Below are positions 1-64,000 of a stretch of 64,000 nt of DNA, in pieces. Position 1 is the stretch's first letter; the number at the start of each line of letters is the position of its first letter. The translations under genes and the position numbers were made by a program. The notes under the pieces were generated by a model that worked only from the letters and a program-made list of their open reading frames with translations, was not told where the DNA came from and made no database searches. The stretch comes from Bacteriovoracaceae bacterium. GTDB lineage: Bacteria > Bdellovibrionota > Bacteriovoracia > Bacteriovoracales > Bacteriovoracaceae. The stretch covers positions 1-64,000 of the forward strand of contig JABIHA010000020.1 in the NCBI GenBank assembly GCA_018649885.1, in the 5' to 3' direction.

Positions 1-558
1 AATCATTTTTACGGGCTGAGACTTTAAAAAGTGCATGATAGGAATCATTAGTGAGCCTCCAAGCCCTGAAACTACTCCTGTATGTACTCCAATGAGATCT
101 TTTTTAACTACCGCTTGAATTGAAAATAAACCAAGCTTTAATCTCGAAAAGGCCCCTCCATAAAGAGTGCCCTTTCTCTCATCCATTCCCCTGAGAGAGT
201 CTGAGTCATCAGATTCATAACCTCCAGAAAAAAGATCGAGGGCAAGAGTTGCTCCAAAACTAATTTGTTTGTTTCCAAATATTTTGTAAGAGGCCCTTGA
301 CCCTCTTAAATAAAAATTTCCATATTTAATTGTAAATACTGGTAGAACTGCAAACTTATTGCCCACTCCTCTATACACTGATTCAGAGATAACGGTAGCA
401 ACACCAACTGAAATCCCATCTTTAGGACCTTTCTTTTCAGCCTTTTTGGCCTTTGAATTTTCGTTCTTTATATCTGGATCATGTTTTTTATGATCTGTGG
501 CGAAAAGCTTTGGGGCAATTAAAAGAATAAAAAACGCAATCTTATAGTATTTTGCCAC
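1..558 (-). CDS. MipA/OmpV family outer-membrane protein (C-terminus off the window)
   Basis: An open frame of 186 codons runs off the left edge, so the gene is partial at its 3' end. It starts with GTG at 558, with GAGG about ten bases upstream. The protein has a signal peptide (KIAFFILLIAPKLFA), a Lys-rich linker, then beta-barrel-like sequence with the MipA/OmpV flavour (ISVGVATVISESVYRGVGNK, later SFGATLALDLFSGGY). Family members are outer-membrane barrels, some linked to murein-hydrolase scaffolding. It is divergent from the TIGR02147 gene at 692, with an inverted repeat between them. The family call is by eye from motif resemblance; the exact role is unknown. Confidence 0.7.
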   Translation of the reverse strand, partial: MAKYYKIAFFILLIAPKLFATDHKKHDPDIKNENSKAKKAEKKGPKDGISVGVATVISESVYRGVGNKFAVLPVFTIKYGNFYLRGSRASYKIFGNKQISFGATLALDLFSGGYESDDSDSLRGMDERKGTLYGGAFSRLKLGLFSIQAVVKKDLIGVHTGVVSGLGGSLMIPIMHFLKSQPVKMI

Positions 559-587
559 AACTGACGAACCTCATATCAACATAAGTG

Positions 588-604
588 ATCGTATTGTATA
601 CGAT
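588..604. promoter_or_regulatory. Inverted repeat, candidate operator
   Basis: A perfect 7-3-7 inverted repeat, ATCGTAT-TGT-ATACGAT, sits in the 133-base divergent gap between the MipA/OmpV-like gene and the TIGR02147 regulator. Its size and position fit a dimeric HTH-protein operator. That the neighbouring regulator binds it is inference. Confidence 0.4.
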
Positions 605-691
605 TCTACCACTCTAGTTCAATATTATTTAACTAGAGAGCCTTGCCAACCACTATTACGAGTCCACATTAACTACAGGACGAGGAGGGTT

Positions 692-1483
692 ATGGAAACA
701 AAAACCGAGACTACATTTAAAAGCGAAAAAAAGGGCTTTAGGGAATTGTTGACTAGTGAGCTTGCCTACAGACAGGCGAGGAATCCGAGTTACAGTCTAA
801 GGGCGTTCGCGCGTAGTGTTGGAGTTAATCATTCAACTCTTTCACAAATTATCAGAGGCAAGCGTACCTTAACCAAGAGGAATATCCAAAAAATTTGTAT
901 AGGCCTTGGATATTCTGAGCAGCAAACCAAAGAAATCATAGTGAATAATTTGCCCGCAGTACAAGGGCCAAGTCTGATTAATGAAAACTTTACTGTTCAT
1001 GCCTATAGTTTTTTGAGTAGCTCTGTTATTAGATCAATGCTTGAGGCAAAAAAGCTAGTCGGGTTCTCAAACGATCTTAAATGGTTATCAGAAAACCTAG
1101 GCCTAAATGAAAAGAAAATGAAAAGAGCACTCAGTGTCTTTAATGGCATCAAGGAAAGTTTATTCATTACCAGTGTAACAAGTAACAGCATTAAGAAATG
1201 TGCTGACATGATGGAAGAAAGTATCGCCATAAAGGCCAAAAAGCAGTACCGACTCAGCCTTTTCAAAAAGGTCATTGACCAAATCGAAAAAGGGAAAGAC
1301 AGCGAACAGATAATCGCAGATATCATTGCGCTCACTCCATACGAATGGGGACAAATCAAATATCACATTGCTAAAATTAGATCTATTATAAGTCTTGCCA
1401 AAAACTCCCATGAGAAAAAAGATGGGCTCTATGAAATAGCCTTTTCAATGGATAGGCTTGGGCCCTCTCCTCTCAACCTTTGA
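692..1483 (+). CDS. TIGR02147 family regulator
   Basis: A 263-residue protein of the TIGR02147 family, known mainly from Bdellovibrio-like bacteria and Fibrobacter. Residues 17-80 form an HTH with the typical SLRAFARSVGVNHSTLSQII pattern, followed by the alpha-helical effector-like half. Start ATG has a strong AGGAGG eight bases upstream. The last 55 bases overlap convergently with the GNAT gene on the other strand. It is probably a transcription regulator of unknown signal; the inverted repeat at 588-604 may be its own or its neighbour's operator. A decayed relative lies at 42817-43086. Confidence 0.85.
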   Translation: METKTETTFKSEKKGFRELLTSELAYRQARNPSYSLRAFARSVGVNHSTLSQIIRGKRTLTKRNIQKICIGLGYSEQQTKEIIVNNLPAVQGPSLINENFTVHAYSFLSSSVIRSMLEAKKLVGFSNDLKWLSENLGLNEKKMKRALSVFNGIKESLFITSVTSNSIKKCADMMEESIAIKAKKQYRLSLFKKVIDQIEKGKDSEQIIADIIALTPYEWGQIKYHIAKIRSIISLAKNSHEKKDGLYEIAFSMDRLGPSPLNL

Positions 1484-3069
1484 ATTCTTTTTCCCAGATC
1501 CATGACAATGTTTTTATATAAAATCATTGCTATATCTGGGAATTTTTTTTCAAGACTCATCAATTTTTTCGGAGTGAGCCCAAAGATGACAGCACCTTCA
1601 TCAAATTTGATAGTAACAGAGTGCTCAGTATTAGAAAGAAGAGACCTCTCTCCTATCACCTCTCCAGCACTAACCGTCCCAATCCGCTGTCCATTTTGAA
1701 TAACAACGCCCAGGCCTTCTAAAATTAAAAATAGCCCTTTAGGTGCACCACCTTGCTGGTAAAGCACTCCATTTTGGTCTGGAGTTTGCTTTTCAAGGCC
1801 TGCTGCCAAGATTTTTCTTTGATCATCACTCATTTCTGCAAAAAGTGGATTTTTTTGAAGTTGAATTTCAATTTCAGGTAAAATAGATTGCTCTTTAAAA
1901 TTATTACTGACCCATTTCGCCATATCATCCATTTCTTTTGGATAAAGCTCAACTCCATTCAAGTCAAAAGGCATATTTAATTTTACCATTTTAACAACGT
2001 CTAATCTTTCAACCCGGTCAAAAACCATAGCGGGAATATAAGCAGTTGGTAAAAACCCTAAACGACTAAGAGTCCTTTGCAACTTAGGAGCGTGAGCACT
2101 GACTTCAATTTCTATATATTTAACTCCCCACTCATTTTGACATTTTGTTAACAGCTCACTGAACAGAAATTGGATAGAGTTTTCATCCACAGTTAAGAGT
2201 TCAAAGATCCTAAGCGATTTTTCTAAATCATCCTTAATATATCCAATGGCCCCGGCCACTGCGTCGATTAAGTTCTCACCTGCTTTTGATTTGGCAACCA
2301 GGTAGTTTGCACTTTTTGCTTTTAATCTAAAAAATCCATAACTTAATTGAGTAGGGCCAAAAACTTCTTTCCCCACAACCCTTCCTCTAGTGATTCTTAG
2401 AAGTGGAGTCACATCCTTTGAGGTAAATTCTTCAATATGATAGTTAGACCTTAAAGGGTAAACCTCAGACAATTCATCTAGAACTCCATCAAAAGGTAAT
2501 CCACAATTCTGAAAAGACATTTGTGCCAGAGTATAAACGAGAGGAATCAACCTTGGATTATTTTTTCTGAGCGCCAATGCTTCATTAAAAACTTGGGCAA
2601 AAAGAGCAATGGATTCACGGTTTTTAAATTGATGCTTATAGGGAAGAAATCCCACAGGCGAAAATTGGTATTTAGTGGAGATTTTTTGAGAATAATCATG
2701 GGGGCAGCGGTTTTCTACAATTCCAATATGAATACGCTCTTCAACAATTTCAAGCCTTTTTTCCATCAAGAGGTTTCCAATTCCCCTTCCTCTCGCCTTA
2801 CAAGAGACAGCAAGCCTTCCAAATTCGGCCTGTAAGTCTGAGTGAATCCCAGCTCCATAGACCACAGAGGCAGTCCCTAATACTTCACCGCTACCACAAT
2901 CACAGGCCACCAGCATTACCATATTGTCAGTATAGATGCTCTGGCGCAGCCAATTTGGATCAAAAAAATGGGTGTAAGGATAATCTTCTTTATAAACCTC
3001 GTGGAAAATACGGATTATTGAGTCAATATCTCTTTCTTCAGCAGGTCTAATTTCTACAGATGTCTCCAT
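1429..3069 (-). CDS. GNAT acetyltransferase fused to a cyclic-nucleotide-binding-like domain
   Basis: A 546-residue cytosolic fusion. Residues 5-150 are a GNAT domain with the acetyl-CoA loop pattern (CKARGRGIGNLLMEKRLE). Residues 200-380 look like a second, degenerate GNAT-like fold, and residues 405-530 a cNMP-binding-like beta-roll (GLFLILEG, AGEVIGERSLLSN). The Arg of the phosphate-binding cassette is not seen; the equivalent stretch reads EHSVT, so cyclic-nucleotide binding is doubtful. GGAGGAG for its ATG lies inside the end of the amidohydrolase gene three bases upstream, so the two form an operon. The substrate is unknown. Confidence 0.75.
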   Translation of the reverse strand: METSVEIRPAEERDIDSIIRIFHEVYKEDYPYTHFFDPNWLRQSIYTDNMVMLVACDCGSGEVLGTASVVYGAGIHSDLQAEFGRLAVSCKARGRGIGNLLMEKRLEIVEERIHIGIVENRCPHDYSQKISTKYQFSPVGFLPYKHQFKNRESIALFAQVFNEALALRKNNPRLIPLVYTLAQMSFQNCGLPFDGVLDELSEVYPLRSNYHIEEFTSKDVTPLLRITRGRVVGKEVFGPTQLSYGFFRLKAKSANYLVAKSKAGENLIDAVAGAIGYIKDDLEKSLRIFELLTVDENSIQFLFSELLTKCQNEWGVKYIEIEVSAHAPKLQRTLSRLGFLPTAYIPAMVFDRVERLDVVKMVKLNMPFDLNGVELYPKEMDDMAKWVSNNFKEQSILPEIEIQLQKNPLFAEMSDDQRKILAAGLEKQTPDQNGVLYQQGGAPKGLFLILEGLGVVIQNGQRIGTVSAGEVIGERSLLSNTEHSVTIKFDEGAVIFGLTPKKLMSLEKKFPDIAMILYKNIVMDLGKRIQRLRGEGPSLSIEKAIS

Positions 3070-3072
3070 TCA

Positions 3073-4245
3073 TTACTCCTCCAGAATTTTTTTGCCAGCA
3101 ATCCTTGCTACTGTATCAAACCACAACGCCCCAATACCAAGCGCGGACTCATCGAAATCAAATTGTGAAGAGTGGGCAGGATAACTCTCTCTACCTGCCA
3201 CCTGAGCGCCAAATCGAATATAGCATCCAGGCACATGATCTAAGAAGTAAGCAAAGTCCTCGCCCCCCATATTAACCTTGGTAAGCTCTTTGACGTAATC
3301 TTGTCCCACAACTTGGATGGCCGCACTCCTGGCCATACTAGTAGGTCTTTCTAAATTATTAAGAACAGGTGTGATGGGCCTAAAATCGACATCCACACTG
3401 GCGCCGTGAAGATCACACATTGAGTTTGCAATTCTTTTTATGGCATTTTGTAGATGATCCCTCACTCCGCTGTCGTTTGCTCTGATAGTCCCCTCTAGAA
3501 CGGCACTTCCTGCTATGATATTGGGGGCAGATCCTGCGTGAAAGCTACCAATACTTAAAACAGAAGGATGTGCAGGATCAACTTCTCTTGAGACAATGGT
3601 CTGCAAGGCCACAACCAAAAGTCCACCTACAACTACGGCGTCAATCGTTTCATGAGGCCTAGCACCATGACCGCCTTGTCCTGAAATAGAAATTTTAAAC
3701 ATATCTCCAGAAGCGTTTACAGCTCCATCACTGACAACTAAAATTCCCGGTTTATGGTGCCGGTCAATATGGCCGCCAAAAATGATTTTGACATTTTCAA
3801 GTGCCCCTTCTTTGATCATTTGCTTGGCCCCTGTCCCCAACTCTTCGGCCGGCTGAAAAATAAGTCGCACGGGAAGGGGGGGAGGATTTTCGACTAAGAG
3901 TTCAGCAGCTCCTAAAAGCATACTGATATGGCCGTCGTGACCGCAAGCGTGCATGACACCCTCAACTTTTGAAGTAAATCTGAGCCCCGTTTCCTCTTGA
4001 ATAGGAAGCGCATCCATGTCTGCTCGGAGGGCAACAAAGCCTCCAGTAGTACTACCGGCCACATCGACTACAACGCTGGTGCTATTTTCTATCGTTTTAG
4101 GTCTTAGTCCCAAGGACTCTAAATGCCTAAAAATAATTTTTTGAGTGTTCTTTTCCCTATTTCCAAGCTCAGGACTCTGATGAATCTCTCTTCTTAGATT
4201 TTGAATTTTGCTAGCTAACTCAGGTGATATCTTTTTTGCGTTCAT
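3073..4245 (-). CDS. M20-family amidohydrolase (N-acyl amino acid or hippurate hydrolase type)
   Basis: A 390-residue M20D-type metallo-amidohydrolase, similar in layout to IAA-amino-acid/hippurate hydrolases. Visible metal-site motifs are HACGHDGH near residue 100, QPAEELGTGA near 136 and GGEDFAYF near 345, with the inserted dimerisation domain in between (GGHGARPHETIDAV). It should hydrolyse N-acyl or N-aroyl amino acids in the cytosol. ATG at 4245 has GAGG at good spacing. It is first gene of a two-gene operon with the GNAT fusion. Full length and intact; substrate not predictable. Confidence 0.88.
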   Translation of the reverse strand: MNAKKISPELASKIQNLRREIHQSPELGNREKNTQKIIFRHLESLGLRPKTIENSTSVVVDVAGSTTGGFVALRADMDALPIQEETGLRFTSKVEGVMHACGHDGHISMLLGAAELLVENPPPLPVRLIFQPAEELGTGAKQMIKEGALENVKIIFGGHIDRHHKPGILVVSDGAVNASGDMFKISISGQGGHGARPHETIDAVVVGGLLVVALQTIVSREVDPAHPSVLSIGSFHAGSAPNIIAGSAVLEGTIRANDSGVRDHLQNAIKRIANSMCDLHGASVDVDFRPITPVLNNLERPTSMARSAAIQVVGQDYVKELTKVNMGGEDFAYFLDHVPGCYIRFGAQVAGRESYPAHSSQFDFDESALGIGALWFDTVARIAGKKILEE

Positions 4246-4371
4246 GTCTACCTCACACTTAAAGACTACGCCTAAGCATATCCCTGTTTTATGAGCTTTC
4301 TCAAGGTTTTCAATGTTTTTAAAGGAGTTGAATGATCTCTAGCGTGGAATACGGTATTTAGGTGCCTGGAA

Positions 4372-4419
4372 TCAGCATGATAAGGCCCATACCAGTAAAA
4401 TTATTTTAAACATTTTCAT
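4372..4419 (-). CDS. Mini-ORF resembling a lipoprotein signal peptide that ends at the Cys
   Basis: In the 428-base gap 4246-4673 one minus-strand mini-frame stands out: MKMFKIILLVWALSC then TGA. GGGGGAG lies directly upstream and best fits the second ATG (4413). The peptide is a complete lipoprotein-like signal (basic start, hydrophobic core, ALSC) with no mature protein. It may be a truncated lipoprotein gene, a leader peptide for the amidohydrolase gene 127 bases downstream, or chance. The rest of the gap shows no convincing gene. Confidence 0.3.
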   Translation of the reverse strand: MKMFKIILLVWALSC

Positions 4420-4673
4420 CTCCCCCATTAAATAACTTCACAAATTATGCTTCAGTTCCCGGTACTTATAAAACCTCACCTAGAGGTTAAAAAAATAGTG
4501 CATCGCATTTCGTAATTATCGCAATTAAACGATGTGGTGCATCCTATGAATTTTTTATTCGCGCACTGCACGTAGATTGACGGTGTAGCTCTAAACTCAT
4601 AACAGCTGTCTATATATTTAAAGATAGATGATTTCCCCAAATCCCCTATCACAACAACTTTCAGGAGTTTCAT

Positions 4674-5348
4674 ATGAAACATATTTTATTTTTATCATTA
4701 CTTTTTAGCTCAATTGCAAGCGCTTCTTACCTCGAAAACTGTGTCTATAAAACAACTCTTGTTAGCGAAGGAAGAGTGGGCTCCCTCGACAAATCACTTA
4801 GAGAAGGTGAAATGCCAAGGGCCTACATCTTTAAGATTGATAAGGTTGTAGAGAACAAAGGGAGCCACGCAGGTTGCGATCACTTACTTGGAAACCTAAA
4901 GGCCTTAACCAGTACAAAAAATACAGGCGCTAAAGTCGGCGACAGTGTTTATCTCGATCATTTTTATGTCAACAACTACTCACCAAATGGTGTTGTTGAA
5001 TCAGACCGTTGGAAGGTTGTGGCCGCACCAGTTGTTCAAAATGAATGCTTCAAGGTTTCTGACAAAGACGGAAAACCTGCCTATGCAGTATTAGGGTTAA
5101 AGCCTTATAACGTAGACCAAGTATGTGTCACAGACCAATGGAAAAATGAAGAATTCGCAGCAGTAGAAATTCAATTTAAACTTGCTGGAAAAGTTCTAGT
5201 TGAATTCAAAGGATCATCAGAAAAATACTCTGACTCAAATGTGCGCTTTACACTTAATGACGGTGGTTTTGAGCCCACACAGTTTGAAGCTTCAATCAAA
5301 GACGGAAAGCTTGTAGATTTTAAGCTTCCCTCAAGTTTTGGATTATAA
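4674..5348 (+). CDS. Exported protein of unknown function
   Basis: A 224-residue protein with a clear signal peptide (MKHILFLSLLFSSIASA) and probable cleavage before SYLENC. The mature part has four Cys, suggesting periplasmic disulfides, and looks beta-rich. No family was recognised. ATG is preceded by CAGGAG at good spacing, and a strong intrinsic terminator follows 22 bases after the stop, so it is a monocistronic unit. Confidence 0.8.
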   Translation: MKHILFLSLLFSSIASASYLENCVYKTTLVSEGRVGSLDKSLREGEMPRAYIFKIDKVVENKGSHAGCDHLLGNLKALTSTKNTGAKVGDSVYLDHFYVNNYSPNGVVESDRWKVVAAPVVQNECFKVSDKDGKPAYAVLGLKPYNVDQVCVTDQWKNEEFAAVEIQFKLAGKVLVEFKGSSEKYSDSNVRFTLNDGGFEPTQFEASIKDGKLVDFKLPSSFGL

Positions 5349-5369
5349 TTTACAGTGATAAATCACAAA

Positions 5370-5398
5370 AGGTCCCAATGAATTTGGGGCCTTTTTTT
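5370..5398 (+). terminator. Intrinsic terminator
   Basis: Stem AGGTCCC / GGGGCCT (one G-T wobble) with a nine-base loop, followed by seven T. It closes the exported-protein gene ending at 5348. Confidence 0.85.
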
Positions 5399-5546
5399 CG
5401 CCAGATTTGTCTAAAATCAAACAAATATCTTTAAAAACCAAGTAAAGAACATAAAATTTATTTAATAAATTTCAAATTTCCTCAAATACTCCGAAATGGT
5501 ATTAGTAAAATACCGTTATTTGGCACTATAAATAAAGAGGGTTTGT

Positions 5547-6362
5547 ATAAAGTCAATATTACTTAAGCTTGTTATTGCCTTGAATATTATGGCTGCAGGA
5601 TTTTCAGTCCATGCTGGAATGGATTTTTGTAGAATCATCTTAGAGACTGGGATAATGGGAGGGCATCTAGGCTACGGCAATGTTCTCAACTATGATTTGT
5701 ACAGACCCTATGATTCAATTTTATTTCTTTCAGATGGCATTGATGACACCTTTGGCTTTCGAAATGAAGTGAAAAATATAGAAGGTGCCCTATCCCTAGG
5801 AGAAAGAGTCTCTGGACATTTTCCTGGAAAAAAAGTTGTTCAGACTGATTTCAATATTGTGGGCAGCACAACCAAAGGCAATCTGACCCAAATGCACTTA
5901 GACAATACTGCCGACTTTCCCTTTAATGATGAAACATTCGATTTAATCGTCATGAGAAAGGGCATGTGTCTATGCTGTAGACGACAGCCTTGCGGAGGAT
6001 TCAGCTCAAAGCATGCAGCCAGTAAACAATTTTTCACAAGGGTTATTGAATCCCTCAACTTAAAAAACCCCAAGGCGATGGCCATATTGCACGGACAAGA
6101 AAAAGCAAACCCTAAGGTTGTCGAGAGATGGAAAAGAGTAGCAGAGGAACTAGAACAGGCCTATGATGTGGATATCTCATTTGGCTATGCACCTCCTGGA
6201 TATGGTTTCAAAGCAGGAGACGATGGTATTAACGCAGTTCCTGCTCTTATAGATCAATCAACAATGCCACTTGAAAGTGCTGAGCCCATGCTGGGAGAAT
6301 TTAATTCTATTATCATTCGCCCCAGAGTTTCAGAGGCGATTCCACTAACAGAAAGACTTTAA
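5547..6362 (+). CDS. Exported Cys-rich protein, methyltransferase-like core, probable ATA start
   Basis: The first conventional start (TTG 5580, ATG 5589) lies inside a hydrophobic stretch. Upstream, in frame and open, the sequence from ATA at 5547 reads IKSILLKLVIALNIM, then AAGFSVHA: a textbook signal peptide. GAGGG at 5537-5541 is five bases before ATA, whereas no good Shine-Dalgarno precedes 5580. So the likely start is a non-standard ATA, or a lost ATG. The body has a methyltransferase-like patch (FPFNDETFDLIV) and a CLCCRRQPCGG cluster. Function is unknown; an exported methyltransferase would be odd, so the fold call is weak. It converges with the next gene, eight bases away. Confidence 0.65.
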   Translation: MKSILLKLVIALNIMAAGFSVHAGMDFCRIILETGIMGGHLGYGNVLNYDLYRPYDSILFLSDGIDDTFGFRNEVKNIEGALSLGERVSGHFPGKKVVQTDFNIVGSTTKGNLTQMHLDNTADFPFNDETFDLIVMRKGMCLCCRRQPCGGFSSKHAASKQFFTRVIESLNLKNPKAMAILHGQEKANPKVVERWKRVAEELEQAYDVDISFGYAPPGYGFKAGDDGINAVPALIDQSTMPLESAEPMLGEFNSIIIRPRVSEAIPLTERL

Positions 6363-6370
6363 ATCTCACA

Positions 6371-7705
6371 CTAATTACAAAATAATTCAAATGGCTCTTT
6401 ATAAGATCTAGGATTTACAAGCTCTATATATTTTCTTGCCTCTTTACTAGTAAGTTCAGGAACTCTTTTGACAAGCCTATTTAAAAAATCACCAAAGTTA
6501 AGCTTTGCTCTTTTAACATTTTCACCACCTTGTGACAGCGGCAAAAAAGTGGAGAGAATATCCTTTAAGGTTATGAATGTTCTCTCGCAAAGATACTCAC
6601 TCTGGGAAAGATCTCTCTTAATAATTTTTTTCTTATCGAGATCTTCTCCATACACATCACCTGGTCCAAAGTAGGTATAGTTTTGGATATTTTCTAAGGT
6701 CATACTCAAAAGAAGGCTGGTCCATCCAGAGTCCTTACCCTCACTAAACTTTAATTTCTTACCGGCCAAGAGAGTTGTCAGAAAAGACCTATTATATGGC
6801 TTACTCGCTTTTTTCTCAAAAACTTCTTGGAGAATTCTTTGAGCTGCAAACTCAGCAAACCCCTCGTGAAAGGCAATATGAGCGGGGGCAAAGGGTGTAT
6901 GAGTGGTTAAATTTTGAAGCCAATAACCCACAAGCCCACTTGGGCCTTTAATATGCTGATAGGCCCAAATATGCATTAATTCATGAACTAGTGTACGAAG
7001 AGTAAAGTCATCAGTTCTTGAGTTTTTAATAATGTAAATAGTTTGATTGAGCTCATTAGCATAACTACGCTCAAGTCTCTTTCCATCAGGGCCATAGTCA
7101 CTGATCAAACTATTGTGTGGATATTTTACAGCAACCCTCTTTTGAAACCCAAATTCTTCTCCAAAGCTTTTTAAATAATCAAAGACCTTACTATAAATAG
7201 TCCAAAGCTCAGCGTGTTTTCTAAAATCACCTACACCAAGAGAATAATTTGCATTTTTTTTGAAAATCATTTTTCCCAGGTCGAGTTCACTCGTTGTAAC
7301 TTTTTCTGAGCTGCGATAAATTGTATTGGCCTTAACTTTAAAAAATGGTGAAAATCCTGCATGCTTGTGTCTTAGTTCTAAAAGATCATTTTGAAATTTC
7401 AACTTGACCTTTATAAAGCGACCGGTTTCACATTTTTTACCTTTTAAAGTAAGTGGGATTGAAAAGCTTCCATCAGACTTCGTTTTCCCCTCCCCCCAGG
7501 GAACATAAATCCCTTTGTGAAGTTGTGACTTGAAAATTTTAACTTTTGCTCCAATTATAGGCAGAGTTTGTTTCTTAAGCTCTTTAAGTATAGTTTTCAC
7601 CTGAATTGTTCCACTAACTTGATACTTACATTCACCTGCCATAACAATAAAGCTAAGTGAGTAGAGAAAAAATAGAAAAAGGATTTTTAAGATATGGTTT
7701 TTCAT
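6371..7705 (-). CDS. Exported putative zinc metallopeptidase
   Basis: Counting from ATG 7705 (GGGGG six bases upstream), the protein has 444 residues and a signal peptide ending near SFIVMAG. Residues 25-110 look like a transthyretin/carboxypeptidase-regulatory-like beta domain (GEGKTKSDGSFSIPL). The catalytic part carries HELMH at about 241-245 and a downstream HEGFAEF near 280, where a Glu could be the third zinc ligand as in gluzincins. The substrate is unknown; a role in degrading prey or matrix protein would fit a predator but is inference. Confidence 0.7.
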   Translation of the reverse strand: MKNHILKILFLFFLYSLSFIVMAGECKYQVSGTIQVKTILKELKKQTLPIIGAKVKIFKSQLHKGIYVPWGEGKTKSDGSFSIPLTLKGKKCETGRFIKVKLKFQNDLLELRHKHAGFSPFFKVKANTIYRSSEKVTTSELDLGKMIFKKNANYSLGVGDFRKHAELWTIYSKVFDYLKSFGEEFGFQKRVAVKYPHNSLISDYGPDGKRLERSYANELNQTIYIIKNSRTDDFTLRTLVHELMHIWAYQHIKGPSGLVGYWLQNLTTHTPFAPAHIAFHEGFAEFAAQRILQEVFEKKASKPYNRSFLTTLLAGKKLKFSEGKDSGWTSLLLSMTLENIQNYTYFGPGDVYGEDLDKKKIIKRDLSQSEYLCERTFITLKDILSTFLPLSQGGENVKRAKLNFGDFLNRLVKRVPELTSKEARKYIELVNPRSYKEPFELFCN

Positions 7706-8009
7706 AGCGTGCCCCCAGCACAACTATCATACCAATATTGCACATTTAAATTGAAAACTAATATGAGATATAGTGTTTATTACACATTTCCAATGGCCCT
7801 GAGTGTCTAGACTTTAGACGGGTATGAAATAAATGCCTTAAATCTAAGCTTTATCAAATTCATAACTAAGCAATTTAGAAGTCGGAATACATAATATGAG
7901 AAGAGGGATTTGAAAAAATATTGAATGAGTATTGAGAATATATTGGAAAAACGTAAGAAATACCCTTGCAGGTGAGAAGGCCTATGGTTCCAGCTGTAGA
8001 GAGATGTTA

Positions 8010-8063
8010 TTCACGGCGCTGGAAAATATAGTGGCGCCTATAGAGTTTGGAGAGCGCCGTGAA
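8010..8063. repeat. Perfect 11-bp inverted repeat with 32-base spacer
   Basis: TTCACGGCGCT at 8010-8020 is exactly complemented by AGCGCCGTGAA at 8053-8063. The arms are GC-rich in an AT-rich gap and no T-run follows on either strand, so it is not a normal terminator. The 455-base gap 7706-8160 otherwise shows no convincing gene; a 66-codon frame at 7932-8132 has no protein-like features. Confidence 0.6.
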
Positions 8064-8160
8064 CAAAATATTTCCAAAACTAAATCCACGATACTTAGAT
8101 CCTCACACACATTATTTTTAAATATTCTATAACCTAAATAATCTTTATTATCATAAACAT

Positions 8161-9345
8161 CTAAATAAGCCCCATCCGGATCAGAATATTATCTTCACAC
8201 CACACACCGCCTGCGATGGCAGCGGTGATGGCACTTCTGGTACCATCTCTTTTTTCTAAACTTTTCACTCTATTTAAAAAATCTCCGCCGTAAAACATTT
8301 GGAGTAAATTATTAAATCTGGTAATGCCTTTTTTGATCTCTGCGTTGTAAGAGACAACATTGTCTTCTGAGTTGAGCCAGCATCCTTCATTTTCAAGAGA
8401 ATAGACAATATTTTGGGAGAGAAGTTTAGCAGACATTAAAGACACGTGAACTCCTGAAGAAAAAACAGGATCGAGAAAACTCATCGAGTCCCCCACACTC
8501 CCCCACCTTTCGCCTACAAAACTATCACACTTATAAGAATAGTTTGAGACCACTTTAAATTCACTGGATCTGTTAGCGCTAGACATCAGCTCACTGAGCC
8601 AGCTATTTTTATCAATAATAGCTGTAAAAGCACCTTCAGGATCAGAAATCTCAGGCAAATTTGTCCTGCTTGAAACAATTCCCACTGAGGTTGAACCATC
8701 TTCAAAAGGAATAAGCCAGGCCCAGGAATTGTCATGAAGGATTCCGATGGTGATATCTCCTCTATCTCTTAAATTGTCTCTACTAACCCCCTCAAAGTGG
8801 GCATAGATGGAAAAGTTGTTGTAGTACAATTCATTTTTTTCTTTGCTTTCAAACTTTCTGAGAATTTGAGATTTCCCCCCAGTTGCATCGACGATAAATT
8901 TTGAGCGGTACTGTCCCTTATCTGTTGTGACCATCACACCTTCAAGATTAATCTCAAGGTCACAAAACTCTTCTGGCTGATGCACTTCCACGCCGGCCTT
9001 GATAGCATGGTTTAAAAAATCATGATCAAATTGCGCTCTTTGAACTTCATAAGCGTGTGGGTACGCAGCCTTTCCCCCATCAGAGAAATCAAAGTAGATG
9101 GAATCACCTTGCCTAGAATCAATAAAGAGCGCCCCTTTTTTCTTCAAATAATTCCCAGAGGCCAAAACTTTATCAAAACCTAAGTCCTCAAAAACTTCCA
9201 TGGAAAAGGGAAGTAGTGACTCGCCTATTTGAAACCTTGGAAAGTTTGATTTTTCGAGGAGTAAAACGCGTTTGCCTTGTTTATGAACGTATTGTGCTGT
9301 TGCAGCTCCTGCCGGACCACCACCTACGACAATTAAATCATACAT
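8161..9345 (-). CDS. FAD-dependent halogenase-like oxidoreductase
   Basis: About 394 residues. It begins with a Rossmann FAD motif (VVGGGPAGAATAQ), then FPRFQIGESLLP, and carries WAWLIP near residue 210, matching the WxWxIP motif of flavin-dependent halogenases. KKKGALF near 70 lies where phenol-type halogenases have a conserved basic patch. Non-halogenating relatives exist, so chlorination or bromination of the aryl head group is inference. AAGGAG favours the second ATG (9345) over 9351. It is the last gene of the minus block of the polyene cluster, following the FabI-like gene. Confidence 0.75.
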   Translation of the reverse strand: MYDLIVVGGGPAGAATAQYVHKQGKRVLLLEKSNFPRFQIGESLLPFSMEVFEDLGFDKVLASGNYLKKKGALFIDSRQGDSIYFDFSDGGKAAYPHAYEVQRAQFDHDFLNHAIKAGVEVHQPEEFCDLEINLEGVMVTTDKGQYRSKFIVDATGGKSQILRKFESKEKNELYYNNFSIYAHFEGVSRDNLRDRGDITIGILHDNSWAWLIPFEDGSTSVGIVSSRTNLPEISDPEGAFTAIIDKNSWLSELMSSANRSSEFKVVSNYSYKCDSFVGERWGSVGDSMSFLDPVFSSGVHVSLMSAKLLSQNIVYSLENEGCWLNSEDNVVSYNAEIKKGITRFNNLLQMFYGGDFLNRVKSLEKRDGTRSAITAAIAGGVWCEDNILIRMGLI

Positions 9346-9356
9346 CTTCATCTCCT

Positions 9357-10130
9357 TCAGGAAAGCTTACTTTGTTTAATAATTGATATGCCTGAATCCA
9401 CAAAAATATTTTGCCCAGTAACTGAGCGAGAGTGCTCTGAGCACAAGTACAACGCCGCCGAGGCAACATCGTCTTGATCAATATTTCTTCTCAGTGGAGA
9501 ATAGTCTTCCACTTGTTGTAAAAAATCAGAAAAACTGGGAATACCAAAGGCGGCAAGAGTTTTTACAGGCCCTGCCGATATTGTGTTAACTCTAATACCC
9601 TCTTGCCCCAAATCATCGGCCAAATAGCGGGCTGAAGCCTGCAAAGCTGCTTTGGCAACTCCCATGACCCCATAGCCTTGTAGAACTTTATCGGCTCCCA
9701 TATAAGTCATCCCAATGATTGAACCATCACGATTTATCATAGACCTTAATTTTTGTGACAAAGCAATGAGGCTATAGCTTGAAATATCTAAGCACTTTCT
9801 AAACCCCTCTCGAGAGGTTTGATGAAAGCGACAGGTAAGCTCACGGGCATCTGCAAAGGCAATAGAATGAACAAGAAAATCAAATGTACCAAACTCATCT
9901 TTCACAGTTTGTGACAACTGATCCAATTCACTATCTGAGGTGATATCCGTTTTAACTACAAACTTAGCTTCCATTTCTTTAGCAAGAGGAACTACCCTTT
10001 TTGTATTAGAGTCATGAAAGTAGCTGATTCCTACACTCGCCCCATTTTTGGTAAGAGATTGTGCAATCGCCGTGGCGATTGAGTTTTTATTGGCAAGCCC
10101 TGTAATTAACGCCTTCTTCCCTCTAAGCAT
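9357..10130 (-). CDS. FabI-like enoyl-ACP reductase (SDR)
   Basis: From ATG 10130 the protein has 257 residues and is closely FabI-like: LITGLANKNSIA cofactor loop, VHSIAFA, the YxxxxxxK pair at about Y153/K160 in GYGVMGVAK, and ISAGPVKTLAA. ATG overlaps the stop of the deacetylase gene by eight bases (ATGCTTAG), showing translational coupling. FabI reduces enoyl-ACP to acyl-ACP. That step would destroy a conjugated polyene, so this copy may act on a saturated part of the product or be recruited for another reduction. The housekeeping copy could be elsewhere. Confidence 0.85.
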   Translation of the reverse strand: MLRGKKALITGLANKNSIATAIAQSLTKNGASVGISYFHDSNTKRVVPLAKEMEAKFVVKTDITSDSELDQLSQTVKDEFGTFDFLVHSIAFADARELTCRFHQTSREGFRKCLDISSYSLIALSQKLRSMINRDGSIIGMTYMGADKVLQGYGVMGVAKAALQASARYLADDLGQEGIRVNTISAGPVKTLAAFGIPSFSDFLQQVEDYSPLRRNIDQDDVASAALYLCSEHSRSVTGQNIFVDSGISIIKQSKLS

Positions 10131-10839
10131 TTTGAACACTGCCTCTTTGAATATACTCATCACTTAGACGACCAAATTCAAAACCGCGTTCTTTCATGTG
10201 CACAATGAATTTTTCAAGCTCCCCTACGAAATGCTCAGCTCCCCTATGTGAATCGTGCATTAAGATAATGTCACCTGAGCGAATATTTTCAATTTTCTTT
10301 AAACTCCGTTTAAAATCAAAGGCCAGGAGTGTATCGTAAAAACGAATATTCCAGCCAATAAGAGGCACCTTCAATTTTCTTAGAGCAATTTTCAACTCAG
10401 GAGTACGAATTCCTACTGGTGGTCTAAAGCCGATGGGTCCCACATTTAGGTGCTTTCGAATGACCTGCTCTCCGCCACTGATCCATCTCTTTATGGCACC
10501 GACACCTTTAAAATAGTTCAATGTATGATGGTCATAGGAATGGTTTCCTATACCGTGACCATCACCAATCATTTTGGTCGCCACATCTTTTGTGGATTCA
10601 ATATTTTTTCCTACCAAAAAAAATGTGGAGCAAACCTGGTGCTTTTTCAATAATTCTAATACAAGTGGGGTGCAAAACTCATTAGGCCCATCATCAAAAG
10701 TCAAAAAGATCTTATTTTTTGAATTGGGGATTGTTTTGATACAAGGAGCAAAGAAAGTCTCTTTGAATTCATGAAAAAAACTTTTGAGTCTCTTAAAAAT
10801 AGATTCTAGAATAGCACCTTCCTTCGATTTCTCTTTCAT
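10123..10839 (-). CDS. NodB-type polysaccharide deacetylase
   Basis: A 238-residue CE4/NodB domain with all core motifs: LTFDDGP, GNHSYDHHTL (metal His pair), FRPPVG, IGWNIRFYD and DIILMHD. No signal peptide is obvious, though a short basic/hydrophobic start exists. ATG 10839 is chosen; an in-frame TTG at 10863 is possible. It overlaps the chain-length-factor gene upstream and the FabI-like gene downstream, so it belongs to the pigment operon. It may deacetylate an N-acetyl sugar attached by the cluster glycosyltransferase; this is inference. Confidence 0.82.
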   Translation of the reverse strand: MKEKSKEGAILESIFKRLKSFFHEFKETFFAPCIKTIPNSKNKIFLTFDDGPNEFCTPLVLELLKKHQVCSTFFLVGKNIESTKDVATKMIGDGHGIGNHSYDHHTLNYFKGVGAIKRWISGGEQVIRKHLNVGPIGFRPPVGIRTPELKIALRKLKVPLIGWNIRFYDTLLAFDFKRSLKKIENIRSGDIILMHDSHRGAEHFVGELEKFIVHMKERGFEFGRLSDEYIQRGSVQNA

Positions 10840-11527
10840 AGGGAAATGAATTTCCACTATCAACTGTTTTTATAAAATCTAAAAGTGCAGAGCTATCGAT
10901 TCTTGTAGTCATAGAAATCTTATTTTCCTCATTGTATTCAACAGAAAAAACTCCCATCTTTTGTACCTCTAGTCCATTTTGGGTAGCAAACTCTGGAAGA
11001 GCAAAAATGGCCAGACTAACAGTGGGCCTTGAGGGATCACTACCACTAAAATTTGAAAAGCAGCTCTCAAGCTCACGAGGGATACAATCAAAACATATGG
11101 CCATGACGATATTACATCTTCCGGCCGCAATTAAATCAGCTGACGCCTCAAGACACTTCTCTCCACTTAAAATTCCATGGCTAATGGTCATGCCAATGCC
11201 CCCCAGATTAAACTCTGTGGATACAAGACCTAAAACAGAGTTGTGGAGACTATTTTGAAAAATAGTAGGGCTATAAATTCCCTTTTCTTTAAATTTTTTA
11301 AAAAATGAAAGGGTTTGAGACAACTCTCCATGAGTTGTTCCTGCCACTACAGCTAACTCGTCTTCAATATGGTCAATTTTATCTTTTAAGGAGTTGATCG
11401 CACTCGAAACAATAGTTTTTGCTGCCACCATTAAAGGAGTCGCGCGCCTATTTTCGCGGGAATTTAAAATATGTTGATCAATACTTTCAACTTCAATACT
11501 AGCAGTGTGAACCAAGGATAAATTCAT
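10793..11527 (-). CDS. Chain-length-factor-like ketosynthase partner (PF13723 type, ApeC-like)
   Basis: A 244-residue protein resembling the short beta-ketoacyl-synthase-like subunits of aryl polyene clusters: THGELSQTLSFF, then SPTIFQNSLHNSVLGL, typical of PF13723. No catalytic Cys is visible at the nucleophile position (TISHGILSGEK). In Xenorhabdus such a protein (ApeC) forms a heterodimer with the active KS ApeO. Its ATG overlaps the stop of the KS gene upstream by four bases (ATGA), fitting a KS/CLF pair made in equal amounts. Confidence 0.75.
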   Translation of the reverse strand: MNLSLVHTASIEVESIDQHILNSRENRRATPLMVAAKTIVSSAINSLKDKIDHIEDELAVVAGTTHGELSQTLSFFKKFKEKGIYSPTIFQNSLHNSVLGLVSTEFNLGGIGMTISHGILSGEKCLEASADLIAAGRCNIVMAICFDCIPRELESCFSNFSGSDPSRPTVSLAIFALPEFATQNGLEVQKMGVFSVEYNEENKISMTTRIDSSALLDFIKTVDSGNSFPYEREIEGRCYSRIYF

Positions 11528-12696
11528 ACTCTCACCCTTCCCAGAAGTACTGAGGAATTCATTCCTCCAAAACCCAGAGTTGACTTGAGAATATAATCAC
11601 CGTTCAAAGGCCTTGGATCATTTAAAACTACATTCTGAGTAATTTTACTATCCACCACCGAAGTGTTTGCTGACTGAGGAAAATGCCCATTAACAAAACA
11701 ATATGCTGCGAGAGAGGTTTCAAGTATCCCAGAAGCAGCAAGTGTGTGACCATGAATGGCCTTAGTAGATGATACGAATACCAAAGACTCTTCTCCAAAA
11801 ATGCTTTTTAGGGCATTTGATTCAGAAATATCATTGGCCGGAGATGCTGTCCCATGAAGATGAGCGTAGTGAACTTCACTTGCACTCACTTTAGAATATT
11901 TTAGATTTGCTCGTATTGATTTTTCTAGTCCCTCTCCATTTGGTTCAGGAGAAGTCATATGATACCCATCTAGGAAAAAATCAGCTGCCATAATTTGAGC
12001 TGTGGCCCCAACTTTATTTGAAGACAATAGCAGTGCTGCTGCCCCCTCTGCCAAATTTATTCCCGATCTGTTTTGATCAAAAGGTTTGCACAGATCCTCA
12101 GAAATTAACTTGAGTGATCTAAAGCCATTTAAAATTAATTGGCACAAAACCTCTGCTCCAACGACCAGGCAATTTTTAACCTTACCCGTGCGAATCCAGT
12201 CTCCGGCAATAGAAATCGCTTGCCCTCCAGCTGCACAAGCGCTTGTGACTAATAATGAAGGCCCAGTGTGTCCAAGAATTTCTCTGAGAGCAAAAAGATA
12301 CATACCAAGAGGTTCATCATCTAAATTCGCCTTCATACTTTGGTCAGCAATGCTGTTAATTAAGCTATCTTCCCAGTTTTCTATGAGCCCAGAGGTCGTG
12401 GCCACAATAAGACCATCGCACGCTGGATCGAATGAATCCATGCCAGCAGTTTCTAGGGCCTGCGATATGGCATTAAGAGACATTTTTAGGATTTTGGAGT
12501 TGGCGGAACTTCCGCTCTCTAATTTTTTCTGGAATCTATGTGTAAGATCTGCAAGATGATCACCATCAACAAAACCTACACCGGAGACAATACCACTTTT
12601 AGCTTTAAGGCAGTTTAAAAACAGCTCTTCTGTAGAAAAGCCGCTGGTGGAGATGACTCCAGAACCTTTGATAAAGATGCCATTAGGTTCACTCAT
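11524..12696 (-). CDS. Beta-ketoacyl-ACP synthase (ApeO-like)
   Basis: A 390-residue KAS II-type condensing enzyme with an intact Cys-His-His triad: TSACAAGG (about C154), HGTASPAND (about H281) and IHGHTLAASG (about H317). It should elongate the ACP-bound polyene with malonyl units. It follows the ACP gene by two bases and is translationally coupled to the CLF-like gene, so it probably works as KS/CLF heterodimer. Confidence 0.88.
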   Translation of the reverse strand: MSEPNGIFIKGSGVISTSGFSTEELFLNCLKAKSGIVSGVGFVDGDHLADLTHRFQKKLESGSSANSKILKMSLNAISQALETAGMDSFDPACDGLIVATTSGLIENWEDSLINSIADQSMKANLDDEPLGMYLFALREILGHTGPSLLVTSACAAGGQAISIAGDWIRTGKVKNCLVVGAEVLCQLILNGFRSLKLISEDLCKPFDQNRSGINLAEGAAALLLSSNKVGATAQIMAADFFLDGYHMTSPEPNGEGLEKSIRANLKYSKVSASEVHYAHLHGTASPANDISESNALKSIFGEESLVFVSSTKAIHGHTLAASGILETSLAAYCFVNGHFPQSANTSVVDSKITQNVVLNDPRPLNGDYILKSTLGFGGMNSSVLLGRVRV

Positions 12697-12698
12697 GA

Positions 12699-12986
12699 TT
12701 AATTAGTTTTTTGGGAAATAAACTCGGAAATTGAATTAAGACTTCTAAAATACTTGGCGCCTTCTTCAGCGTCTTTAACTTTTACTCCGTATTTATCTTC
12801 TACGGCCGTAACGGCTTCCAAAATATCAATAGAATCTAAATGAAGTGGCGCCTCAGTAAGTGGATCATCTGCGCCAACACTTGCGGGATCAACTTCTACC
12901 AGGCCCACTGCCTCAATAATATGGGTCGCGAGTTCAAGGGTATCTATTTTGCTTGGCGCCTTTGTAGAATCACTGCTTTTTTCCAT
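12699..12986 (-). CDS. Acyl carrier protein
   Basis: A 95-residue acidic ACP with the phosphopantetheine site LHLDSIDILE. GAGAG lies just before the ATG. First gene of the minus block and only two bases from the KS, so it is the likely carrier for starter or growing chain. The cluster has a second ACP at 24257. No phosphopantetheinyl transferase is seen in the window. Confidence 0.9.
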   Translation of the reverse strand: MEKSSDSTKAPSKIDTLELATHIIEAVGLVEVDPASVGADDPLTEAPLHLDSIDILEAVTAVEDKYGVKVKDAEEGAKYFRSLNSISEFISQKTN

Positions 12987-13090
12987 AGCTCTCTCTTGGT
13001 CATGTAAGTATTAAGGTATATTTGACCTAATAAAAGTATCAGAAGCTAAATAAAAAAGATAAAATTTAATTTTTCAACACAAAGACCGCT
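12987..13090. promoter_or_regulatory. Divergent promoter region of the polyene cluster
   Basis: A 104-base AT-rich gap between two divergent cluster operons, so it must hold both promoters unless transcription enters from outside. TTGACC at 13022-13027 with TAAATA 19 bases later is a weak plus-strand candidate. No confident minus-strand pair was found. Confidence 0.4.
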
Positions 13091-13669
13091 ATGCGCCGAG
13101 TAATAATTATTCTCATAACAACACTGAGCTGTTTTCAGCTCTATGGAAAAGAGCTCTCTGAGCTCAATCATTTTCTCAAGCGCTACGGCAATTTTAAAAA
13201 ACTCAGTGCCAATTTTAAGGGTGAAAAATTTCTCAAAAGATTCGATGCTACCATCAAAAGTGAAGGAAAACTGATAGTTAACCGTCCGGACAGTTTGACA
13301 TGGAAGATTTTAAGGCCTGTTCCCACTACCTACGAGTTCACAAAAAATTCCCTCAAAATATTTGAAGATGGAAAACTTTCTCAAAATCTTGATATAGCGA
13401 AGCTTGGACCGGGGGCACATAAATCCATTGGTGGACTCATGGCATGGCTAAAGCTCGACTCAAAAACCATTGAAAAATACTATTTCGTATCGAGAAGTGG
13501 AAAAGATCAGTTTAGCTTTACCTACAAAGAAAGTGATCCTCCCTTTAAAAAGATTTTAGCGACACTGGCCCCAAAAGGGTATATCTCAAAAGTCGAAATT
13601 ACAGAGCTCTCAGGTGACGTGCTCACTCTGACTTTTGAAAGGCCTGAAATTATTCGTGAAAAGATTTAA
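13091..13669 (+). CDS. LolA-like outer-membrane lipoprotein carrier
   Basis: A 192-residue periplasmic protein with a signal peptide (IIILITTLSCFQLYG) and the LolA-like beta pattern (SANFKGEKFLKRFDATIKSEGKLIVNRPDSLTWKI, here noted in parts). LolA-like proteins recur in aryl polyene, flexirubin and xanthomonadin clusters, where they are thought to carry the lipid-linked pigment to the outer membrane. Its 3' end overlaps the MMPL gene, so the two are coupled. Confidence 0.75.
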   Translation: MRRVIIILITTLSCFQLYGKELSELNHFLKRYGNFKKLSANFKGEKFLKRFDATIKSEGKLIVNRPDSLTWKILRPVPTTYEFTKNSLKIFEDGKLSQNLDIAKLGPGAHKSIGGLMAWLKLDSKTIEKYYFVSRSGKDQFSFTYKESDPPFKKILATLAPKGYISKVEITELSGDVLTLTFERPEIIREKI

Positions 13670-15764
13670 TCTACTGCTCTCCCTTTTTTTACTTGTGGCC
13701 ACCATCAAACTGGGATTATTTAGTAGTATTAAATCTGATCAAAGTATATTCTTCCCCGCAAAAATTTTCCAAAAATTAACTGAGTTACAGAAATTTAAAT
13801 ATAATAGATGGAATTTACTTTTAATCCCCAGTACTACAAAAGTGAAATGCGGACGTCTCAAAAAAGAGTTTTCTGGGTTTATTGATTCCGTTTTTTGTCA
13901 TGGTGAGCTCAGCTCATTTGGAAATTATATAGGGGACTGGAGCCAGGATATAATCTACCGCCAACCTTTTTTGGGTAAGGCCGACTTACTCAATAGGCAA
14001 AATAGATCCCTTTCAAAGCTCTCTTTGCCTCTGGGGGCTGATTCTGAAGAAATCATTAATTTATATGCCAGTGATCCTCTTGAGGCCTATGTAGATTTAA
14101 TTGAAATCGTAAAAAAAGGAAACAAGGCCTTCGGTAGTGGATTTCAATCAGTTTCAGTAGAAGGCAACAAATTCAATATCTACCCCATCCTTCCCAACTT
14201 CCCTGTTAAAGATGAACTCAAATTAACGACTCTTATGAACACCATTAAAAGTAGCTTTCCAAAAGCTTTGGTCATTGGCCCCTTTGGTGCTAGCTTTCGA
14301 AATATGGTGCGAATTAAAAAAGATATCACCATGGTTTCGGTTGTCGGTGCCATCATTTTTTTCTTCTATTTTACCTTCAATTTTATCAAAGAAGGTACTC
14401 AGTTTTTTAGAGTACTACCTGTCCTGGTAAATTCATTACTGCTTGCCATCATTTTTAATTACCTGATTTTTGGCCAGATCCACGGAGTGGTTTTGGCCTT
14501 CTCGCCTACCCTTATTGGACTGGGACTAGATTATGCTTTTCACAGACTTTATGGCCATGAAAAGCGCGCTAGCTGGCGTGCCAACTTCTCGGGCTGGGTC
14601 ACAAGCCTTATTGTACTACTTTGTTTATCCTTTAGTGATGTTCCATTTATAAAACAGTTTTCCATGCTACTGGCCACAGGTTTAACATTTTCATTGGTGC
14701 TCTTTTACTTAGAGCTTGAGGTCTTTTCATCATTTACTCCACTTATGGGAGCTGTGAAAATCCCAAAAAACAACTTCTTTTTTAAAGCTTCCATACCCAT
14801 TTTAATTCTATGCTCTACACTCTTTTTCTTTAAGACCAACTTCTCCTTGAGCTTAAACGGACTTGAGTATGTCACCAGTGAGATTCAAAATACCAGAAGG
14901 TCTATTTTTGGTCAGAAAAATTTTCCCAAGCCCACCTTCTTAATTGATAGCAAAAAAGATATGGCCAGGGTTTTATCGAGAAAAACTCCTCACCCAAGTA
15001 TTAGCGTCGCCAATTTCTTCCCAACACAGGCCGTGGCAAAGGTGAATTTAAATTCTTGGGCCCAGGAGTTTAATACTGAGGGTATTATTCAATCAAAAAT
15101 CTTTAATCCCTATTTTGAGAATTTTTCTACTCATTTAAAACAGGCCCCCAGCATCGAGCTCGCCATATCCCAAGGAAGGTCATACTTTAGTGATCTGCTT
15201 TCTAAAGATTCAATCTTAAGTGTCTTTTTCATTGAAAATGATAGTCTTGCTAGCTTTAAAGAAATATTTCCCCAATCATTTTCACTGGGGGAGATTGCCG
15301 ATTCATTCCCTCGTCTTCTAAAAAATGAGTTAAAACTAGTTTTTCCTATTTCCCTAATATTAATCCTACTCTATCTCTTTGTGTATTTTCATTTTTCTAT
15401 TAAAAAAACGATTTTCTCAATTCTCCCCTTTTTAACGGGTCTAGGACTTCAGGCAATAGGAGTCTTATTTCTAAAAGAAGGGGCGAGCTTTGTTTTCCTC
15501 GTGGGCACTCTGATCGTTTACGGTCTAAGTGTAGATTATGGAATTTTTGCTGTGAGCTCACTTGAGTCAACGAAGGAAGACCATCGATACGCAGAGCTTG
15601 GAATTTGGCATGCAGGAATTTCAACACTACTTGGCATGATTCCACTTCTATTGGCATCTCATCCAGTTCTTTTTCAGTTAGGACTTTCTTGCAGCTTAGG
15701 AATTATAGGGCCACTCATATGCGCGGTCTATGGAATCCCTCTTCTTAAAAGGTACGCCGTATGA
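13635..15764 (+). CDS. MMPL/RND-type exporter
   Basis: A roughly 700-residue membrane protein in the two-repeat MMPL layout: one N-terminal helix, a large periplasmic loop, then helices with GLGLDYAFHRLYG, and the same again with GLSVDYGIF near the C-terminus. These Asp-bearing helices are the family's proton-relay region. It probably flips or exports the pigment lipid across the inner membrane. The start is unsure: TTG 13635 or GTG 13656, both within the end of the LolA-like gene. It ends with an ATGA overlap with the C45 gene. Confidence 0.85.
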   Translation: MKGLKLFVKRFNLLLSLFLLVATIKLGLFSSIKSDQSIFFPAKIFQKLTELQKFKYNRWNLLLIPSTTKVKCGRLKKEFSGFIDSVFCHGELSSFGNYIGDWSQDIIYRQPFLGKADLLNRQNRSLSKLSLPLGADSEEIINLYASDPLEAYVDLIEIVKKGNKAFGSGFQSVSVEGNKFNIYPILPNFPVKDELKLTTLMNTIKSSFPKALVIGPFGASFRNMVRIKKDITMVSVVGAIIFFFYFTFNFIKEGTQFFRVLPVLVNSLLLAIIFNYLIFGQIHGVVLAFSPTLIGLGLDYAFHRLYGHEKRASWRANFSGWVTSLIVLLCLSFSDVPFIKQFSMLLATGLTFSLVLFYLELEVFSSFTPLMGAVKIPKNNFFFKASIPILILCSTLFFFKTNFSLSLNGLEYVTSEIQNTRRSIFGQKNFPKPTFLIDSKKDMARVLSRKTPHPSISVANFFPTQAVAKVNLNSWAQEFNTEGIIQSKIFNPYFENFSTHLKQAPSIELAISQGRSYFSDLLSKDSILSVFFIENDSLASFKEIFPQSFSLGEIADSFPRLLKNELKLVFPISLILILLYLFVYFHFSIKKTIFSILPFLTGLGLQAIGVLFLKEGASFVFLVGTLIVYGLSVDYGIFAVSSLESTKEDHRYAELGIWHAGISTLLGMIPLLLASHPVLFQLGLSCSLGIIGPLICAVYGIPLLKRYAV

Positions 15765-17344
15765 AAAAAGCACTGATTGTCTTTTTCTCTACCGCTATCA
15801 TCTTTGTGGGACTTACCACTTGGTATTACCAAACTCACAACTACTTCCCCGCTCCAAAGATTGCTGATTTTGAGGAAAAAGTATTGGGCAAAAGCTACAA
15901 CCGAGCAAGTAACGGCCTTCGCCATATCACTTTATTTGGTGGTCCCTTTAAGCGAGGTTTTGATTTCGGTCAACTCACCAAGGAGTCACTCAAAAAACAA
16001 GAGCTGGTTATGGAAGAGCTGCTTCACCAGTTCTTCCCCAACAGCATTGCTCTGAGCGCTTTCAAAGTGGTGGCCTCAATTTGGCTCTACGGCATTGATG
16101 AGCTTATTGATGATGAATTTGTCAGGGAAATGTATGGAGTCTCAAAATGGGGATATCATAAGCTAGATTATCTGAGTGACTCACTCACCAGGCAAGTCTC
16201 CTATCACCTGCTTCACGAAATAGGACAAATGTTTGTAGATTACAACAAGCAAGATATGGGCTGTAGTGTGTTCTCAATTAAAAACGGTAGTCAGTTTATC
16301 ATAGGAAGAAATTTTGACTTTGATGCCCATGAGATTTTTGAGAAAGAAAAATTACTCAAATGGGTTTTTCCAGATCAGGGCATTCCCTTTGTCAGTGTCA
16401 GCTGGCCTGGAATGGTGGGCTCTGTTACAGGTGTCAACAAAGCTGGCATTTACGCCTCTATCAATGCAGCGGGAAGCTCAGACTTTGGCCGCATCGGCAC
16501 CCCTACAACTCTTCTTCTCACTAAAGTATTACAAAGAGCGCCAAGTATTGAGGCGGCGATTAAAACCATTGAAGCCGCTCAAACCTTTATTACTGATATC
16601 TTTGTCATTGCCGATAGAAAAAATGGACGAGTAGTGGCAATAGAAAAATCTCCCAGTCGTTTTTCTGTACGTGAGCTTGGTAGTGACCAAGTTGTCACCA
16701 ATCACCTTCTCACAAGTATATTTCAAGACGACCAAACGAACTCAGACAGACAGACAAATCTCACCACCCTGAAAAGATACAATAGAGGCCTAGAACTACT
16801 TGGCCTGGGTAAACCATTCCACATAAAAACTATTGCCTCTTTTTTGAGAGACAAAAAGCTTGTGGGGAATAGGCAAACCTACCTAGGTCATAAGGCCTCA
16901 ATCAATCCGCTGATCGCCTCTCACTCTGTAATCTACCAAAGTGCAAGTGACACTCTCTTTGTAAACGAAGGTCCCAATACAGCGGGGAAATACTTTGGGT
17001 ACAATTTAAAGGCCAGCTTTGAAAATAAAAGACCTATTTTGACCAGCTTTATTGAAAAAGACATGGAGCTATCTGCCCAAAAAATAGAAAATGTTAAGCG
17101 TGCAGTGGTTTTGGCAGACGAAGGAATCTCACTAGTTAAAACCGATTGTCCTATGGCAGGAGAACGCCTGAAGCTTTCAAAACAAAAATACCCTGAGCAT
17201 GAAAATGTAAAACTATTAGAGGCCCTGGTAGAAAAGTACTGCAAAAAAAACCTGCAAAAGAGCTCCCAGTTATTTAAAGAGCTGATTCGATCAAACCCTG
17301 CCTACCATAATCAGAGCAAAAGATATCAAAATGAAATTAATTAA
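15761..17344 (+). CDS. C45-family Ntn-hydrolase/acyltransferase
   Basis: A 527-residue protein with one N-terminal membrane or signal segment (ALIVFFSTAIIFVGLTTWYY). QDMGCSVF near C168 fits the autoproteolytic Cys nucleophile of C45 (penicillin acyl-transferase type) enzymes, followed by IGRNFDFD and INAAGSSDFG. It would cleave itself before C168 and then hydrolyse or transfer an amide/ester acyl group, probably in the periplasm. ATGA overlap with the exporter and 14-base overlap with the lipoprotein gene place it in the export block. Confidence 0.8.
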   Translation: MKKALIVFFSTAIIFVGLTTWYYQTHNYFPAPKIADFEEKVLGKSYNRASNGLRHITLFGGPFKRGFDFGQLTKESLKKQELVMEELLHQFFPNSIALSAFKVVASIWLYGIDELIDDEFVREMYGVSKWGYHKLDYLSDSLTRQVSYHLLHEIGQMFVDYNKQDMGCSVFSIKNGSQFIIGRNFDFDAHEIFEKEKLLKWVFPDQGIPFVSVSWPGMVGSVTGVNKAGIYASINAAGSSDFGRIGTPTTLLLTKVLQRAPSIEAAIKTIEAAQTFITDIFVIADRKNGRVVAIEKSPSRFSVRELGSDQVVTNHLLTSIFQDDQTNSDRQTNLTTLKRYNRGLELLGLGKPFHIKTIASFLRDKKLVGNRQTYLGHKASINPLIASHSVIYQSASDTLFVNEGPNTAGKYFGYNLKASFENKRPILTSFIEKDMELSAQKIENVKRAVVLADEGISLVKTDCPMAGERLKLSKQKYPEHENVKLLEALVEKYCKKNLQKSSQLFKELIRSNPAYHNQSKRYQNEIN

Positions 17345-17819
17345 TTGTGCTATTTTTTTTCTACTGGTAAATACCTCATGCTCGACTACTCAAAATACCG
17401 AGAAGAAAGCATTTGAATATGGATCATACAAGCACAATGTAAGTGTAACTCTCCCAGATGGAAAAACTCACCGTACAAATGGTATTTTTCGTTACTCGGA
17501 TGGTGATAGTGCTCTAGTTGCTCTATCCCCCGTAGGAACGACTCTATTTGAGGTAAGCCAGCATGGTGAGAGTATAGAAGCAGCCCTTTACTTTAAATTT
17601 TTTGGTTTTAATCAAAATAAATTAGAAAAGCTATTTAAACTTCTCCTTAAAATTCACTCTTTGCCTTACAGAGAAAGGAGCCAGCTATCAGTTGCTGAGT
17701 TAGGACAGCTAACGATTGCGTTTTCAAAACAAAGAATCATCAAAAATATACCAAGATTTTTTACTATAAAAGTCAAAAATACCGTGATCAAAGTGGATAT
17801 CACTCACTTCAGGCCATAA
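17331..17819 (+). CDS. Lipoprotein, DUF3261-like
   Basis: A 162-residue protein with a lipoprotein signal ending LLVNTSC. The mature part (beta strands rich in TLFEVSQHGESIEAALYF) resembles the DUF3261 lipoproteins found in aryl polyene clusters, but this call is tentative. It overlaps the C45 gene by 14 bases and ends convergently, 16 bases into the glycosyltransferase fusion. It probably acts with the LolA-like carrier at the outer membrane. Confidence 0.7.
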   Translation: MKLINCAIFFLLVNTSCSTTQNTEKKAFEYGSYKHNVSVTLPDGKTHRTNGIFRYSDGDSALVALSPVGTTLFEVSQHGESIEAALYFKFFGFNQNKLEKLFKLLLKIHSLPYRERSQLSVAELGQLTIAFSKQRIIKNIPRFFTIKVKNTVIKVDITHFRP

Positions 17820-19870
17820 CTAGTGACGAGTTTTGCTGGTTTTGTGGTGGAGACACTATTTCTCTTTTGTTTTACTTCGGACGTAAAAGTATGAGGTCTT
17901 TTGGAAAAAGATTGGTAGAAATTAAACCACTGAAAGGGATATTTCGTTACTAATTCTTCCATTTTCAGTGCATAGGCTTCCATTGCTTTTAAGATAAGTT
18001 CTTCTTTTTTCCCCATCTCTTTTTTGAGTTCCATTGGTTTTTCACAGTAAAAATCATATTTCGAGTTTCCACTTTTAAAGCCAAAAGAAAATGTTATGGG
18101 AACTTTTTCGGCCATAGAAACCCGGAAGGGAGTGCTATCCATGGGAAATAGCTTTCCTAGGAAGGGAACTAGTTCCACCTTGTGTAAATCGGGACGATCT
18201 CCCATCATAATGACTGAGTGGCCATCTTTTATTTTGGAATGAAGTTGAAATAGTGGTGAGCTACCTGGCTCAACAAGAATATAGTTTAGCTTGCTGCCAG
18301 CGCTCTCATTCGCCTGCTGTTCATCCTCTCTTTCTTTAAATTTTAGAATATAAAAGCCGGGAATACTTTGATCTTCATGCATAAAATAGGTGGCAAGATG
18401 CCAACAGCCAATGTGAGAGCCTACAATAATAGATCCTCTTCCATTTTTGCCGAGCTCCACCATATTTTCATAACCATTTTTACTAATTTTCACGTCTTCT
18501 ACATTTCCAAAATTTCCAGTAGTGATACTCATCTTATCCACTAAAACTTTAGAAAAACTATAGTAGTGTTTTAAAATTTCAAATTGTCTTTTCCACCATG
18601 TTGAGTTGGGGAAAACAGTTTGTAGATACTCTTTTGAGGCCCTCTTTGATTTCCATGAAAAAAAGTAGAAGTAGGGAACAATGAATAGGCAAAGCTTGTA
18701 AACAAATCCCCTGCCAATATATTTCAAGAAGTAAAAGATGATGCCATTACCAAGGGCTCCTCCTCTACTTTTAGCATTCCAATTTACTTTTGATTTTGTG
18801 GTGAACTTTTTTCCAACAAGGTAGCTTACTAGAAAGACACTAAGACCGAGTACAGCTCCGAGACAAAGCGAGCCAAGTAGCCAAGTGGAGAAGTGATTTT
18901 TAGCATCAAAAATTAAATCTCCTGTAAAGGCCAGCGAGGTTCCTAGGATTGTGGAACCTATTTTTAAAGAACTCATGATCCAAATCGGGATCAGTGGCGG
19001 AATGGAGACTTGAGTGGCAAACCACATGGCCCCAGCATTGAGCCTAAGTGCAAAGGCCACTGCAATGACTATAAAAGTATGAAATCCTAAAAAGGGAGTT
19101 AACCCAATAAAAACTCCAAGACCTAGGGAGAGAGAGATTTCAAATATCGAGCCATGACCTTTAACCATGGAAATCGCTACAAGTACTGTATTGAGTAGAG
19201 AGATTTTTACGTTGTCCCAGAGCTTATTAAAATGAGAGATTCTCTCACTAGGCGGAGGGTAATAGACATCAACAGAAACCTCATCAATTTCCACATCCAT
19301 CCATAGAAGCCGAATCAGAACTTCAATTTCAAAATCATATCTTTTGCAAAAAAACTTAAGGTTTTGAACAAAAAATAATGGGTATAGCCGAAGTCCGCTT
19401 TGTGAATCCTCAATATGTTTTCCAGTTTGGTACTCTACCCACCAGTTAGAAAACTTTCTTCCAAACTTTGAGGAGCCGGGAACATTGGCGTCACCCTCCC
19501 ACTTTCTTTTTCCAATAATAAGTGACCAAGGACGTGCCAAAGCCTGTTCAATGAGACCCGCTATGTCACGGGCCAGGTGTTGGCCATCTCCATCGATACT
19601 CACCATGTGAGTAAAACCTTTAGAAATGGCGAGTTTAAAGGCCATTTGAATGGCACAACCCTTACCTTTATTAGTTTCAAAACGATGGATGGAAATATTT
19701 TCGAGGGAAAGCTTCCCGCATTCCAAAATATCTGTGATAGGCCGGTCTGATCCATCATCAATAATTAAAATAGGAAGCTCAGGGAAACTGCTCCCTACAT
19801 CTTTTACAACCTCTAATATTGTGCTGGGATTGTTGTAAGTGGGAATGGCAATAATTGGGCGCAATTGCAT
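17804..19870 (-). CDS. GT2 glycosyltransferase / DUF2062 / LpxL-like acyltransferase fusion
   Basis: A 688-residue three-part protein. Residues 1-220 are a GT2 domain (AIPTYNN, LIIDDGSD, SIDGDGQH). Residues 240-350 are DUF2062 membrane helices (GVFIGLTPFLGFHTF). Residues 390-660 resemble the LpxL/HtrB lysophospholipid acyltransferases, with SHIGCWH at 485-491. The family signature is H-x4-E/D; here the second position is His (H486-x4-H491), so catalysis may be altered. Such fusions occur in aryl polyene clusters and may glycosylate and acylate the pigment lipid. It follows the PlsC gene by three bases. Confidence 0.82.
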   Translation of the reverse strand: MQLRPIIAIPTYNNPSTILEVVKDVGSSFPELPILIIDDGSDRPITDILECGKLSLENISIHRFETNKGKGCAIQMAFKLAISKGFTHMVSIDGDGQHLARDIAGLIEQALARPWSLIIGKRKWEGDANVPGSSKFGRKFSNWWVEYQTGKHIEDSQSGLRLYPLFFVQNLKFFCKRYDFEIEVLIRLLWMDVEIDEVSVDVYYPPPSERISHFNKLWDNVKISLLNTVLVAISMVKGHGSIFEISLSLGLGVFIGLTPFLGFHTFIVIAVAFALRLNAGAMWFATQVSIPPLIPIWIMSSLKIGSTILGTSLAFTGDLIFDAKNHFSTWLLGSLCLGAVLGLSVFLVSYLVGKKFTTKSKVNWNAKSRGGALGNGIIFYFLKYIGRGFVYKLCLFIVPYFYFFSWKSKRASKEYLQTVFPNSTWWKRQFEILKHYYSFSKVLVDKMSITTGNFGNVEDVKISKNGYENMVELGKNGRGSIIVGSHIGCWHLATYFMHEDQSIPGFYILKFKEREDEQQANESAGSKLNYILVEPGSSPLFQLHSKIKDGHSVIMMGDRPDLHKVELVPFLGKLFPMDSTPFRVSMAEKVPITFSFGFKSGNSKYDFYCEKPMELKKEMGKKEELILKAMEAYALKMEELVTKYPFQWFNFYQSFSKRPHTFTSEVKQKRNSVSTTKPAKLVTSYGLK

Positions 19871-19873
19871 CTA

Positions 19874-20614
19874 TTAATTCTCTGCCAATTCATTATAAGA
19901 GTTTTGAATAACATTTTGGGTGTAGTCCATAAGCTCTCTAGTTGTTCTAAATTTACTGGTATCAATTTCTTCAAGCAGTTTAACCTTCACAGGCCTTGAT
20001 ACATCCAACTCATTTCTTCCTTTGGGCCATGCGTGGTCAGTTCCATAAACTACTACAGGAACAACACTTCCCCCAAGATCTGAAATGAGCTTAAAAGGAA
20101 AGGCCTTAAATTTTTTCAGACGGTGAACTCCCGGCTCGCTTCTTGTGAGCTCTGGGAAAACGAGCATATTCTCACCGGCCTGAAGTGCCGAGTTCATCCG
20201 TTTAACAAAAATTTGAAATATTTCCATATTTCCTTTTTTAAAAGGAATATGTCCCAATAATTTCATCATCCACCCCAGTACTGGCAGGCGAAAAAGCTCG
20301 TCTTTTGCTACAGTCCTAAGTCCAGGAATGGCACCAAGAAGTAAAAATACATCTAAATGAGAACGGTGGTTGGAAATAAAAAGACGTGGGCGCTTAGTAG
20401 TTTCGATTTTTTCAAGGCCTGTCATTTCAACTTGTAATTGCGGCATAATTCTTAAGAGTAGCCGGACAGCATTTTGAAATAGTTTGGCCCTCATTTGATT
20501 GAAATTTTGATCTAAGTAAGAAAGCAGTGTGAACAATACGACGCCTGGCGAGAACACTATAAATATAATAGCCGCCCAAATAATAAATGTGGCGAGGTAG
20601 ATCCTCTTTTGCAT
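19874..20614 (-). CDS. PlsC-type 1-acyl-glycerol-phosphate acyltransferase
   Basis: A 246-residue membrane-bound acyltransferase with an N-terminal helix, NHRSHLD (H-x4-D) near residue 83, and FPELTRS replacing the usual FPEGTR. GRNELDVSRPVKVKLLE follows as in the family. It probably attaches an acyl or polyene chain to a lipid acceptor for the pigment. First gene of a two-gene minus operon with the GT2 fusion and divergent from the KR gene. Confidence 0.82.
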   Translation of the reverse strand: MQKRIYLATFIIWAAIIFIVFSPGVVLFTLLSYLDQNFNQMRAKLFQNAVRLLLRIMPQLQVEMTGLEKIETTKRPRLFISNHRSHLDVFLLLGAIPGLRTVAKDELFRLPVLGWMMKLLGHIPFKKGNMEIFQIFVKRMNSALQAGENMLVFPELTRSEPGVHRLKKFKAFPFKLISDLGGSVVPVVVYGTDHAWPKGRNELDVSRPVKVKLLEEIDTSKFRTTRELMDYTQNVIQNSYNELAEN

Positions 20615-20688
20615 GTTCTATTCATTGTTAACAGTAGTCTTTAAGAGTACTTTGGAATGCACAGTATTCCTATGGCAAGGAGATTATT

Positions 20689-20718
20689 TTGACGGATATT
20701 TTCAATCCAGCTTAGAAT
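20689..20718 (+). promoter_or_regulatory. Sigma-70-like promoter of the polyene elongation operon
   Basis: TTGACG at 20689-20694, an 18-base spacer, then TAGAAT at 20713-20718. It lies 26 bases before the ATG of the KR gene, which has AGGAGGA. Good match and position; not tested. Confidence 0.6.
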
Positions 20719-20744
20719 GCTATGGTATTATTTAGGAGGAATCT

Positions 20745-21491
20745 ATGCTGCAGAATGCAAAAGTGGCTTTGGTGACAGGTGCAAGCTCAGGAATCGGAAA
20801 AGAAGTGGCAAGAAGATTGGCCGCAGATGGACTCTTTGTACTCGTACACTACGGAAAGAACCGCGCAGGTGCCGAAGATACACTTAAGGTAATAAAAAAT
20901 GAAGGTGGATGCGGTGAGTGCATTTGTTTTGATATAAGAAATTCAGGCCTTGTTGATGAGACCCTCGACAACTTTTTTAAAACCAATACCGATAAAAAAA
21001 TATACGCCGTTGTTCAAAATGCTGGCATCACGAATGATACCCTTACAGGGCTCATGTCAGATGAAATGTTTGACTCTGTAATCGCCACTAATTTATCTGG
21101 GGGCTTTCATGTACTCCGTTGGGCAAGCAGGAGACTTTTAAAGCACCGAGATGGGGCCATTGTCGCCATATCAAGCCTCAGTGGGCAAATGGGAAACCCA
21201 GGGCAGATAAATTACGCTGCTTCAAAAGCAGGCCTAATTGCTATGGTCAAAACTCTTGCCAAAGAAGTTGGCAAAAGAAATATTCGAGTCAACGCTGTGG
21301 CACCAGGAATTATTGAAACATCTATGATTTCTGAAATTCCACACCTTGATGAAATAAAAAAACAAATCCCGCTTGCTCGCTTTGGAGATCCTTGTGAAGT
21401 GGCGGGTGCCGTCAGCTTTTTGTGTGGAAAGGATTCAAGCTACATCACTGGTCAAACAATTTCCGTTAATGGGGGCATCTATTGCCACTAG
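20745..21491 (+). CDS. 3-oxoacyl-ACP reductase (FabG/ApeQ-like SDR)
   Basis: A 248-residue classical SDR with TGASSGIG near residue 11, QNAG, the Ser...YAASK catalytic set near 155-160 and a C-terminal GQTISVNGG. It should reduce the beta-keto group in each elongation round. AGGAGGA precedes the ATG and a good promoter lies upstream. It overlaps the CrtI-like gene by ten bases. Confidence 0.88.
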
Positions 21492-23005
21492 ATAATAAAT
21501 GGGACGTAGTGATCGTAGGCTCAGGAATTTCTTCTTTGAGTGCTGCACTTCTTTTGGGCAAAGAAGCCGGAAAAAAAGTTTGTATTTTGGAGTCACACTC
21601 TCAGTATGGCGGTTATCTCCACTCTTTTAAACGATTTGGTAAACGCTTTGATACTGGGGCCCACTATGTGGGGGCGATGGGAGAGGATGGACAATTTCGT
21701 GCCCTTTTAAAATACCTGGATGTCTTTGATGAAAAAATTTTTGTTAAATTAGATGATGGTTTTGACAATATAAAAGGTGCGGACTTTGAATTTGTAATTC
21801 CCACCGGATATAAGAATTTTGAAAATAAATTAATTGCTAATTTTCCTAGCGACAAAAATGGAATCAAAGAATTTTTACAAATTATTCGTGAAGTGGTGAA
21901 AGTATTTCCCTCGTACAATTTTGGGGCCAAGCTCAATTTTTCGGCCTTTAAAGAGGCAACTGAAACCTCACTGGGCTCAGTTGTAGAGAAGCTGATAAAG
22001 AGTCCTAATTTAAAAATAATTTTGTACAGCTACTGTGCACTCCACGGTGTTTCACCTCATGATATCTCCATAGGAATGCATGCACTTATCTTAGACGGCC
22101 TTATTCGTGGGGCCTACGGTTTTCGTAATGGCGGAGATAAACTAGCAGATAACTTTGCCCAGAAGATTAGATCCTTTGGTGGAGAAGTCTTTTGCAATAA
22201 AAAAGTGGTGGCCCTAAATACCTCTGATGGAAAAGTCATCTCAGCAGAACTTGAAAATGGTCAAAAAGTCCATGGAGATATTTTCATTTCGGGCGCTGAT
22301 CCCCATAGCACTTATAAGCTATTCGACCAGTCCATACTAAAAGCTGGTAGAAAAAATAGAATCAAAAAATTAAATTATACCCAAGGAGTGCTGGGCATCT
22401 ATGCCAAAGTGAATAAAAGTCTCGGTTTAAATACAAGAAAAAATTACTACTGCTTTAACTCTAAAGATCCCAATCATTTGGTTTCTCCCATCTCTGAGTC
22501 CACACAAATTAAAGCAGCTTTTTTTAGCCCCACTTCAAGAGTATCAGATGCTGAGAGCACCACAGATGCCATCGCCATTTTCGGTCAAATTCCTGAAGGC
22601 CTATTTGAAAAATGGAAGGGTGATAAAAATTATAGTACTGATAGTGAATATATAGATACCAAGACCCAACTCGCGAACAAGACATTAAAATTTGTCGATC
22701 AGTTTTTTCCAAACTTCAGCCGCAGTGTCATGAAGTTTTCGACCAGCACGCCTCTTACAAATATTAGGTATAACCCCTCTGTTAGTGGCGCGCCCTACGG
22801 AATCTATCACTCCATGTCTCAGACCGGGATCCGCTCCCTTTCAAACAAAACTCAATTTGAAAATTTTTTCCTCACTGGCCAATCGACCCTAATGCCTGGA
22901 CTACTTGGTGCCTGCCTATCTGGATTTCACACAGTCGATCACCTGCTGGATTTAGAACAAATTTTAATAGGCGTAAAATCCCTCTGGAGAAATACAAATG
23001 AATAA
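21482..23005 (+). CDS. Phytoene-desaturase-like FAD oxidoreductase
   Basis: A 507-residue flavoprotein of the CrtI/retinol-saturase-like superfamily. It has the N-terminal dinucleotide fold ([18 protein letters not shown], then [13 protein letters not shown]) and a C-terminal [19 protein letters not shown] start at 21482 follows GGGGG at a good distance. Its reaction here is unknown; it could isomerise, desaturate or reduce the polyene. It overlaps its neighbours on both sides (10 and 8 bases), so it is firmly within the operon. Confidence 0.8.
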
Positions 23006-24233
23006 AGTCTTAATCACAGGATTGGGGGCCGTATCATGTTTTGGCCTGACAAAAGAAGATCTTTTTAAAGGCCTATCAGAGAACCTATGTGGTTTTAAAA
23101 AATTTGAAAGCTGGAGTGATATCAAAGGACTCAATTGTCATATCGGCGCTGAAGTAGAAAATTTTGATAACAAATTTATTCCCAGAAAAAAAAGAAGGTC
23201 CATGTCCAAGATGTCTGAGATGGCCTACCTCGCGACCCTCGACGCCCTTGCGGATGCCGGTATCGCATTGGGAGAAATTGAAGAAGGCCACCCGGTCAAT
23301 CCCATGAGGACCAACCTCATCTACGGTTCAACCACAGGCAGCCCCACCACTTTGGAATCATTTTATAAAAAATATTTTGAATCTGGCGGAGAGGGACAAC
23401 TTTCAACGAGTTTTTTTAAAGTCATGAATCACAGCGTTGCCGCCAATGTGGCGCTTGGCATTGGCTACCGTGGACCTCTGATTGCCCCCTCATCTGCATG
23501 TAGCACATCAAACCAAGCACTGATTCTTGGAATGGAATTAATCAAGGTTGGACTATACGACGTAGTTGTCGTGGGTGGCGCTGATGAACTCCACCCCTCC
23601 TCGGTCGGAGTTTTTGATATCGTTCATGCTGCGGCAAGAGGCTATGATGACAAACCCCATACCCTTCCAGGTCCATTTGATAAAAATCGCCCGGGCCTTG
23701 TGGTATCAGAGGGGGCCGGAGTCATTGTCCTTGAGTCAGAGTCGCACATGAAGCTTAGAGGCGGCAGCTCATACGGCGAAATACTAGGCGGGGCCTACCA
23801 GTGTGATGGCATCCATATGGCGCAACCTGATCAAAAATCTATGTCGGAAACTATGTTTCGGGCCATTGAAAATTCTCATTTATCTCCTCACGAAATTGAT
23901 TATGTGAATGCACATGCCACAGGCACCGTCATAGGAGATGTTTTAGAGGGCAAGGCCATTGTGGACACAGTGGGAAGCAAGGTCCCCATCAGCAGCTTGA
24001 AAGGACATATGGGTCACTCTCTCGCAGCTTGCGGCACACTGGAAGTGGTGGCCTCACTGTTAATGGCCAAAGAGAAAAAGCTGATCGGGAACAGGAATTT
24101 AACGGAGCTCGATGACGAGCTGAAAGATTCCAATTTTCTTTTTAATGACGAAAATCTTGCGATTGAAGTTTTTTTAAGTAATAATTTTGCTTTCGGGGGA
24201 ATGAATTCAAGTCTAGTCGTTAGGTGTCACTAG
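22998..24233 (+). CDS. Beta-ketoacyl-ACP synthase (FabF-like)
   Basis: A 411-residue condensing enzyme with complete triad: PSSACSTSN (about C168), NAHATGT and LKGHMGHSLAACG. It has no adjacent CLF-like partner, unlike the two other KS genes, and so resembles ApeR, which acts as a homodimer in aryl polyene synthesis. GAGAAATACAA precedes the ATG and it overlaps the CrtI-like gene by eight bases. Confidence 0.85.
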   Translation: MNKVLITGLGAVSCFGLTKEDLFKGLSENLCGFKKFESWSDIKGLNCHIGAEVENFDNKFIPRKKRRSMSKMSEMAYLATLDALADAGIALGEIEEGHPVNPMRTNLIYGSTTGSPTTLESFYKKYFESGGEGQLSTSFFKVMNHSVAANVALGIGYRGPLIAPSSACSTSNQALILGMELIKVGLYDVVVVGGADELHPSSVGVFDIVHAAARGYDDKPHTLPGPFDKNRPGLVVSEGAGVIVLESESHMKLRGGSSYGEILGGAYQCDGIHMAQPDQKSMSETMFRAIENSHLSPHEIDYVNAHATGTVIGDVLEGKAIVDTVGSKVPISSLKGHMGHSLAACGTLEVVASLLMAKEKKLIGNRNLTELDDELKDSNFLFNDENLAIEVFLSNNFAFGGMNSSLVVRCH

Positions 24234-24256
24234 ATACACGCTGGGAGCGTAAAGTA

Positions 24257-24541
24257 ATGCTAAGTAAAGAAGATATCATTGTCCGCGTAAATGAAACTTT
24301 CGTCAGCGAGTTTGAAATTGATCCAGCACTATTAAAACCTGAGGCCAATCTATTCACAGACCTTGAGCTCGACAGCCTAGACGGTGTTGATATGCTCATT
24401 CACCTAGAAGATAATATGGGTGTTAAATTTGACTCTGAAGTTTTTAAGGAAGTGAGAACTCTGGGTGATATTTACACCAAAGTTGAACAGCTGATAGCTC
24501 AACACCCTGAAATGGAAAAGCGCAACTCCGATACCGTTTGA
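24257..24541 (+). CDS. Acyl carrier protein
   Basis: A 94-residue ACP with LELDSLDGVDML as phosphopantetheine site. ATG 24257 with GGGAG upstream is preferred over GTG 24224, which lies inside the KS gene. This is the second ACP of the cluster; aryl polyene systems also use two. Its last 43 bases overlap the 3' end of the dehydratase on the opposite strand. Confidence 0.88.
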   Translation: MLSKEDIIVRVNETFVSEFEIDPALLKPEANLFTDLELDSLDGVDMLIHLEDNMGVKFDSEVFKEVRTLGDIYTKVEQLIAQHPEMEKRNSDTV

Positions 24542-24867
24542 CCACCACAACACCAACTGCATTTAAACCATTCATCCTCAAGCTCTGGAATCTCGATTGT
24601 TAAATCTATTTGATCACCTGGTTTAACCACACTCATAAATTTAGCATTTTTAATGGTGCTGTATTCAATTTCATCACGATCCATGAATGATCTGATAACC
24701 CATAGCGTCGCATCCAATATGGCCACTCCGGGTAGTACTGGATTATCTGGGAAGTGCCCATCAAAATAAGGAAGATCAGCAGCAATAGAAAGTGAGACTT
24801 TGAGAAGTCCTTTCTCCATTGCAATATCTTCTCTGGCAAATTGAAAATGTTCTTTTGTGTCTATCAT
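24499..24867 (-). CDS. FabZ-like hot-dog dehydratase (ApeI-like), inverted within the operon
   Basis: From ATG 24867 the protein has 122 residues and the hot-dog signature FDGHFPDNPVLPGVAILDA, as in ApeI/FabZ 3-hydroxyacyl-ACP dehydratases. An upstream in-frame start (24921) is possible. It is the only minus-strand gene within 20745-29963; it overlaps the ACP gene tail-to-tail by 43 bases and lies head-to-head with the next KS. It probably pairs with the ApeP-like dehydratase at 29511. Confidence 0.82.
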   Translation of the reverse strand: MIDTKEHFQFAREDIAMEKGLLKVSLSIAADLPYFDGHFPDNPVLPGVAILDATLWVIRSFMDRDEIEYSTIKNAKFMSVVKPGDQIDLTIEIPELEDEWFKCSWCCGGQTVSELRFSISGC

Positions 24868-24915
24868 GGTAAAAAGGTACTTGATTTTAACTTCTTTGAA
24901 AACAGGACTCTGCTC

Positions 24916-26055
24916 TTGCAAATAATTTCGAGCGCACTTGTAACCAGCTGTGGTATCGGAAAGTGTGCGCTGATTGATTCTATTTATAGTGGAAAGCTAA
25001 CCCATAGGGCCTTTAGCTCAAGACCCACGACAAAAAAACCACTGATGTTCCCAAGTTTTTACGAAGGTGCCCAGTATTGTCCCCTGCCTAGCTCTTTTTA
25101 TCAAAAGGCAAACTCAGCTAGAGATGTCTTTTTTAATCTCTTTGATGAGATATTCTCTCAACTTAAATCAAACACTCCCGGAGAGTTTGACTATTCAAAA
25201 ATGGGAATGATATTTTGCTCTACTAAGGGCGCCACTGAAGACTACCTTGGAATTGCTGCACAAAAATTCGCAGACCCCATCCACAGTGTTCTCGACTCCT
25301 ATCTAACTGCCAGAGAAATGAATTTTGCCAAATCAATATGTATCTCAAATGCATGCTCCAGCTCACATGTGGGAATTTTTCTAGCAAACAAATGGCTTTT
25401 GCGAGATGAAGCAGAAGAAGTGGTAGTGATTTCCTCTGATCTCATTGGGTCATTTGTGGCCTCAGGTTTTAATTCACTTAAGGCCCTCGGCACGACTCCC
25501 ATTCGCCCTTTTGATGGTAAAAGAGATGGTCTTTTACTGGGTGAGGCCTGCGCAGCAGTGGTCTTTGGAAAAAATCGTGGACCTTTAAATACTTCTATTG
25601 GTATCAAAATTTCAAAAGTTGGTTTTATCACTGATCCAGGTGCCACTATCAGGCCAAATGCTGAGGGTGAATCGCTTTACCAGTTGATAAAAAACCATGG
25701 AATGGATATTGGTGTTGATGCCATCATAGCACACGGTACATCGACACCTGCTAATGATTTAAGTGAAGCAAAGGCCTATGAAAGATTATTTCCAGAAAAC
25801 AATATTCCAATAACTGCATCCAAGTGGTGTATTGGACACACAATGGGGGCATCTGGTTTGATTGATTTAATCCTGGCCATGGACTCTATTGAATCTGGGC
25901 GATTATTTCCTATTTCTACTCTTAAAGAGCGAGACCCTAACATAAACTCTTTAGTGATTAATGAAACTTTAAGCGCAGAATTTAACAATATTTTGGTTTC
26001 CTCTCTTGGCTTCGGTGGAATTGCCGCAGCCTTCAACGTCATAAGTGAGAACTGA
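24916..26055 (+). CDS. Beta-ketoacyl-ACP synthase
   Basis: From TTG 24916 (CAGGA eight bases upstream) the protein has 379 residues. The first residues IISSALVTSCGIG match the usual KS start, so the longer frame from 24841 is unlikely. The triad is intact: SNACSSSHV (about C147), AHGTSTPAND and IGHTMGASG. It is followed after one base by a KS-like gene lacking Cys, so the two look like a second KS/CLF pair. Confidence 0.85.
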   Translation: MQIISSALVTSCGIGKCALIDSIYSGKLTHRAFSSRPTTKKPLMFPSFYEGAQYCPLPSSFYQKANSARDVFFNLFDEIFSQLKSNTPGEFDYSKMGMIFCSTKGATEDYLGIAAQKFADPIHSVLDSYLTAREMNFAKSICISNACSSSHVGIFLANKWLLRDEAEEVVVISSDLIGSFVASGFNSLKALGTTPIRPFDGKRDGLLLGEACAAVVFGKNRGPLNTSIGIKISKVGFITDPGATIRPNAEGESLYQLIKNHGMDIGVDAIIAHGTSTPANDLSEAKAYERLFPENNIPITASKWCIGHTMGASGLIDLILAMDSIESGRLFPISTLKERDPNINSLVINETLSAEFNNILVSSLGFGGIAAAFNVISEN

Positions 26056-26056
26056 A

Positions 26057-26692
26057 ATGTATTACCTTCAATGCCTAACCCAAAGTGTTGTTCTCAATAA
26101 AAAAATTGTCCCCAAATGGGCACAGAAAATAAAAAGGTGGAACCAATTAGACGGGGCTGCCTTTACTCTTGCTGAAGTCTCACACCCACTCAAAAAAGAG
26201 ATACTGGGCACTGAGCTAGTAGTTCTAAGCTCATCTCTATCCAGCATTCAAACCGACCATGAGTTTTACCGCTCGCCTTCTGCTGCCAAATTTGTTCACA
26301 CTCTCCCCAATGTGAGAGCGACAGCACTACTGCAAGTCTGTGAACTGAAGGTTCCTGTGCTGTCTGTGGAAAATGGGCAGCACTCACTTTTTAGTGCCCT
26401 AGAAGAGGCCATATCCCTAGTTTATGATGGCAGCTACAAAAAAGTTCTGATCGCTTCAATTGAGCTTATTGAAAACGATCAATACCGCTGGGATATTTTT
26501 ACCATTAACATTAACGGTCCCTACTTCAAAAGCCCCCATAGCATTGACTATTATTGTACGGCGTTGGATGATGGAGGCGCTGAAAAAAATTATTTAGATA
26601 ATAACACATTGAGACAACTATTATTTACTGATCTTCGCACCCAAAGATTTATAAGGGTCGGTCACTTTCAGCTTAAAACCATGGAGAATTAG
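26057..26692 (+). CDS. Diverged ketosynthase-like protein, possible second CLF
   Basis: A 211-residue protein with the shape of a KS N-terminal half: ELVVLSSSLSSIQTDHEF, then LPNVRATALL, then VPVLSVENGQHSLFSALEEA. At the nucleophile position Gln appears to stand for Cys, as in chain-length factors of type II polyketide synthases. ATG 26057 starts two bases after the KS stop codon; GTG 26045 is possible. The alignment is by eye, so the CLF role is inference. Confidence 0.6.
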   Translation: MYYLQCLTQSVVLNKKIVPKWAQKIKRWNQLDGAAFTLAEVSHPLKKEILGTELVVLSSSLSSIQTDHEFYRSPSAAKFVHTLPNVRATALLQVCELKVPVLSVENGQHSLFSALEEAISLVYDGSYKKVLIASIELIENDQYRWDIFTININGPYFKSPHSIDYYCTALDDGGAEKNYLDNNTLRQLLFTDLRTQRFIRVGHFQLKTMEN

Positions 26693-26694
26693 GT

Positions 26695-28284
26695 TTGGAT
26701 CAAATTAATATTCATCAAAAACGCTATGAGTTTGATGAAATTGCCAAAATCATTTTCAAAAACTCCGAAAACTTCCAAATTACCTTTGATTCACAAGTTT
26801 TGGACAATGTTAAAAAATCTCAGCTGGCACTTCTGGCCCATATTGAAAAACGAATTCCCATCTACGGTGTAACCACAGGTTTTGGGGATAGCTGTCACAG
26901 AGTCATAGAGCTTGGGCAAATTGAAAAACTTCAAAATAACCTTGTATCCTATCTTCTTTGCGGAACAGGTGATGTGTTAGATCAGAAGGTTTCAAAGGGA
27001 GTCTTATTTTTAAGATTAATTTCTCTTTCAAGAGGATTTTCAGGAGTCTCTCCAGAACTTCTTGAGAGGATGGCCACCTATTTTGAAAATGGATGGTATC
27101 CAGTAATCCCTAGGTCGGGCTCCCTGGGTGCTAGTGGAGACTTAATTCCACTTGCCTACTTGGCCAATAATTTAAGGGGAGAAGGCACAACTTTTGGAAA
27201 GGACGGAAAGCATGTCCCCATGGAGGCCCTGATAAAAGAAAGTCGTTTAGAAAAATACACTTTCAAAGCAAAAGAGGCACTGGCCTTAGTCAACGGGACA
27301 ACAACGATGGTGTCTCAATCTCTTCTCAACACGGTAAGGGCCTCGTATTTTACTGAGCTTGCATGCCTGTGCTCTGCCTGGTCTTGCTTGGCCTTGCAAG
27401 GCAGAAAAGAGGCCTTTGGCGATTTAGTAAACCAGCGTGCTAAAACTCACCCAGGACAAAGAAAAGCAGCTGGTATCATTCATCAACTCTTAGATGATGA
27501 AGATTACAAGAATATTGATCTGATAGATATTGATATAAAGAATTCCCAAACTGAACAGTTTGTCCAAGACCCCTACTCACTTAGATGCTCCCCTCAAATA
27601 CTGGGGCCTATTTTTGAAACAATCGACTTAGTTAAGAGTTGGATTGAAACTGAGTTAAATGGTGTATCCGATAATCCCCTCGTTGATTCTGAGGGTGAAT
27701 TAAAAATGGGTGGCAATTTTTATGGAGGTCATCTCAGTATGGGAATGGACTACTTAAAAATTAGTCTTGCCCACATAGCAGACCATATGGACCGGCAGTT
27801 AACTCTTCTTATTAGTGACAAAACTAGTCGTGGCCTTCCTCCAAACTTGGCCGCTTGGGATGATCACAACGAAAATGAAAGATTTCTACTCCACGGTCTG
27901 AAAGGCCTGCATCAAGGGGTAAATGCCATAACTTCTGAAGTCATGGCCAAATCAACCCCTGGTGGAATCTTTTCAAGATCTAGTGAATCTCATAATCAAG
28001 ATAAGGTAAGCCTTGGCATGAGTGCGGCCAATCAGTGTCACGATCTACTTGAGCAAGTAGAAGATATTTTTGCCCTTTATTTAATATGCCTGGCCCAAGG
28101 GCTTGACCTGAGGGGAATAAAATTAAAAGGTGAAAATTCAGTTAAATACTATCAAATGATCCGCTCAAACGTCGCTTTTGTAAAAGATGATATCCCATTA
28201 CACGACTCCATTGAAAAACTTAAAATTGCACTAAAAGAGGCCTCTACTGAGTGTGAGAGATCCCTTTTCGGTGGTAACTCATGA
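26695..28284 (+). CDS. MIO-type aromatic amino acid ammonia-lyase (HAL/TAL/PAL family)
   Basis: A 529-residue lyase with the MIO triad A146-S147-G148 in GSLGASGDLIPLA, catalytic YGVTTGFGD (Y57), and SDNPLVD and GGNFYGGH motifs. It should release ammonia from Tyr, Phe or His to give a cinnamate-type acid, the likely starter. At the selectivity site, where histidine lyases read Ser-His and Rhodobacter TAL reads His-Leu, I align Tyr86-Leu87 (LVSYLLCG), so the substrate is uncertain. TTG start with GGAG upstream; overlaps the ligase gene by ATGA. Confidence 0.88.
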   Translation: MDQINIHQKRYEFDEIAKIIFKNSENFQITFDSQVLDNVKKSQLALLAHIEKRIPIYGVTTGFGDSCHRVIELGQIEKLQNNLVSYLLCGTGDVLDQKVSKGVLFLRLISLSRGFSGVSPELLERMATYFENGWYPVIPRSGSLGASGDLIPLAYLANNLRGEGTTFGKDGKHVPMEALIKESRLEKYTFKAKEALALVNGTTTMVSQSLLNTVRASYFTELACLCSAWSCLALQGRKEAFGDLVNQRAKTHPGQRKAAGIIHQLLDDEDYKNIDLIDIDIKNSQTEQFVQDPYSLRCSPQILGPIFETIDLVKSWIETELNGVSDNPLVDSEGELKMGGNFYGGHLSMGMDYLKISLAHIADHMDRQLTLLISDKTSRGLPPNLAAWDDHNENERFLLHGLKGLHQGVNAITSEVMAKSTPGGIFSRSSESHNQDKVSLGMSAANQCHDLLEQVEDIFALYLICLAQGLDLRGIKLKGENSVKYYQMIRSNVAFVKDDIPLHDSIEKLKIALKEASTECERSLFGGNS

Positions 28285-29510
28285 AGATCAATCTTTTTCG
28301 AAAATCACATGGAAAAGATGTATTTAAGTATCTAGATCTAGCTATCAACGAAGGTGAATTAACAATTTTCTTCCCCCCCAGAGAAATTGATCTAGATGAA
28401 TTTATCAAATGGCTTCCAGAGGGCGAGCTTAATTATATTGGTGACTGGAAAGTGAAGGCAACGCTCACAACCAGAGAAAAAGTTGAGTATTCGCAGAGAC
28501 CTCAGCTTGGGGTATTTACGACAGGCACAACCAGCGAAAACAATAACCTGATTCTTTTCACTGAAAAAAACCTAACCAGTGCCATAGACTCTATCCTCTC
28601 CTTTTTTCACCAGCACAAAATTAACTACCTTTTTTCATTTCCTGGCCCCCAACATATTTTTGGCCTCAGTCTTGGATATATGCTCAGCAGGCATAGAAAT
28701 ATAGAAATGATAGATCTTAAAGGTCCATACAATAGTGGTCACCTAAGACAATGGTTTCGTGCCTGTGAGTCTTATGGTCCATCCCTTTTAACGCTGGGAA
28801 CTCCAACCCACTTTAACGATTTAATAACCTACGCACATAGTTTTGATATTTCACCCAGTCCGTCTCTCACATCAATTGCAGGAGGTGGAATTGTGGGAGT
28901 CAAGTTGTGGGATGAGATGCAAAATATCTTGGGAATTGAAAACCCAAGTATTGGTTATGGATGTTCAGAGGCCTCTCCCGCCATATCTCACTTGGCGCCA
29001 GGAGTAAGGCCTGTAAGTGATAGTGATCTAGGAGAAATTGTCCCCTCAGTCGAAATCCTTAAAAGCGATTCACAAGGCTTTGAATTTGCCGGCCCAAATC
29101 TCTGCCTCGCCATTTGTAGTAAATTGGGGATCACTTTTCCAAAGAGCTTGAAAATAAAAGATCGAATTAAAATTGAAGGATCTCATTTAACTTTTAATGG
29201 CCGGGCCTCTCTACTACTAAATAGAGGCGGAGAAAAATTCTCCCTCGAAGAAATCGAGCAATTTTTAAATAGCGAATTTAAAACCCAAGTGGTTTGTCTT
29301 TGTATTGATGACAAGAGACTTGGTAGTGAGCTAGGTATCCTGGTGAAGAAAAACCAGACACCCAAGATGAAAATTTTTGGGGCGCTGACCAAAAAATATG
29401 CAAAAAACTTTAATCCTGACTATTATAAAGAAGTGGATTTAATCCCTACCAATGCTAACCAAAAAATCGACCGCAAATCTTGCAGTGATCTTTACTACGG
29501 TGATGAATAA
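28281..29510 (+). CDS. AMP-dependent acyl-ACP ligase (ApeH-like)
   Basis: A 409-residue short ANL-type ligase. Visible motifs: TTGTTSENNNLI (the Thr/Ser-Gly phosphate loop, but without the usual Pro-Lys), YGCSEASPAI (A5), NRGGEKFSLEEIE (A8) and a terminal NANQKIDRK with the A10 Lys. Shorter than common 500-residue CoA ligases, as is typical for aryl polyene ligases. It probably loads the lyase product on one of the ACPs. ATGA overlap with the lyase gene supports this. Confidence 0.8.
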   Translation: MKINLFRKSHGKDVFKYLDLAINEGELTIFFPPREIDLDEFIKWLPEGELNYIGDWKVKATLTTREKVEYSQRPQLGVFTTGTTSENNNLILFTEKNLTSAIDSILSFFHQHKINYLFSFPGPQHIFGLSLGYMLSRHRNIEMIDLKGPYNSGHLRQWFRACESYGPSLLTLGTPTHFNDLITYAHSFDISPSPSLTSIAGGGIVGVKLWDEMQNILGIENPSIGYGCSEASPAISHLAPGVRPVSDSDLGEIVPSVEILKSDSQGFEFAGPNLCLAICSKLGITFPKSLKIKDRIKIEGSHLTFNGRASLLLNRGGEKFSLEEIEQFLNSEFKTQVVCLCIDDKRLGSELGILVKKNQTPKMKIFGALTKKYAKNFNPDYYKEVDLIPTNANQKIDRKSCSDLYYGDE

Positions 29511-29963
29511 ATGAATATGTCTGATAGTGTTATCCATGTTGACCAATTAAAGAGCTACCTTCCTCACAGGGCCCCTATGATATGGGTCGATGAAGTCATC
29601 AGTGTGGGCGATGACTCGGGAATTATAGCAGTAGAGCTGAAAGAGGATGCCCACTACTTTGATACAGTTAATCTTAGAAACACAAGCTTCATCGAATGGA
29701 TGGCACAAGGATGGGGCTACCTAGTAGGAGCAAAACTATTAAACTCTGGAAAGTTAGTTCAACCAAAAAGAGCATTTCTGGCGGGAGTCAACAATTTTGA
29801 AGTCCACTACAATCCTCAATTAATTCCAGGTGATATGGTTTTTGTGCACTTAAAACTCAGAAAAGATCTTGGTCAAGTGATGATGGTCGATGGCAGGATT
29901 TTATTTGGTGAAGAACAGGCGTGCATATGTACAGCACGCCTTAAGTTATTTATTGAAAGCTAA
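29511..29963 (+). CDS. Hot-dog 3-hydroxyacyl-ACP dehydratase (ApeP-like)
   Basis: A 150-residue hot-dog protein starting directly after the ligase stop. LPHRAPMIWVDEV and SFIEWMAQGWGYLVGAK match the ApeP-type dehydratases of aryl polyene clusters. In Xenorhabdus ApeP works with ApeI; here the ApeI-like gene is at 24499. Last gene of the operon; it ends one base before a convergent lipoprotein gene. Confidence 0.82.
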   Translation: MNMSDSVIHVDQLKSYLPHRAPMIWVDEVISVGDDSGIIAVELKEDAHYFDTVNLRNTSFIEWMAQGWGYLVGAKLLNSGKLVQPKRAFLAGVNNFEVHYNPQLIPGDMVFVHLKLRKDLGQVMMVDGRILFGEEQACICTARLKLFIES

Positions 29964-29964
29964 T

Positions 29965-30405
29965 CTATTGTTTAAATACCCATTTTAACCCCAGTGGAGT
30001 TTTATTTCTAAGCTTTCCTCCATCATAAACACTTTTGAATTCTACCCAAAAATCTCCCTCATGGTCTGGAGTCTTACAAACGATGTAAAATTCACGGGCC
30101 CTATTTGGAGGTAGAGTGACACCCATTCCATCTCCATCTGTTCCACCAATTTTGATGATCTCTCCTGTATCACTGCCTCTTCCACAAACCATATCTCTTC
30201 GGTATATTCTTTGAGAAGTTTCAACAAGAGAGTTCAGCTCAAGTCTGACATCGTAATGACTATTTTTATCTTTAATCCAAATCCCTTGTACTTCAAATCT
30301 TCCCTTGGCAGTCACGGTAGTGTTTTGATTTTGCAGTAGATGTTTGGTGGAGCCACAAGCAGTTATAAGAAATAAGACAAAGAGTAATGAAGCCGTATTT
30401 TTCAT
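29965..30405 (-). CDS. Lipoprotein of unknown function
   Basis: A 146-residue protein with a clear lipoprotein signal (LLFVLFLITAC). The mature part is beta-rich, with VRLELNSLVETSQRI and LPPNRAREFYIVC, faintly like YcfL-type small lipoproteins, but not enough to assign. It is convergent with the polyene operon, and the nearest plus-strand terminator lies upstream of its own start, so operon transcripts may run antisense through it. Confidence 0.75.
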   Translation of the reverse strand: MKNTASLLFVLFLITACGSTKHLLQNQNTTVTAKGRFEVQGIWIKDKNSHYDVRLELNSLVETSQRIYRRDMVCGRGSDTGEIIKIGGTDGDGMGVTLPPNRAREFYIVCKTPDHEGDFWVEFKSVYDGGKLRNKTPLGLKWVFKQ

Positions 30406-30455
30406 TTAAAATCCTTTTTTTAATGAACAACAACAATAGCATTTTTTAAACGCAG

Positions 30456-30482
30456 AATCCACACCGAAGGTGTGGATTTTTT
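30456..30482 (+). terminator. Intrinsic terminator
   Basis: Perfect ten-base stem AATCCACACC / GGTGTGGATT with a GAA loop, followed by a T-run on the plus strand. It is the first plus-strand terminator after the polyene operon. On the minus strand no T-run follows, so it would serve the gene ending at 30499 only weakly. Confidence 0.85.
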
Positions 30483-30498
30483 ATTTTAGATTAAGATA

Positions 30499-31389
30499 TT
30501 AATTTGTGAATAATTCTTTTCTTTCTATAAGTTGATCAACAGTATCCCACTGCTCACCAGAGATAATAAAAGTTCTTGTGGTCTTTCCTCCGAGAGAAGC
30601 ATTTACAACCTCAGTTACACTACGAATATCTGCTGTATACTCTGCTTGAATTTTGTCGATTGTGCCCTGGTCGCTCACTTTAGTAACATCAAGATCAGCA
30701 CCAAAAGACTGATAATCTATGCCGTATGATGTGTGATCAACTTCGAGTTTTAAATCAACTCCCGCATAACTTACATAAACCACATTACGGACATTATGAT
30801 TATTCGCTCTCAGTCCAATTGAACTACCAAGACTTGTACTATTTGTCGGTACTTCTGCTTTATTAGCTTTTGTTTCTTTGCCTGGTATATAGAATTTTCT
30901 CTCACCTGCTATTTTGTTCAAAAAGGCGATGGGGTGAATTCCTTCAAAATTTTCTTCAATTGTTTTACAGTCACTTTCTGTCATACTGAGAATTTTAGAA
31001 GGCTCATCTACAAAAGACTGGGCCACTTCAGTAGATGCAAAAAGACATTCATATTCATTTTTATCTACTAAAAGTGCTTCGTCAGCTATGACTTTTTCAA
31101 GTTGATAAATATCTTCTGTATAATAAGCTCTATCTTTTATTGTAAGCTCGGCTGGCTTACCTTTTACAAATCTAATGCGAAGATTAGTTCCGTTGTGCTT
31201 TAATAGAAAATTCTCAGTATCAAAATAATAATTTGTCTGTTCTTTGAGCTTAATTTTATTTCCCTTTTCCACAAATTTAGAAATCAAGGAGCTGTGTGCC
31301 TGCTCAGTTAAAAGGGTCTTAAATTCTGCTTCGTCCAAGGCCAGTCCAGAAAAAAGTGTGCAAGCAAGTACAACGGTAAACTTGTTCAT
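30499..31389 (-). CDS. Exported CYTH-like protein
   Basis: A 296-residue protein with a signal-like N-terminus (FTVVLACTLFSGLALD). Residues 45-110 read as a CYTH core: NYYFDTENFLLKHNGTNLRI, then R, then AELTIKDR. The N-terminal ExExK of catalytic CYTH phosphatases is not seen. CYTH proteins (adenylate cyclase/thiamine triphosphatase/VTC) are normally cytosolic polyphosphate-binding tunnels, so an exported one is unusual. GGAGATCACCG precedes the ATG. A similar protein lies at 32948. Confidence 0.65.
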   Translation of the reverse strand: MNKFTVVLACTLFSGLALDEAEFKTLLTEQAHSSLISKFVEKGNKIKLKEQTNYYFDTENFLLKHNGTNLRIRFVKGKPAELTIKDRAYYTEDIYQLEKVIADEALLVDKNEYECLFASTEVAQSFVDEPSKILSMTESDCKTIEENFEGIHPIAFLNKIAGERKFYIPGKETKANKAEVPTNSTSLGSSIGLRANNHNVRNVVYVSYAGVDLKLEVDHTSYGIDYQSFGADLDVTKVSDQGTIDKIQAEYTADIRSVTEVVNASLGGKTTRTFIISGEQWDTVDQLIERKELFTN

Positions 31390-31731
31390 CGGTGATCTCC
31401 TTTGACCAACACTGCGTACGCCGAAAACTCGGCAAAAAGAAAATAGTGGGGATAACTTAATACACGTACGCTCCGCATCATATGTCTAGCTACTTATTTA
31501 CACCCTCACTAATAAGTGAAAGTTAAATACGTGAATGTTTCTATGATTTTGAATAGTTACAGTGACATTCTATTCTTCAACGCCCACTTCCGCACTACAG
31601 GGTAGCTCCGCATGGATTGCCTAATAAATAGACACTTCCTAAATTTTTTACTCCATCTCACAAGCAGAGCGCAGGTTGGGTTACTATGGCTGCAAAGAAA
31701 TAAGATTTGAAAATCTACACAGGATAAACTT
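31390..31731. other. Intergenic region, no gene seen
   Basis: A 342-base divergent gap between the CYTH-like gene and the exported protein at 31732. I see no coding frame with protein character and no terminator. The nonamer GCTCCGCAT occurs twice (near 31470 and 31605), probably by chance. Both promoters should lie here, but none stands out. Confidence 0.5.
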
Positions 31732-32187
31732 ATGAAATTAATAGCACTTACCGCACTTATTTTCACATGCCTGCCAAATTTCTCTAGTGCTGAGATCGAT
31801 CTGTCATGCCTAGAGCGTGTGATGCTAAAGCGAGTTGCCAGCAAGGCGATGATGCCCGTTAGAATCATGACCCTAGGAATAGTTGGAAGAATTAATGTCT
31901 CTACCTATCGAGGAACTTTGAGAGCTCAAAGAGTTCTAGAGAGCTCCACAAGCCTAGTCGAGGGAAGTGCCTATGGTGAAAAGAGTCCCGATTACAAAAG
32001 AGTCAAACGTTTTACAAAAAAGGTCGCAAGAAAAATAGACATGGAAATTGAACCTCTTGATATGGCCCAAATTGTCTATGACATGGACCAAAATAAGGAA
32101 TTGTGTCCTCGAATATCAGACTTATACAGACGTCACTTTGATTACCGTGAACTAAGAGATTATACGGCCTCTAAACTCAGCCAGTAA
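31732..32187 (+). CDS. Exported protein of unknown function
   Basis: A 151-residue protein with a signal peptide (LIALTALIFTCLPNFSSA) and a basic, helical mature part with two Cys. No family recognised. AGGA precedes the ATG. It is 32 bases upstream of the aspzincin gene on the same strand, so the two may be co-transcribed. Confidence 0.75.
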   Translation: MKLIALTALIFTCLPNFSSAEIDLSCLERVMLKRVASKAMMPVRIMTLGIVGRINVSTYRGTLRAQRVLESSTSLVEGSAYGEKSPDYKRVKRFTKKVARKIDMEIEPLDMAQIVYDMDQNKELCPRISDLYRRHFDYRELRDYTASKLSQ

Positions 32188-32219
32188 AAATAAGTAAATC
32201 CCCTAAAGCGGAATGGACC

Positions 32220-32912
32220 ATGAAATTAATATTGATCACCCTATGCCTTGGAATATTCACCCAATCGTCTCACGCAAAGCTTGGGAAAAAAGTGAGTATT
32301 CGCGACTATATAGAGGCTGGGAAAACTAAACTTTTAGGGCCAAAGTCAAGACTCATTGAAAGCCTATTTTACAACAAAAAATATGCGTGTACTGAGAGAG
32401 TTGATCATGTCAACGGCATGAGACTTCTGGCAATGGATCAAGTGGAAGAAGCTCTCAGAGAAATATCTGTATATGAGAAGAAACCAAAGGTTAAAAAATC
32501 AAGAAGTCTTCGAAGAAGACTTCGAAGGATTGCAAGGCGCTACAGGTGTATTTTAAGAAAGCTGCCAGTGGCATTAATTCACTGTCAAACAAAGAGATGT
32601 CAGAGAAAGAAAATTTCTGCTAGCTCCAAGACACCCACTTTCCCACATATTAGCCTGTGCAACAGACTATTTAAAAAAGGTGACTATAAACAAGCTGCAA
32701 TCTTAGTCCATGAACTCTCTCATACATGTGGAACCCTTGACTTTGAATATGATGATAAACCTAGGAAGCATTATGGCATTTTTGGTGTAATCGCCAATGC
32801 GGAAAGTTTTGAATATTGGATTAAAAAAGGCTTTTGCCTTCCGGGTCTAGATTGTCCCGATCCTAAAGAAGAATACCAAATCAAAGAATTATGGGACAAC
32901 CTACTTCACTAA
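32220..32912 (+). CDS. Exported aspzincin-type metallopeptidase (M35, PF14521-like)
   Basis: A 230-residue protein with a signal peptide (LILITLCLGIFTQSSHA). It carries HELSH at 164-168 and GTLD at 171-174, the aspzincin layout with Asp as third zinc ligand, then NAESFEYW, which matches the NADSYEYF of Lys-specific metallo-endopeptidases. A very basic central stretch (SRSLRRRLRRIARRYR) may be a propeptide or a binding region. Likely an exported protease. Confidence 0.78.
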   Translation: MKLILITLCLGIFTQSSHAKLGKKVSIRDYIEAGKTKLLGPKSRLIESLFYNKKYACTERVDHVNGMRLLAMDQVEEALREISVYEKKPKVKKSRSLRRRLRRIARRYRCILRKLPVALIHCQTKRCQRKKISASSKTPTFPHISLCNRLFKKGDYKQAAILVHELSHTCGTLDFEYDDKPRKHYGIFGVIANAESFEYWIKKGFCLPGLDCPDPKEEYQIKELWDNLLH

Positions 32913-32947
32913 TCTCACTAAATTCACTTGTAGGAGCACGAAGAAAA

Positions 32948-33754
32948 TTAATCTTTCCAGTAAGTCTCTGTTTTAGAAATAATCTTTTTTTGGAATAATT
33001 TTCTTTTGGATAGCTTCTTTTCTAAATCGCTATAAGCTTTAGTAAAATGATGGACATCACTTGTGTTCACTTTAAAAGATAAAGAACTGAGAGTCTTTTG
33101 TTTGAAAAACCAAACTTCGAAATCAAATTCAGTGTCCTCAAGTGCAGGGATCCCTCCCGCTCTGTATTTGAGAGAGTATTTTTTTCGAATTACTTTTTTG
33201 GGAATGCCTAGACTATCAGGGTCAGTATTTTTACTTAAGATTTGAAAAATAACAGGATAGTTTTTTCTAAGAAAATCGAGAAAGGCATTTTTTTTTACCT
33301 TTTCGATTTCTTTCATAAAATTCGATTTTACCACGTAGCTGACGGAATAAGATTTCCCACTACCTTTGCGGTCAATTTCAAACTTTACTTCATCAAAATT
33401 TTGGGCATCTAGCACCATTAAATCTGCTTCAAATGCTGATCTCACTTTAATGGTGAAAGTACTTTTCTTAGGCTGCGTTAAATTGGGTCTAATTCGAAAA
33501 ATGAGATTATTTTGTTTTAGCTCCCTATCTTCGGTGTCTATATAATAGACGGCATATTTTTTTTGCTCACCCTTAACTTTGAAACCTTTCAGTCTTTTTT
33601 CAACTTTTGCTATAATCTCTTTTGAACTATCACTTCTTTTTACACCTATATTTTTGAGGTCATAACTAAACTCTGTTGATGAAAACTTACTTTCACCTGC
33701 ATAGGCGCTAGAGAATATAAAACTAAGTAAAATAACTAGTGATTTTGGGTCCAT
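32948..33754 (-). CDS. Exported CYTH-like protein
   Basis: From ATG 33754, 268 residues with a signal peptide (SLVILLSFIFSSAYA). The core YYIDTEDRELKQNNLIFRIR followed by STFTIKVR matches a CYTH beta-barrel start, like the protein at 30499. An upstream in-frame TTG (33790) would place 12 residues before the signal and is unlikely. No catalytic ExExK seen. Role unknown. Confidence 0.62.
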   Translation of the reverse strand: MDPKSLVILLSFIFSSAYAGESKFSSTEFSYDLKNIGVKRSDSSKEIIAKVEKRLKGFKVKGEQKKYAVYYIDTEDRELKQNNLIFRIRPNLTQPKKSTFTIKVRSAFEADLMVLDAQNFDEVKFEIDRKGSGKSYSVSYVVKSNFMKEIEKVKKNAFLDFLRKNYPVIFQILSKNTDPDSLGIPKKVIRKKYSLKYRAGGIPALEDTEFDFEVWFFKQKTLSSLSFKVNTSDVHHFTKAYSDLEKKLSKRKLFQKKIISKTETYWKD

Positions 33755-33979
33755 GAAAGGGTTACTAACACCTTCATATTTATAAGACAACGCATCTCTT
33801 ATTATTTCAAAATAAAGTGTTTATTTGGTTCAACTTCTAGCTCTACGCTTGAAGAGTTTATTGACGCGGCACATATCGATTAAGAGTCTCAGAATACTGA
33901 GTAATTTTTTCTATGCTTTTAAACAAGTTTCGACGGCCGGTAACCCCCATGCTAGCTCAAGTTATCAATAGGAGAAAAA

Positions 33980-34507
33980 ATGAAAACACTTTTAATTTTA
34001 TGCACCTTCATTGCTAGCTTATCAGCGTTAGCAAAATGTCCTGACTTCTCTGGAAGTTATCAAATCGAATCCTGTCAAAATGACGACAAAGCAAGTTATG
34101 TTTTGTTTAGCTTAGCAATGGATCTACCAGCAAATGAAATAGTCTCTCTTGAGCAAAAAGGCTGCAAAGAAGTGGTATTTTCTTTTGAAGATGAGAACGG
34201 CAATGACTTGGGCTCTAGTAAAGCACTCCCTTTTAAAAAAGATCTCTCCATAGTACTGGGAGAGTTATACAAAAATGTTAAGATATCTATTTCTAAACGT
34301 AAAAAAGAGATCAAAATTATCAGTAAATATATTTATGTCAGCGAAGGCAGTTATCAAAAAAGTATTGCCGTTCTAAAAATGAATAAAGATGGATCGCTTC
34401 TAGCAACTGTTAACAATATCAGTGGAGGCTTTGTGCCATATTTATTCGAGGGAAAGCTGCGACAAAATAAACTGACAAGCTCATGTATTTTGAAAAAAAT
34501 TAAATAG
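33980..34507 (+). CDS. Exported protein of unknown function
   Basis: A 175-residue protein with a signal peptide (LLILCTFIASLSALA) and four Cys in the mature part, starting KCPDFSGSYQIESC, which suggests a disulfide-stabilised beta fold. TAGGAG lies at good spacing before the ATG. No family recognised. It is convergent with the small membrane protein at 34542. Confidence 0.75.
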   Translation: MKTLLILCTFIASLSALAKCPDFSGSYQIESCQNDDKASYVLFSLAMDLPANEIVSLEQKGCKEVVFSFEDENGNDLGSSKALPFKKDLSIVLGELYKNVKISISKRKKEIKIISKYIYVSEGSYQKSIAVLKMNKDGSLLATVNNISGGFVPYLFEGKLRQNKLTSSCILKKIK

Positions 34508-34541
34508 GTAGTAAAGCTAGAATAGTGTGGTCTTTGATTTT

Positions 34542-34949
34542 TTAAGTCAGATCTAATGAACTGCGCTCTTTTTTTAAAAGGGATAGTGCGATTACAAGCG
34601 CAATAACTTGAGGTATTCCACCTAGAATCGTTGACAGATCTTGCCTAAATTCAAAATGAATAATATTTAACCACATTAAAAGAGCTCCAGTAGTCAAAAT
34701 AAGTGTTCCTGAAATGGGACCAAGAACAGCAATATACAGACCCACCCTACTTCTTTTAAGCAGTAAAACTAAGGCCGTTCCGTAGAGAAAGCCCCCTCCA
34801 AGGGAAACATAGTACTTAGGCTTCCAGGAAAAAAGTCCAATCCAAGACAATATGGGTTGTAGGGCGTGATGAAGAAATACAATCAACATTAAAAGTTGAA
34901 TGCCCATCCACAATTTATTTTTATCTGATTTTTTTAGCATCGCATTCAA
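34542..34949 (-). CDS. Small membrane protein
   Basis: A 135-residue protein with about four hydrophobic helices (GIQLLMLIVFLHHALQPIL, VSLGGGFLYGTALVLLL, LYIAVLGPISGTLILTTGAL and VIALVIALSLL). No family recognised. It lies 28 bases downstream of the papain-like gene on the same strand and may share its transcript. Confidence 0.65.
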   Translation of the reverse strand: MNAMLKKSDKNKLWMGIQLLMLIVFLHHALQPILSWIGLFSWKPKYYVSLGGGFLYGTALVLLLKRSRVGLYIAVLGPISGTLILTTGALLMWLNIIHFEFRQDLSTILGGIPQVIALVIALSLLKKERSSLDLT

Positions 34950-34977
34950 TCATACTCCCCATTCCTACAATTGTCAC

Positions 34978-36411
34978 TCAATGGGTAAAGGGTTTTACAT
35001 CAATAACGATCTTGGAAAAATCGTTTTTGGGTGCCCAAAGGCGACCATTTTTTTCTCCTGTTTGATCCTTGGCACATTCCCATCCCCTGGAACTGTATGC
35101 CGTTGAATCATCATACCTACAACTGTCTCCATAAGAGTTTTGAATGAGAATTTTACACTGACATGTATTTTGGTCCCACTTTTGTCCAACCATAGCAAGA
35201 TCGTGTTCACCACAATCTTTCTTTTTCATCACTTTTTCACTGGGTGCATTAAAGGTCGCTATTTCAGAATTCACTCCCAAGAATTCTGCACACACTGCTA
35301 GACCTATGGGCAGAGCATTCTCTTGACTCAAATTACTTGAAATAGCTCTGTCTAGTGATTTTATGGCGACATTTTGGTAGTCATCTTTAGATTTTTCAAA
35401 ACTTTTTCGCACGTCTAAGTGCTCGCACTGGTAATCCTTAAAAACTTCACTGAGACCAGGATCTTTTTTACAATTTCTTATAAAGTAATTTTCTAATTCT
35501 CTAAGCATTCTCCCCAGATGATATCCTTTTATGGAGTCTAAGAATGTTACAAATTCAGTGTCGATAGAGGTGGCTGAATTACTATCTTCAGCACACAGCT
35601 TAGCACCATACCCTTCAAATAACGCTTTCATTTCTTCTTGAGAATTAATACTATTTTGGGCCTCTAGATATTGCACCTGCAATTTGAATAGCCTGTCTTT
35701 TAAACGAGAATCCGTGCTCAACTGGTCCCCAAGTCCTTCAGCATAACTTCTTAAAAGACTTTCATCTAATATTTCAATTGTTCCGGTATTTTCTACAAAC
35801 TTAACCAATCCCGACAAATTGTACTTCTTCTCAATTTTTCGCAATTTTTTTAAGATGGCCTCTGCTTTTCCCTCTGGATTTATCACGGACCTATTTCCTT
35901 CCAAGGTATTTCGTAAATAATAGTAGCTGGCCGTATAGGACGGATCCCTAATAGCGGAATCTCCACAAAGTCCCCTTTTTTTGACTCTTTTTAATGTTTC
36001 GCAACTATCATCAGAAGTAAAAAAACCATCAAGTGGAGTCCAGTTATAGGGATACAAACCAGGTGTTACAGAAAGCACTCCTTTCAAAAACTTTGAGCGT
36101 GAAATGATCGCCAATTCCAGTGGATCAATAAATCTTCTCTTTGAAGGTCCTTGCTCAATATTTAAAATGGAATCCATAATTAGCTGTGAAGAGAAAGCAA
36201 AACAAAGACCTGTTTGTTCTTGATCCTCTACCTTAGTACCTTCAAGGATTGGACCCCCCTCTTTGTTTTTCCCCCATGGTCCCACCTTGTCTAATTGGTA
36301 GTATTGACAGTTGTTTTGCTCGGCGGTGTTTAGACAAGTTGAATAACTAAAAGTGGAAAATACCATCAGTGAAATTAGTAGTATGTAATGTGGTAGTGAA
36401 TATTGTCGCAT
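34978..36411 (-). CDS. Exported papain-like cysteine peptidase
   Basis: A 477-residue protein with a signal peptide. Residues 63-73 (DQEQTGLCFAF) match the C1 peptidase site, with oxyanion Gln64 and nucleophile Cys70. Near the end, GEHDLAMVG supplies His403 and QNSYGDSC supplies Asn425, so the papain Cys-His-Asn triad is complete. The 330-residue insert between them is helical and unlike papain. Probably an exported protease; target unknown. Confidence 0.78.
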   Translation of the reverse strand: MRQYSLPHYILLISLMVFSTFSYSTCLNTAEQNNCQYYQLDKVGPWGKNKEGGPILEGTKVEDQEQTGLCFAFSSQLIMDSILNIEQGPSKRRFIDPLELAIISRSKFLKGVLSVTPGLYPYNWTPLDGFFTSDDSCETLKRVKKRGLCGDSAIRDPSYTASYYYLRNTLEGNRSVINPEGKAEAILKKLRKIEKKYNLSGLVKFVENTGTIEILDESLLRSYAEGLGDQLSTDSRLKDRLFKLQVQYLEAQNSINSQEEMKALFEGYGAKLCAEDSNSATSIDTEFVTFLDSIKGYHLGRMLRELENYFIRNCKKDPGLSEVFKDYQCEHLDVRKSFEKSKDDYQNVAIKSLDRAISSNLSQENALPIGLAVCAEFLGVNSEIATFNAPSEKVMKKKDCGEHDLAMVGQKWDQNTCQCKILIQNSYGDSCRYDDSTAYSSRGWECAKDQTGEKNGRLWAPKNDFSKIVIDVKPFTH

Positions 36412-36512
36412 GCACCTTGATATCGGGTTTTAAGCTGAAATAACTTAGCAAAAAACTAGACAACCACAACAAGGTTTCTCAACGCCAAAATATACTGATA
36501 GACTTGGTGTAT

Positions 36513-36872
36513 ATGAGATATAAAATACCAACCCTTTTAGTCGTATTTTCCGTCATCGCCATTTTTTTGTACTTTATGAGTAACCCAAAAAAAGAAAGCA
36601 ATTCTGCCAAAACTAAAAAAACTAGATCCAAGAAGAAAATCACATTTAAAGATTTGGCACCCAAGAAAAAACAGGATTTTCAAATTAACTCAAAAGGATC
36701 GAAGTCGACCAAAAAGATCAAAGGGAAAAAAAGTGGTATCAGTTTTTCAATATCACCTACTGATGATTTTTACCAAGCCGCAAAAGATGCTAACTATGAT
36801 ATCAAGAAAACCATTAAGGCAATTAACGTTAAAAAGCTTCCTGTAAAAGGACAGGTTAATATAGTTTTTTAA
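36513..36872 (+). CDS. Small Lys-rich membrane-anchored protein
   Basis: From ATG 36513, 119 residues: one N-terminal helix (TLLVVFSVIAIFLYFM), then a very basic region rich in KKTRSKKK and KGSKSTKKIKGKKSG, then a mixed C-terminus. No family recognised. Some doubt remains because of the low complexity, but the signal/anchor and codon pattern look genuine. Confidence 0.55.
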   Translation: MRYKIPTLLVVFSVIAIFLYFMSNPKKESNSAKTKKTRSKKKITFKDLAPKKKQDFQINSKGSKSTKKIKGKKSGISFSISPTDDFYQAAKDANYDIKKTIKAINVKKLPVKGQVNIVF

Positions 36873-36920
36873 CCATTCCCTGCCCTAATATCAAGCAAGC
36901 CTTGAAAACATCCCCATTTT

Positions 36921-38588
36921 TTAACGAGACAGGTAGACAAACTGAGCTAGTTTTAATCTAGGTCTTGGATTTTTAAGCCAATAGGGAACATATCCTAATC
37001 TCAATTTCAGCTGGTGAAAGAAGAGATTGGGCACGATTGGAGAGCTATTAAGAGAATCGATAGTCTGATCTCTTCCACTGGCAGGGCTTAGTACAAGTGA
37101 GCGATTTCCTCGCCATCCAATAAAGAAACCTTTGGGCCAATGAGTGTATGGACCAAACTCCACAGCGCTACTTCCCGATTGAAAATCATTGTATATATTC
37201 CAGTAGACATTTTTTCTAGCAGAATGAAGACCTTTATTACTGCTCCCACTACTTTTTAGAGGATTAACGGGGTCTCCGGTGTGTTTAATAGTAATTTGAG
37301 TGTGTAAGTTTTCAAAGTTTAGTGCTCGGTGAGCATCCATAGAAAGATTTTCTCCCCATCCTCTAGAATAAACATTTCGATGTGCTGCCCATGAAATAGA
37401 TGTTCCATGTATTTGAGGCACCTCAATTCTCCAACTATCAAAAAGACAATCTGTGGACCAACTCATAAGAAGAGGGTGATGCATTTTTCTACCCTGAATA
37501 AGAATATCTCTAACAGTTACAAATCTTATGGTATGCAAGATGATCCCACTATCAGCATTGAGAGTGTGAACATTTCGAACCCATCCATTAATTAAATTTT
37601 GAACATAAATGGCATTGTATCCCTTTTCATCGAGATGCCCTGGATAATCAGTTTCTGGAAACTCAAAACTTAATTCTTCTATTCCAACCTCAGTCAGGTG
37701 AGGTTTTCTCGTTAGGCTTACATTCCACTCAGGTCTAATATCCGTACGAATTGATTTGGCTATTTTGACTACATTTCCCTTTACAGATGTCACTTGAACC
37801 CACTCTCTCACTTTGGAAGCATCTGAATCTTGAATATATGTTCCAAAATCAGAAGAGGATACTACGCCACCATAGAGATTATCTAAAAGCGTATCGCTTC
37901 CCATATCATTGTGCCACTCAAGTTGAATCCACTCTCCTGCCTCAGGACGATCAGATGATGCCCAATTAACAGGCAGCGTGCGGCTACCAACATTTAAGCT
38001 AGAACTGACTGTTCCTAAGTTTGTTACTTCGGCAATATCATCAGGCTTTACGTGAAAGAAAGCACCACTCCAGCTCCAAGCATTATTTTCACCTTCGACA
38101 TCTGATAGTGAATAAGGAAGCTTTATGATAGTTTGCTCTGGTCCTGCTCCTCTTATTTGAATGTTACTACGATTAATTTGAATAACCTCTGTTATGACAT
38201 AGGTTCCCTCAGGAAAATAAACGACACCTCCGTTAACTCTCGCCATATCCATTGCATCTTGCACAGCTTGTGTATCATCAGTGATACCATCTCCCGTGGC
38301 GCCAAAACTTGTAACATTGAAATTCTGAAGACCATAGAGACGAGGCGTATCTTTGGCACTTGCATGATAACCAGCAAAGGAAAAGTCTACAAGTCCCTCA
38401 TGGCCAACCTCATACAAAGGTCTTTTTATCGCAATTTCAAAATTAAGATTTTTGATCATTGGTTTAGTTTCGGCCGTTTTTGATCTAGTGACGATTTTAC
38501 GTTTAGATTTGTAAACATATCTTCTTCTTGCAAATGATATACTGGAAAAACTAAGAGATAATAAACACAATAAAATAAATTTAACCAT
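36921..38588 (-). CDS. Exported pectate-lyase-superfamily beta-helix protein
   Basis: A 555-residue protein with a signal peptide (FILLCLLSLSFSSISFA). NVTSFGATGDGITDDTQAVQ near residue 88 is the Pectate_lyase_3 opening, followed by GGVVYFPEGTYVIT and repeated beta-helix turns. Such proteins cut or bind polysaccharides outside the cell. GGGGGGAG precedes the ATG. Substrate unknown; related proteins include phage tailspike-like depolymerases. Confidence 0.8.
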   Translation of the reverse strand: MVKFILLCLLSLSFSSISFARRRYVYKSKRKIVTRSKTAETKPMIKNLNFEIAIKRPLYEVGHEGLVDFSFAGYHASAKDTPRLYGLQNFNVTSFGATGDGITDDTQAVQDAMDMARVNGGVVYFPEGTYVITEVIQINRSNIQIRGAGPEQTIIKLPYSLSDVEGENNAWSWSGAFFHVKPDDIAEVTNLGTVSSSLNVGSRTLPVNWASSDRPEAGEWIQLEWHNDMGSDTLLDNLYGGVVSSSDFGTYIQDSDASKVREWVQVTSVKGNVVKIAKSIRTDIRPEWNVSLTRKPHLTEVGIEELSFEFPETDYPGHLDEKGYNAIYVQNLINGWVRNVHTLNADSGIILHTIRFVTVRDILIQGRKMHHPLLMSWSTDCLFDSWRIEVPQIHGTSISWAAHRNVYSRGWGENLSMDAHRALNFENLHTQITIKHTGDPVNPLKSSGSSNKGLHSARKNVYWNIYNDFQSGSSAVEFGPYTHWPKGFFIGWRGNRSLVLSPASGRDQTIDSLNSSPIVPNLFFHQLKLRLGYVPYWLKNPRPRLKLAQFVYLSR

Positions 38589-38752
38589 TTCTCTCCCCCC
38601 AAGGCATAGAAACTAAATTAACAACGTGCCCCCTAGTAGAAAGCAATTTAGAGGCCAACAAAGGCCACCTAAGCCCTTTAAATTTAGTTATGGCAATTGG
38701 ACAAACCAGAGATTTTGAGCAAAACCTTGACAAAAACAAGGCCAATTAAAAT

Positions 38753-39104
38753 CTATTTACCAGGACACCTTCCAGCTGCGTGCTCATCTATTATCCCAAA
38801 TACATTTTCAAACTGAAAGTTATAGATTAGCTCATGACAAAATTCTTCCACAGCATCTGTAGAGGCAATACTCGCCTCCCAATAGAAGTCACTCATAATG
38901 AATCCTACTCTAGTAAATGTGAAGTCATGCTCTCCTGGCAAAGTGAATTCAAGGTAATCAAGATAGCGCTCCCTAAAATCAGCGGTTTTTTCAAGAAGTG
39001 TTAACCTCACTCCAATCAAGAACTGCCTGCTCAACAAGCTCACCATCACGCCGGCTAGACTCGTAGCTAGAAGCGTATCCTAAGACCCTTGCTTTGATAT
39101 TTTT
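38753..39104 (-). pseudogene. Frameshifted remnant gene
   Basis: Two overlapping minus-strand frames together look like one protein. From 39104 to 38991 one frame reads NIKARVLGYASSYESSRRDG and on to VLDWSEVNTS before a stop. A second frame continues from about 38998 with LEKTADFRERYLDYLEFTLP to 38753. The open part of the second frame before the join is far less protein-like. A one-base slip near 38990-39005 would join them. No start codon or family recognised; could also be a sequencing error. Confidence 0.5.
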
Positions 39105-39193
39105 CTATGAATTCAAATCAAAAATTTCACCAGAGAAGAAATAGCAGATCAGGAGGACTTGGCAAAATTACTGAAACTACTATCTAAGTAGTA

Positions 39194-39219
39194 GGCACGT
39201 GGGTCTTATCCCACGCGCC
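39194..39219 (-). terminator. Hairpin after the exported-protein gene, weak terminator
   Basis: GGCACGTGGG / CCCACGCGCC with one mismatch and a six-base loop. It lies 15 bases downstream of the minus-strand gene ending at 39234. There is no T-run, so termination is uncertain. Confidence 0.4.
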
Positions 39220-39233
39220 ATAATTGACTAAGC

Positions 39234-40334
39234 CTAATAGTTAATTCCTTGTTCTACATAGTTCTGAGAAGGCCTGTAGCTGGCGCCAGTGGGTACAGCA
39301 TATGGCCAATTGATATTTGTAGTATATCCATTGTCACAAATATAAGCGCCACTACTTTTAGAAATCCAAATTGTTTCAAGATTAGCAAAGTTAGTGAAGC
39401 CACTATTTGTCCCTAGATCAAGGGCAATGCCTCTAGTTCTTATGACACCCATAGCATCACGGATATCATCAAAAGCTGAATCAACTTGTGACTGGGTAAG
39501 ACCAAACTTTGAAAAAGAATAACTCTTAATTCCAGTGGGATTACTAGCGAGAAAAATGGTTAGGTAATTGTCCAAGAAATCACTTACTATGTCTTCTGTC
39601 AAAGCATCAAGTTGGTCACCATTTTCAAAGGTTACCACAAGATTATTTACAATTTGCTCGATACCCACATCAACTTTCAGGATTGAGTTTCCTTCACCAC
39701 CATTATAGTAATCTAAACCCGATCCTAAATAAATTCCATTTCTACTTTCAAATGGAAAACTTCCAAATAATTTAAAACGACTTCTTAGATGGACATTAAA
39801 AGTATTAAAGTAAGTACTGATTCTATAAGTTGCTAGCCCAAATTGTAGTGTTCCTTCAATCCAAATAGTATTAATAATCACAGAGTCATGCGTATACTCA
39901 TCAAAAATTCTAGAAGTTCTTTTCATTTCAAGATTCCAGCTCTCTCCAAAGTTTGCCTGATTGCCGGTGTAAGAAATACTATCAATATTAAAGCTCAGGC
40001 CTTGCCCAAAAACATTGCTGATAAATGTGCTAATATTTGCATTACTCAGAAGGTTAAAACTTCCTAATAAATTATCTATAGGAGCATTGAGAATCCTGTC
40101 ATAATTGAGGTTACCAATTTTTGGAGTTTCAAGATTCAGTATTTCAGGAATTTTAACCTGTGAGCAAACCTCACGCCTTTCAAGTCGAACAGGTGCTTTT
40201 TGAAATGTTATAGTCTTGGTAGTCGGCTTTCTTCTTGGTCTTTTTCTTGTACGAATTTTAGTTTCAGAATATGAAGTATTTAATGTGAAAAACAATAGTA
40301 CAAATAGGCCAAATAGTCTTTGTAGCATTTTCAT
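39234..40334 (-). CDS. Exported protein of unknown function
   Basis: From ATG 40334 (GGGGGG five bases upstream) the protein has 366 residues and a signal peptide ending LLFFTLNTSYS. A basic stretch (KIRTRKRPRRKPTTK) follows, then a long beta-rich region with many Asn and aromatic residues, suggesting a surface or outer-membrane protein. A longer frame from 40397 has no signal in front and is rejected. No family recognised. Confidence 0.7.
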   Translation of the reverse strand: MKMLQRLFGLFVLLFFTLNTSYSETKIRTRKRPRRKPTTKTITFQKAPVRLERREVCSQVKIPEILNLETPKIGNLNYDRILNAPIDNLLGSFNLLSNANISTFISNVFGQGLSFNIDSISYTGNQANFGESWNLEMKRTSRIFDEYTHDSVIINTIWIEGTLQFGLATYRISTYFNTFNVHLRSRFKLFGSFPFESRNGIYLGSGLDYYNGGEGNSILKVDVGIEQIVNNLVVTFENGDQLDALTEDIVSDFLDNYLTIFLASNPTGIKSYSFSKFGLTQSQVDSAFDDIRDAMGVIRTRGIALDLGTNSGFTNFANLETIWISKSSGAYICDNGYTTNINWPYAVPTGASYRPSQNYVEQGINY

Positions 40335-40494
40335 ATATTCCCCCCAAGGAAAAATTGTGCAACATTCTAGGATGAGGGCAGCCTCTAAAAAATGCAATAA
40401 TTGTCAGCGAGATATCCTATCTATTCGATTTTATAAAAGGCAGTGTAATATAGGCTTGCCAAAAATCTGTGTTTTTATGTTTGAAAGGGAAATA

Positions 40495-41886
40495 TTAACA
40501 ACTAAAATAGACCTTTTCGCGTCCCTGTATTTTGTGATCAAGGAGACCTTTCTCCAATAGGGATTTGATTTTTCTGTGAGCAGAGATCTCAGAAATACCA
40601 TAAAATGCCGCAAAATCTTTTTTCTTGAATTCACTGTGTTTCTTAAAAATTTGAAGTGCATATTCAGCAGAAAAATCTATTCCCACATGCGAGAACAAAT
40701 TCCCTTCAAGAAGTAGGAGATGTCGCACTTGAGATAGATCCAGGGAGTATTTGTTCTTTAACCTAGTGCACATTGAATAAATTCTTCTGACATTGGATTC
40801 AATTGTAAAAATTCCATCAGGCCAGAGTATATTTGATAGATTAATCAGGCTAACTCCCACATCACCGGCCTGATAAACATATTGCAAAAGCTTTAATTCC
40901 TGAGGTATGGGATGATGAAAGATACCATCAATGCACACTTCATCACTGTGAGGAAAAAATTTGATAGTGGCACCTTCAAAACCTGGTGAAAGCTTCATCT
41001 CGGTTTTCAACTCAAAGGCCAATTTGGAGCCAGGATAATTATGAAGAGTAAACTTCTCTATATCAGGCAATTTCCCGATGGAATTAAATTGATAGAAAAA
41101 ACTAAGCCTTTCAAAAATACCGCCCTTAAATCCAGACAGCACTTCATTAACACAAGCATCACATTCATCTTCCAGCTTCAAGTGGTACCAACTTATAGCT
41201 TGATAGGCTTTAGTACAATAGTACTCACTAGTGCCGTATCCAATTTTCTCAGAATCAAGAATTGTATTACCTAAATCTACTAATTTTTGCCACTGCTCGG
41301 TTGCATTATAAAGTCGCAAATACTGAATTTTCAGGCCTTCTCTAAAAAAATCGTACTTTTTCAGGTAACACATCACCTCTTCGCATTTTGAATAGTCTTT
41401 TTGACTTATGAGTATCATGCTATAGCGAAGAAGCTGCATAGGATTTTCAACTTCATCTTTTTTCAGCCAAACTTCATCGAGCATTTCTACAGCACGATCG
41501 AACTCACCAGAAAACCAAAAAAATGAAGCAATAAAGACAATCTCCTCATGTGCTATTGGTTCAAAGTGCTCAATCAATCGCCTGGTATATCCCCAAGCTC
41601 CCAAGAGAGTATAGGACTTAATTAGTAGGAATATATCCCGTCCATTTTCAGTTTTTGTATTGTAGGTAGCACTAAGATCTGGATTGGTATTAATATATTT
41701 AAGGGCCTTGACAAGGCCTCCCCCCCTATTCGAACCCAAGTGCAAGACAAGCCTAAATAATCCATCTTTAACATTGGTAGTTCTAGGAAGTTTTTTTAAC
41801 TCTCGAAGTTCAAGTTTGACGCTATCAAACTCTTTTTTTGACAAGAGAGATCCAATACTCTCAATTAAATCATCTGCTCTACCCAT
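40495..41886 (-). CDS. TPR-like protein with winged-helix domains, probable regulator
   Basis: A 463-residue cytosolic protein. Residues 1-270 are helical and TPR-like (AVEMLDEVWLKKDEVENP and similar). Residues 320-390 resemble an OmpR/SARP-type winged helix (LSNILWPDGIFTIESNVRRI), and residues 420-463 a second winged-helix (FYGISEISAHRKIKSLLEKG). The layout recalls SARP/MalT-like regulators with the DNA-binding part at the C-terminus. Its targets are unknown; nearby exported-protein genes are candidates. Confidence 0.6.
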   Translation of the reverse strand: MGRADDLIESIGSLLSKKEFDSVKLELRELKKLPRTTNVKDGLFRLVLHLGSNRGGGLVKALKYINTNPDLSATYNTKTENGRDIFLLIKSYTLLGAWGYTRRLIEHFEPIAHEEIVFIASFFWFSGEFDRAVEMLDEVWLKKDEVENPMQLLRYSMILISQKDYSKCEEVMCYLKKYDFFREGLKIQYLRLYNATEQWQKLVDLGNTILDSEKIGYGTSEYYCTKAYQAISWYHLKLEDECDACVNEVLSGFKGGIFERLSFFYQFNSIGKLPDIEKFTLHNYPGSKLAFELKTEMKLSPGFEGATIKFFPHSDEVCIDGIFHHPIPQELKLLQYVYQAGDVGVSLINLSNILWPDGIFTIESNVRRIYSMCTRLKNKYSLDLSQVRHLLLLEGNLFSHVGIDFSAEYALQIFKKHSEFKKKDFAAFYGISEISAHRKIKSLLEKGLLDHKIQGREKVYFSC

Positions 41887-42041
41887 AGAAAAATTGTAGT
41901 CGATTTAAATACTTATTGTAAGAAGAACTTGATAAAAGGTACTAGAAGATTACAGACCGAATTAATCATAACACTTTTGTAAATTGGAAAAGTTAACCCA
42001 GTGGTATAAAATTTGTGGACCTTGCTACAGATTAGATATTG

Positions 42042-42069
42042 TTGACCCCTTACCCATTTAAATTATAAT
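42042..42069 (+). promoter_or_regulatory. Sigma-70-like promoter
   Basis: TTGACC at 42042-42047, a 16-base spacer, then a perfect TATAAT at 42064-42069. It lies 34 bases before the ATG of the lipoprotein gene at 42104. Confidence 0.7.
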
Positions 42070-42103
42070 AAAATTATAAACTACAACACTTTATTGGATA
42101 GTT

Positions 42104-42784
42104 ATGCTCAGATATACTCGTACCGCTTCTTTTTTAGCTCTTTTCTCTCTAATTCTATCAGGCTGTTTTTCTGGCGGGGATTCTGATAATCAATTAATTG
42201 ATGAAATTCAAAGTGCAAAAAAAGCAGCTCAAAAGCCGCTTCCACCCAAGGTGATTGTAAAACCCAAGGCCCTGGACAAAGTTGTCTCTGCTCAATTTTT
42301 TCATGATGTCCCTGGGCTTAAACTTAAGATGAATAAGACAAGTAAAAGTGCGTTAGATGGATTTACTATTTTAGATTCAATAAAAAAAGAAAATATTGCT
42401 TCAGACTTAAAGTATATTGGGCACCTCAACCTAAATAGCAACCTTCGGTTTGTCATATTCTCAGGGAACTCTTGTACCAATTGTAAAAATCCTCAGAAGC
42501 TCTACATTTTTGATTTTATTTCCGAGGAAATTCTTACTTTTCCGGCTCCAGGAGTGAAGACACACCACAAGCTTCATGTGTGGGGAGGTCGCTGTAGTCC
42601 AGATCTGCGATTTCACTTTCTCTTTTGGAAGGATGATCAAAGCGAAGCCACAATTGTTAATATTAAAAAAGGTGGTGTTAAAGAGGAAACCTCAGTCAGT
42701 TTTGGTAAAAAAGAGCTTGAGAGTTTTAAACATCACATCAGCGCTAATCAATGCTTTCCAATAACTGTTGAACACACCATGTAA
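42104..42784 (+). CDS. Lipoprotein of unknown function
   Basis: A 226-residue protein with a lipoprotein signal (FLALFSLILSGC), a Gly/Ser/Asp-rich linker, and a mature domain with five Cys (SGNSCTNC, GGRCSPDL, ANQCFP) and TFPAPGVKTHHKLHVW, which looks like a beta-propeller-type repeat. No family assigned. It has a strong promoter and is convergent with the decayed regulator gene at 42817. Confidence 0.75.
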   Translation: MLRYTRTASFLALFSLILSGCFSGGDSDNQLIDEIQSAKKAAQKPLPPKVIVKPKALDKVVSAQFFHDVPGLKLKMNKTSKSALDGFTILDSIKKENIASDLKYIGHLNLNSNLRFVIFSGNSCTNCKNPQKLYIFDFISEEILTFPAPGVKTHHKLHVWGGRCSPDLRFHFLFWKDDQSEATIVNIKKGGVKEETSVSFGKKELESFKHHISANQCFPITVEHTM

Positions 42785-42816
42785 TTCGATATTCAAAACC
42801 CTGAAAAATACCAAGA

Positions 42817-43086
42817 CTAAAAGTTAGCAGGAATCGCTTTGTAATAAATTAAAAAATTGAATATTAAGTTGGAAAACACTATTTTTTTGATCTTTACTGG
42901 TATTTTTTGAAAGGTTGGACACTTTTGCACTAAACTAAGCTTTCCTATTTTATTTAAAATATTGCTTAGGTAGGTGGAGCTAAGACCCAAGTCACTTGAA
43001 AACTTTCTGAGGCTATATTTTGAATCAATCATCTTACGATGATTTAATTCTGTTTTAAGGAGATCTAAGTAGTTAATTGCCGCCAT
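42817..43086 (-). pseudogene. Truncated TIGR02147-type regulator
   Basis: The first 52 residues (NYLDLLKTELNHRK, then KYSLRKFSSDLGLSSTYLSN) align with the HTH of the intact TIGR02147 protein at 692. After GKLSL the frame turns into unlikely sequence. The -1 frame continues more plausibly (AKVSNLSKNTSKDQKNSVF) and stops after about 35 residues. So the gene has a frameshift and lacks the whole C-terminal domain of about 170 residues. A decayed paralogue; it lies directly downstream of another decayed gene on the same strand. Confidence 0.65.
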
Positions 43087-43130
43087 AAAAATTCCTATTG
43101 GTATTGAATAAGATTAACTCTCTGTGGTTT

Positions 43131-43434
43131 TTAAGTATCGTGCCGTTCATCAACAAGTCGACATACTTCAAACTCCTCACGATCAATAGCAGGGTGTTTT
43201 TTAGGAAATGAATCAGTGATATCAACAACCTCACAAAAGCAAAGTTTTGAGCTTGCACTTTGCGATTGACGCTCATCACATTCTTCAGGAGGCATATAAA
43301 TTGTTGTTACGAGTTTATTAAAGTCATTTCCTGTGATATTTTTCCCGGTATCATCTCCATCAAATTCACCGCAAAATATACTTGATGAAATGAAAATAGA
43401 AAATAGAAAATAATATGATGAAGTACCTATTCAT
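43131..43434 (-). pseudogene. Frameshifted exported-protein gene
   Basis: ATG 43434, with AGGGGG at good spacing, starts MNRYFIILFSIFYFHF, a signal peptide, but this frame stops after 22 codons. The +1 frame carries the rest: ISSSIFCGEFDGDDTGKNIT, then MPPEECDERQ and so on for over 80 residues to TAA at 43131. A one-base indel in the T-rich signal region explains both. The mature frame is long, Cys-containing and protein-like, so the break is recent or a sequencing error. Possible lipoprotein (SSIFC). It is upstream of and in line with the decayed TIGR02147 gene. Confidence 0.65.
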
Positions 43435-43457
43435 TTTTAAACCCCCTATAAATTTCA

Positions 43458-43469
43458 TGGTAATTACCA
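43458..43469. promoter_or_regulatory. Perfect 12-bp palindrome, candidate operator
   Basis: TGGTAATTACCA lies 24 bases before the start of the frameshifted exported-protein gene, where an operator of the linked TIGR02147 gene might be. The remaining gap up to 43738 shows only AT-rich sequence and presumably the promoter of the receiver gene; no gene seen. Confidence 0.35.
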
Positions 43470-43738
43470 ATTGACTGACGATTCTATCAAATAACTAAAG
43501 CAAAATAGTTCTAGTGAAAAATAGCTACAGTTAAGTTTAAATTGTCTATTTTCTATACGTTTACAAAGATCTTACTTCGTAAACCATATAGCAAACTCTT
43601 CTAAAACAGGGCCCATTTAGGTATAAAGACTATTTTTCCTTAAGTATAAGAATTCTTTATTTGAGTAATTTTAGATTTACTCCGAAATCCAACCTAAGTT
43701 ATATCTACCGATTTAGCACTTAATCTCTAGGAGTATAA

Positions 43739-44134
43739 ATGAAGTTCTTAATTATTGATGATAACCGAGAAGTTCAAACAGTATTGAGAGATGTATTAGA
43801 GCTAGCAGATGATTTTTCTCAAGCTGAAATTCATCTTGCTAGTGATGGTCTTGAAGCTTTTGATAAAATGAAAGAAGTAAAATATGACATTTTATTTATT
43901 GATATCCATATGCCGTTTATGGACGGAAGAAGCCTGCTCAAAGCAAAATATGAAAAACCTAATCTAAATAAAGATACTCCTGCTATTGTTATTTCAGGAG
44001 ACTCTACCAATTTGAATATTGGTGAAATTGAAGATAATGTTATCATTTTGAATAAACCATTTTCTTTAGAACGTGTCTGTAGAGTGACTAAGCTGATGTT
44101 AGAAAAAAAACAAATTCCTCGTAAAGTTTCGTAG
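43739..44134 (+). CDS. CheY-like single-domain response regulator
   Basis: A 131-residue receiver-only protein: acidic pair D7-D8, phospho-acceptor D55 in LFIDIHMPFMDG, the SGDS switch region (where Thr/Ser is expected) and LNKPF with the conserved Lys. No output domain, so it acts by protein contact. AGGAG precedes the ATG. A chemoreceptor-like fragment directly follows, hinting at a former chemotaxis context. Confidence 0.88.
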   Translation: MKFLIIDDNREVQTVLRDVLELADDFSQAEIHLASDGLEAFDKMKEVKYDILFIDIHMPFMDGRSLLKAKYEKPNLNKDTPAIVISGDSTNLNIGEIEDNVIILNKPFSLERVCRVTKLMLEKKQIPRKVS

Positions 44135-44199
44135 TATAAAACTGCTTCATCTTTAACTTCATTTCTAAATTAATATTATTTTATATTGAGAATAAATGA

Positions 44200-44436
44200 C
44201 ACGAAAAATCAAAATCTAGCGAAAAGGGAAACTCAAGTATTCAAAATGGCTTTAATACTGCTGCAAAATGCCAAGAAGTACTTGGTAAAGTTGTTGAAAA
44301 ATCATCACTAGTAAACCAGATGATGGATGATATGCAAGTTGCTTTTTTCAATCAACTATTTTGTATCTTTCATTCGAGGCCAAAAAACCTAATCCCAAAG
44401 ATCCTTTATAGTAATCAAGATATTCTTTCTTTCTAA
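44200..44436 (+). pseudogene. Chemoreceptor (MCP) signalling-domain fragment
   Basis: An open frame without start codon or ribosome site reads HEKSKSSEKGNSSIQNGFNT, then AAKCQEVLGKVVEKSSLVNQ, then MMDDMQVA. The heptad spacing and residues match the coiled-coil adaptation/signalling region of methyl-accepting chemotaxis proteins. After about 50 residues the match ends and the frame stops at 44436. It is a relic between the CheY-like gene and the next exported protein. Confidence 0.55.
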
Positions 44437-44506
44437 TTTTTCTCATTTTCAATAGCTACACCTGGGTAAATGATCCAAGAGATGATCTTCAATATAGGGA
44501 GGAAAT

Positions 44507-45349
44507 ATGAATAAAGCTTTTACATTTAAAAACTGTGGCTGGCTTATTGCCGTGCTGCTTTTTAGTTCGCTTTCTGCTTCTTTTTCCTATGCAGGCTCAG
44601 CGCGTTCATCTTCGATCACACACTGGAATGGTGAGTGTTCCGGAGGCACCAGAACGTGGTGGGATGATATGTGCATGGCATGGCGAAAAAGAATGGGTAG
44701 TAAGGGATGGAGTCAGTGGTGGGTTAACTATCACTTAGTCAGGGTTGGTCGTTACGTAGATCCAACAATTGCAGCATGGGGACAAGATAAGTGGAACCTC
44801 GATGGAGGAGACGCAGCTTTAATGTGTACCCATGGTGGATATGATGAAAATGGATGGTACGGAGTGATGCACACCAAAGATCACGGACAATGTCGTCTCA
44901 ATGTCTCAGACATGAAAATTGGACCCTACTTAGGTAATGGGAAAAACCGCTTCTGGCATATGTCTTCTTGTAACAGTATTCGTTGGAACCTACTTGGTAA
45001 ATGGTGGGGACCCGCTGCAGGCAGAGTTCATGTGATCACAGGCTTTCACGGCTATATGTATATTGGTAGTAAGTACGTCGGTGAGTACCGAGATTTGGCC
45101 AAATACGGATTTAGCAGTAAAGGCGTAGGAAAAGTCTGGCGAGATAAAATGCACCATGTACACCACTGGTACAATTCTTGGAAAACCGTATGTCCGATCT
45201 CTTTAGGATTTGGTTATTCCCGGGCCACCTCTGCTAATGCTCTCAATGAGAAATACAAGTGGGCCTATAGCAACAAGAATCCCAACTGGATGACTTACAC
45301 ATGGAAATCCGGGTGTGACCCAACAGGAGGTCCCAAGCTTCCTAATTAG
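44507..45349 (+). CDS. Exported protein with possible His-Cys dyad (DUF6345-like)
   Basis: A 280-residue Trp- and His-rich protein with a signal peptide (LIAVLLFSSLSASFSYA). DAALMCTHGGYDENGWYG (H109) followed by FWHMSSCNSIRW (C155) and VHVITGFHGY recalls the DUF6345/clan-CD-like layout, where a His-Gly and a later Cys after a beta strand form a caspase-type dyad. This is inference from spacing. GGGAGGAAAT precedes the ATG. It lies 42 bases upstream of the next exported protein; the two probably form an operon. Confidence 0.6.
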   Translation: MNKAFTFKNCGWLIAVLLFSSLSASFSYAGSARSSSITHWNGECSGGTRTWWDDMCMAWRKRMGSKGWSQWWVNYHLVRVGRYVDPTIAAWGQDKWNLDGGDAALMCTHGGYDENGWYGVMHTKDHGQCRLNVSDMKIGPYLGNGKNRFWHMSSCNSIRWNLLGKWWGPAAGRVHVITGFHGYMYIGSKYVGEYRDLAKYGFSSKGVGKVWRDKMHHVHHWYNSWKTVCPISLGFGYSRATSANALNEKYKWAYSNKNPNWMTYTWKSGCDPTGGPKLPN

Positions 45350-45391
45350 AAAAAAGGTTAGTTTGAGTGAACTCTAAAAAGGAGAATTGAT

Positions 45392-46354
45392 ATGTGGAAA
45401 TATATTTTAATTATTCTAACAACATTGGTGGCCGTCTCGGCACACGCTGAAAATGATTTGGGAACCAGAAAAGAGGTATCTGAAAAGTTTAATCGCGAAT
45501 ACGACCAAGCCGTTGTAGAGGCGTTTCCAAGCTTTAAAAGCGCGGTGATCCAAAGACGGCTTCAAAGTATTCAGAAAAAATATCTGAGAGGATTTGATCC
45601 CTTAAAGATTAAAAACTTCACTACTCTTCAGAAGACTTTCCGATTTCCAATCCAGGACATAAGGCCAGGACAAACTTTTGTGGAAAAAGAAAAAGTCTTT
45701 GCCTATGAGCTCGATCGTAGTTCAGGGAGACTCTATATTCACAAGAATATGGAAAAAGTGCCTCCTATGAAAAAGATTTTGGCGCAACGGCAATTGAAGC
45801 AGGTCAAAAAACAACACGATCAACTCATGACACGCCTTGGAATTGATCGCAGCCAACTTCTCTTTACTGAGACCAACTTTATGCTACTGCAAACTGGTCC
45901 GGCTCCAGGAGGCAATCAAAGGCCAAGTGCAGTCATGGTGGATTCTTTTTTCACCTACGCCGTAAGAGCAATCGATGGTCTGATGGTAGACGGAAGTTTT
46001 GTAAGGCTTAATTCTAAAAATGCTAAAACTCTTTACGGAGTAGACATTACCTGGCCAAAGTTTAGCTTTCATCCAGCACTTAAAAACTTTGAGCTTAAAA
46101 AGAATCAACTTCTCATTGGCGAGATTAGTAGAATCGTTAACCAAACTATGGTTAAAGGCGATAAGATCAATGTCAAAATGGCAATGGTCTTACGACCTGT
46201 CTGGACAGGCAGGACTCTTCACTATATTCCGTCCATGAAAGTAGGTGTCCACTCTGGCAAAGGAGAGGCGGGAAATATGTTCTACGTAGATGTACTCAAA
46301 CAAAGAGTCAAATACGATGTCAGGGCAAATAAAGACAGTTCTGAAGGACATTAG
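45392..46354 (+). CDS. Exported protein of unknown function
   Basis: A 320-residue protein with a signal peptide (YILIILTTLVAVSAHA) and a charged, mostly soluble mature part. No Cys and no recognised motif. AAGGAG lies before the ATG. It is the second gene after the putative His-Cys protein and is closed by a strong terminator; the pair may act together. Confidence 0.75.
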   Translation: MWKYILIILTTLVAVSAHAENDLGTRKEVSEKFNREYDQAVVEAFPSFKSAVIQRRLQSIQKKYLRGFDPLKIKNFTTLQKTFRFPIQDIRPGQTFVEKEKVFAYELDRSSGRLYIHKNMEKVPPMKKILAQRQLKQVKKQHDQLMTRLGIDRSQLLFTETNFMLLQTGPAPGGNQRPSAVMVDSFFTYAVRAIDGLMVDGSFVRLNSKNAKTLYGVDITWPKFSFHPALKNFELKKNQLLIGEISRIVNQTMVKGDKINVKMAMVLRPVWTGRTLHYIPSMKVGVHSGKGEAGNMFYVDVLKQRVKYDVRANKDSSEGH

Positions 46355-46373
46355 AGCATTTCACAAAATAAGG

Positions 46374-46398
46374 GACCCTATATTTTGTAGGGTCTTTT
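46374..46398 (+). terminator. Intrinsic terminator
   Basis: Perfect seven-base stem GACCCTA / TAGGGTC with loop TATTTTG, followed by TTTT. It ends the two-gene unit 44507-46354 and abuts the convergent gene ending at 46397. Confidence 0.8.
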
Positions 46399-46753
46399 AT
46401 TCTTCATATTGATTTTTTATATCAATAATTTTGCAGTCAACTTCTTGCCCATCACTATCCAAAATTCTTTTGGTAAGAACATAGTCAACAGCGCCACCAG
46501 ACATACCGCAAGTCAGTGTCACTTCCCATAGCTCACCTTTTTGACTAAAAGAAATTTGCTCACCATCCATATTCGTACCAATCAAGGTATGGGCCAAATA
46601 GTCGCCTTTATAATCGGGCATGATAGTGTAGCACTGTGGAAGATAGCTTTTGACAACTTCACCCTTACAAACATCAAGGACCGGATCCCCTAAGGCCCAA
46701 GCATTAGTGGCGATAACGAGGGTTAAAAGAGTGGAAAATGTTAATTTTTTCAT
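46397..46753 (-). CDS. Small exported protein
   Basis: From ATG 46753 (GGAG seven bases upstream), 118 residues with a signal peptide (LTFSTLLTLVIATNAWA). Four Cys (VCKGEV, PQCYT, LTCGM, VDCKI) suggest two disulfides. No family recognised. A longer frame from 46792 puts 13 residues before the signal and is unlikely. Confidence 0.72.
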   Translation of the reverse strand: MKKLTFSTLLTLVIATNAWALGDPVLDVCKGEVVKSYLPQCYTIMPDYKGDYLAHTLIGTNMDGEQISFSQKGELWEVTLTCGMSGGAVDYVLTKRILDSDGQEVDCKIIDIKNQYEE

Positions 46754-46922
46754 ATGAGAGCTCCAGTTGAGTTTGGTGGAAGTTAGCTCCATATACCAGA
46801 TGTTAAAAGTGAATCTTTCTAATATTCTAGATTCGTTTTAATCATCATAGGGATAATCAATAGTTTAGAGTTATTAGCATGGATGGAATTGGCCCCAATA
46901 GATATATTGAGGCCTATATTTC

Positions 46923-47639
46923 TTAATCTTGTAGGGATTCTAATTTTCTTTTCTTTTTGCCAAGTTTTTTTCTAACTCTTCTTTCCTGTCCAACAGAAAT
47001 ATTTTTATTTTCAAGTAGTCGTTCAAGATCAGAGATTTTGTCTTCAAGTCTTCTTCTTCTTTCCTCTTTACTCGGGAGTAGATTACCAAGAACTTCAAGA
47101 CTGACAACAACGCCATCACTTGAACCTGCAATACCATTTACAGCATGACATTCTTCGATGGGACAATGCATTCTGGCATTGCCAGTTTGTGCCATACAAA
47201 GTTTCTGTGCATAAACCTCTGCCTCAGAACGCGTTGGTGCTTCTGAAATATAAGTGCCATTACCAAGAAAAGGTCCTTCAGCACGACATGAATAGTGAGT
47301 TCCCGATGAGAAGTAAACACCTAGATTCCCACCTCTAGAAGTAATTGTGATAACTGGTCTGGCCTGCTCAAATGCAATTGGCTCACAGCTAGCGCTATCA
47401 CAATGCATAGAGTGGTTTCCTGTTTCTGCCTTACAATTGCGAATTGCATTGTCTCTAGCGGCAGTTTGATCAGTTCCATATCCTAGAGTTGGTGCCTCAG
47501 AAAAAGAGGGCTCAACTTTACAAACAAATCCCCTATTGAAGTCTAAGGTATAACTACTTCCTACAACTTTAAAATCAAGACTTACTTGGGCAAAAGCAGA
47601 AGCGCTAAAGCATAGTAATAAAAGTGACAGTTTTCTCAT
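46923..47639 (-). CDS. Exported protein with two Cys-rich repeats and a basic coiled-coil tail
   Basis: A 238-residue protein with a signal peptide (LSLLLLCFSASAFA). Residues 25-90 and 95-165 are two diverged copies of one unit, each ending in a run such as CKAETGNHSMHCDSASC and CMAQTGNARMHCPIEEC. The C-terminal 50 residues are a highly charged coiled coil (KEERRRRLEDKISDLERLLE). No family recognised. GGGATC precedes the ATG. Confidence 0.75.
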   Translation of the reverse strand: MRKLSLLLLCFSASAFAQVSLDFKVVGSSYTLDFNRGFVCKVEPSFSEAPTLGYGTDQTAARDNAIRNCKAETGNHSMHCDSASCEPIAFEQARPVITITSRGGNLGVYFSSGTHYSCRAEGPFLGNGTYISEAPTRSEAEVYAQKLCMAQTGNARMHCPIEECHAVNGIAGSSDGVVVSLEVLGNLLPSKEERRRRLEDKISDLERLLENKNISVGQERRVRKKLGKKKRKLESLQD

Positions 47640-47819
47640 TAAGTGATCCCTTTGTTAGTATCTATCGAATTTTTGTAATCATGATATATAGAGCAAGTTT
47701 GATGCCACATTTTCGAGAGAAAACAGGGAAATGGTGATGCAATACTGTTAACAACCTAAACAACTGCTAATTTTGTTCTATTCAAATTAAATTTATTTAA
47801 CGTAAAGTGGGAATTAGTC

Positions 47820-48755
47820 TTACAGCCTTATTTTGGCAAATATTGGCAGGTGATCACTTCCAACAGAGTCACCAACAAAAAATTCAGCCGTTTCAATATT
47901 TTTTGAATGAAAGATATAATCAAGCTTAATACCTAGAGGAAATAATAAACCCTGCGGCCATGTGAATTTAGGCCCATACCCTTTATTGGTGTCTATAAGT
48001 GTCGCACCTTTGATAAAAGAAAAGTAGCGACGACACCATGGTGTCATATTTAAGTCCCCCATCAAAACTTTGTACTTTGATTTACTATCTTTGATGGTTT
48101 TTTGAAATAAAGAGAATTGGTCATTTCTAATTTTATAGAGCTCTCCACTTGCTGGCGGAAATGGATGAACGGCCATAATAAAGATTTCTTTGTTTTTCAC
48201 TTCAATGGTACCAGAATAATAAGGTACATCAAAAGCCGATTTTTCTGCAACTTTAGATAAGTCGAATTTTGATAGAATCATAATCCCGAAATTATCTGAT
48301 CTTGTAACCTTCTTAATGTAAGGGTATTTCTTGGTCACTACTTTTAGATTGTCAGACCAGCTTTTACTTATTTCAAGCAGTGTCACAAAATCGGGATCAT
48401 TGTTAATTATAAATTCTTCAACTGCCTGGTAGTTTTGATTACTCACTAAAACATTAATTTCAGCAAACTTCACCATGTGAGAGTTGGCATCAGAGTAAAA
48501 AGGTAAAAATAAGTGCCCGAAGTAGAAAATATTAACCACAGAGGCAATTGTGCTCACTAGCGCCCACTTCTTCTTTTTTAAAACCATAAAACCCACGCTT
48601 GCCAGCACCAGGCTTACAAAATATTGAACCCTAAAGTGTTCAAAGAGCTCAAATCTCCAATCCATATTCCCAAACAGACTCAGCAGCTCAGAGATAAGTA
48701 CTATAACAGTGCAAACTCTAATGACTCTAAAAAGTAGCTCCGGAATATTTTTCAT
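47820..48755 (-). CDS. Membrane-anchored endonuclease/exonuclease/phosphatase (EEP) family protein
   Basis: From ATG 48755 (GGAG just upstream), 311 residues: two to three N-terminal helices, then an EEP domain with the metal Glu in FVTLLEIS, then HPFPP, GDLNMTPW and the terminal SDHLPIFAKI. Relatives act on phosphodiesters or phospholipids/inositol phosphates, often facing the periplasm with this membrane layout. Substrate not predictable. Confidence 0.82.
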   Translation of the reverse strand: MKNIPELLFRVIRVCTVIVLISELLSLFGNMDWRFELFEHFRVQYFVSLVLASVGFMVLKKKKWALVSTIASVVNIFYFGHLFLPFYSDANSHMVKFAEINVLVSNQNYQAVEEFIINNDPDFVTLLEISKSWSDNLKVVTKKYPYIKKVTRSDNFGIMILSKFDLSKVAEKSAFDVPYYSGTIEVKNKEIFIMAVHPFPPASGELYKIRNDQFSLFQKTIKDSKSKYKVLMGDLNMTPWCRRYFSFIKGATLIDTNKGYGPKFTWPQGLLFPLGIKLDYIFHSKNIETAEFFVGDSVGSDHLPIFAKIRL

Positions 48756-48993
48756 TTTCTCCAAATTGTCAGCGTAGGTTACATCTTAACCATTTTTACT
48801 GCTTCCAGCAATTTATTGATGCAAGGGAGGTGTATGATCTTAATTAAAAATGTTGAAATAGGCACCCTCCCCCATTCAGATTGAAATTTGGCCATAAGTA
48901 TTCCATTAATTATGATCCAATATTTTCACAACTACCTATACTTTCATAGTCTTATTGATAGGCTCAATTACAATCAAGGCCCAAGGAGACAAA

Positions 48994-49500
48994 ATGAACA
49001 CAAAAACCCTAATGCAATTGATGGTGATATCAGCTTTATTTCTTTCAATGTCAGCATGGTCATCAAGAAACAAAACCATTACCAAGTCAGACATAAGAGA
49101 TATGCTCCAAATTCTCCCCGTTGGTGCTTACTACGGCGAAGGTAATTGCAGTGTAGAAATAACCTACCGCGAAGAAGGCGCTGAAGCTTTCAGGTACGGG
49201 ATAAGTGTAGATGGAGTCGGTTGGCTCGATTCTCATGCACATTACAACTATCCAAAAGCGGATCACATAAAAGTTAAAAGAAAGAAAATCAACCTTGAAA
49301 AAGAAGAGATAAAGCTTAAATACACCAGCCAATTTGGTGAGCTACCCAAAAGTGTTTTCAAGATCGAGATCAAAAAAGTTGGCGAAAAACTTTACTCTAT
49401 TTACGTTTTTAATAATGTGGTGAGTGCAAATATATTCAAGGCCTTTGGTGGTGACGGTAGCGGAATGAAAGGGCATTGTAAAAATATAGTTAAGAACTAG
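48994..49500 (+). CDS. Exported protein of unknown function
   Basis: From ATG 48994 (AAGGAGA at good spacing), 168 residues with a signal peptide (LMQLMVISALFLSMSAWS). The mature part is basic and beta-rich, with two Cys (GNCSVEI and GHCKNI). No family recognised. Longer frames upstream lack a ribosome site. Confidence 0.72.
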   Translation: MNTKTLMQLMVISALFLSMSAWSSRNKTITKSDIRDMLQILPVGAYYGEGNCSVEITYREEGAEAFRYGISVDGVGWLDSHAHYNYPKADHIKVKRKKINLEKEEIKLKYTSQFGELPKSVFKIEIKKVGEKLYSIYVFNNVVSANIFKAFGGDGSGMKGHCKNIVKN

Positions 49501-49582
49501 ATCCCGCGGCCGTTTAACTTCCTTCATACCTGGGTAATTATTATAGTGATTTAGATCATTTAGCATTTTATTTCAAATACTT

Positions 49583-49637
49583 ACGCCCCAGTCTTTCGGC
49601 AGCTGCCTTGCTCTTTAAAGGGCAAAGCAAGGGGCGT
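49583..49637 (+). promoter_or_regulatory. Possible RBS-sequestering hairpin
   Basis: CCTTGCT (49606-49612) pairs with AGCAAGG (49626-49632), and ACGCC (49583-49587) with GGCGT (49633-49637) as an outer helix. The right arms contain AAGGGG, the Shine-Dalgarno of the HEAT-like gene. Folding would hide the ribosome site of the Omp85 operon. Confidence 0.4.
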
Positions 49638-49644
49638 GTACAAC

Positions 49645-50967
49645 ATGAAAATAAAAAAGAATAAATTCATTTTATTTACAATACTTTTCTTATTCTCAAC
49701 CTCACTATTTTGTGCTGAAGACTTTGAGACTATGTTCACGAAATCTGTTAATCCTGACAGTGAGCCACAATCTAGACTGCAAGCTTTAACCTCAACACTG
49801 GTATTTGTTCAACGCGCTCCAAAGGCATTAGATCTGACAAAGGTGATGAGGCTTTTTTACCAACTAGACTTTGAGGGTGAAAACCTTGAAAATATAATAC
49901 TTATTTCTAAAATTCTCTCAGCGACAAATAACTTCGATTTATTAGGTTCTTTTCTCGAATACCTAACAAGGGGATTAAATGAAAATGCCTTTGTTGGTAT
50001 TATTGAAGCTTTGGTTACCTTTGATATCGCTGAGCACTACACACCTACTTATGTTGATATAATAAAAAATGATTTCAGGCCCGTAATTGAAAAACACTTG
50101 TCCAATTCAAAATTAGAGATTAAACAGGCCGCTGCCATGGCCCTATCTATTTATGGGGATGAAGCAAGTGCCAGAAAATTGATCTCTCTACTTTCAATAG
50201 AAAACGATCAAATGAGAGGGCAAATTGTGGCCTCTGTTATTGATATTGGATCAACGGGGGCCTTGTCTGAGTGTATTGAAGAAAACAATCCCGCGACTAT
50301 TAAATGGTGTAGTGAAGCACTCTCTACCATTGAAAAAGATCGAAAAGTTGCCAGACTAAATATCTTAGCAAAAAATACTATCCTAGATTTTTTAGAATCA
50401 TCAATTTATGATCCCAAAAAGGTTGAGGAAAAGGAACTTGTCGATAGGTTAGGATTAGAACATCCCAAAGAAGTCGTTCCAGACCCTGTGATGCTAGAGC
50501 TTGGTAACTTCACCCATGGAAAATTATTAAAAGTGCACCTTTCTAGTGAAGCGGCCATTATTTGTGAAAGGAGTTTCAGCTTCTATCTCTTTATTAAGGA
50601 GGACAAACTTGATGGGGCCAATCTATCAGAAGTACAACGTAAACATGATGAGTGCCTAGAAAGAATAGTTGAAAAAGAAATCACTCGTGCCAAGTATTAC
50701 CTTTCATGGGGAAGACGTGACCGAGACAAAAATAGTCCAAAGGCGGCCATCCCAATTCTTGAGGAGTTATTAACCGATAGAGATCTCGGTGTCTATCATA
50801 TTGATACAGTATTGATGCTTGCCCATGCCCACTTACTATTAAAGGACAAACCAAGTGCATTGGCAGCACTAGCCGAGCTCACTCCTGATAAAATGAGCAA
50901 ACGCCAACTAAGAAAATTCAAAAAGTACAGTAGGGCCGCAAATAAAAAATCAAGGGGGGAAAAATGA
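49645..50967 (+). CDS. Exported HEAT-repeat-like protein
   Basis: From ATG 49645 (GTG 49636 possible), 440 residues with a signal peptide (FILFTILFLFSTSLFCA). Residues 130-240 look like HEAT repeats (EIKQAAAMALSIYGDEASAR), and residues 330-430 like TPR helices. It is probably a periplasmic scaffold. Its stop overlaps the ATG of the Omp85 gene (ATGA), so the two are translationally coupled and may work together. Confidence 0.72.
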   Translation: MKIKKNKFILFTILFLFSTSLFCAEDFETMFTKSVNPDSEPQSRLQALTSTLVFVQRAPKALDLTKVMRLFYQLDFEGENLENIILISKILSATNNFDLLGSFLEYLTRGLNENAFVGIIEALVTFDIAEHYTPTYVDIIKNDFRPVIEKHLSNSKLEIKQAAAMALSIYGDEASARKLISLLSIENDQMRGQIVASVIDIGSTGALSECIEENNPATIKWCSEALSTIEKDRKVARLNILAKNTILDFLESSIYDPKKVEEKELVDRLGLEHPKEVVPDPVMLELGNFTHGKLLKVHLSSEAAIICERSFSFYLFIKEDKLDGANLSEVQRKHDECLERIVEKEITRAKYYLSWGRRDRDKNSPKAAIPILEELLTDRDLGVYHIDTVLMLAHAHLLLKDKPSALAALAELTPDKMSKRQLRKFKKYSRAANKKSRGEK

Positions 50968-53276
50968 GATTCTTTTTCATACTGGTCCTGACTACTCTTT
51001 TACTCTCACTGGGAGCCTCCGCTGCTCAAACAACTGCAGGTGAGCAGTTCTCTATTGAAGGTCGCCTTATCTCAGAGTTGGTTTTCATTGATGATGAAGG
51101 AAAACCCATTGAAGATCCTGCACTTCTCTATATGACATTATCGAAAGTAGGACAGGAGTTAAATGCAGACGCCCTAATTATAGACATGAATACACTTGTG
51201 GGGAAATTTCCTGAATACTCTGAAATTGAAATCAATGTGGTGCCCATTGAAGGTGAAACAAATTTAAAGATTGAATTTCTTTTCCAAAAGAAAAGAGAAA
51301 TTTCACTGGTTCGAATCATTTTAGAGAATACTGAAGAAAACTATGAAGTTCGAGACCTTTTGCAGGCGCAAAAGGGGGTCATATTCAAAAGCACAAAGCT
51401 TGAAGCTGACAAAGAGACAATTCAAAAAGAATATATCAAAAAAGGTTATCCTGATGTTGAAGTTAATGCTGAAGTCCTAGATCAAGAGGGAGCAAGTACT
51501 GACGTGGTCATCAACTATCATGTGAAATCAGTGAGAGGCAGACAAATTGTCAAAGAAATCACGTTCAGTGGTAATACATCTATAAAACCCATGAAATTAA
51601 AAAAAGTACTTAAATCAAAAAAGGGAAATATATTTAAAAAGAGAGCACTTGACGTCAATAATTTTCCAGAAGACCTAGATAGAATTAAAATGGCCTACTC
51701 TGAAATTGGATTCATCGACGCAGTTGTAAGCTATAAGATTGAGGATATTAATAAAGACAAAGGCCATATTCGCTTAGTTTTTAATATAGTAGAAAATGAA
51801 AGATATGAAATTAAAAGCGTTACCATTAGTGGAAATGAAATATTTAAAACTAAGAAGGTTTTAAGTACCCTGGATTTCAAAGAGGGATCATACTTTAACT
51901 TCAAAAATGCCAGAAAAGGTGAACAGGCCTTAAGAGAAATATACGGGGCGCAGGGATATGTCTATGCCAATGTAAACCTTAGATTTAACTCTCAAGCAGG
52001 TGCCGTACTTTTAGAAATAGTTGAAGGCAGGCAATACACCATTAAATCAATTGAGGTATCCGGCAATAGCTATATGAAAGAAAGAACAATTCTCGATGAT
52101 GTGGATATTCTTCCTGGAGAAATTGTCAACATTGTTAAAATTCAAAAAATACTGAGAAAAATGAAATCTCTTGGCTACTATGATGAAGTCTTCTTTGACT
52201 TTGAACCCACTTCAGCAGAAGAGACTACCGGGAAAGTGATCATTAGAGTGGTTGAGGCCAGAGGCCAATACATACAATTTGGAGTGGGCGCCTCCGCAGG
52301 TGGCTTTATGGGCAATGTCAGCTATCAAGATCCAAATGCCTTTGGTTCGGGAAGCTTTTTTAGCATCTTGGCCAGCCAAGAAACTGAAATTACCAGACTC
52401 GGTTTAATTTTTAGGGATCCCCATTTATTTGGTTCAAGATTCGCCCTTGACTTTGAAGCTAGTTATAGCCATTTCTTTGATATTACAGAGAAAGTTTTTG
52501 ATCTCGGTGAATACACTCTCACTGGTTTTAGAACTCGTTTGATGATTACAAGAAAAATAAAAGAAAATCTTGAAATTGGATTGGGCACTAGAGTCCAATT
52601 CCTTAACGTCGAAGCTGTTTCTGAAGAACTAGCAAGTGAGATTCACGACGCTGAAGGAAGAGCGACTGTAGTGGGAATGATTAGTAGCATTGCCTATAAG
52701 ACAGAAGAGTTTGATAATAATGGTGAGAAAATCCAAGATTTTACGGCAAGCCTTTCTCTTTTACCTAGTTACTCTGATGATGGTGTCTATATTAAGGCCG
52801 TGGGACACGTTCTTGGGACACTTGACTTATATAAAGATAAAAAAGGTCGCCACCATACTCTTAGTGGAAGAATTACTATTGGTTATGCCAGTAATAACAC
52901 TCCATTTTTTGAAAAATTCTATGCTGGTGGCATGGGAACCATTCGAGGCCATAAAGAAAACTCAGTGACACCTTCAGGCTCTGTTGCCGGCGGAAATTTT
53001 CTTGCAAGCGCCAACCTCACCTATTCATTTCCTCTTGTTGAAGACATTGTAAGAGGGGTTGTGTTTATCGAAGCGGCCAATGTAAGCAGTGATATTACTG
53101 ACTTTTCAAATTTCAAAGTTGTCGCCGGAGCTGGAGTAAGGTTTAACTTAAAAAAGACTTTTCTGCGAACCACTGTTGAAGCAGGAGTCGCCCTACCACT
53201 ACTTAAAGCAGAAGGTGACCAACTCAAACCATTTTATTTTATTCTCGGGGACTATGATCCCTCATACGACCTATAG
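50964..53276 (+). CDS. Omp85 (BamA/TamA-like) outer-membrane protein
   Basis: A 770-residue protein: signal peptide, about five POTRA domains (residues 25-420, with repeated motifs such as KEITFSGNTSIKPMKLKKVL and KSVTISGNEIFKTKKVL), then a C-terminal barrel with GGMGTIRGHKEN as the family's RGF-type lid motif (here RGH). BamA-like proteins insert outer-membrane proteins. Linkage to a HEAT-like and a 589-residue exported protein, not to skp/lpx genes, suggests a specialised paralogue rather than the housekeeping BamA. Confidence 0.85.
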   Translation: MRFFFILVLTTLLLSLGASAAQTTAGEQFSIEGRLISELVFIDDEGKPIEDPALLYMTLSKVGQELNADALIIDMNTLVGKFPEYSEIEINVVPIEGETNLKIEFLFQKKREISLVRIILENTEENYEVRDLLQAQKGVIFKSTKLEADKETIQKEYIKKGYPDVEVNAEVLDQEGASTDVVINYHVKSVRGRQIVKEITFSGNTSIKPMKLKKVLKSKKGNIFKKRALDVNNFPEDLDRIKMAYSEIGFIDAVVSYKIEDINKDKGHIRLVFNIVENERYEIKSVTISGNEIFKTKKVLSTLDFKEGSYFNFKNARKGEQALREIYGAQGYVYANVNLRFNSQAGAVLLEIVEGRQYTIKSIEVSGNSYMKERTILDDVDILPGEIVNIVKIQKILRKMKSLGYYDEVFFDFEPTSAEETTGKVIIRVVEARGQYIQFGVGASAGGFMGNVSYQDPNAFGSGSFFSILASQETEITRLGLIFRDPHLFGSRFALDFEASYSHFFDITEKVFDLGEYTLTGFRTRLMITRKIKENLEIGLGTRVQFLNVEAVSEELASEIHDAEGRATVVGMISSIAYKTEEFDNNGEKIQDFTASLSLLPSYSDDGVYIKAVGHVLGTLDLYKDKKGRHHTLSGRITIGYASNNTPFFEKFYAGGMGTIRGHKENSVTPSGSVAGGNFLASANLTYSFPLVEDIVRGVVFIEAANVSSDITDFSNFKVVAGAGVRFNLKKTFLRTTVEAGVALPLLKAEGDQLKPFYFILGDYDPSYDL

Positions 53277-53296
53277 AGCAAAGAGGGAAATGCTAG

Positions 53297-55066
53297 ATGA
53301 ATAATTTTTTGAGGTCCATTGTACTAATTACTATTATGCTCACTAACTCTTTTGCAGTTAGAGCGGCCAGTGATAGTATCGACTTCGAAAAAGAGAGAGC
53401 TGCTCTTGCAAAGCTTGACAAACATGCCTTTAAAAAATGGGGCAAGCTTGAAGCACTCCAAGCTGATCCAGTTTGGCTAGAAGAGCAGGCCGATAGCGAA
53501 ATATACGGCACCGTTTTTCATAAGGGGTGGTTTAACCCCAAAGTACAAAGACAAATTGTTCCAGATAAAGAAGATGGGCTGCTAGTAATAGATACCATAA
53601 TCTTAGGCCCTAAAATTATCTCACAAGTGGTCACTCTTTCGGCCAACTTAGCACTTTCTTATTTCTTCCCCTACGTTCAAGGTGGTCCAATACACAGCAA
53701 AACATTTTCTAATATCCGGCACGTCAAGACTTTTGAAGAGGGACTCAAGCTCCCCCACTTTCTCCTTCAGGAAACTCCATTAACCCACGCGGAATTTTCC
53801 AGTGAGCTAGACGCGGGTGAAATTCTCACAACCAAAACGACAAATGGGTTTTTCGCTAGATTTAGTCTAGATATTCTCGATTTAATTGGAGTCTCTAGCT
53901 TGATCCCCGTGCAACTGGGACCCAAGGCCAAACTTCACTTCCAGAAAACGCTGAAAGTCAGTATTGCTAAAAAAACTGAGGATCTTGCAGTCCTTTTAAT
54001 TGAAAACACCAAGGAAAAAGGTGTTGGCATCGGCATTGGATTTGGATTTACCTTTGACGATATTATCGATATTCCAGTATCAATTGGTATTAATGGTGCC
54101 TCTGGTTATACTCCATTCAAAGCAAATTTAAAAACTTCAACACAAAATATTGACTCTATTGCCTACGAAGTTGATCTCTCTGATCCCGAGGGCCTGGCCG
54201 CTTATCACAGTTTTTTGCAAAGTGATTTCACTGTTCTCCAAGATTTGGCCGAACTTGAAGACTCTCCTGTAAAAATGGAAGTCAGAAAAGTTGGAAAGGC
54301 GACAATCACCGAAAGAAATTTTGGGCTCGACTTACTGGCATGGAGAATTGGAAGAAGACATATCACAATGAGTGCTCTTTATGAGACGACCCTTCCAGGC
54401 GGACGCTTCTATAAGTATCAAGAAGCGATGAGTAAAAAAGTAAAAGACAGCGGTGGAATTGGAGGAAAAGAACAGACAAGTCTCAAGTTTTCAGTCATTG
54501 TCCCACTTAGCTCAAGCGAAGGACTTGATGAAAGTAAATCATTCACTCTAAATTCTGAATACACCTACCATGACTACCGCGCTAAAGGTAAGGAGCTAGA
54601 TAAAATATCAGATACTATAAGTAACTTCGGGCTCCCACTAGGCATTCCGGTCAATTTTTCACCTAAAGAAAATTATGATGAGGTTCTAGTCTACGCCAAT
54701 GTTCAATTTTCAGCAGTGGCCATGACAAAGATTATTAGCTCTGATTCACAAGACGTATGGATCGCAGTGGCCAGTGCCACGGGTCTTGCAGACCCTCTCA
54801 ACTGGGAGGATAAGAGCGCCAGAACATTATACAGTGTTACCAACAAGAAAAATCCAAAGAACCTTAGACGGTTATCTATAGCTCGAAAGGTTGTAGAAAA
54901 ACTCCATCTACTTAGATCACCCGATCTTCCACTAGCATTGAAGGCCAAAACTCTTCTAAGACAATTACAGAAGAAAAGGATTGGTCACCTCCTCCACAAG
55001 ACAATGGTCAATATTGTCGGCTGGGATATTTTAATGGGCCAAGGCCATATTAAAGGAAACCTTTAA
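53297..55066 (+). CDS. Exported protein of unknown function, probable Omp85 partner or cargo
   Basis: A 589-residue protein with a signal peptide (SIVLITIMLTNSFAVRA). The middle part is beta-rich with alternating strands (GVGIGIGFGFTFDDIIDIPV), followed by IAYEVDLSDPEGLAAYHSFL and a C-terminal helical/basic region. A weak similarity in order and motifs to the C-terminal half of the 1092-residue protein at 56705 can be seen. It starts 20 bases after the Omp85 gene, so the three genes form an operon. No family recognised. Confidence 0.72.
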   Translation: MNNFLRSIVLITIMLTNSFAVRAASDSIDFEKERAALAKLDKHAFKKWGKLEALQADPVWLEEQADSEIYGTVFHKGWFNPKVQRQIVPDKEDGLLVIDTIILGPKIISQVVTLSANLALSYFFPYVQGGPIHSKTFSNIRHVKTFEEGLKLPHFLLQETPLTHAEFSSELDAGEILTTKTTNGFFARFSLDILDLIGVSSLIPVQLGPKAKLHFQKTLKVSIAKKTEDLAVLLIENTKEKGVGIGIGFGFTFDDIIDIPVSIGINGASGYTPFKANLKTSTQNIDSIAYEVDLSDPEGLAAYHSFLQSDFTVLQDLAELEDSPVKMEVRKVGKATITERNFGLDLLAWRIGRRHITMSALYETTLPGGRFYKYQEAMSKKVKDSGGIGGKEQTSLKFSVIVPLSSSEGLDESKSFTLNSEYTYHDYRAKGKELDKISDTISNFGLPLGIPVNFSPKENYDEVLVYANVQFSAVAMTKIISSDSQDVWIAVASATGLADPLNWEDKSARTLYSVTNKKNPKNLRRLSIARKVVEKLHLLRSPDLPLALKAKTLLRQLQKKRIGHLLHKTMVNIVGWDILMGQGHIKGNL

Positions 55067-55269
55067 AAGTTACCTGGTAAGCTATCGACCAAAATACCCT
55101 GATAAATCTCAACCTAAATCATCACTAAAATCCTAGAAAGACAGGGATTCTGAAAAGTTTACTCATTGCATTACCTCGACATTGCGCTGCACAAACCTGG
55201 GTGTATATTGGCCCCCATAAGAATTAAATGTAGAGCATCAAATGGCAATCCCAACAGGAGGAAACGACC

Positions 55270-56307
55270 ATGAAAATCGCAAAGAAAGTATTAGCAGTTA
55301 GTACAATTTTGGCCCTTACAACTCCACTGTTCGCACAAGAAGCAGCTGAAGGAGTTAGGATCACTGACATTATGGTACAAACACAAAGTAGGTACCGCTA
55401 CCAAGAAAGTAACGGCACTAACAAGCTAGAGCAAAACGTTGTTCTTAAAGGTACAATCGATTTTAACGGACTATTTACATTAACTGGCGTTGTAAGAACC
55501 GGTGGAACTTATAATGGTGGATACAATGGTGTTATTATGCCAGACGCAGCTGAGGTATTTGATCCTTCAGGCGAGATGCATATCACACAACTTTATATCT
55601 CAAAAACTTTTGGTGAGAAAGTAACAGCTCAAGCAGGTGCCTTGGCCGTAGACAATGGAATTAGCAGTGCCGCTACTGGCCTTTCTGGCATTGGCTGGAT
55701 TGACGGTGCAAGAGTTGCTGTTAAAACACCTTACGGACGTATTGCTCTAGTTGGTGGATCTCTTACTGATCCGGGTAACTCTGATGCTTACTCAAGAGAA
55801 AGAAAACTCAACTATGTTGAACTTCACATGACAACTGAGACTTTTGCTAAAGTTTTAAAAGCACAAGGTGGAGTTGAATATCATGAGGACGACCTTTTTG
55901 CTAAGGCAGGACTTCAAGCTAACCTTCAAGAGGCAACGGGCCTTGCTATCTCAGCTTTTGCTGAAGTAGTTGTTAGAACAACTGGCGATGCTGGCGTTCT
56001 AGTAAGTGCCGGCGGTGCTGCTGATCTTCTCGCTATCTTTAGTGACAACAAATATACAGGTGTAAAAATCAGTGCCAAGTATATTTATGCATCAGACGCT
56101 GTTAAGGCTTCTGACAGATACTCAGGAGCTTATACAAGCGGACTTAACGCTTGTAGCGGTAATCACTGTGGAGTATTTGGACTAGCTGTCACTATCCCAA
56201 AAACTGACGGTAGAGTTACTGCTTTTGGAAACATAAGAGTTGATAGCGCTGGAATGGAATTTAATAGATACGAAGCTGGCGTTAAAGTAAAAATTGGAAG
56301 AAAATAA
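55270..56307 (+). CDS. Putative outer-membrane beta-barrel protein
   Basis: A 345-residue protein with a signal peptide (VLAVSTILALTTPLFA) and alternating amphipathic strands throughout (GLFTLTGVVRTGGTY and similar), ending VKVKIGRK. Only two Cys (NACSGNHC). GGAGG lies at good spacing and a very strong terminator follows, so it is probably highly expressed on its own. A porin role is inferred; the final residue is Lys, not the usual aromatic, which is unusual for a BAM substrate. Confidence 0.7.
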   Translation: MKIAKKVLAVSTILALTTPLFAQEAAEGVRITDIMVQTQSRYRYQESNGTNKLEQNVVLKGTIDFNGLFTLTGVVRTGGTYNGGYNGVIMPDAAEVFDPSGEMHITQLYISKTFGEKVTAQAGALAVDNGISSAATGLSGIGWIDGARVAVKTPYGRIALVGGSLTDPGNSDAYSRERKLNYVELHMTTETFAKVLKAQGGVEYHEDDLFAKAGLQANLQEATGLAISAFAEVVVRTTGDAGVLVSAGGAADLLAIFSDNKYTGVKISAKYIYASDAVKASDRYSGAYTSGLNACSGNHCGVFGLAVTIPKTDGRVTAFGNIRVDSAGMEFNRYEAGVKVKIGRK

Positions 56308-56338
56308 TATTTCAAAATAGTTTAGATTACCTAAGGGA

Positions 56339-56366
56339 GGGGCCAATCAAATTGGCCCCTTTTTTT
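56339..56366 (+). terminator. Strong intrinsic terminator
   Basis: Perfect nine-base stem GGGGCCAAT / ATTGGCCCC with a CAA loop, then seven T. It closes the barrel gene ending at 56307. Confidence 0.92.
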
Positions 56367-56416
56367 ATTCAAAACTTGAAGGCTAAAGTCATCTCTAAAA
56401 CCTAGCTTACTTGCGA

Positions 56417-56432
56417 CTTAAGCTAACTTAAG
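56417..56432. repeat. CTTAAG-N4-CTTAAG element
   Basis: CTTAAG-CTAA-CTTAAG, extended by one base on each side into an inverted repeat (ACTTAAG/CTTAAGT). The same pattern with spacer TTTA occurs at 61404-61419. It lies in the 397-base gap 56308-56704, which holds no other gene-like frame. Candidate operator. Confidence 0.4.
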
Positions 56433-56704
56433 TACGCTGTATAAAAAAAACCATCTTATCTTCATGAATTTCCCATAATAGAACAATTTCAACTAGTTAC
56501 CCAAGGAAAAATCAGGAAAATAGCCTTTCATCACTAAAGAAAACTATTATGAAATCAGATAGATGAAGTGTTTCAAAAATATAAATTGCTGGAATCACTC
56601 ACACATTTACAAGTAACTATTACAGCTTGAGCTTGAAAGTGATCAGAATTTAGGTATGGTGTTGACGCACTGAATCAACACGAAGTATTTCGGAGGACTA
56701 AACC

Positions 56705-59700
56705 ATGTTACACAAACATAAAATCTTAATGATTATTCTCTCACTTACCCTTGTCTTTAATGCTTTCTCTAGAATTCACGAAGATGAGCTAGGCCTTGAG
56801 CATTCAGTTTCTCTTCGAGAAGCTGTGGTTAAAGATCTTCTGGCACCTACTTTGGAAGTAGATCAAGAAAAAGTTGATATTTTTATGGAGAAAATATCAA
56901 GAAGAGTTAGCCAACTTTTTGAAATAGAAAAGACAACTCTCATGTCCATGGGTGAAAAAGAAAAGAAAGCAAAAAAAGAATCTGCTAAGCAAGACTTGAT
57001 CATAGCTGGTAGATACATCATAAAGCTTTCAAAGCGTTTAAAAACCCTTGAAAATCCAACTGAAATTCAGTCTCTTGCAAAAAAGATTCTAAAAATTGAA
57101 TCATCCTTTGTTAAAGAAGGTCGCTACAACGCGATCACAGAAATACTTGGTGTCTACCGCGTTCTTTTATTTGAAAATCATGATTTGCCTCTGAATTCAA
57201 AAGGTAGAGAGCTTCCTTCAAACTTAGTTAATGAAAAGACAAAAAAATATTATTCTAGAGATGAGTTACGTGAGCTTGAAGCAGAGGGAGTAGATCTCTC
57301 AACAATTGATCCTCCAAATAACTCATTTTGGGCCAAGCCGGAAAATGTAGCTCAAGTGGACATTGTTGCTGACACAAAAGGTATTCCCACTAAATTCTTT
57401 TACAGCAGTGTCAAAAAATCTGATCACCACCCAAAATTGAAAGTCTATAGTGCTGATGGTGAAGAAAAAACTAAATGGAAATTTATGATTGGAAAACAAG
57501 TTAATACAGAATTTGTTGCCATGAGAATTATGGAATTGATGGGTTTCAAAATTGACCGCATGTACTACATCAAAACTCCAACAGTATATTTCAAAGATAA
57601 AGAAGAAAGAGATGCCATGCTTTTAGACTGGCTAGGCTTTTATAGTGCAAAAAAAGAATTACCACATATGGTATTCAAAAGCGAAGGAGAGCTTGAAACT
57701 CCAGTGCTAAACCACAAAGGGAAAAAATACAATTACTATGTGACATTCTATGAGGCAGCTCTAGAGGACCGCCCTAAAGATGAAGAAAGAATTGGTTCAT
57801 TTAAGCTCAATGAATTAGGTGCCTGGGAAAGAAGAGAAGTACGTGCCCAATTACTGGCCCAAGGCTATATTGCCAGTGGTGACATTAAAGAAGCGCACAA
57901 TAATAAGATAAAATTAGTTTCTACTGGAAAAGGTGAGTACGATGTTAATGAGCTAATTCATGACCTTGGAAAGTCACTTGGTAATCCTCTCGTAGGGATT
58001 CAAGTCAATGATTATCCTTTTGAGTGGATTAAGATTAAGGGGATTGGTGGAAATAAAAGAGTTCATTTTGACTACCGCAGATATCATATTATCAATAAAT
58101 TTAAAACTGACAAAAACCCATTCATGGTTGGTCACTACTCAGATACCAAATGGTCAGCAAGACTGCTTGCTCAAATCACCAAGAAACAGCTCCATGACAT
58201 TATTACTGGTTCTGGTTTTCCAAAGCCACTTGCTGAGCTCTATTATCAAAAGCTATTAACAAGAAGAGATAATGTGGTCAGAATTTTTAACCTTGAAGGT
58301 ACTAAAACTTCTGACAATAGAGTTGTTCAACTATTTAATACAAAGAAAATTAAACACCTCAAAAAAGAGCTCGACTTTGACTACAAAGGTGAGCAAGTAA
58401 TAAAAAATGGTGTACTGCTCAAAAACTTTAAAGATCATGGCTTCCCAATGCAATATCTTGGAGTTCCAGGAAAAATTGGACAGGCACTAGTAATGGGTCT
58501 TCAAGCCTTGGTAACAACTATCTCTGATACCGAATTATCTCAGAAGTTGATTCCGATTGACCTTCCCAATAGAGTTAAAGAAAGTACTGATGAATATAAA
58601 ACAGAATACTTTTTTGGACTCATAACATTTAAGTTTCACCGTAGCATCGAAACTACAAAGGCAAGATTAATAAGTGAGTATACCTATAAACTGACAGATA
58701 CTTTTCAAGTGAGACTTAATCTCGGAGGAAAGTACAAAACTCTTACAATTCCTTTTCAAGTAGGTGTTAAAGGAAATGCATTTGTTGGTCGTGAATACCA
58801 AAGAATTCATTATGTTGATTCTAGAAAAAAAGCGATGACAGCTGGCTGGGGAAAACTTCTGGCCCTCCCATTTAAGTGGAGAAAGCAGCTTGCTGAATCA
58901 CGAGTTCATGAAGGTATTCAAATTGCAGATATCATTGGCATTGAAGAAGGCGTTGAAGGAGCAGTAGGAATACCTACAATAGCTCAAGCTGGAGTAGAGA
59001 TTGAGGCTGAACAAAATGTTCTTAAACAAACAACAATGATAAAAGATGCAAATGGAAATGTTCTTGTTGCAGACGAGAAAGGTCCTGGGTACGAACTAGG
59101 AGCAAGTTTATTCACAAGATTTTTTGGAATGGACTTTCTACAGTTTAATCACCTAAGATATGGCATTTTCGGAGGCCACTCCACAGTAAAAAATTACGTT
59201 GTTGACCTTGCAAACGCAGATCAACACATGGAATTACTTCGAATTGTTCGCGGTGAAAGACTCTTCAAGGGATCAGATTTGCTACCTCTCGAAAGTGAAG
59301 AAAAAAGAGACTACAGAGGATCTGATGCAGAGGCCTCGGTCATCTTAGCTTCTCGCTCGACCCATAAGGAAGGCACTAAAAAAATAGAAACTTTTGCTGA
59401 TGGAACTCAACTGAGAACTCTTCACTTTGAAACTGAAAGAGAAAGATCTTCTATGATTAGAACTATTTCTGCCAGAGCAGAGGCCAAGATTAAATACATT
59501 GGCGTTAGTGATGAAATTGATAAGACAAGTATCACTCTACATGTGGACATTGAAGATCCAGCAACAAAGAATGAGGAGTTCAGTAGGTATATTAAATTAA
59601 TCAATACACTGGTTGCTGATGAAGAATTTATTATCTTCACACCTGAGCTATTTAACCGCGATCGTTATGAAGAAATTGTTGCCAGCGTTGATATCAAGTT

Positions 59701-59983
59701 TAAAAAAGATGTTGTGGCCTGTCTAATGGAAAAATTAGGCTGCCCCGAAGGCATTGAGAAAACAAGAAAGCTAAAGACAGCTCTAGCAAAATTTCATAAG
59801 AAAAAGCGTGACCGCTCTAGGCTTAGAAGTGTTTCCAGCTGGATAGCACGTATGAGTATGAAAAGGCCTGAAGTGATCGGTGAGATGATTAAGTATTTTG
59901 GTGAGAGAAGATTCACAACCAAAGTCTATATTTTTGGAGAATTCTTACCTCTTGAAAGCAAAAATATTTACAGAAAAAGATAA
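56705..59983 (+). CDS. Large exported protein with kinase-like motifs
   Basis: A 1092-residue protein with a signal peptide and no recognised family. Residues 40-150 are helical. Residues 210-440 carry motifs in protein-kinase-superfamily order: KWKFMIGKQVNTEF (K257/K259, E269), a hinge-like YYVTFYEAALEDRP, SGDIKEAHNNKIKL (D393, N399/N400) and LIHDLGKSLG (D420). This recalls HipA/PI3K/CotH-type kinases. Residues 640-900 are beta-rich and faintly like the protein at 53297. GGAGG precedes the ATG. The kinase idea is inference. Confidence 0.7.
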   Translation: MLHKHKILMIILSLTLVFNAFSRIHEDELGLEHSVSLREAVVKDLLAPTLEVDQEKVDIFMEKISRRVSQLFEIEKTTLMSMGEKEKKAKKESAKQDLIIAGRYIIKLSKRLKTLENPTEIQSLAKKILKIESSFVKEGRYNAITEILGVYRVLLFENHDLPLNSKGRELPSNLVNEKTKKYYSRDELRELEAEGVDLSTIDPPNNSFWAKPENVAQVDIVADTKGIPTKFFYSSVKKSDHHPKLKVYSADGEEKTKWKFMIGKQVNTEFVAMRIMELMGFKIDRMYYIKTPTVYFKDKEERDAMLLDWLGFYSAKKELPHMVFKSEGELETPVLNHKGKKYNYYVTFYEAALEDRPKDEERIGSFKLNELGAWERREVRAQLLAQGYIASGDIKEAHNNKIKLVSTGKGEYDVNELIHDLGKSLGNPLVGIQVNDYPFEWIKIKGIGGNKRVHFDYRRYHIINKFKTDKNPFMVGHYSDTKWSARLLAQITKKQLHDIITGSGFPKPLAELYYQKLLTRRDNVVRIFNLEGTKTSDNRVVQLFNTKKIKHLKKELDFDYKGEQVIKNGVLLKNFKDHGFPMQYLGVPGKIGQALVMGLQALVTTISDTELSQKLIPIDLPNRVKESTDEYKTEYFFGLITFKFHRSIETTKARLISEYTYKLTDTFQVRLNLGGKYKTLTIPFQVGVKGNAFVGREYQRIHYVDSRKKAMTAGWGKLLALPFKWRKQLAESRVHEGIQIADIIGIEEGVEGAVGIPTIAQAGVEIEAEQNVLKQTTMIKDANGNVLVADEKGPGYELGASLFTRFFGMDFLQFNHLRYGIFGGHSTVKNYVVDLANADQHMELLRIVRGERLFKGSDLLPLESEEKRDYRGSDAEASVILASRSTHKEGTKKIETFADGTQLRTLHFETERERSSMIRTISARAEAKIKYIGVSDEIDKTSITLHVDIEDPATKNEEFSRYIKLINTLVADEEFIIFTPELFNRDRYEEIVASVDIKFKKDVVACLMEKLGCPEGIEKTRKLKTALAKFHKKKRDRSRLRSVSSWIARMSMKRPEVIGEMIKYFGERRFTTKVYIFGEFLPLESKNIYRKR

Positions 59984-59994
59984 ATTTCGCTTCT

Positions 59995-60033
59995 ATTCCC
60001 AGGACTGTCTTAATAAAAGGCGATCCTGGGAAT
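59995..60033 (+). terminator. Hairpin terminator
   Basis: Perfect ten-base stem ATTCCCAGGA / TCCTGGGAAT; the loop can form a further short helix (GTCTT/AAGGC). It lies 12 bases after the large exported-protein gene. The T-run is poor, so efficiency is unsure. Confidence 0.6.
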
Positions 60034-60166
60034 TATTCGTCAACAACTTGAAAAGATAGTTCTTGATGAGATATTAGAGATCTCTATTAAATTATAAATG
60101 AATTAATCAGCTGGTCTTTTTTACAAAAAAGTTCACTCACTGTAGTAAGTCATCTATCTTCAGTTT

Positions 60167-60763
60167 ATGAAATATCTACTACTTACACTGCTTGTCATGT
60201 GCTCAACTTCAATGGCATGGTCGAAAAAGGTCCGAGCATTCGACTTTGAGTTCAGCCTAGATGATAGGGCGAGCTTCAAAGTTGCACAAATAAAAGTCCT
60301 CGCCGATTTTAACCCCACGATTGAGGGAAATACCCTGTCACCCAGCTGTAAAATCCACAGACTGCACCTTGTACAGATAAGTGCAAAAATGGTCGGTGGT
60401 AACTCTATCGATGTCACAAAGTTTACTCCCACCTATGATTGGACAAAGCTACCTGAGCTTGCTCAGTGGAAAAGAGTGAGTGATAAAGTTCAAGTTGAAA
60501 GAGATGTAACTTGTAATATAAGTTATATAAATACAAGAGGTCCTAGGTATTGCTACAAGGTATCAGCAGTCCTTTCTCAATATCGTGCCGAGGCGAGAAA
60601 GATTGAAGGCTCCTATAAACAACAAAAAGCTCAAAGCATGGAAAATAGTAACTACCTGATTGAGCTTGAAAACAATGTCTTTATTTCTTGTGAAAACATT
60701 CAGACTACAAAAGAATTAGCATCTGCGCTTGGAAACTCACTTACTGTTTACCTCGAAATTTAG
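60167..60763 (+). CDS. Exported protein of unknown function
   Basis: A 198-residue protein with a signal peptide (LLLTLLVMCSTSMAWS). The mature part has four Cys (PSCKIH, VTCNIS, RYCYKV, ISCENI), suggesting two disulfides. No family recognised. No good Shine-Dalgarno is seen before ATG 60167, which may mean weak expression. Confidence 0.7.
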   Translation: MKYLLLTLLVMCSTSMAWSKKVRAFDFEFSLDDRASFKVAQIKVLADFNPTIEGNTLSPSCKIHRLHLVQISAKMVGGNSIDVTKFTPTYDWTKLPELAQWKRVSDKVQVERDVTCNISYINTRGPRYCYKVSAVLSQYRAEARKIEGSYKQQKAQSMENSNYLIELENNVFISCENIQTTKELASALGNSLTVYLEI

Positions 60764-60880
60764 ACAAATTGCTAATACTACAAATTCAAGGCATGGTATG
60801 TATTTTTTTCAGCTTTGTGCTTACCAAGCGACATTTGGTTTCCCTAGCGTTCCCCATAATTTTTATTCATAAAAGGGGAT

Positions 60881-61312
60881 ATGATGAGAACGACAGTAAT
60901 ATTATTGGTCATCTTAATACAATCAGTATACGCCACAGAATCAATCAAAAAATTTTCATGTGAATTAAGTGCCAAAGAAGAGGCAGGAGCAATTGAATTT
61001 CAACTCAAAAATTTTGGCACTGAACAAGAAGAATTTATCTATAGGATGCACCAAGAATATGAAATAGAAGTTCCCTTTTGGACGAGCTCTGATGATGATT
61101 TTTTAAATGGACTAAGCGATACTCTAAGTGGTCAAGGTGGAGATCTAGTTCGTTTAGATGGAGATCTTAGATTTTTTTGAGATGAGGCCGGTTGTAATTT
61201 TGTAAACCTTCACCTCTATAAGAATTCTGATTACACCAAAGGTTACCTTAGCGCAAAATGGGTTTGTGGAACTAAAGACGAAACATTTTATAGCAAAGTT
61301 AATTGCCAATAA
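60881..61312 (+). pseudogene. Small exported-protein gene split by an in-frame TGA
   Basis: ATG 60881 (or 60884, after AAGGGG) opens a protein with a signal peptide (TVILLVILIQSVYA) that stops at TGA 61178-61180 after 99 residues. In the same frame the next 43 codons read DEAGCNFVNLHLYKNSDYTK and on to WVCGTKDETFYSKVNCQ before TAA at 61312. This tail is clearly protein-like and supplies three of the four Cys. So it is one 143-codon gene with a nonsense codon at position 100, possibly from TGG. Readthrough is not excluded. Confidence 0.7.
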
Positions 61313-61403
61313 AGCAGACTGCTTCACATTTGGACATCAACTAAGAGATTTTTCAAAAACTGTTTCTTGGCCCAGAACCAGGGCCTCGAAATACCATCCC
61401 TAC

Positions 61404-61419
61404 TTAAGTTTACTTAAGA
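61404..61419. repeat. CTTAAG-N4-CTTAAG element
   Basis: CTTAAG-TTTA-CTTAAG, 28 bases before the start of the histidine kinase gene. Same pattern as at 56417-56432. The position fits a promoter-proximal operator; the binding protein is unknown. Confidence 0.4.
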
Positions 61420-61447
61420 ACCTATATTTAAAAACAGTATGAATTGA

Positions 61448-62599
61448 ATGAAAATCTTGCTAAATAGTGAAACTCAACGGGAGATAGAAATCACCGAGAG
61501 CCTAGAGCAGCAAAAATTTTTCCTAGATTCCATCATCGACAATTTGCCGCTGGCCATGTTTTGCAAGGATTACCAGCAGGGAGGTACTTTTGTTGGCTGG
61601 AATAAAACTGCCGAAAGTTTGTGGGGGCTTAAAACTTCAGAAGTTCTTGGAAAATCAGATTCTGATTTTTTTCCAGCTGATCAGTCCAATTTTTTTAAAG
61701 AGAAAGATTTGGAGACTATTGAGTCGGGTAAACTAGTTTTCGTTGAAGAAGAACCAGTTGACTCTCCTGCAACAGGAAAAAGAATAGTAAGGACATGGAA
61801 AGTTCCCATTGGAGACAGATTCTTACTAGGAATATCTCAAGATATTACTGAGCAAAAAAATCTCGAAACTCAGCTAGAGGCCCAAAAGTTAATGGCCATC
61901 CATGCATCCAAAATGGCAAGCCTTGGAGAAATGTCAGGAGGAATTGCTCACGAGATAAATAACCCCCTCGCCATTATTAAAAGCAATCTAAGCCTTCTTC
62001 AAAAATTGCAGCACCAAGGAAAACTTGATAGTGCTACATTTGACTCGCGAATGGAAGTTATCAATACCACTTTTGAAAGAATCAGGTCAGTTGTCGATGG
62101 GCTTAGGCATTTTTCTAGAGACGGTTCAAACGATAGTCTTGACCACATTTTAGTAGAAAATGCCATTAATGATGCAGTAAGTTTATGCAAAGAGAGATTT
62201 AAAAATAAAGGCATAGATCTAAAAGTTTTAATCAAAGAAGATCAGTTATGCTTTTCAGGCAGAAAAGTTCAAATATCCCAAGTTCTAATAAATCTTTTAA
62301 ATAATGCGTTTGCAGCAGTCCAAGGTACTGAAGAACCATGGGTTAAAATCTCTATTAAACATAGTGATGGGCTCATTTCGATCTACATTGATGATAGTGG
62401 AAGGTCCATTAATTCACATATTAAAGAGAAGCTATTTCAACCATTTTTTTCTACAAAAGTTGTCGGTGAAGGCATGGGACTGGGACTAAGTACCAGCAAA
62501 GGCATTATTGAGGATCATGGCGGGAGGATTTACTTTGATGACACTCAAGGTCATACAAGGTTTGTCATTGAGCTAAAGTCCAAAGAGCGTAGGCGATAA
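61448..62599 (+). CDS. PAS-domain sensor histidine kinase
   Basis: A 383-residue soluble kinase: PAS domain at about 20-135 (FFLDSIIDNLPLAMFCKD), HisKA with phospho-acceptor H168 in GGIAHEINNP, and HATPase with N-box (QVLINLLNNAFAAVQ) and G2 box (GEGMGLGLSTSKGI). The G1 box reads DDSGRSI rather than DxGxGI, so nucleotide binding may be weaker. No transmembrane helix, so it senses a cytosolic signal. No response regulator is adjacent; the CheY-like protein at 43739 is a possible but distant partner. Shine-Dalgarno is weak. Confidence 0.88.
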   Translation: MKILLNSETQREIEITESLEQQKFFLDSIIDNLPLAMFCKDYQQGGTFVGWNKTAESLWGLKTSEVLGKSDSDFFPADQSNFFKEKDLETIESGKLVFVEEEPVDSPATGKRIVRTWKVPIGDRFLLGISQDITEQKNLETQLEAQKLMAIHASKMASLGEMSGGIAHEINNPLAIIKSNLSLLQKLQHQGKLDSATFDSRMEVINTTFERIRSVVDGLRHFSRDGSNDSLDHILVENAINDAVSLCKERFKNKGIDLKVLIKEDQLCFSGRKVQISQVLINLLNNAFAAVQGTEEPWVKISIKHSDGLISIYIDDSGRSINSHIKEKLFQPFFSTKVVGEGMGLGLSTSKGIIEDHGGRIYFDDTQGHTRFVIELKSKERRR

Positions 62600-62663
62600 A
62601 TTTTGACTGAAATCAATCAATTTGATAATGCTTAGTCTCAACTAAATTATTCATGAGGTAGAG

Positions 62664-63215
62664 ATGCGCACCATACTATTACCAATTATGCTTTTGACCT
62701 TTTCACTACAAGCAAATGCAGAAATTTCAGGTCTTGGCTCTTTTGAAGGAAAATACGAAAACCCAAAATCAAAACAAAAAATTGAACTTTTCGAAACACT
62801 TGGAGAATTGGTTGGCACTACATCCATCGCTTACGTCGACTCCAAAGGCGTTCCCACTGGGAAAAAAATTGAATACTTTTTTTCTTTCAAGGAAGTCATT
62901 TCAAAAAACCTGATTAGAGGCAAACTTCAAACATTTGATGATCACTACGATTGTTTCCTAGAAAATGGCGAAGCCTATATCCAAAAAATGCCAGGTAAAA
63001 AAATAAAAATTATCAGCAATAGAGTCATTTTCAACGTGAAAACCTATTATAAGACCAACCAAAGCAGAAGAACTCCTCGCTATTGCCGCTCTCCCTACTC
63101 AGGGTATCGTTACTTCTGTGGTTACCGCTGGCATAAAGAACCAAGAAAGAAAATTGGGCGAAAATGCATCATTAAGCAACGTATAAAAAATGTTGTCGTC
63201 CTAGATCGAAAATAG
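62664..63215 (+). CDS. Exported protein of unknown function
   Basis: A 183-residue protein with a signal peptide (TILLPIMLLTFSLQANA). The C-terminal third is very basic and Tyr/Cys-rich (TPRYCRSPYSGYRYFCGYRW), which may bind nucleic acid, cell wall or LPS. GAGG precedes the ATG. No family recognised. Convergent with the gene ending at 63228. Confidence 0.72.
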   Translation: MRTILLPIMLLTFSLQANAEISGLGSFEGKYENPKSKQKIELFETLGELVGTTSIAYVDSKGVPTGKKIEYFFSFKEVISKNLIRGKLQTFDDHYDCFLENGEAYIQKMPGKKIKIISNRVIFNVKTYYKTNQSRRTPRYCRSPYSGYRYFCGYRWHKEPRKKIGRKCIIKQRIKNVVVLDRK

Positions 63216-63227
63216 CTGCAAATTTTC

Positions 63228-64000
63228 TTACAATGATTTAACTAAGCTATTGTAGGCCTGCTGGTTTTTCTCAAATTCTAAAATTGATTCTTTCAATAAT
63301 TCTTGCGTCACAATTTCAGATTTAATGGACAGCATGTTAATTCTTTCAATCAACTCCCCTTGCCTGTTTAACAGTGACGAAATATGAGTTTGGTCTTCAG
63401 GACCTAGCTTCATTTTTTTGTATTTTTCATTCAATTGTTCAAAATACCATTTTGAAGGAGCAATAATTGTTCCTAAATAATAGAGATCATCTTTATCATA
63501 AGGTTCCTCTATCAAAACTTGAATAAAGATACCTTTTGCCAGGGGAATTAAGTGTAAATGAGAATCAACCCCATTTTTATCAACACTCCAAAAAGAGTCA
63601 GTATCAAATCGCTCTAGTTCAAGTTCATCTTTATCATTACTTGCCTCATCTTGATCAAAGCACAGCATTTGATTTTCACAATAAAAAGTAATGTCCTCAA
63701 TTGTCTCATCAGCCTCAATGCTGTAGCCAGAGGTCACTGGCAAATGCTCTTCCTTATCATCAGTATATGAATATAGCGGTTTTAAAATCAAAGTATCGAC
63801 CTGTGGTTTAGTATTTTCACCCATATAAAAGAATGCGATTTTTCTATATTTGTTAAATAAATCATCATCTTCGCTTTCAATTTCTACAGGTTTTTCCGAG
63901 CTAATGTATCCGGTTACAATTTCCAAGGCCAACTGTCTTATTTCCACGCATTCTTTTCTCTTAGCACTTGAAATTTGATACTGAGTACAATTCCAGTAAG
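63228..64000 (-). CDS. Protein of unknown function (N-terminus off the window)
   Basis: The frame stays open to the right edge: before GTG 63947 it reads YWNCTQYQISSAKRKECV with good protein character, so the true start is probably beyond 64000. The visible 257 residues are very acidic in the middle (DEASNDKDELELERFD) and end in a helical region with possible coiled coil (LIERINMLSIKSEIVTQELL). No family recognised. Confidence 0.65.
   Translation of the reverse strand, partial: YWNCTQYQISSAKRKECVEIRQLALEIVTGYISSEKPVEIESEDDDLFNKYRKIAFFYMGENTKPQVDTLILKPLYSYTDDKEEHLPVTSGYSIEADETIEDITFYCENQMLCFDQDEASNDKDELELERFDTDSFWSVDKNGVDSHLHLIPLAKGIFIQVLIEEPYDKDDLYYLGTIIAPSKWYFEQLNEKYKKMKLGPEDQTHISSLLNRQGELIERINMLSIKSEIVTQELLKESILEFEKNQQAYNSLVKSL

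Follow-up and report, generated by a model that had tools for sequence, protein, structure and literature searches.

Two exported CYTH-related proteins on either side of an exported peptidase raise the question of what such proteins might do outside the cytoplasm and whether the three act together. This arrangement was proposed in a first-pass annotation of the window, a stretch of 64,000 nucleotides from a Bacteriovoracaceae bacterium, and we found the corresponding open reading frames:

30499..31389, minus strand: P0001, an exported CYTH protein of 296 aa (Pfam CYTH, phmmer and a paralogue in the same genome)
31732..32187, plus strand: P0004, an exported protein without a known family (no Pfam match)
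32220..32912, plus strand: P0003, an aspzincin-like metallopeptidase, exported and encoded between P0001 and P0002 (Pfam score near the cut-off, distribution)
32948..33754, minus strand: P0002, an exported CYTH-derived protein of 268 aa that lacks ExExK (member of a phylum-wide family)

We computed homology, export signals, residue pattern, distribution and gene neighbourhood. The reading that we favour, at roughly even confidence, is that P0002 belongs to a family of exported, metal-free polyanion-binding tunnels, that P0001 is separate from it and that the peptidase is an unrelated neighbour.

P0002 and its exported family

The CYTH strand pattern noted in both proteins is real, reading YYFDT..LK.NGT.LRIR..LTIK in P0001 and YYIDT..LK.N..FRIR..FTIK in P0002. 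P0002 alone matches the Pfam CYTH family (PF01928) with an E value of 0.0022 and 18.3 bits, below the cut-off of 23.2, so its CYTH homology rests on profile comparisons. Eleven of 17 members of its exported family match PF01928 at E ≤ 1 (best, 1.4e-5), and a profile of 17 exported proteins, P0001 excluded, retrieved only CYTH proteins from the PDB at E < 0.01 (3sy3, 2.6e-6; 2gfg, 7.6e-6; 8h92, 0.0053). Aligned by hhalign with nine cytosolic CYTHs of the phylum, the family scored 97.0% over 204 columns, and 97.2% without P0002, against at most 2.4% in controls (ten column shuffles and one reversal). In a tree, 16 exported rows stand alone on one side of a branch with support 97/91. By these comparisons, P0002 is a member of a separate, lineage-wide exported family derived from CYTH (triphosphate tunnel) enzymes.

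The family is present in 36 of the 368 genomes of the phylum; the search matched 48 genomes, of which 12 were removed as cytosolic type or too weak. A scan of viral contigs with CYTH alignment A4 gave 102 pattern matches and no relatives. Within the open-access literature that we searched, we found no description of an exported CYTH family, and the passages of the consulted papers that treat CYTH proteins do not describe them as exported. By sequence, P0001 and the exported family both have their nearest solved relatives among the YjbK-type CYTHs of Bacillota (3sy3, GBAA_1210; 2gfg, BH2851), cluster 5 of PMC8233210, with conserved blocks in the same order. Unlike the exported family, the YjbK-type rows in this analysis lack a signal peptide and retain ExExK together with the two C-terminal glutamates (11 of 11).

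Signal peptides had been claimed for both window proteins, and each has a hydrophobic N-terminal stretch consistent with this prediction from hydropathy. With export scored as the best nine-residue Kyte–Doolittle window from start codons that we picked, all 23 rows classed as exported reached at least 1.81, whereas all 24 cytosolic-type CYTH rows stayed at or below 1.40. The cysteines are also distributed in pairs: both residues of the first pair are found in the same 26 of 29 proteins and are missing together from the other three. A second pair follows this distribution apart from one truncated row, and a third pair takes the place of the second in eight rows. This joint gain and loss is the behaviour expected of extracytoplasmic disulfides. 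P0002 is atypical in having lost all paired cysteines.

An AlphaFold model of P0002, built from an alignment of P0002, P0001 and 13 CYTH proteins, is of low confidence, with a mean pLDDT of 54.7 even with those CYTH sequences included. Foldseek returned 18 matches to it at E ≤ 0.001, all CYTH/TTM proteins, with TM-scores of just 0.27–0.54 and with CYTHs in the input alignment.

P0001, a second exported CYTH protein

P0001 matches PF01928 well above the gathering cut-off of 23.2 (40.4 bits, E 3.6e-10) and 3sy3 by phmmer (E 1.1e-4), and it has a paralogue in the same genome (32% identity, E 1.1e-19). Its ATG is preceded, seven bases upstream, by AAAGGAG. The first-pass annotation held that both window proteins lack the catalytic ExExK; this is correct for P0002 and wrong for P0001, in which the motif opens the mature protein:

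31318..31332, minus strand: EAEFK, residues 20–24 of P0001, the ExExK motif (translation, alignment)
31126..31332, minus strand: CYTH N-terminal half of P0001, residues 20–88 (sequence comparison)

EAEFK lines up with the ExExK of 17 CYTH rows, mostly from Bacillota. P0001 and its paralogue cluster close to the cytosolic YjbK-type CYTHs, and a scan of genome contigs with P0001 recovered 18 relatives, aligned mainly across the first half. Sixteen of these are labelled as Bacillota or as unclassified Bacilli-type MAGs; the other two are a PVC MAG and an Oscillospiraceae MAG. In the tree, well-supported branches separate P0001 from P0002, which rules them out as recent or close paralogues; their end branches are long (1.99 and 2.3), and their exact placement is therefore unsure. 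For structure prediction, P0001 was aligned with N-terminal segments from 17 CYTH proteins, since its C-terminal half came out misplaced in full-length and two-fragment alignments. The resulting low-confidence model (mean pLDDT 49.1) gave no Foldseek match at E ≤ 0.001.

P0001 could be an active exported triphosphatase, given that it has RxR, TxK and the strand-5 Glu besides ExExK. We regard this as possible but doubtful, since P0001 has Asp at both the Glu169 and the Glu171 positions (AtTTM3 numbering) and the Glu169-to-Asp exchange strongly lowered activity in AtTTM3 (PMC4641920); in the paralogue of P0001, moreover, Lys replaces the first Glu of ExExK. The two Asp residues suggest instead that P0001, an exported CYTH distinct from the P0002 family, would despite its ExExK either cut triphosphate weakly or act as a binder too.

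Tunnel residues and candidate functions of the exported family

We counted residues in the exported family at positions numbered as in AtTTM3, with 28 or 29 rows per position from 29 aligned members; seven of the 36 family genomes were left out of these counts. Three sites in P0002 anchor the comparison, each placed by the family alignment:

33488..33496, minus strand: R87-I-R89, equivalent to R52/R54 of AtTTM3
33446..33454, minus strand: T101-I-K103, with K103 equivalent to K76 of AtTTM3
33071..33079, minus strand: S226-F-K228, where AtTTM3 has its metal-binding Glu169-x-Glu171

The basic tunnel residues of the AtTTM3 and YgiF tripolyphosphatases are common to the exported family, with R52 kept in 29 of 29 members, R54 in 26 of 29 and K76 in 28 of 29 (Arg in the remaining one). 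The acidic residues differ. Ser stands at Glu169 in 28 of 28 rows and Arg or Lys at Glu171 in 27 of 28, whereas Glu occupies both positions in all 20 rows with ExExK from two other groups. The first Glu of ExExK survives in one of 28 rows and its Lys in 13 of 29; the second, equivalent to E4, is Glu or Asp in all 28. P0002 is again atypical, lacking the otherwise common Glu167 equivalent. A C-E-x-D strand with an invariant E126 (P0002 numbering, alignment A2) may supply the counterpart of Glu90. Overall, the residue pattern looks like conserved rebuilding rather than decay.

In the rebuilt tunnel that we propose, the arginines and lysine that hold triphosphate are retained and both metal sites are dismantled, the metal-1 glutamate giving way to serine and a metal-2 glutamate to arginine or lysine. 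Because the metal-binding site is swapped for Ser and a positive charge, the family probably holds phosphate-rich molecules and does not cut them. We infer a ligand, an absence of catalysis and a role from this pattern: P0002 would bind a phosphate-rich anion (polyphosphate, inositol phosphate or nucleotide) outside the cytoplasm, metal-free and uncut, as a binding or handing-over protein that in some lineages would sit beside a phytase-like propeller protein. The earlier suggestion of catalytically impaired, anion-binding exported CYTHs thus fits P0002, given the residues seen throughout its family, and fails for P0001 insofar as it assumed a missing ExExK. A comparable known system is the tunnel domain of the polyphosphate polymerase Vtc4p, which also has a basic residue at the Glu171 position and in which four basic residues in that region guide the polyphosphate chain away (PMC4641920). 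Unlike the exported family, Vtc4p keeps its metal-1 site, is cytoplasmic and is catalytic, and of the four acidic-patch positions the exported family has a regularly basic residue at just one.

Alternatively, the family might still be catalytic, acting for instance on pyrophosphate, through another chemistry or one that needs no metal. R52, the fully retained arginine, is the proposed catalytic arginine of AtTTM3 (PMC4641920), and AtTTM1 and AtTTM2 (CYTH cluster 7), which like the exported family lack ExExK and ExE, are reported to use pyrophosphate (PMC8233210); unlike the exported family, these are non-exported plant proteins with a kinase domain (per the title of 7z67). We consider this alternative unlikely, as the residue replaced by Ser throughout the family, Glu169, is called invariant among characterised TTM enzymes, and AtTTM3 lost much of its activity when Glu2, Glu4 or Glu169 was exchanged, even for Asp (PMC4641920).

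Comparably improbable, in our estimate, is that the barrel is a protein-interaction scaffold with no phosphate ligand, like the TTM-like barrels of Mediator. The P0002 model also gave structural matches to Mediator Med18/Med20-type chains, whose barrel resembles TTM enzymes; the likeness found here is one of structure, drawn from a predicted model, and Med18/Med20 differ from the exported family in being nuclear scaffolds. A pure scaffold, moreover, need not retain the tunnel arginine and lysine. On the favoured reading of a metal-free binding tunnel, conserved Ser and Arg/Lys in place of metal ligands predict that phosphate polymers are bound outside the cytoplasm without the help of a metal. 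If true, the phylum to which the predatory Bdellovibrionota belong would have a protein that binds polyphosphate or inositol phosphates outside the cytoplasm.

Gene neighbourhood

That both CYTH proteins belong with the peptidase to a single periplasmic system, as their flanking arrangement had suggested, is very improbable: all three are exported and their genes share a stretch of 3.3 kb, but P0003 is on the opposite strand, neither CYTH gene is in an operon with it, and P0001 and P0002 come from different CYTH lineages. P0003 contains HELSH...GTLD, which we take to be the aspzincin motifs, and scores 29.8 bits against Aspzincin_M35 (PF14521; E 9e-7), just under the cut-off of 30; P0004 precedes it on the same strand, 32 bases upstream. 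Among 129 genomes of the host's taxonomic family, 11 have aspzincin genes and 19, by our classification, the exported CYTH family. Both occur in two, the window's genome and G250, against about 1.6 expected by chance; a distance of about 557 kb separates the two genes in G250. No BLAST relative of P0003 was found among the neighbours of exported CYTH genes in other genomes. With overlap at chance level and no conserved neighbourhood, the CYTH genes and the peptidase are probably chance neighbours.

Phosphate-related genes were found near exported CYTH genes in a survey whose Pfam scan covered part of the neighbouring proteins. Of the 14 genomes with both a PF13449 (phytase-like) gene and an exported CYTH gene, 5 carry the two no more than 2 kb apart, against about 0.03 expected for a link that was chosen after looking; in the other nine, the two are not near each other. 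The window's genome has no PF13449 gene beside P0002 and carries two copies on other contigs. PF13449 takes its name from phytase, and its members here are putative phytases. A PF01663 phosphodiesterase/nucleotide pyrophosphatase gene adjoins the exported CYTH gene in two genomes of one genus. It is a speculative and rather doubtful extension that the exported tunnel, with fixed Arg/Lys replacing the catalytic metal, serves as a metal-free polyphosphate or inositol phosphate receptor feeding a phytase-like propeller partner, perhaps scavenging phosphate from other cells; if so, the phytase-like genes would gain a likely partner. In genus g25, the exported CYTH gene closes a run of housekeeping genes that includes glpX and an alanine-racemase-like gene, which looks like plain synteny.

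Locus layout and CYTH homology of P0002

The stretch 30499–33754 of the window holds four genes, and all of their products are of exported type:

30499–31389, minus strand, exported CYTH protein (P0001)
31732–32187, plus strand, small exported protein of 151 residues with no Pfam match (P0004)
32220–32912, plus strand, exported aspzincin-like peptidase (P0003)
32948–33754, minus strand, exported CYTH-derived protein (P0002)

P0004 lies directly upstream of P0003 on the same strand, at a spacing of 32 bases, and is perhaps a partner or inhibitor of the peptidase. The CYTH genes occupy the opposite strand, one divergent from P0004 and the other convergent with P0003; no operon is common to the four genes. 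A separate gene set upstream (26695–29963) carries an aromatic amino acid lyase, an AMP-binding enzyme and an ApeP-like dehydratase in a row, an arrangement that we take to resemble aryl polyene or flexirubin clusters. The sequence facts are firm.

P0002 by itself scores below the Pfam cut-off. Its family was collected by profile searches with an alignment of eight sequences (A1) and then with one of 17 exported proteins that leaves out P0001 (A2). Judged from sequence, the family is CYTH by three tests that are independent of a structure model: PDB matches of A2 at E < 0.01 were CYTH proteins only; an hhalign comparison of A2 with nine cytosolic CYTHs gave 97.0% over 204 columns, versus at most 2.4% for controls (10 column shuffles and one reversal); and 11 of 17 members matched PF01928 with an E-value of at most 1 (1.4e-5 for the best). 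These comparisons uphold the first-pass annotation of P0002 as CYTH-like. The AlphaFold model of P0002 is weak (mean pLDDT 54.7), and CYTHs were present in its input alignment; with this CYTH-informed model, each of the 18 Foldseek matches with E no higher than 0.001 was a CYTH/TTM protein, and the best VIA-align match was YgiF (Z 9.3, 174 residues, 4.3 Å).

With A2, 48 of the phylum's 368 genomes had a match at an E-value of 0.001 or lower. We set 12 of them aside, eight for being of the ExExK cytosolic type and four as weak, which leaves 36 genomes that cover nine families. Residue counts refer to the 29 sequences aligned in full; the seven left out comprise one with a large insert, one split by a stop or frameshift and five that were not extracted.

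Export and a probable rebuilt tunnel

A hydrophobic N-terminal window of at least 1.73 is present in 29 of 30 exported-family rows, the exception (0.76) being L146, whose start is uncertain; all 24 cytosolic-type rows reach at most 1.40. The cysteine pattern lends independent support to export. Of the 29 rows, 26 have cysteine at both of two alignment columns, and the other three (P0002, L149 and L151) have it at neither. The cysteines of a second column pair also go together, apart from one truncated protein (15 and 14 rows), and a third column is cysteine in nine rows, eight of which have the partner cysteine. P0002 itself has none of these pairs. Among the open-access papers listed, we found none on exported, periplasmic, secreted or lipoprotein CYTH or triphosphate tunnel proteins, and none on CYTH with Bdellovibrio; PMC6416229 and PMC13318637 concern subjects other than exported CYTH.

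AtTTM3 numbering was transferred to the alignment and then checked by counting. The exported family retains R52 (29/29), R54 (26/29) and K76 (28/29, with arginine in one). The second glutamate of ExExK is E or D in 28 of 28 rows, and the first is left in one of 28. Glu169 is replaced by serine in 28 of 28 and Glu171 by arginine or lysine in 27 of 28 (serine in one); by comparison, 20 of 20 ExExK-type rows from two groups keep both. Random decay of the tunnel was rejected, as decay is not expected to produce an identical serine and a basic residue in nine families. The family is very likely an exported, rebuilt CYTH, the tunnel of which would hold a polyanion while a cation of the protein replaces the metal. 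From these substitutions we infer, with good reason but not as a result, that the family may bind phosphate polyanions without metal.

P0001 and separate origins of export

P0001 matches Pfam CYTH over residues 20–88 (E 3.6e-10) and the Bacillus anthracis CYTH 3sy3 in phmmer (E 1.1e-4). It had been described as lacking ExExK, like P0002, which is incorrect: EAEFK occupies residues 20–24, directly after a signal-peptide-like stretch. Its C-terminal half likewise fits the CYTH family (VRNVVYVSYAGVDLKLEVDHTSY), with aspartates at the Glu169 and Glu171 positions of the enzymes. The genome encodes a paralogue on a different contig (32% identity, E 1.1e-19); this protein has its own signal stretch, unlike that of P0001, and keeps both C-terminal glutamates, but its first ExExK glutamate is lysine. 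Two cysteines are common to both proteins (C115 and C141 in P0001). A P0001 search of 59 genomes found matches in the window's own genome and in one other, the latter (E 3.5e-5) of cytosolic type.

A tree built on 41 rows separates the 16 exported ones that lack ExExK from all others at a branch with support of 97/91, and P0001 and its paralogue (together at 83/67) group with cytosolic YjbK-type proteins (93/92). Export of CYTHs has thus evolved here more than one time. Another three exported CYTH-like proteins fall confidently in neither group:

L047, 1408–2304, minus strand, apparent intact ExExK (EIEAK) and EIELE
L034, 1330–2112, minus strand, C-terminal membrane segment
L045, 859–1743, minus strand

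Gene neighbours

Of the 129 genomes in the family, 11 carry aspzincin relatives of P0003 and 19 carry the exported CYTH family; two (the window's and G250) have both, with about 1.6 expected, and in G250 the genes are about 557 kb apart. Together with the lack of a shared operon, this speaks against the suggestion that the CYTHs and the peptidase form one system; P0001 is a neighbour of the peptidase rather than its partner. The window genome has six aspzincin matches, some with internal stops. The aspzincin-like peptidase is multiplied there on contigs C132, C102, C3 and C149, and this expansion seems to be decaying because the C102 and C3 copies hold internal stops.

In a comparison of 33 further stretches and the window, the gene that recurs near the exported CYTH across taxonomic families is a PF13449 phytase-like one. 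It adjoins the CYTH in G307, G072, G259 and G042, the match ends being 60 to 236 bases apart; in G335 it lies 1942 bases off, at a distance of two genes. The tightest link seen is in G307 (L108 5940–7819), where the two genes share a strand and overlap by one base. Of the 368 genomes, 115 have PF13449, among them 14 of the 36 with the exported CYTH. It lies within 2 kb of that gene in five of the 14, versus 0.034 expected under random placement (Poisson P 3.5e-10, a value that is too small, as PF13449 was chosen after the neighbours were inspected). The two PF13449 genes of the window genome are on other contigs, unlinked to the exported CYTH. A PF01663 phosphodiesterase/nucleotide pyrophosphatase is near or adjoins the exported CYTH in two genomes of one genus (L109 918–2600 and L110 4927–6435). 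Response-regulator relatives are a further recurring neighbour, in three stretches, and are taken as common genes.

Follow-up and report, generated by a model that had tools for sequence, protein, structure and literature searches.

The window, a 64,000-nucleotide stretch of a Bacteriovoracaceae bacterium genome (contig JABIHA010000020.1), contains a plus-strand open reading frame at 56705–59983 that encodes an exported kinase-like protein of 1092 residues. The protein begins with a putative signal peptide (residues 1–22, MLHKHKILMIILSLTLVFNAFS; 56705–56770, +), recognised by eye from its basic start, hydrophobic core and A-x-S motif; by the same judgement, most family members with complete starts carry a similar one. 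Three parts follow: an N-terminal helical segment (residues 35–156; 56807–57172, +) whose helices are predicted with mostly high confidence, a kinase-like domain (residues ~172–530; 57218–58294, +) delimited by a family alignment and by the order of strands and helices in an AlphaFold model, and a beta-rich C-terminal domain (residues ~630–1000; 58592–59704, +) with long strands in the same model. A promoter and terminator scan gave results no better than shuffles.

Upstream lie an Omp85/BamA-like gene (50964–53276, +; POTRA and Omp85 in Pfam) and its partner, which begins 21 bases past it and encodes a 589-residue exported beta-rich protein (53297–55066, +). This protein is related to the C-terminal beta domain but stands alone: in a profile comparison, residues 560–1092 aligned with it and its relatives over 443 columns at E 3.6e-15, and a reversed control was not significant. 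Its close homologues adjoin an Omp85/BamA-like gene in seven other genomes (L112–L118), and the pair looks like an undescribed two-gene outer-membrane module. Because the beta domain is common to an Omp85-partner protein, it points to an outer-membrane role for the C-terminal part, whether as anchor, barrel or Omp85-assisted cargo. A general linkage of the kinase-like genes to Omp85 was tested and rejected, as the loci of the other family members contain no Omp85 gene. The stretch 55270–56307, between the genes for the beta-domain protein and the kinase-like protein, encodes a 345-residue exported protein that is porin-like by eye; it has no family match and was not seen beside family genes at other loci.

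The kinase-like domain defines a large family. A whole-genome search revealed further genes for the same domain (residues ~160–580), and a profile search counts 15 distinct family genes in the source genome, the window gene included. The profile also matched 48 of 59 genomes of the same taxonomic family and, across the Bdellovibrio phylum, 172 of the 291 genomes sampled, including Halobacteriovorax, Halobacteriovoraceae, an Oligoflexia bacterium and other MAGs, with members of 510–1409 residues. These names would place the window on the Bacteriovoracaceae/Halobacteriovoraceae side of Bdellovibrionota. A first scan of genome contigs with the window protein alone found no match, and a 23-row alignment held no pattern conserved enough for scanning, while a 10-row alignment did give matches. 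No model in Pfam (whole library) or NCBIfam matches the window protein, and sequence searches of the PDB returned chance matches only and no relative. The Bdellovibrio phylum thus has a large new family, undescribed until now, whose members are secreted and share a kinase-like core.

A sequence-only reading had singled out 57446–57990 (residues 248–429) as a possible exported kinase, naming a lysine strand, a helix with E269, a SGDIKEAHNN loop and an HDLG motif within residues 250–425. All of these motifs are present, and conservation picks out the same residues. The series begins with K244, the lysine of a P-K motif (57434–57436, +), which shows no variation in the 23-row alignment. It is followed by the Lys strand and the start of the Glu helix (57479–57511, +), where family alignment and conservation mark K259 (57479–57481), a Lys at position 261 (Met in the window copy), a Glu at position 265 (here Gln) and E269 (57509–57511). 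Next come the catalytic-loop motif D393-I-K395-E-A-H-N399-N400 (57881–57904, +), immediately preceded by S391-G to read S391-G-D393-I-K395-E-A-H-N399-N400, and a metal-binding-type motif D420-L-G422 after H419 (57962–57970, +). A second-lobe motif, D480-x-x-W483 (58142–58153, +), is invariant in the family alignments.

Across the 23 rows, the invariant columns in window numbering are K244, G280, D393, D420, G422, D480 and W483. For a broader measure we ranked the 331 columns of a 54-row alignment that excludes a second subfamily (Neff 43 at 60% identity). D420 and G422 rank 2 and 5, D393 and N399 rank 8 and 12, and K259 and E269 rank 16 and 22; their mean rank is ~11, and among 20,000 random draws matched for residue type no draw equalled it. 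The catalytic Asp, the Asn and the DxG motif (D393, N399, D420 and G422) are conserved in that order across the 54 members. K259 and E269 co-vary, with both present in 43 rows and both absent in 10. Lineages without them (L050, L051, L082–L086) mostly show further decay, for example N399 to Gln, and in four of these lineages G422 is Ser.

Two groups of relatives depart from this pattern. The second subfamily (L019–L032 and L056; ~1000–1200 residues) is widespread, as a rule with a single gene in each genome of the family; it is without the DxG motif, has Arg in place of K244, and is probably non-catalytic. Halobacteriovorax has a head-to-head pair of family genes (3834–7298, −, and 7440–10916, + in L062; the same in L063 and L066), of which one copy carries Asn for the catalytic Asp (TNLKKGENNK). 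The pair lies beside DUF4956/MFP genes and has the look of an active enzyme partnered with a pseudo-enzyme.

Structure prediction recovers a kinase-like order of elements. A full-length AlphaFold model built from 14 sequences reached a mean pLDDT of 70.3 and a pTM of 0.59; from the single sequence the model was useless (pLDDT 33). In the 14-sequence model, strands at 230–239, 242–249 and 257–262 precede a helix at 265–278, with more strands up to residue 365. A helix at 377–389 then leads into the D393 loop, strands at 401–406 and 412–418, D420-L-G and helices at 478–489, 493–502 and 509–527. Confidence is low in the catalytic loop (392–397) and in the stretch after DLG (423–436). The predicted order is that of a kinase-like domain followed by a long-stranded beta domain.

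Foldseek searches with the full-length model, against the PDB and a viral library, gave no match below E 0.001. The leading PDB matches, none significant, are autotransporter and other outer-membrane barrels, lipid-transfer beta sheets, and the kinases MK2, CaMKII, ERK2 and Vps34; viral Ser/Thr kinases and outer-membrane proteins recur amid unrelated proteins, likewise without significance, in the top 50 from the viral library. The barrel and lipid-transfer matches would be attributable to the C-terminal part. Autotransporters (Hbp, EspP and BrkA barrels) share the layout, in which a long-stranded beta domain comes after an N-terminal one, but the best PDB match, an autotransporter barrel, reaches only E 0.053, and in the window protein helices come after the strands. 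Since lipid-transfer beta sheets score like barrels, an open sheet is also possible.

The likeness to HipA, PI3K, CotH and Fam20C kinases proposed by the sequence-only reading is not borne out by any Pfam model of the four, and survives in one weak but in-register alignment. CotH (PF08757) and HipA (PF07804) models do not match the window protein; the former does detect true CotH genes in the source genome, and the latter finds a different gene there. PI3/PI4 kinase and Fam20C models gave no match in the whole-library scan. When profiles were compared with profiles, HipA aligned with the family over 171 columns (score 25.6, E 0.023), and K244, the Lys strand, the Glu helix and D393 all face their HipA counterparts. 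K244 stands opposite the Lys of the HipA S-x-A-G-A-Q-x-K motif, position 261 opposite the HipA catalytic Lys and E269 opposite the HipA Glu. The score is near noise: 60 column shuffles gave at most 18.3, one reversed APH profile gave 23.2, and a larger, more diverse family profile scored 19.4 over 51 columns. The similarity therefore supports a kinase relationship, short of proof. HipA and canonical kinases (Pkinase) likewise fail to detect each other with profiles of the same depth (15.0), so a low score does not count against a kinase. HipA also differs from the window protein in being cytosolic rather than exported, and the DxG motif falls outside the aligned region.

Direct homology to CotH, canonical kinases or APH found no support in these profile comparisons. 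Canonical protein kinases (PF00069) do share with most members the D-x-K-x-x-N motif and its spacing to DxG, with one extra residue in the window's clade, and kinases are among the leading structural matches; however, no profile match rises beyond chance, and no glycine-rich loop was recognised in the family.

The window copy itself departs from the family at two of its most conserved positions. Position 261 is Lys or Arg and position 265 is Glu in every other of the 54 rows; the window protein has Met (atg, 57485–57487) and Gln (caa, 57497–57499). The two charges are both present in 53 rows and both absent in four, namely the window protein and three members of the second subfamily. Such joint change is as expected for a lost salt bridge. 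A paralogue on contig 98 of the source genome (G000:C98, L002), 52% identical to the window protein, has all four residues 259, 261, 265 and 269. Catalytic activity of the window copy is doubtful on this evidence, and the copy may be inactive; it could act through K259 and E269, or it could be degenerate.

The window copy could accordingly be a pseudokinase, its kinase fold giving an envelope protein a module for binding or scaffolding, with the chemistry left to intact paralogues. The K261M and E265Q changes are confined to this copy among catalytic-type members, and decay is common in the family, as in the D393N copies of Halobacteriovorax, the degenerate L082–L086 and the near-universal second subfamily without DxG. 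Against this, the window copy retains K244, K259, E269, D393, K395, N399, D420 and G422, and we lean away from a pseudokinase while giving it a real chance.

Gene neighbourhoods in relatives connect the family to CotH. In two Halobacteriovoraceae-type loci, the family gene ends a row that comprises DUF4956, an adaptor of HlyD/RND type with a fused phytase-like propeller, an OEP/TolC-like protein and the polyphosphate polymerase VTC (3041–7512 in L061, 2763–7385 in L064). L130 and L133 have the same gene set, in this or a rearranged order, as does L131, where a protein of no identified kind stands in for OEP. Part of the DUF4956–VTC set is seen in L062, L063 and L066 as far as the analysed stretch reaches, and in L129 and L132, VTC, with or without DUF4956, adjoins or is near the family gene. 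The DUF4956–adaptor–OEP–VTC operon is possibly a polyphosphate or phosphate-related export system.

By hand tally, family gene and VTC lie within ~10 kb of each other in 8 of the 14 genomes that hold both VTC and a long or clear family member; a rough estimate of the chance expectation is about 0.05 per genome. In these eight, DUF4956 is usually nearby as well, and often an MFP/OEP exporter. VTC-linked members fall in four branches of the family tree, one of them sister to the clade of the window gene. Neither the window gene nor its nearest relatives lie beside VTC, and a comparison of gene order across that clade revealed no partner in common.

Streptococci, clostridia and bifidobacteria have a published gene set of CotH, a polyphosphate polymerase and DUF4956 (PMC7112168), and the source genome also has a true CotH–VTC pair. 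Because the relatives' genes keep the CotH partners VTC (PF09359) and DUF4956 (PF16316), the family occupies the CotH place in those relatives, and its kinase-like motifs are a further likeness. Unlike the CotH set, the family has a long beta domain and extra MFP/OEP genes; it has no PF08757 match, direct profile comparison with CotH is unconvincing, and the window gene itself is away from VTC. A CotH-like place in several relatives suggests, short of proof, that these bacteria phosphorylate molecules outside their cytoplasm.

Taken with the conserved motifs, these neighbourhoods make it fairly probable, in our judgement, that the proteins are a new and diverse family of CotH-like exported kinases in Bdellovibrionota. 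For the exported kinase that the sequence-only reading had proposed, motif conservation, predicted element order, kinases among the leading though not significant structural matches, the weak in-register HipA alignment and the relatives' CotH-like context all speak in favour, and M261/Q265 speak against activity in the window copy. In such a family, a Sec signal peptide would carry the protein out of the cytoplasm, and the beta-rich C-terminal domain of long members would probably hold it at the outer membrane or surface. Within a two-lobed kinase-like core (residues ~172–530), intact members would most likely bind a nucleotide–metal complex through Lys 259/261 and the DxG at 420–422. As in CotH, phosphate may then be transferred, with Asp393 as catalytic base, to a protein or polymer that is secreted or lies at the surface. 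A weak point is that ATP is not expected beyond the cytoplasm; ATP or another donor might reach the exported enzyme, or action might precede or accompany export.

The same fold might instead act on a small molecule or polymer, for example in phosphorylation of an exported polysaccharide or in polyphosphate handling. The relatives' linkage to VTC, to the adaptor with its phytase-like propeller and to an OEP-type protein would fit this, as would the linkage of CotH sets to polysaccharide genes (PMC7112168). CotH itself, however, phosphorylates proteins (PMC7821199), and the window gene lies outside any such cluster; we rate a substrate of this kind as rather unlikely. That the domain is no kinase at all, but an unrelated exported domain using its conserved Lys, Asp and Asn for another enzyme activity or for metal binding, is improbable: no sequence model recognises it and its structural matches are not significant, but ordered motifs, predicted topology, HipA register and CotH-type neighbourhood agree on a kinase, and HipA and Pkinase too miss each other at equal profile depth.

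Returning to CotH-like exported kinases, a fuller version of that reading strikes us as doubtful. Bdellovibrionota would have their own extracytoplasmic kinases in the CotH place of an envelope system that comprises VTC, DUF4956 and a dedicated MFP/OEP exporter, phosphorylating surface or secreted molecules, perhaps with a donor supplied by the system instead of cytosolic ATP, and a set of ~15 genes could modify many envelope targets. Apart from CotH, there are few documented cases of phosphorylation outside the cytoplasm of bacteria. A family that has no database model, is amplified in one lineage, extends across a phylum with predatory bacteria among its members and takes the CotH place beside polyphosphate polymerase in relatives makes it possible to test concretely whether secreted kinases exist in Gram-negative bacteria, and which donor they use. 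Prey molecules as substrates are a speculative possibility for predators; this analysis found no link of the family to prey, and a literature search for kinases in predatory bacteria turned up no relevant paper.

Two VTC loci have distinct compositions. Contig 143 of the source genome (L128, 4576–9320) carries VTC and DUF4956 without CotH or a family gene, and upstream of them a 746-residue lipoprotein-like protein that matches no Pfam model. In L132, a protein with a weak match to CYTH, the fold class to which VTC belongs, is encoded at 9415–10293; it adjoins a short family gene (510 residues) and is near VTC and DUF4956.
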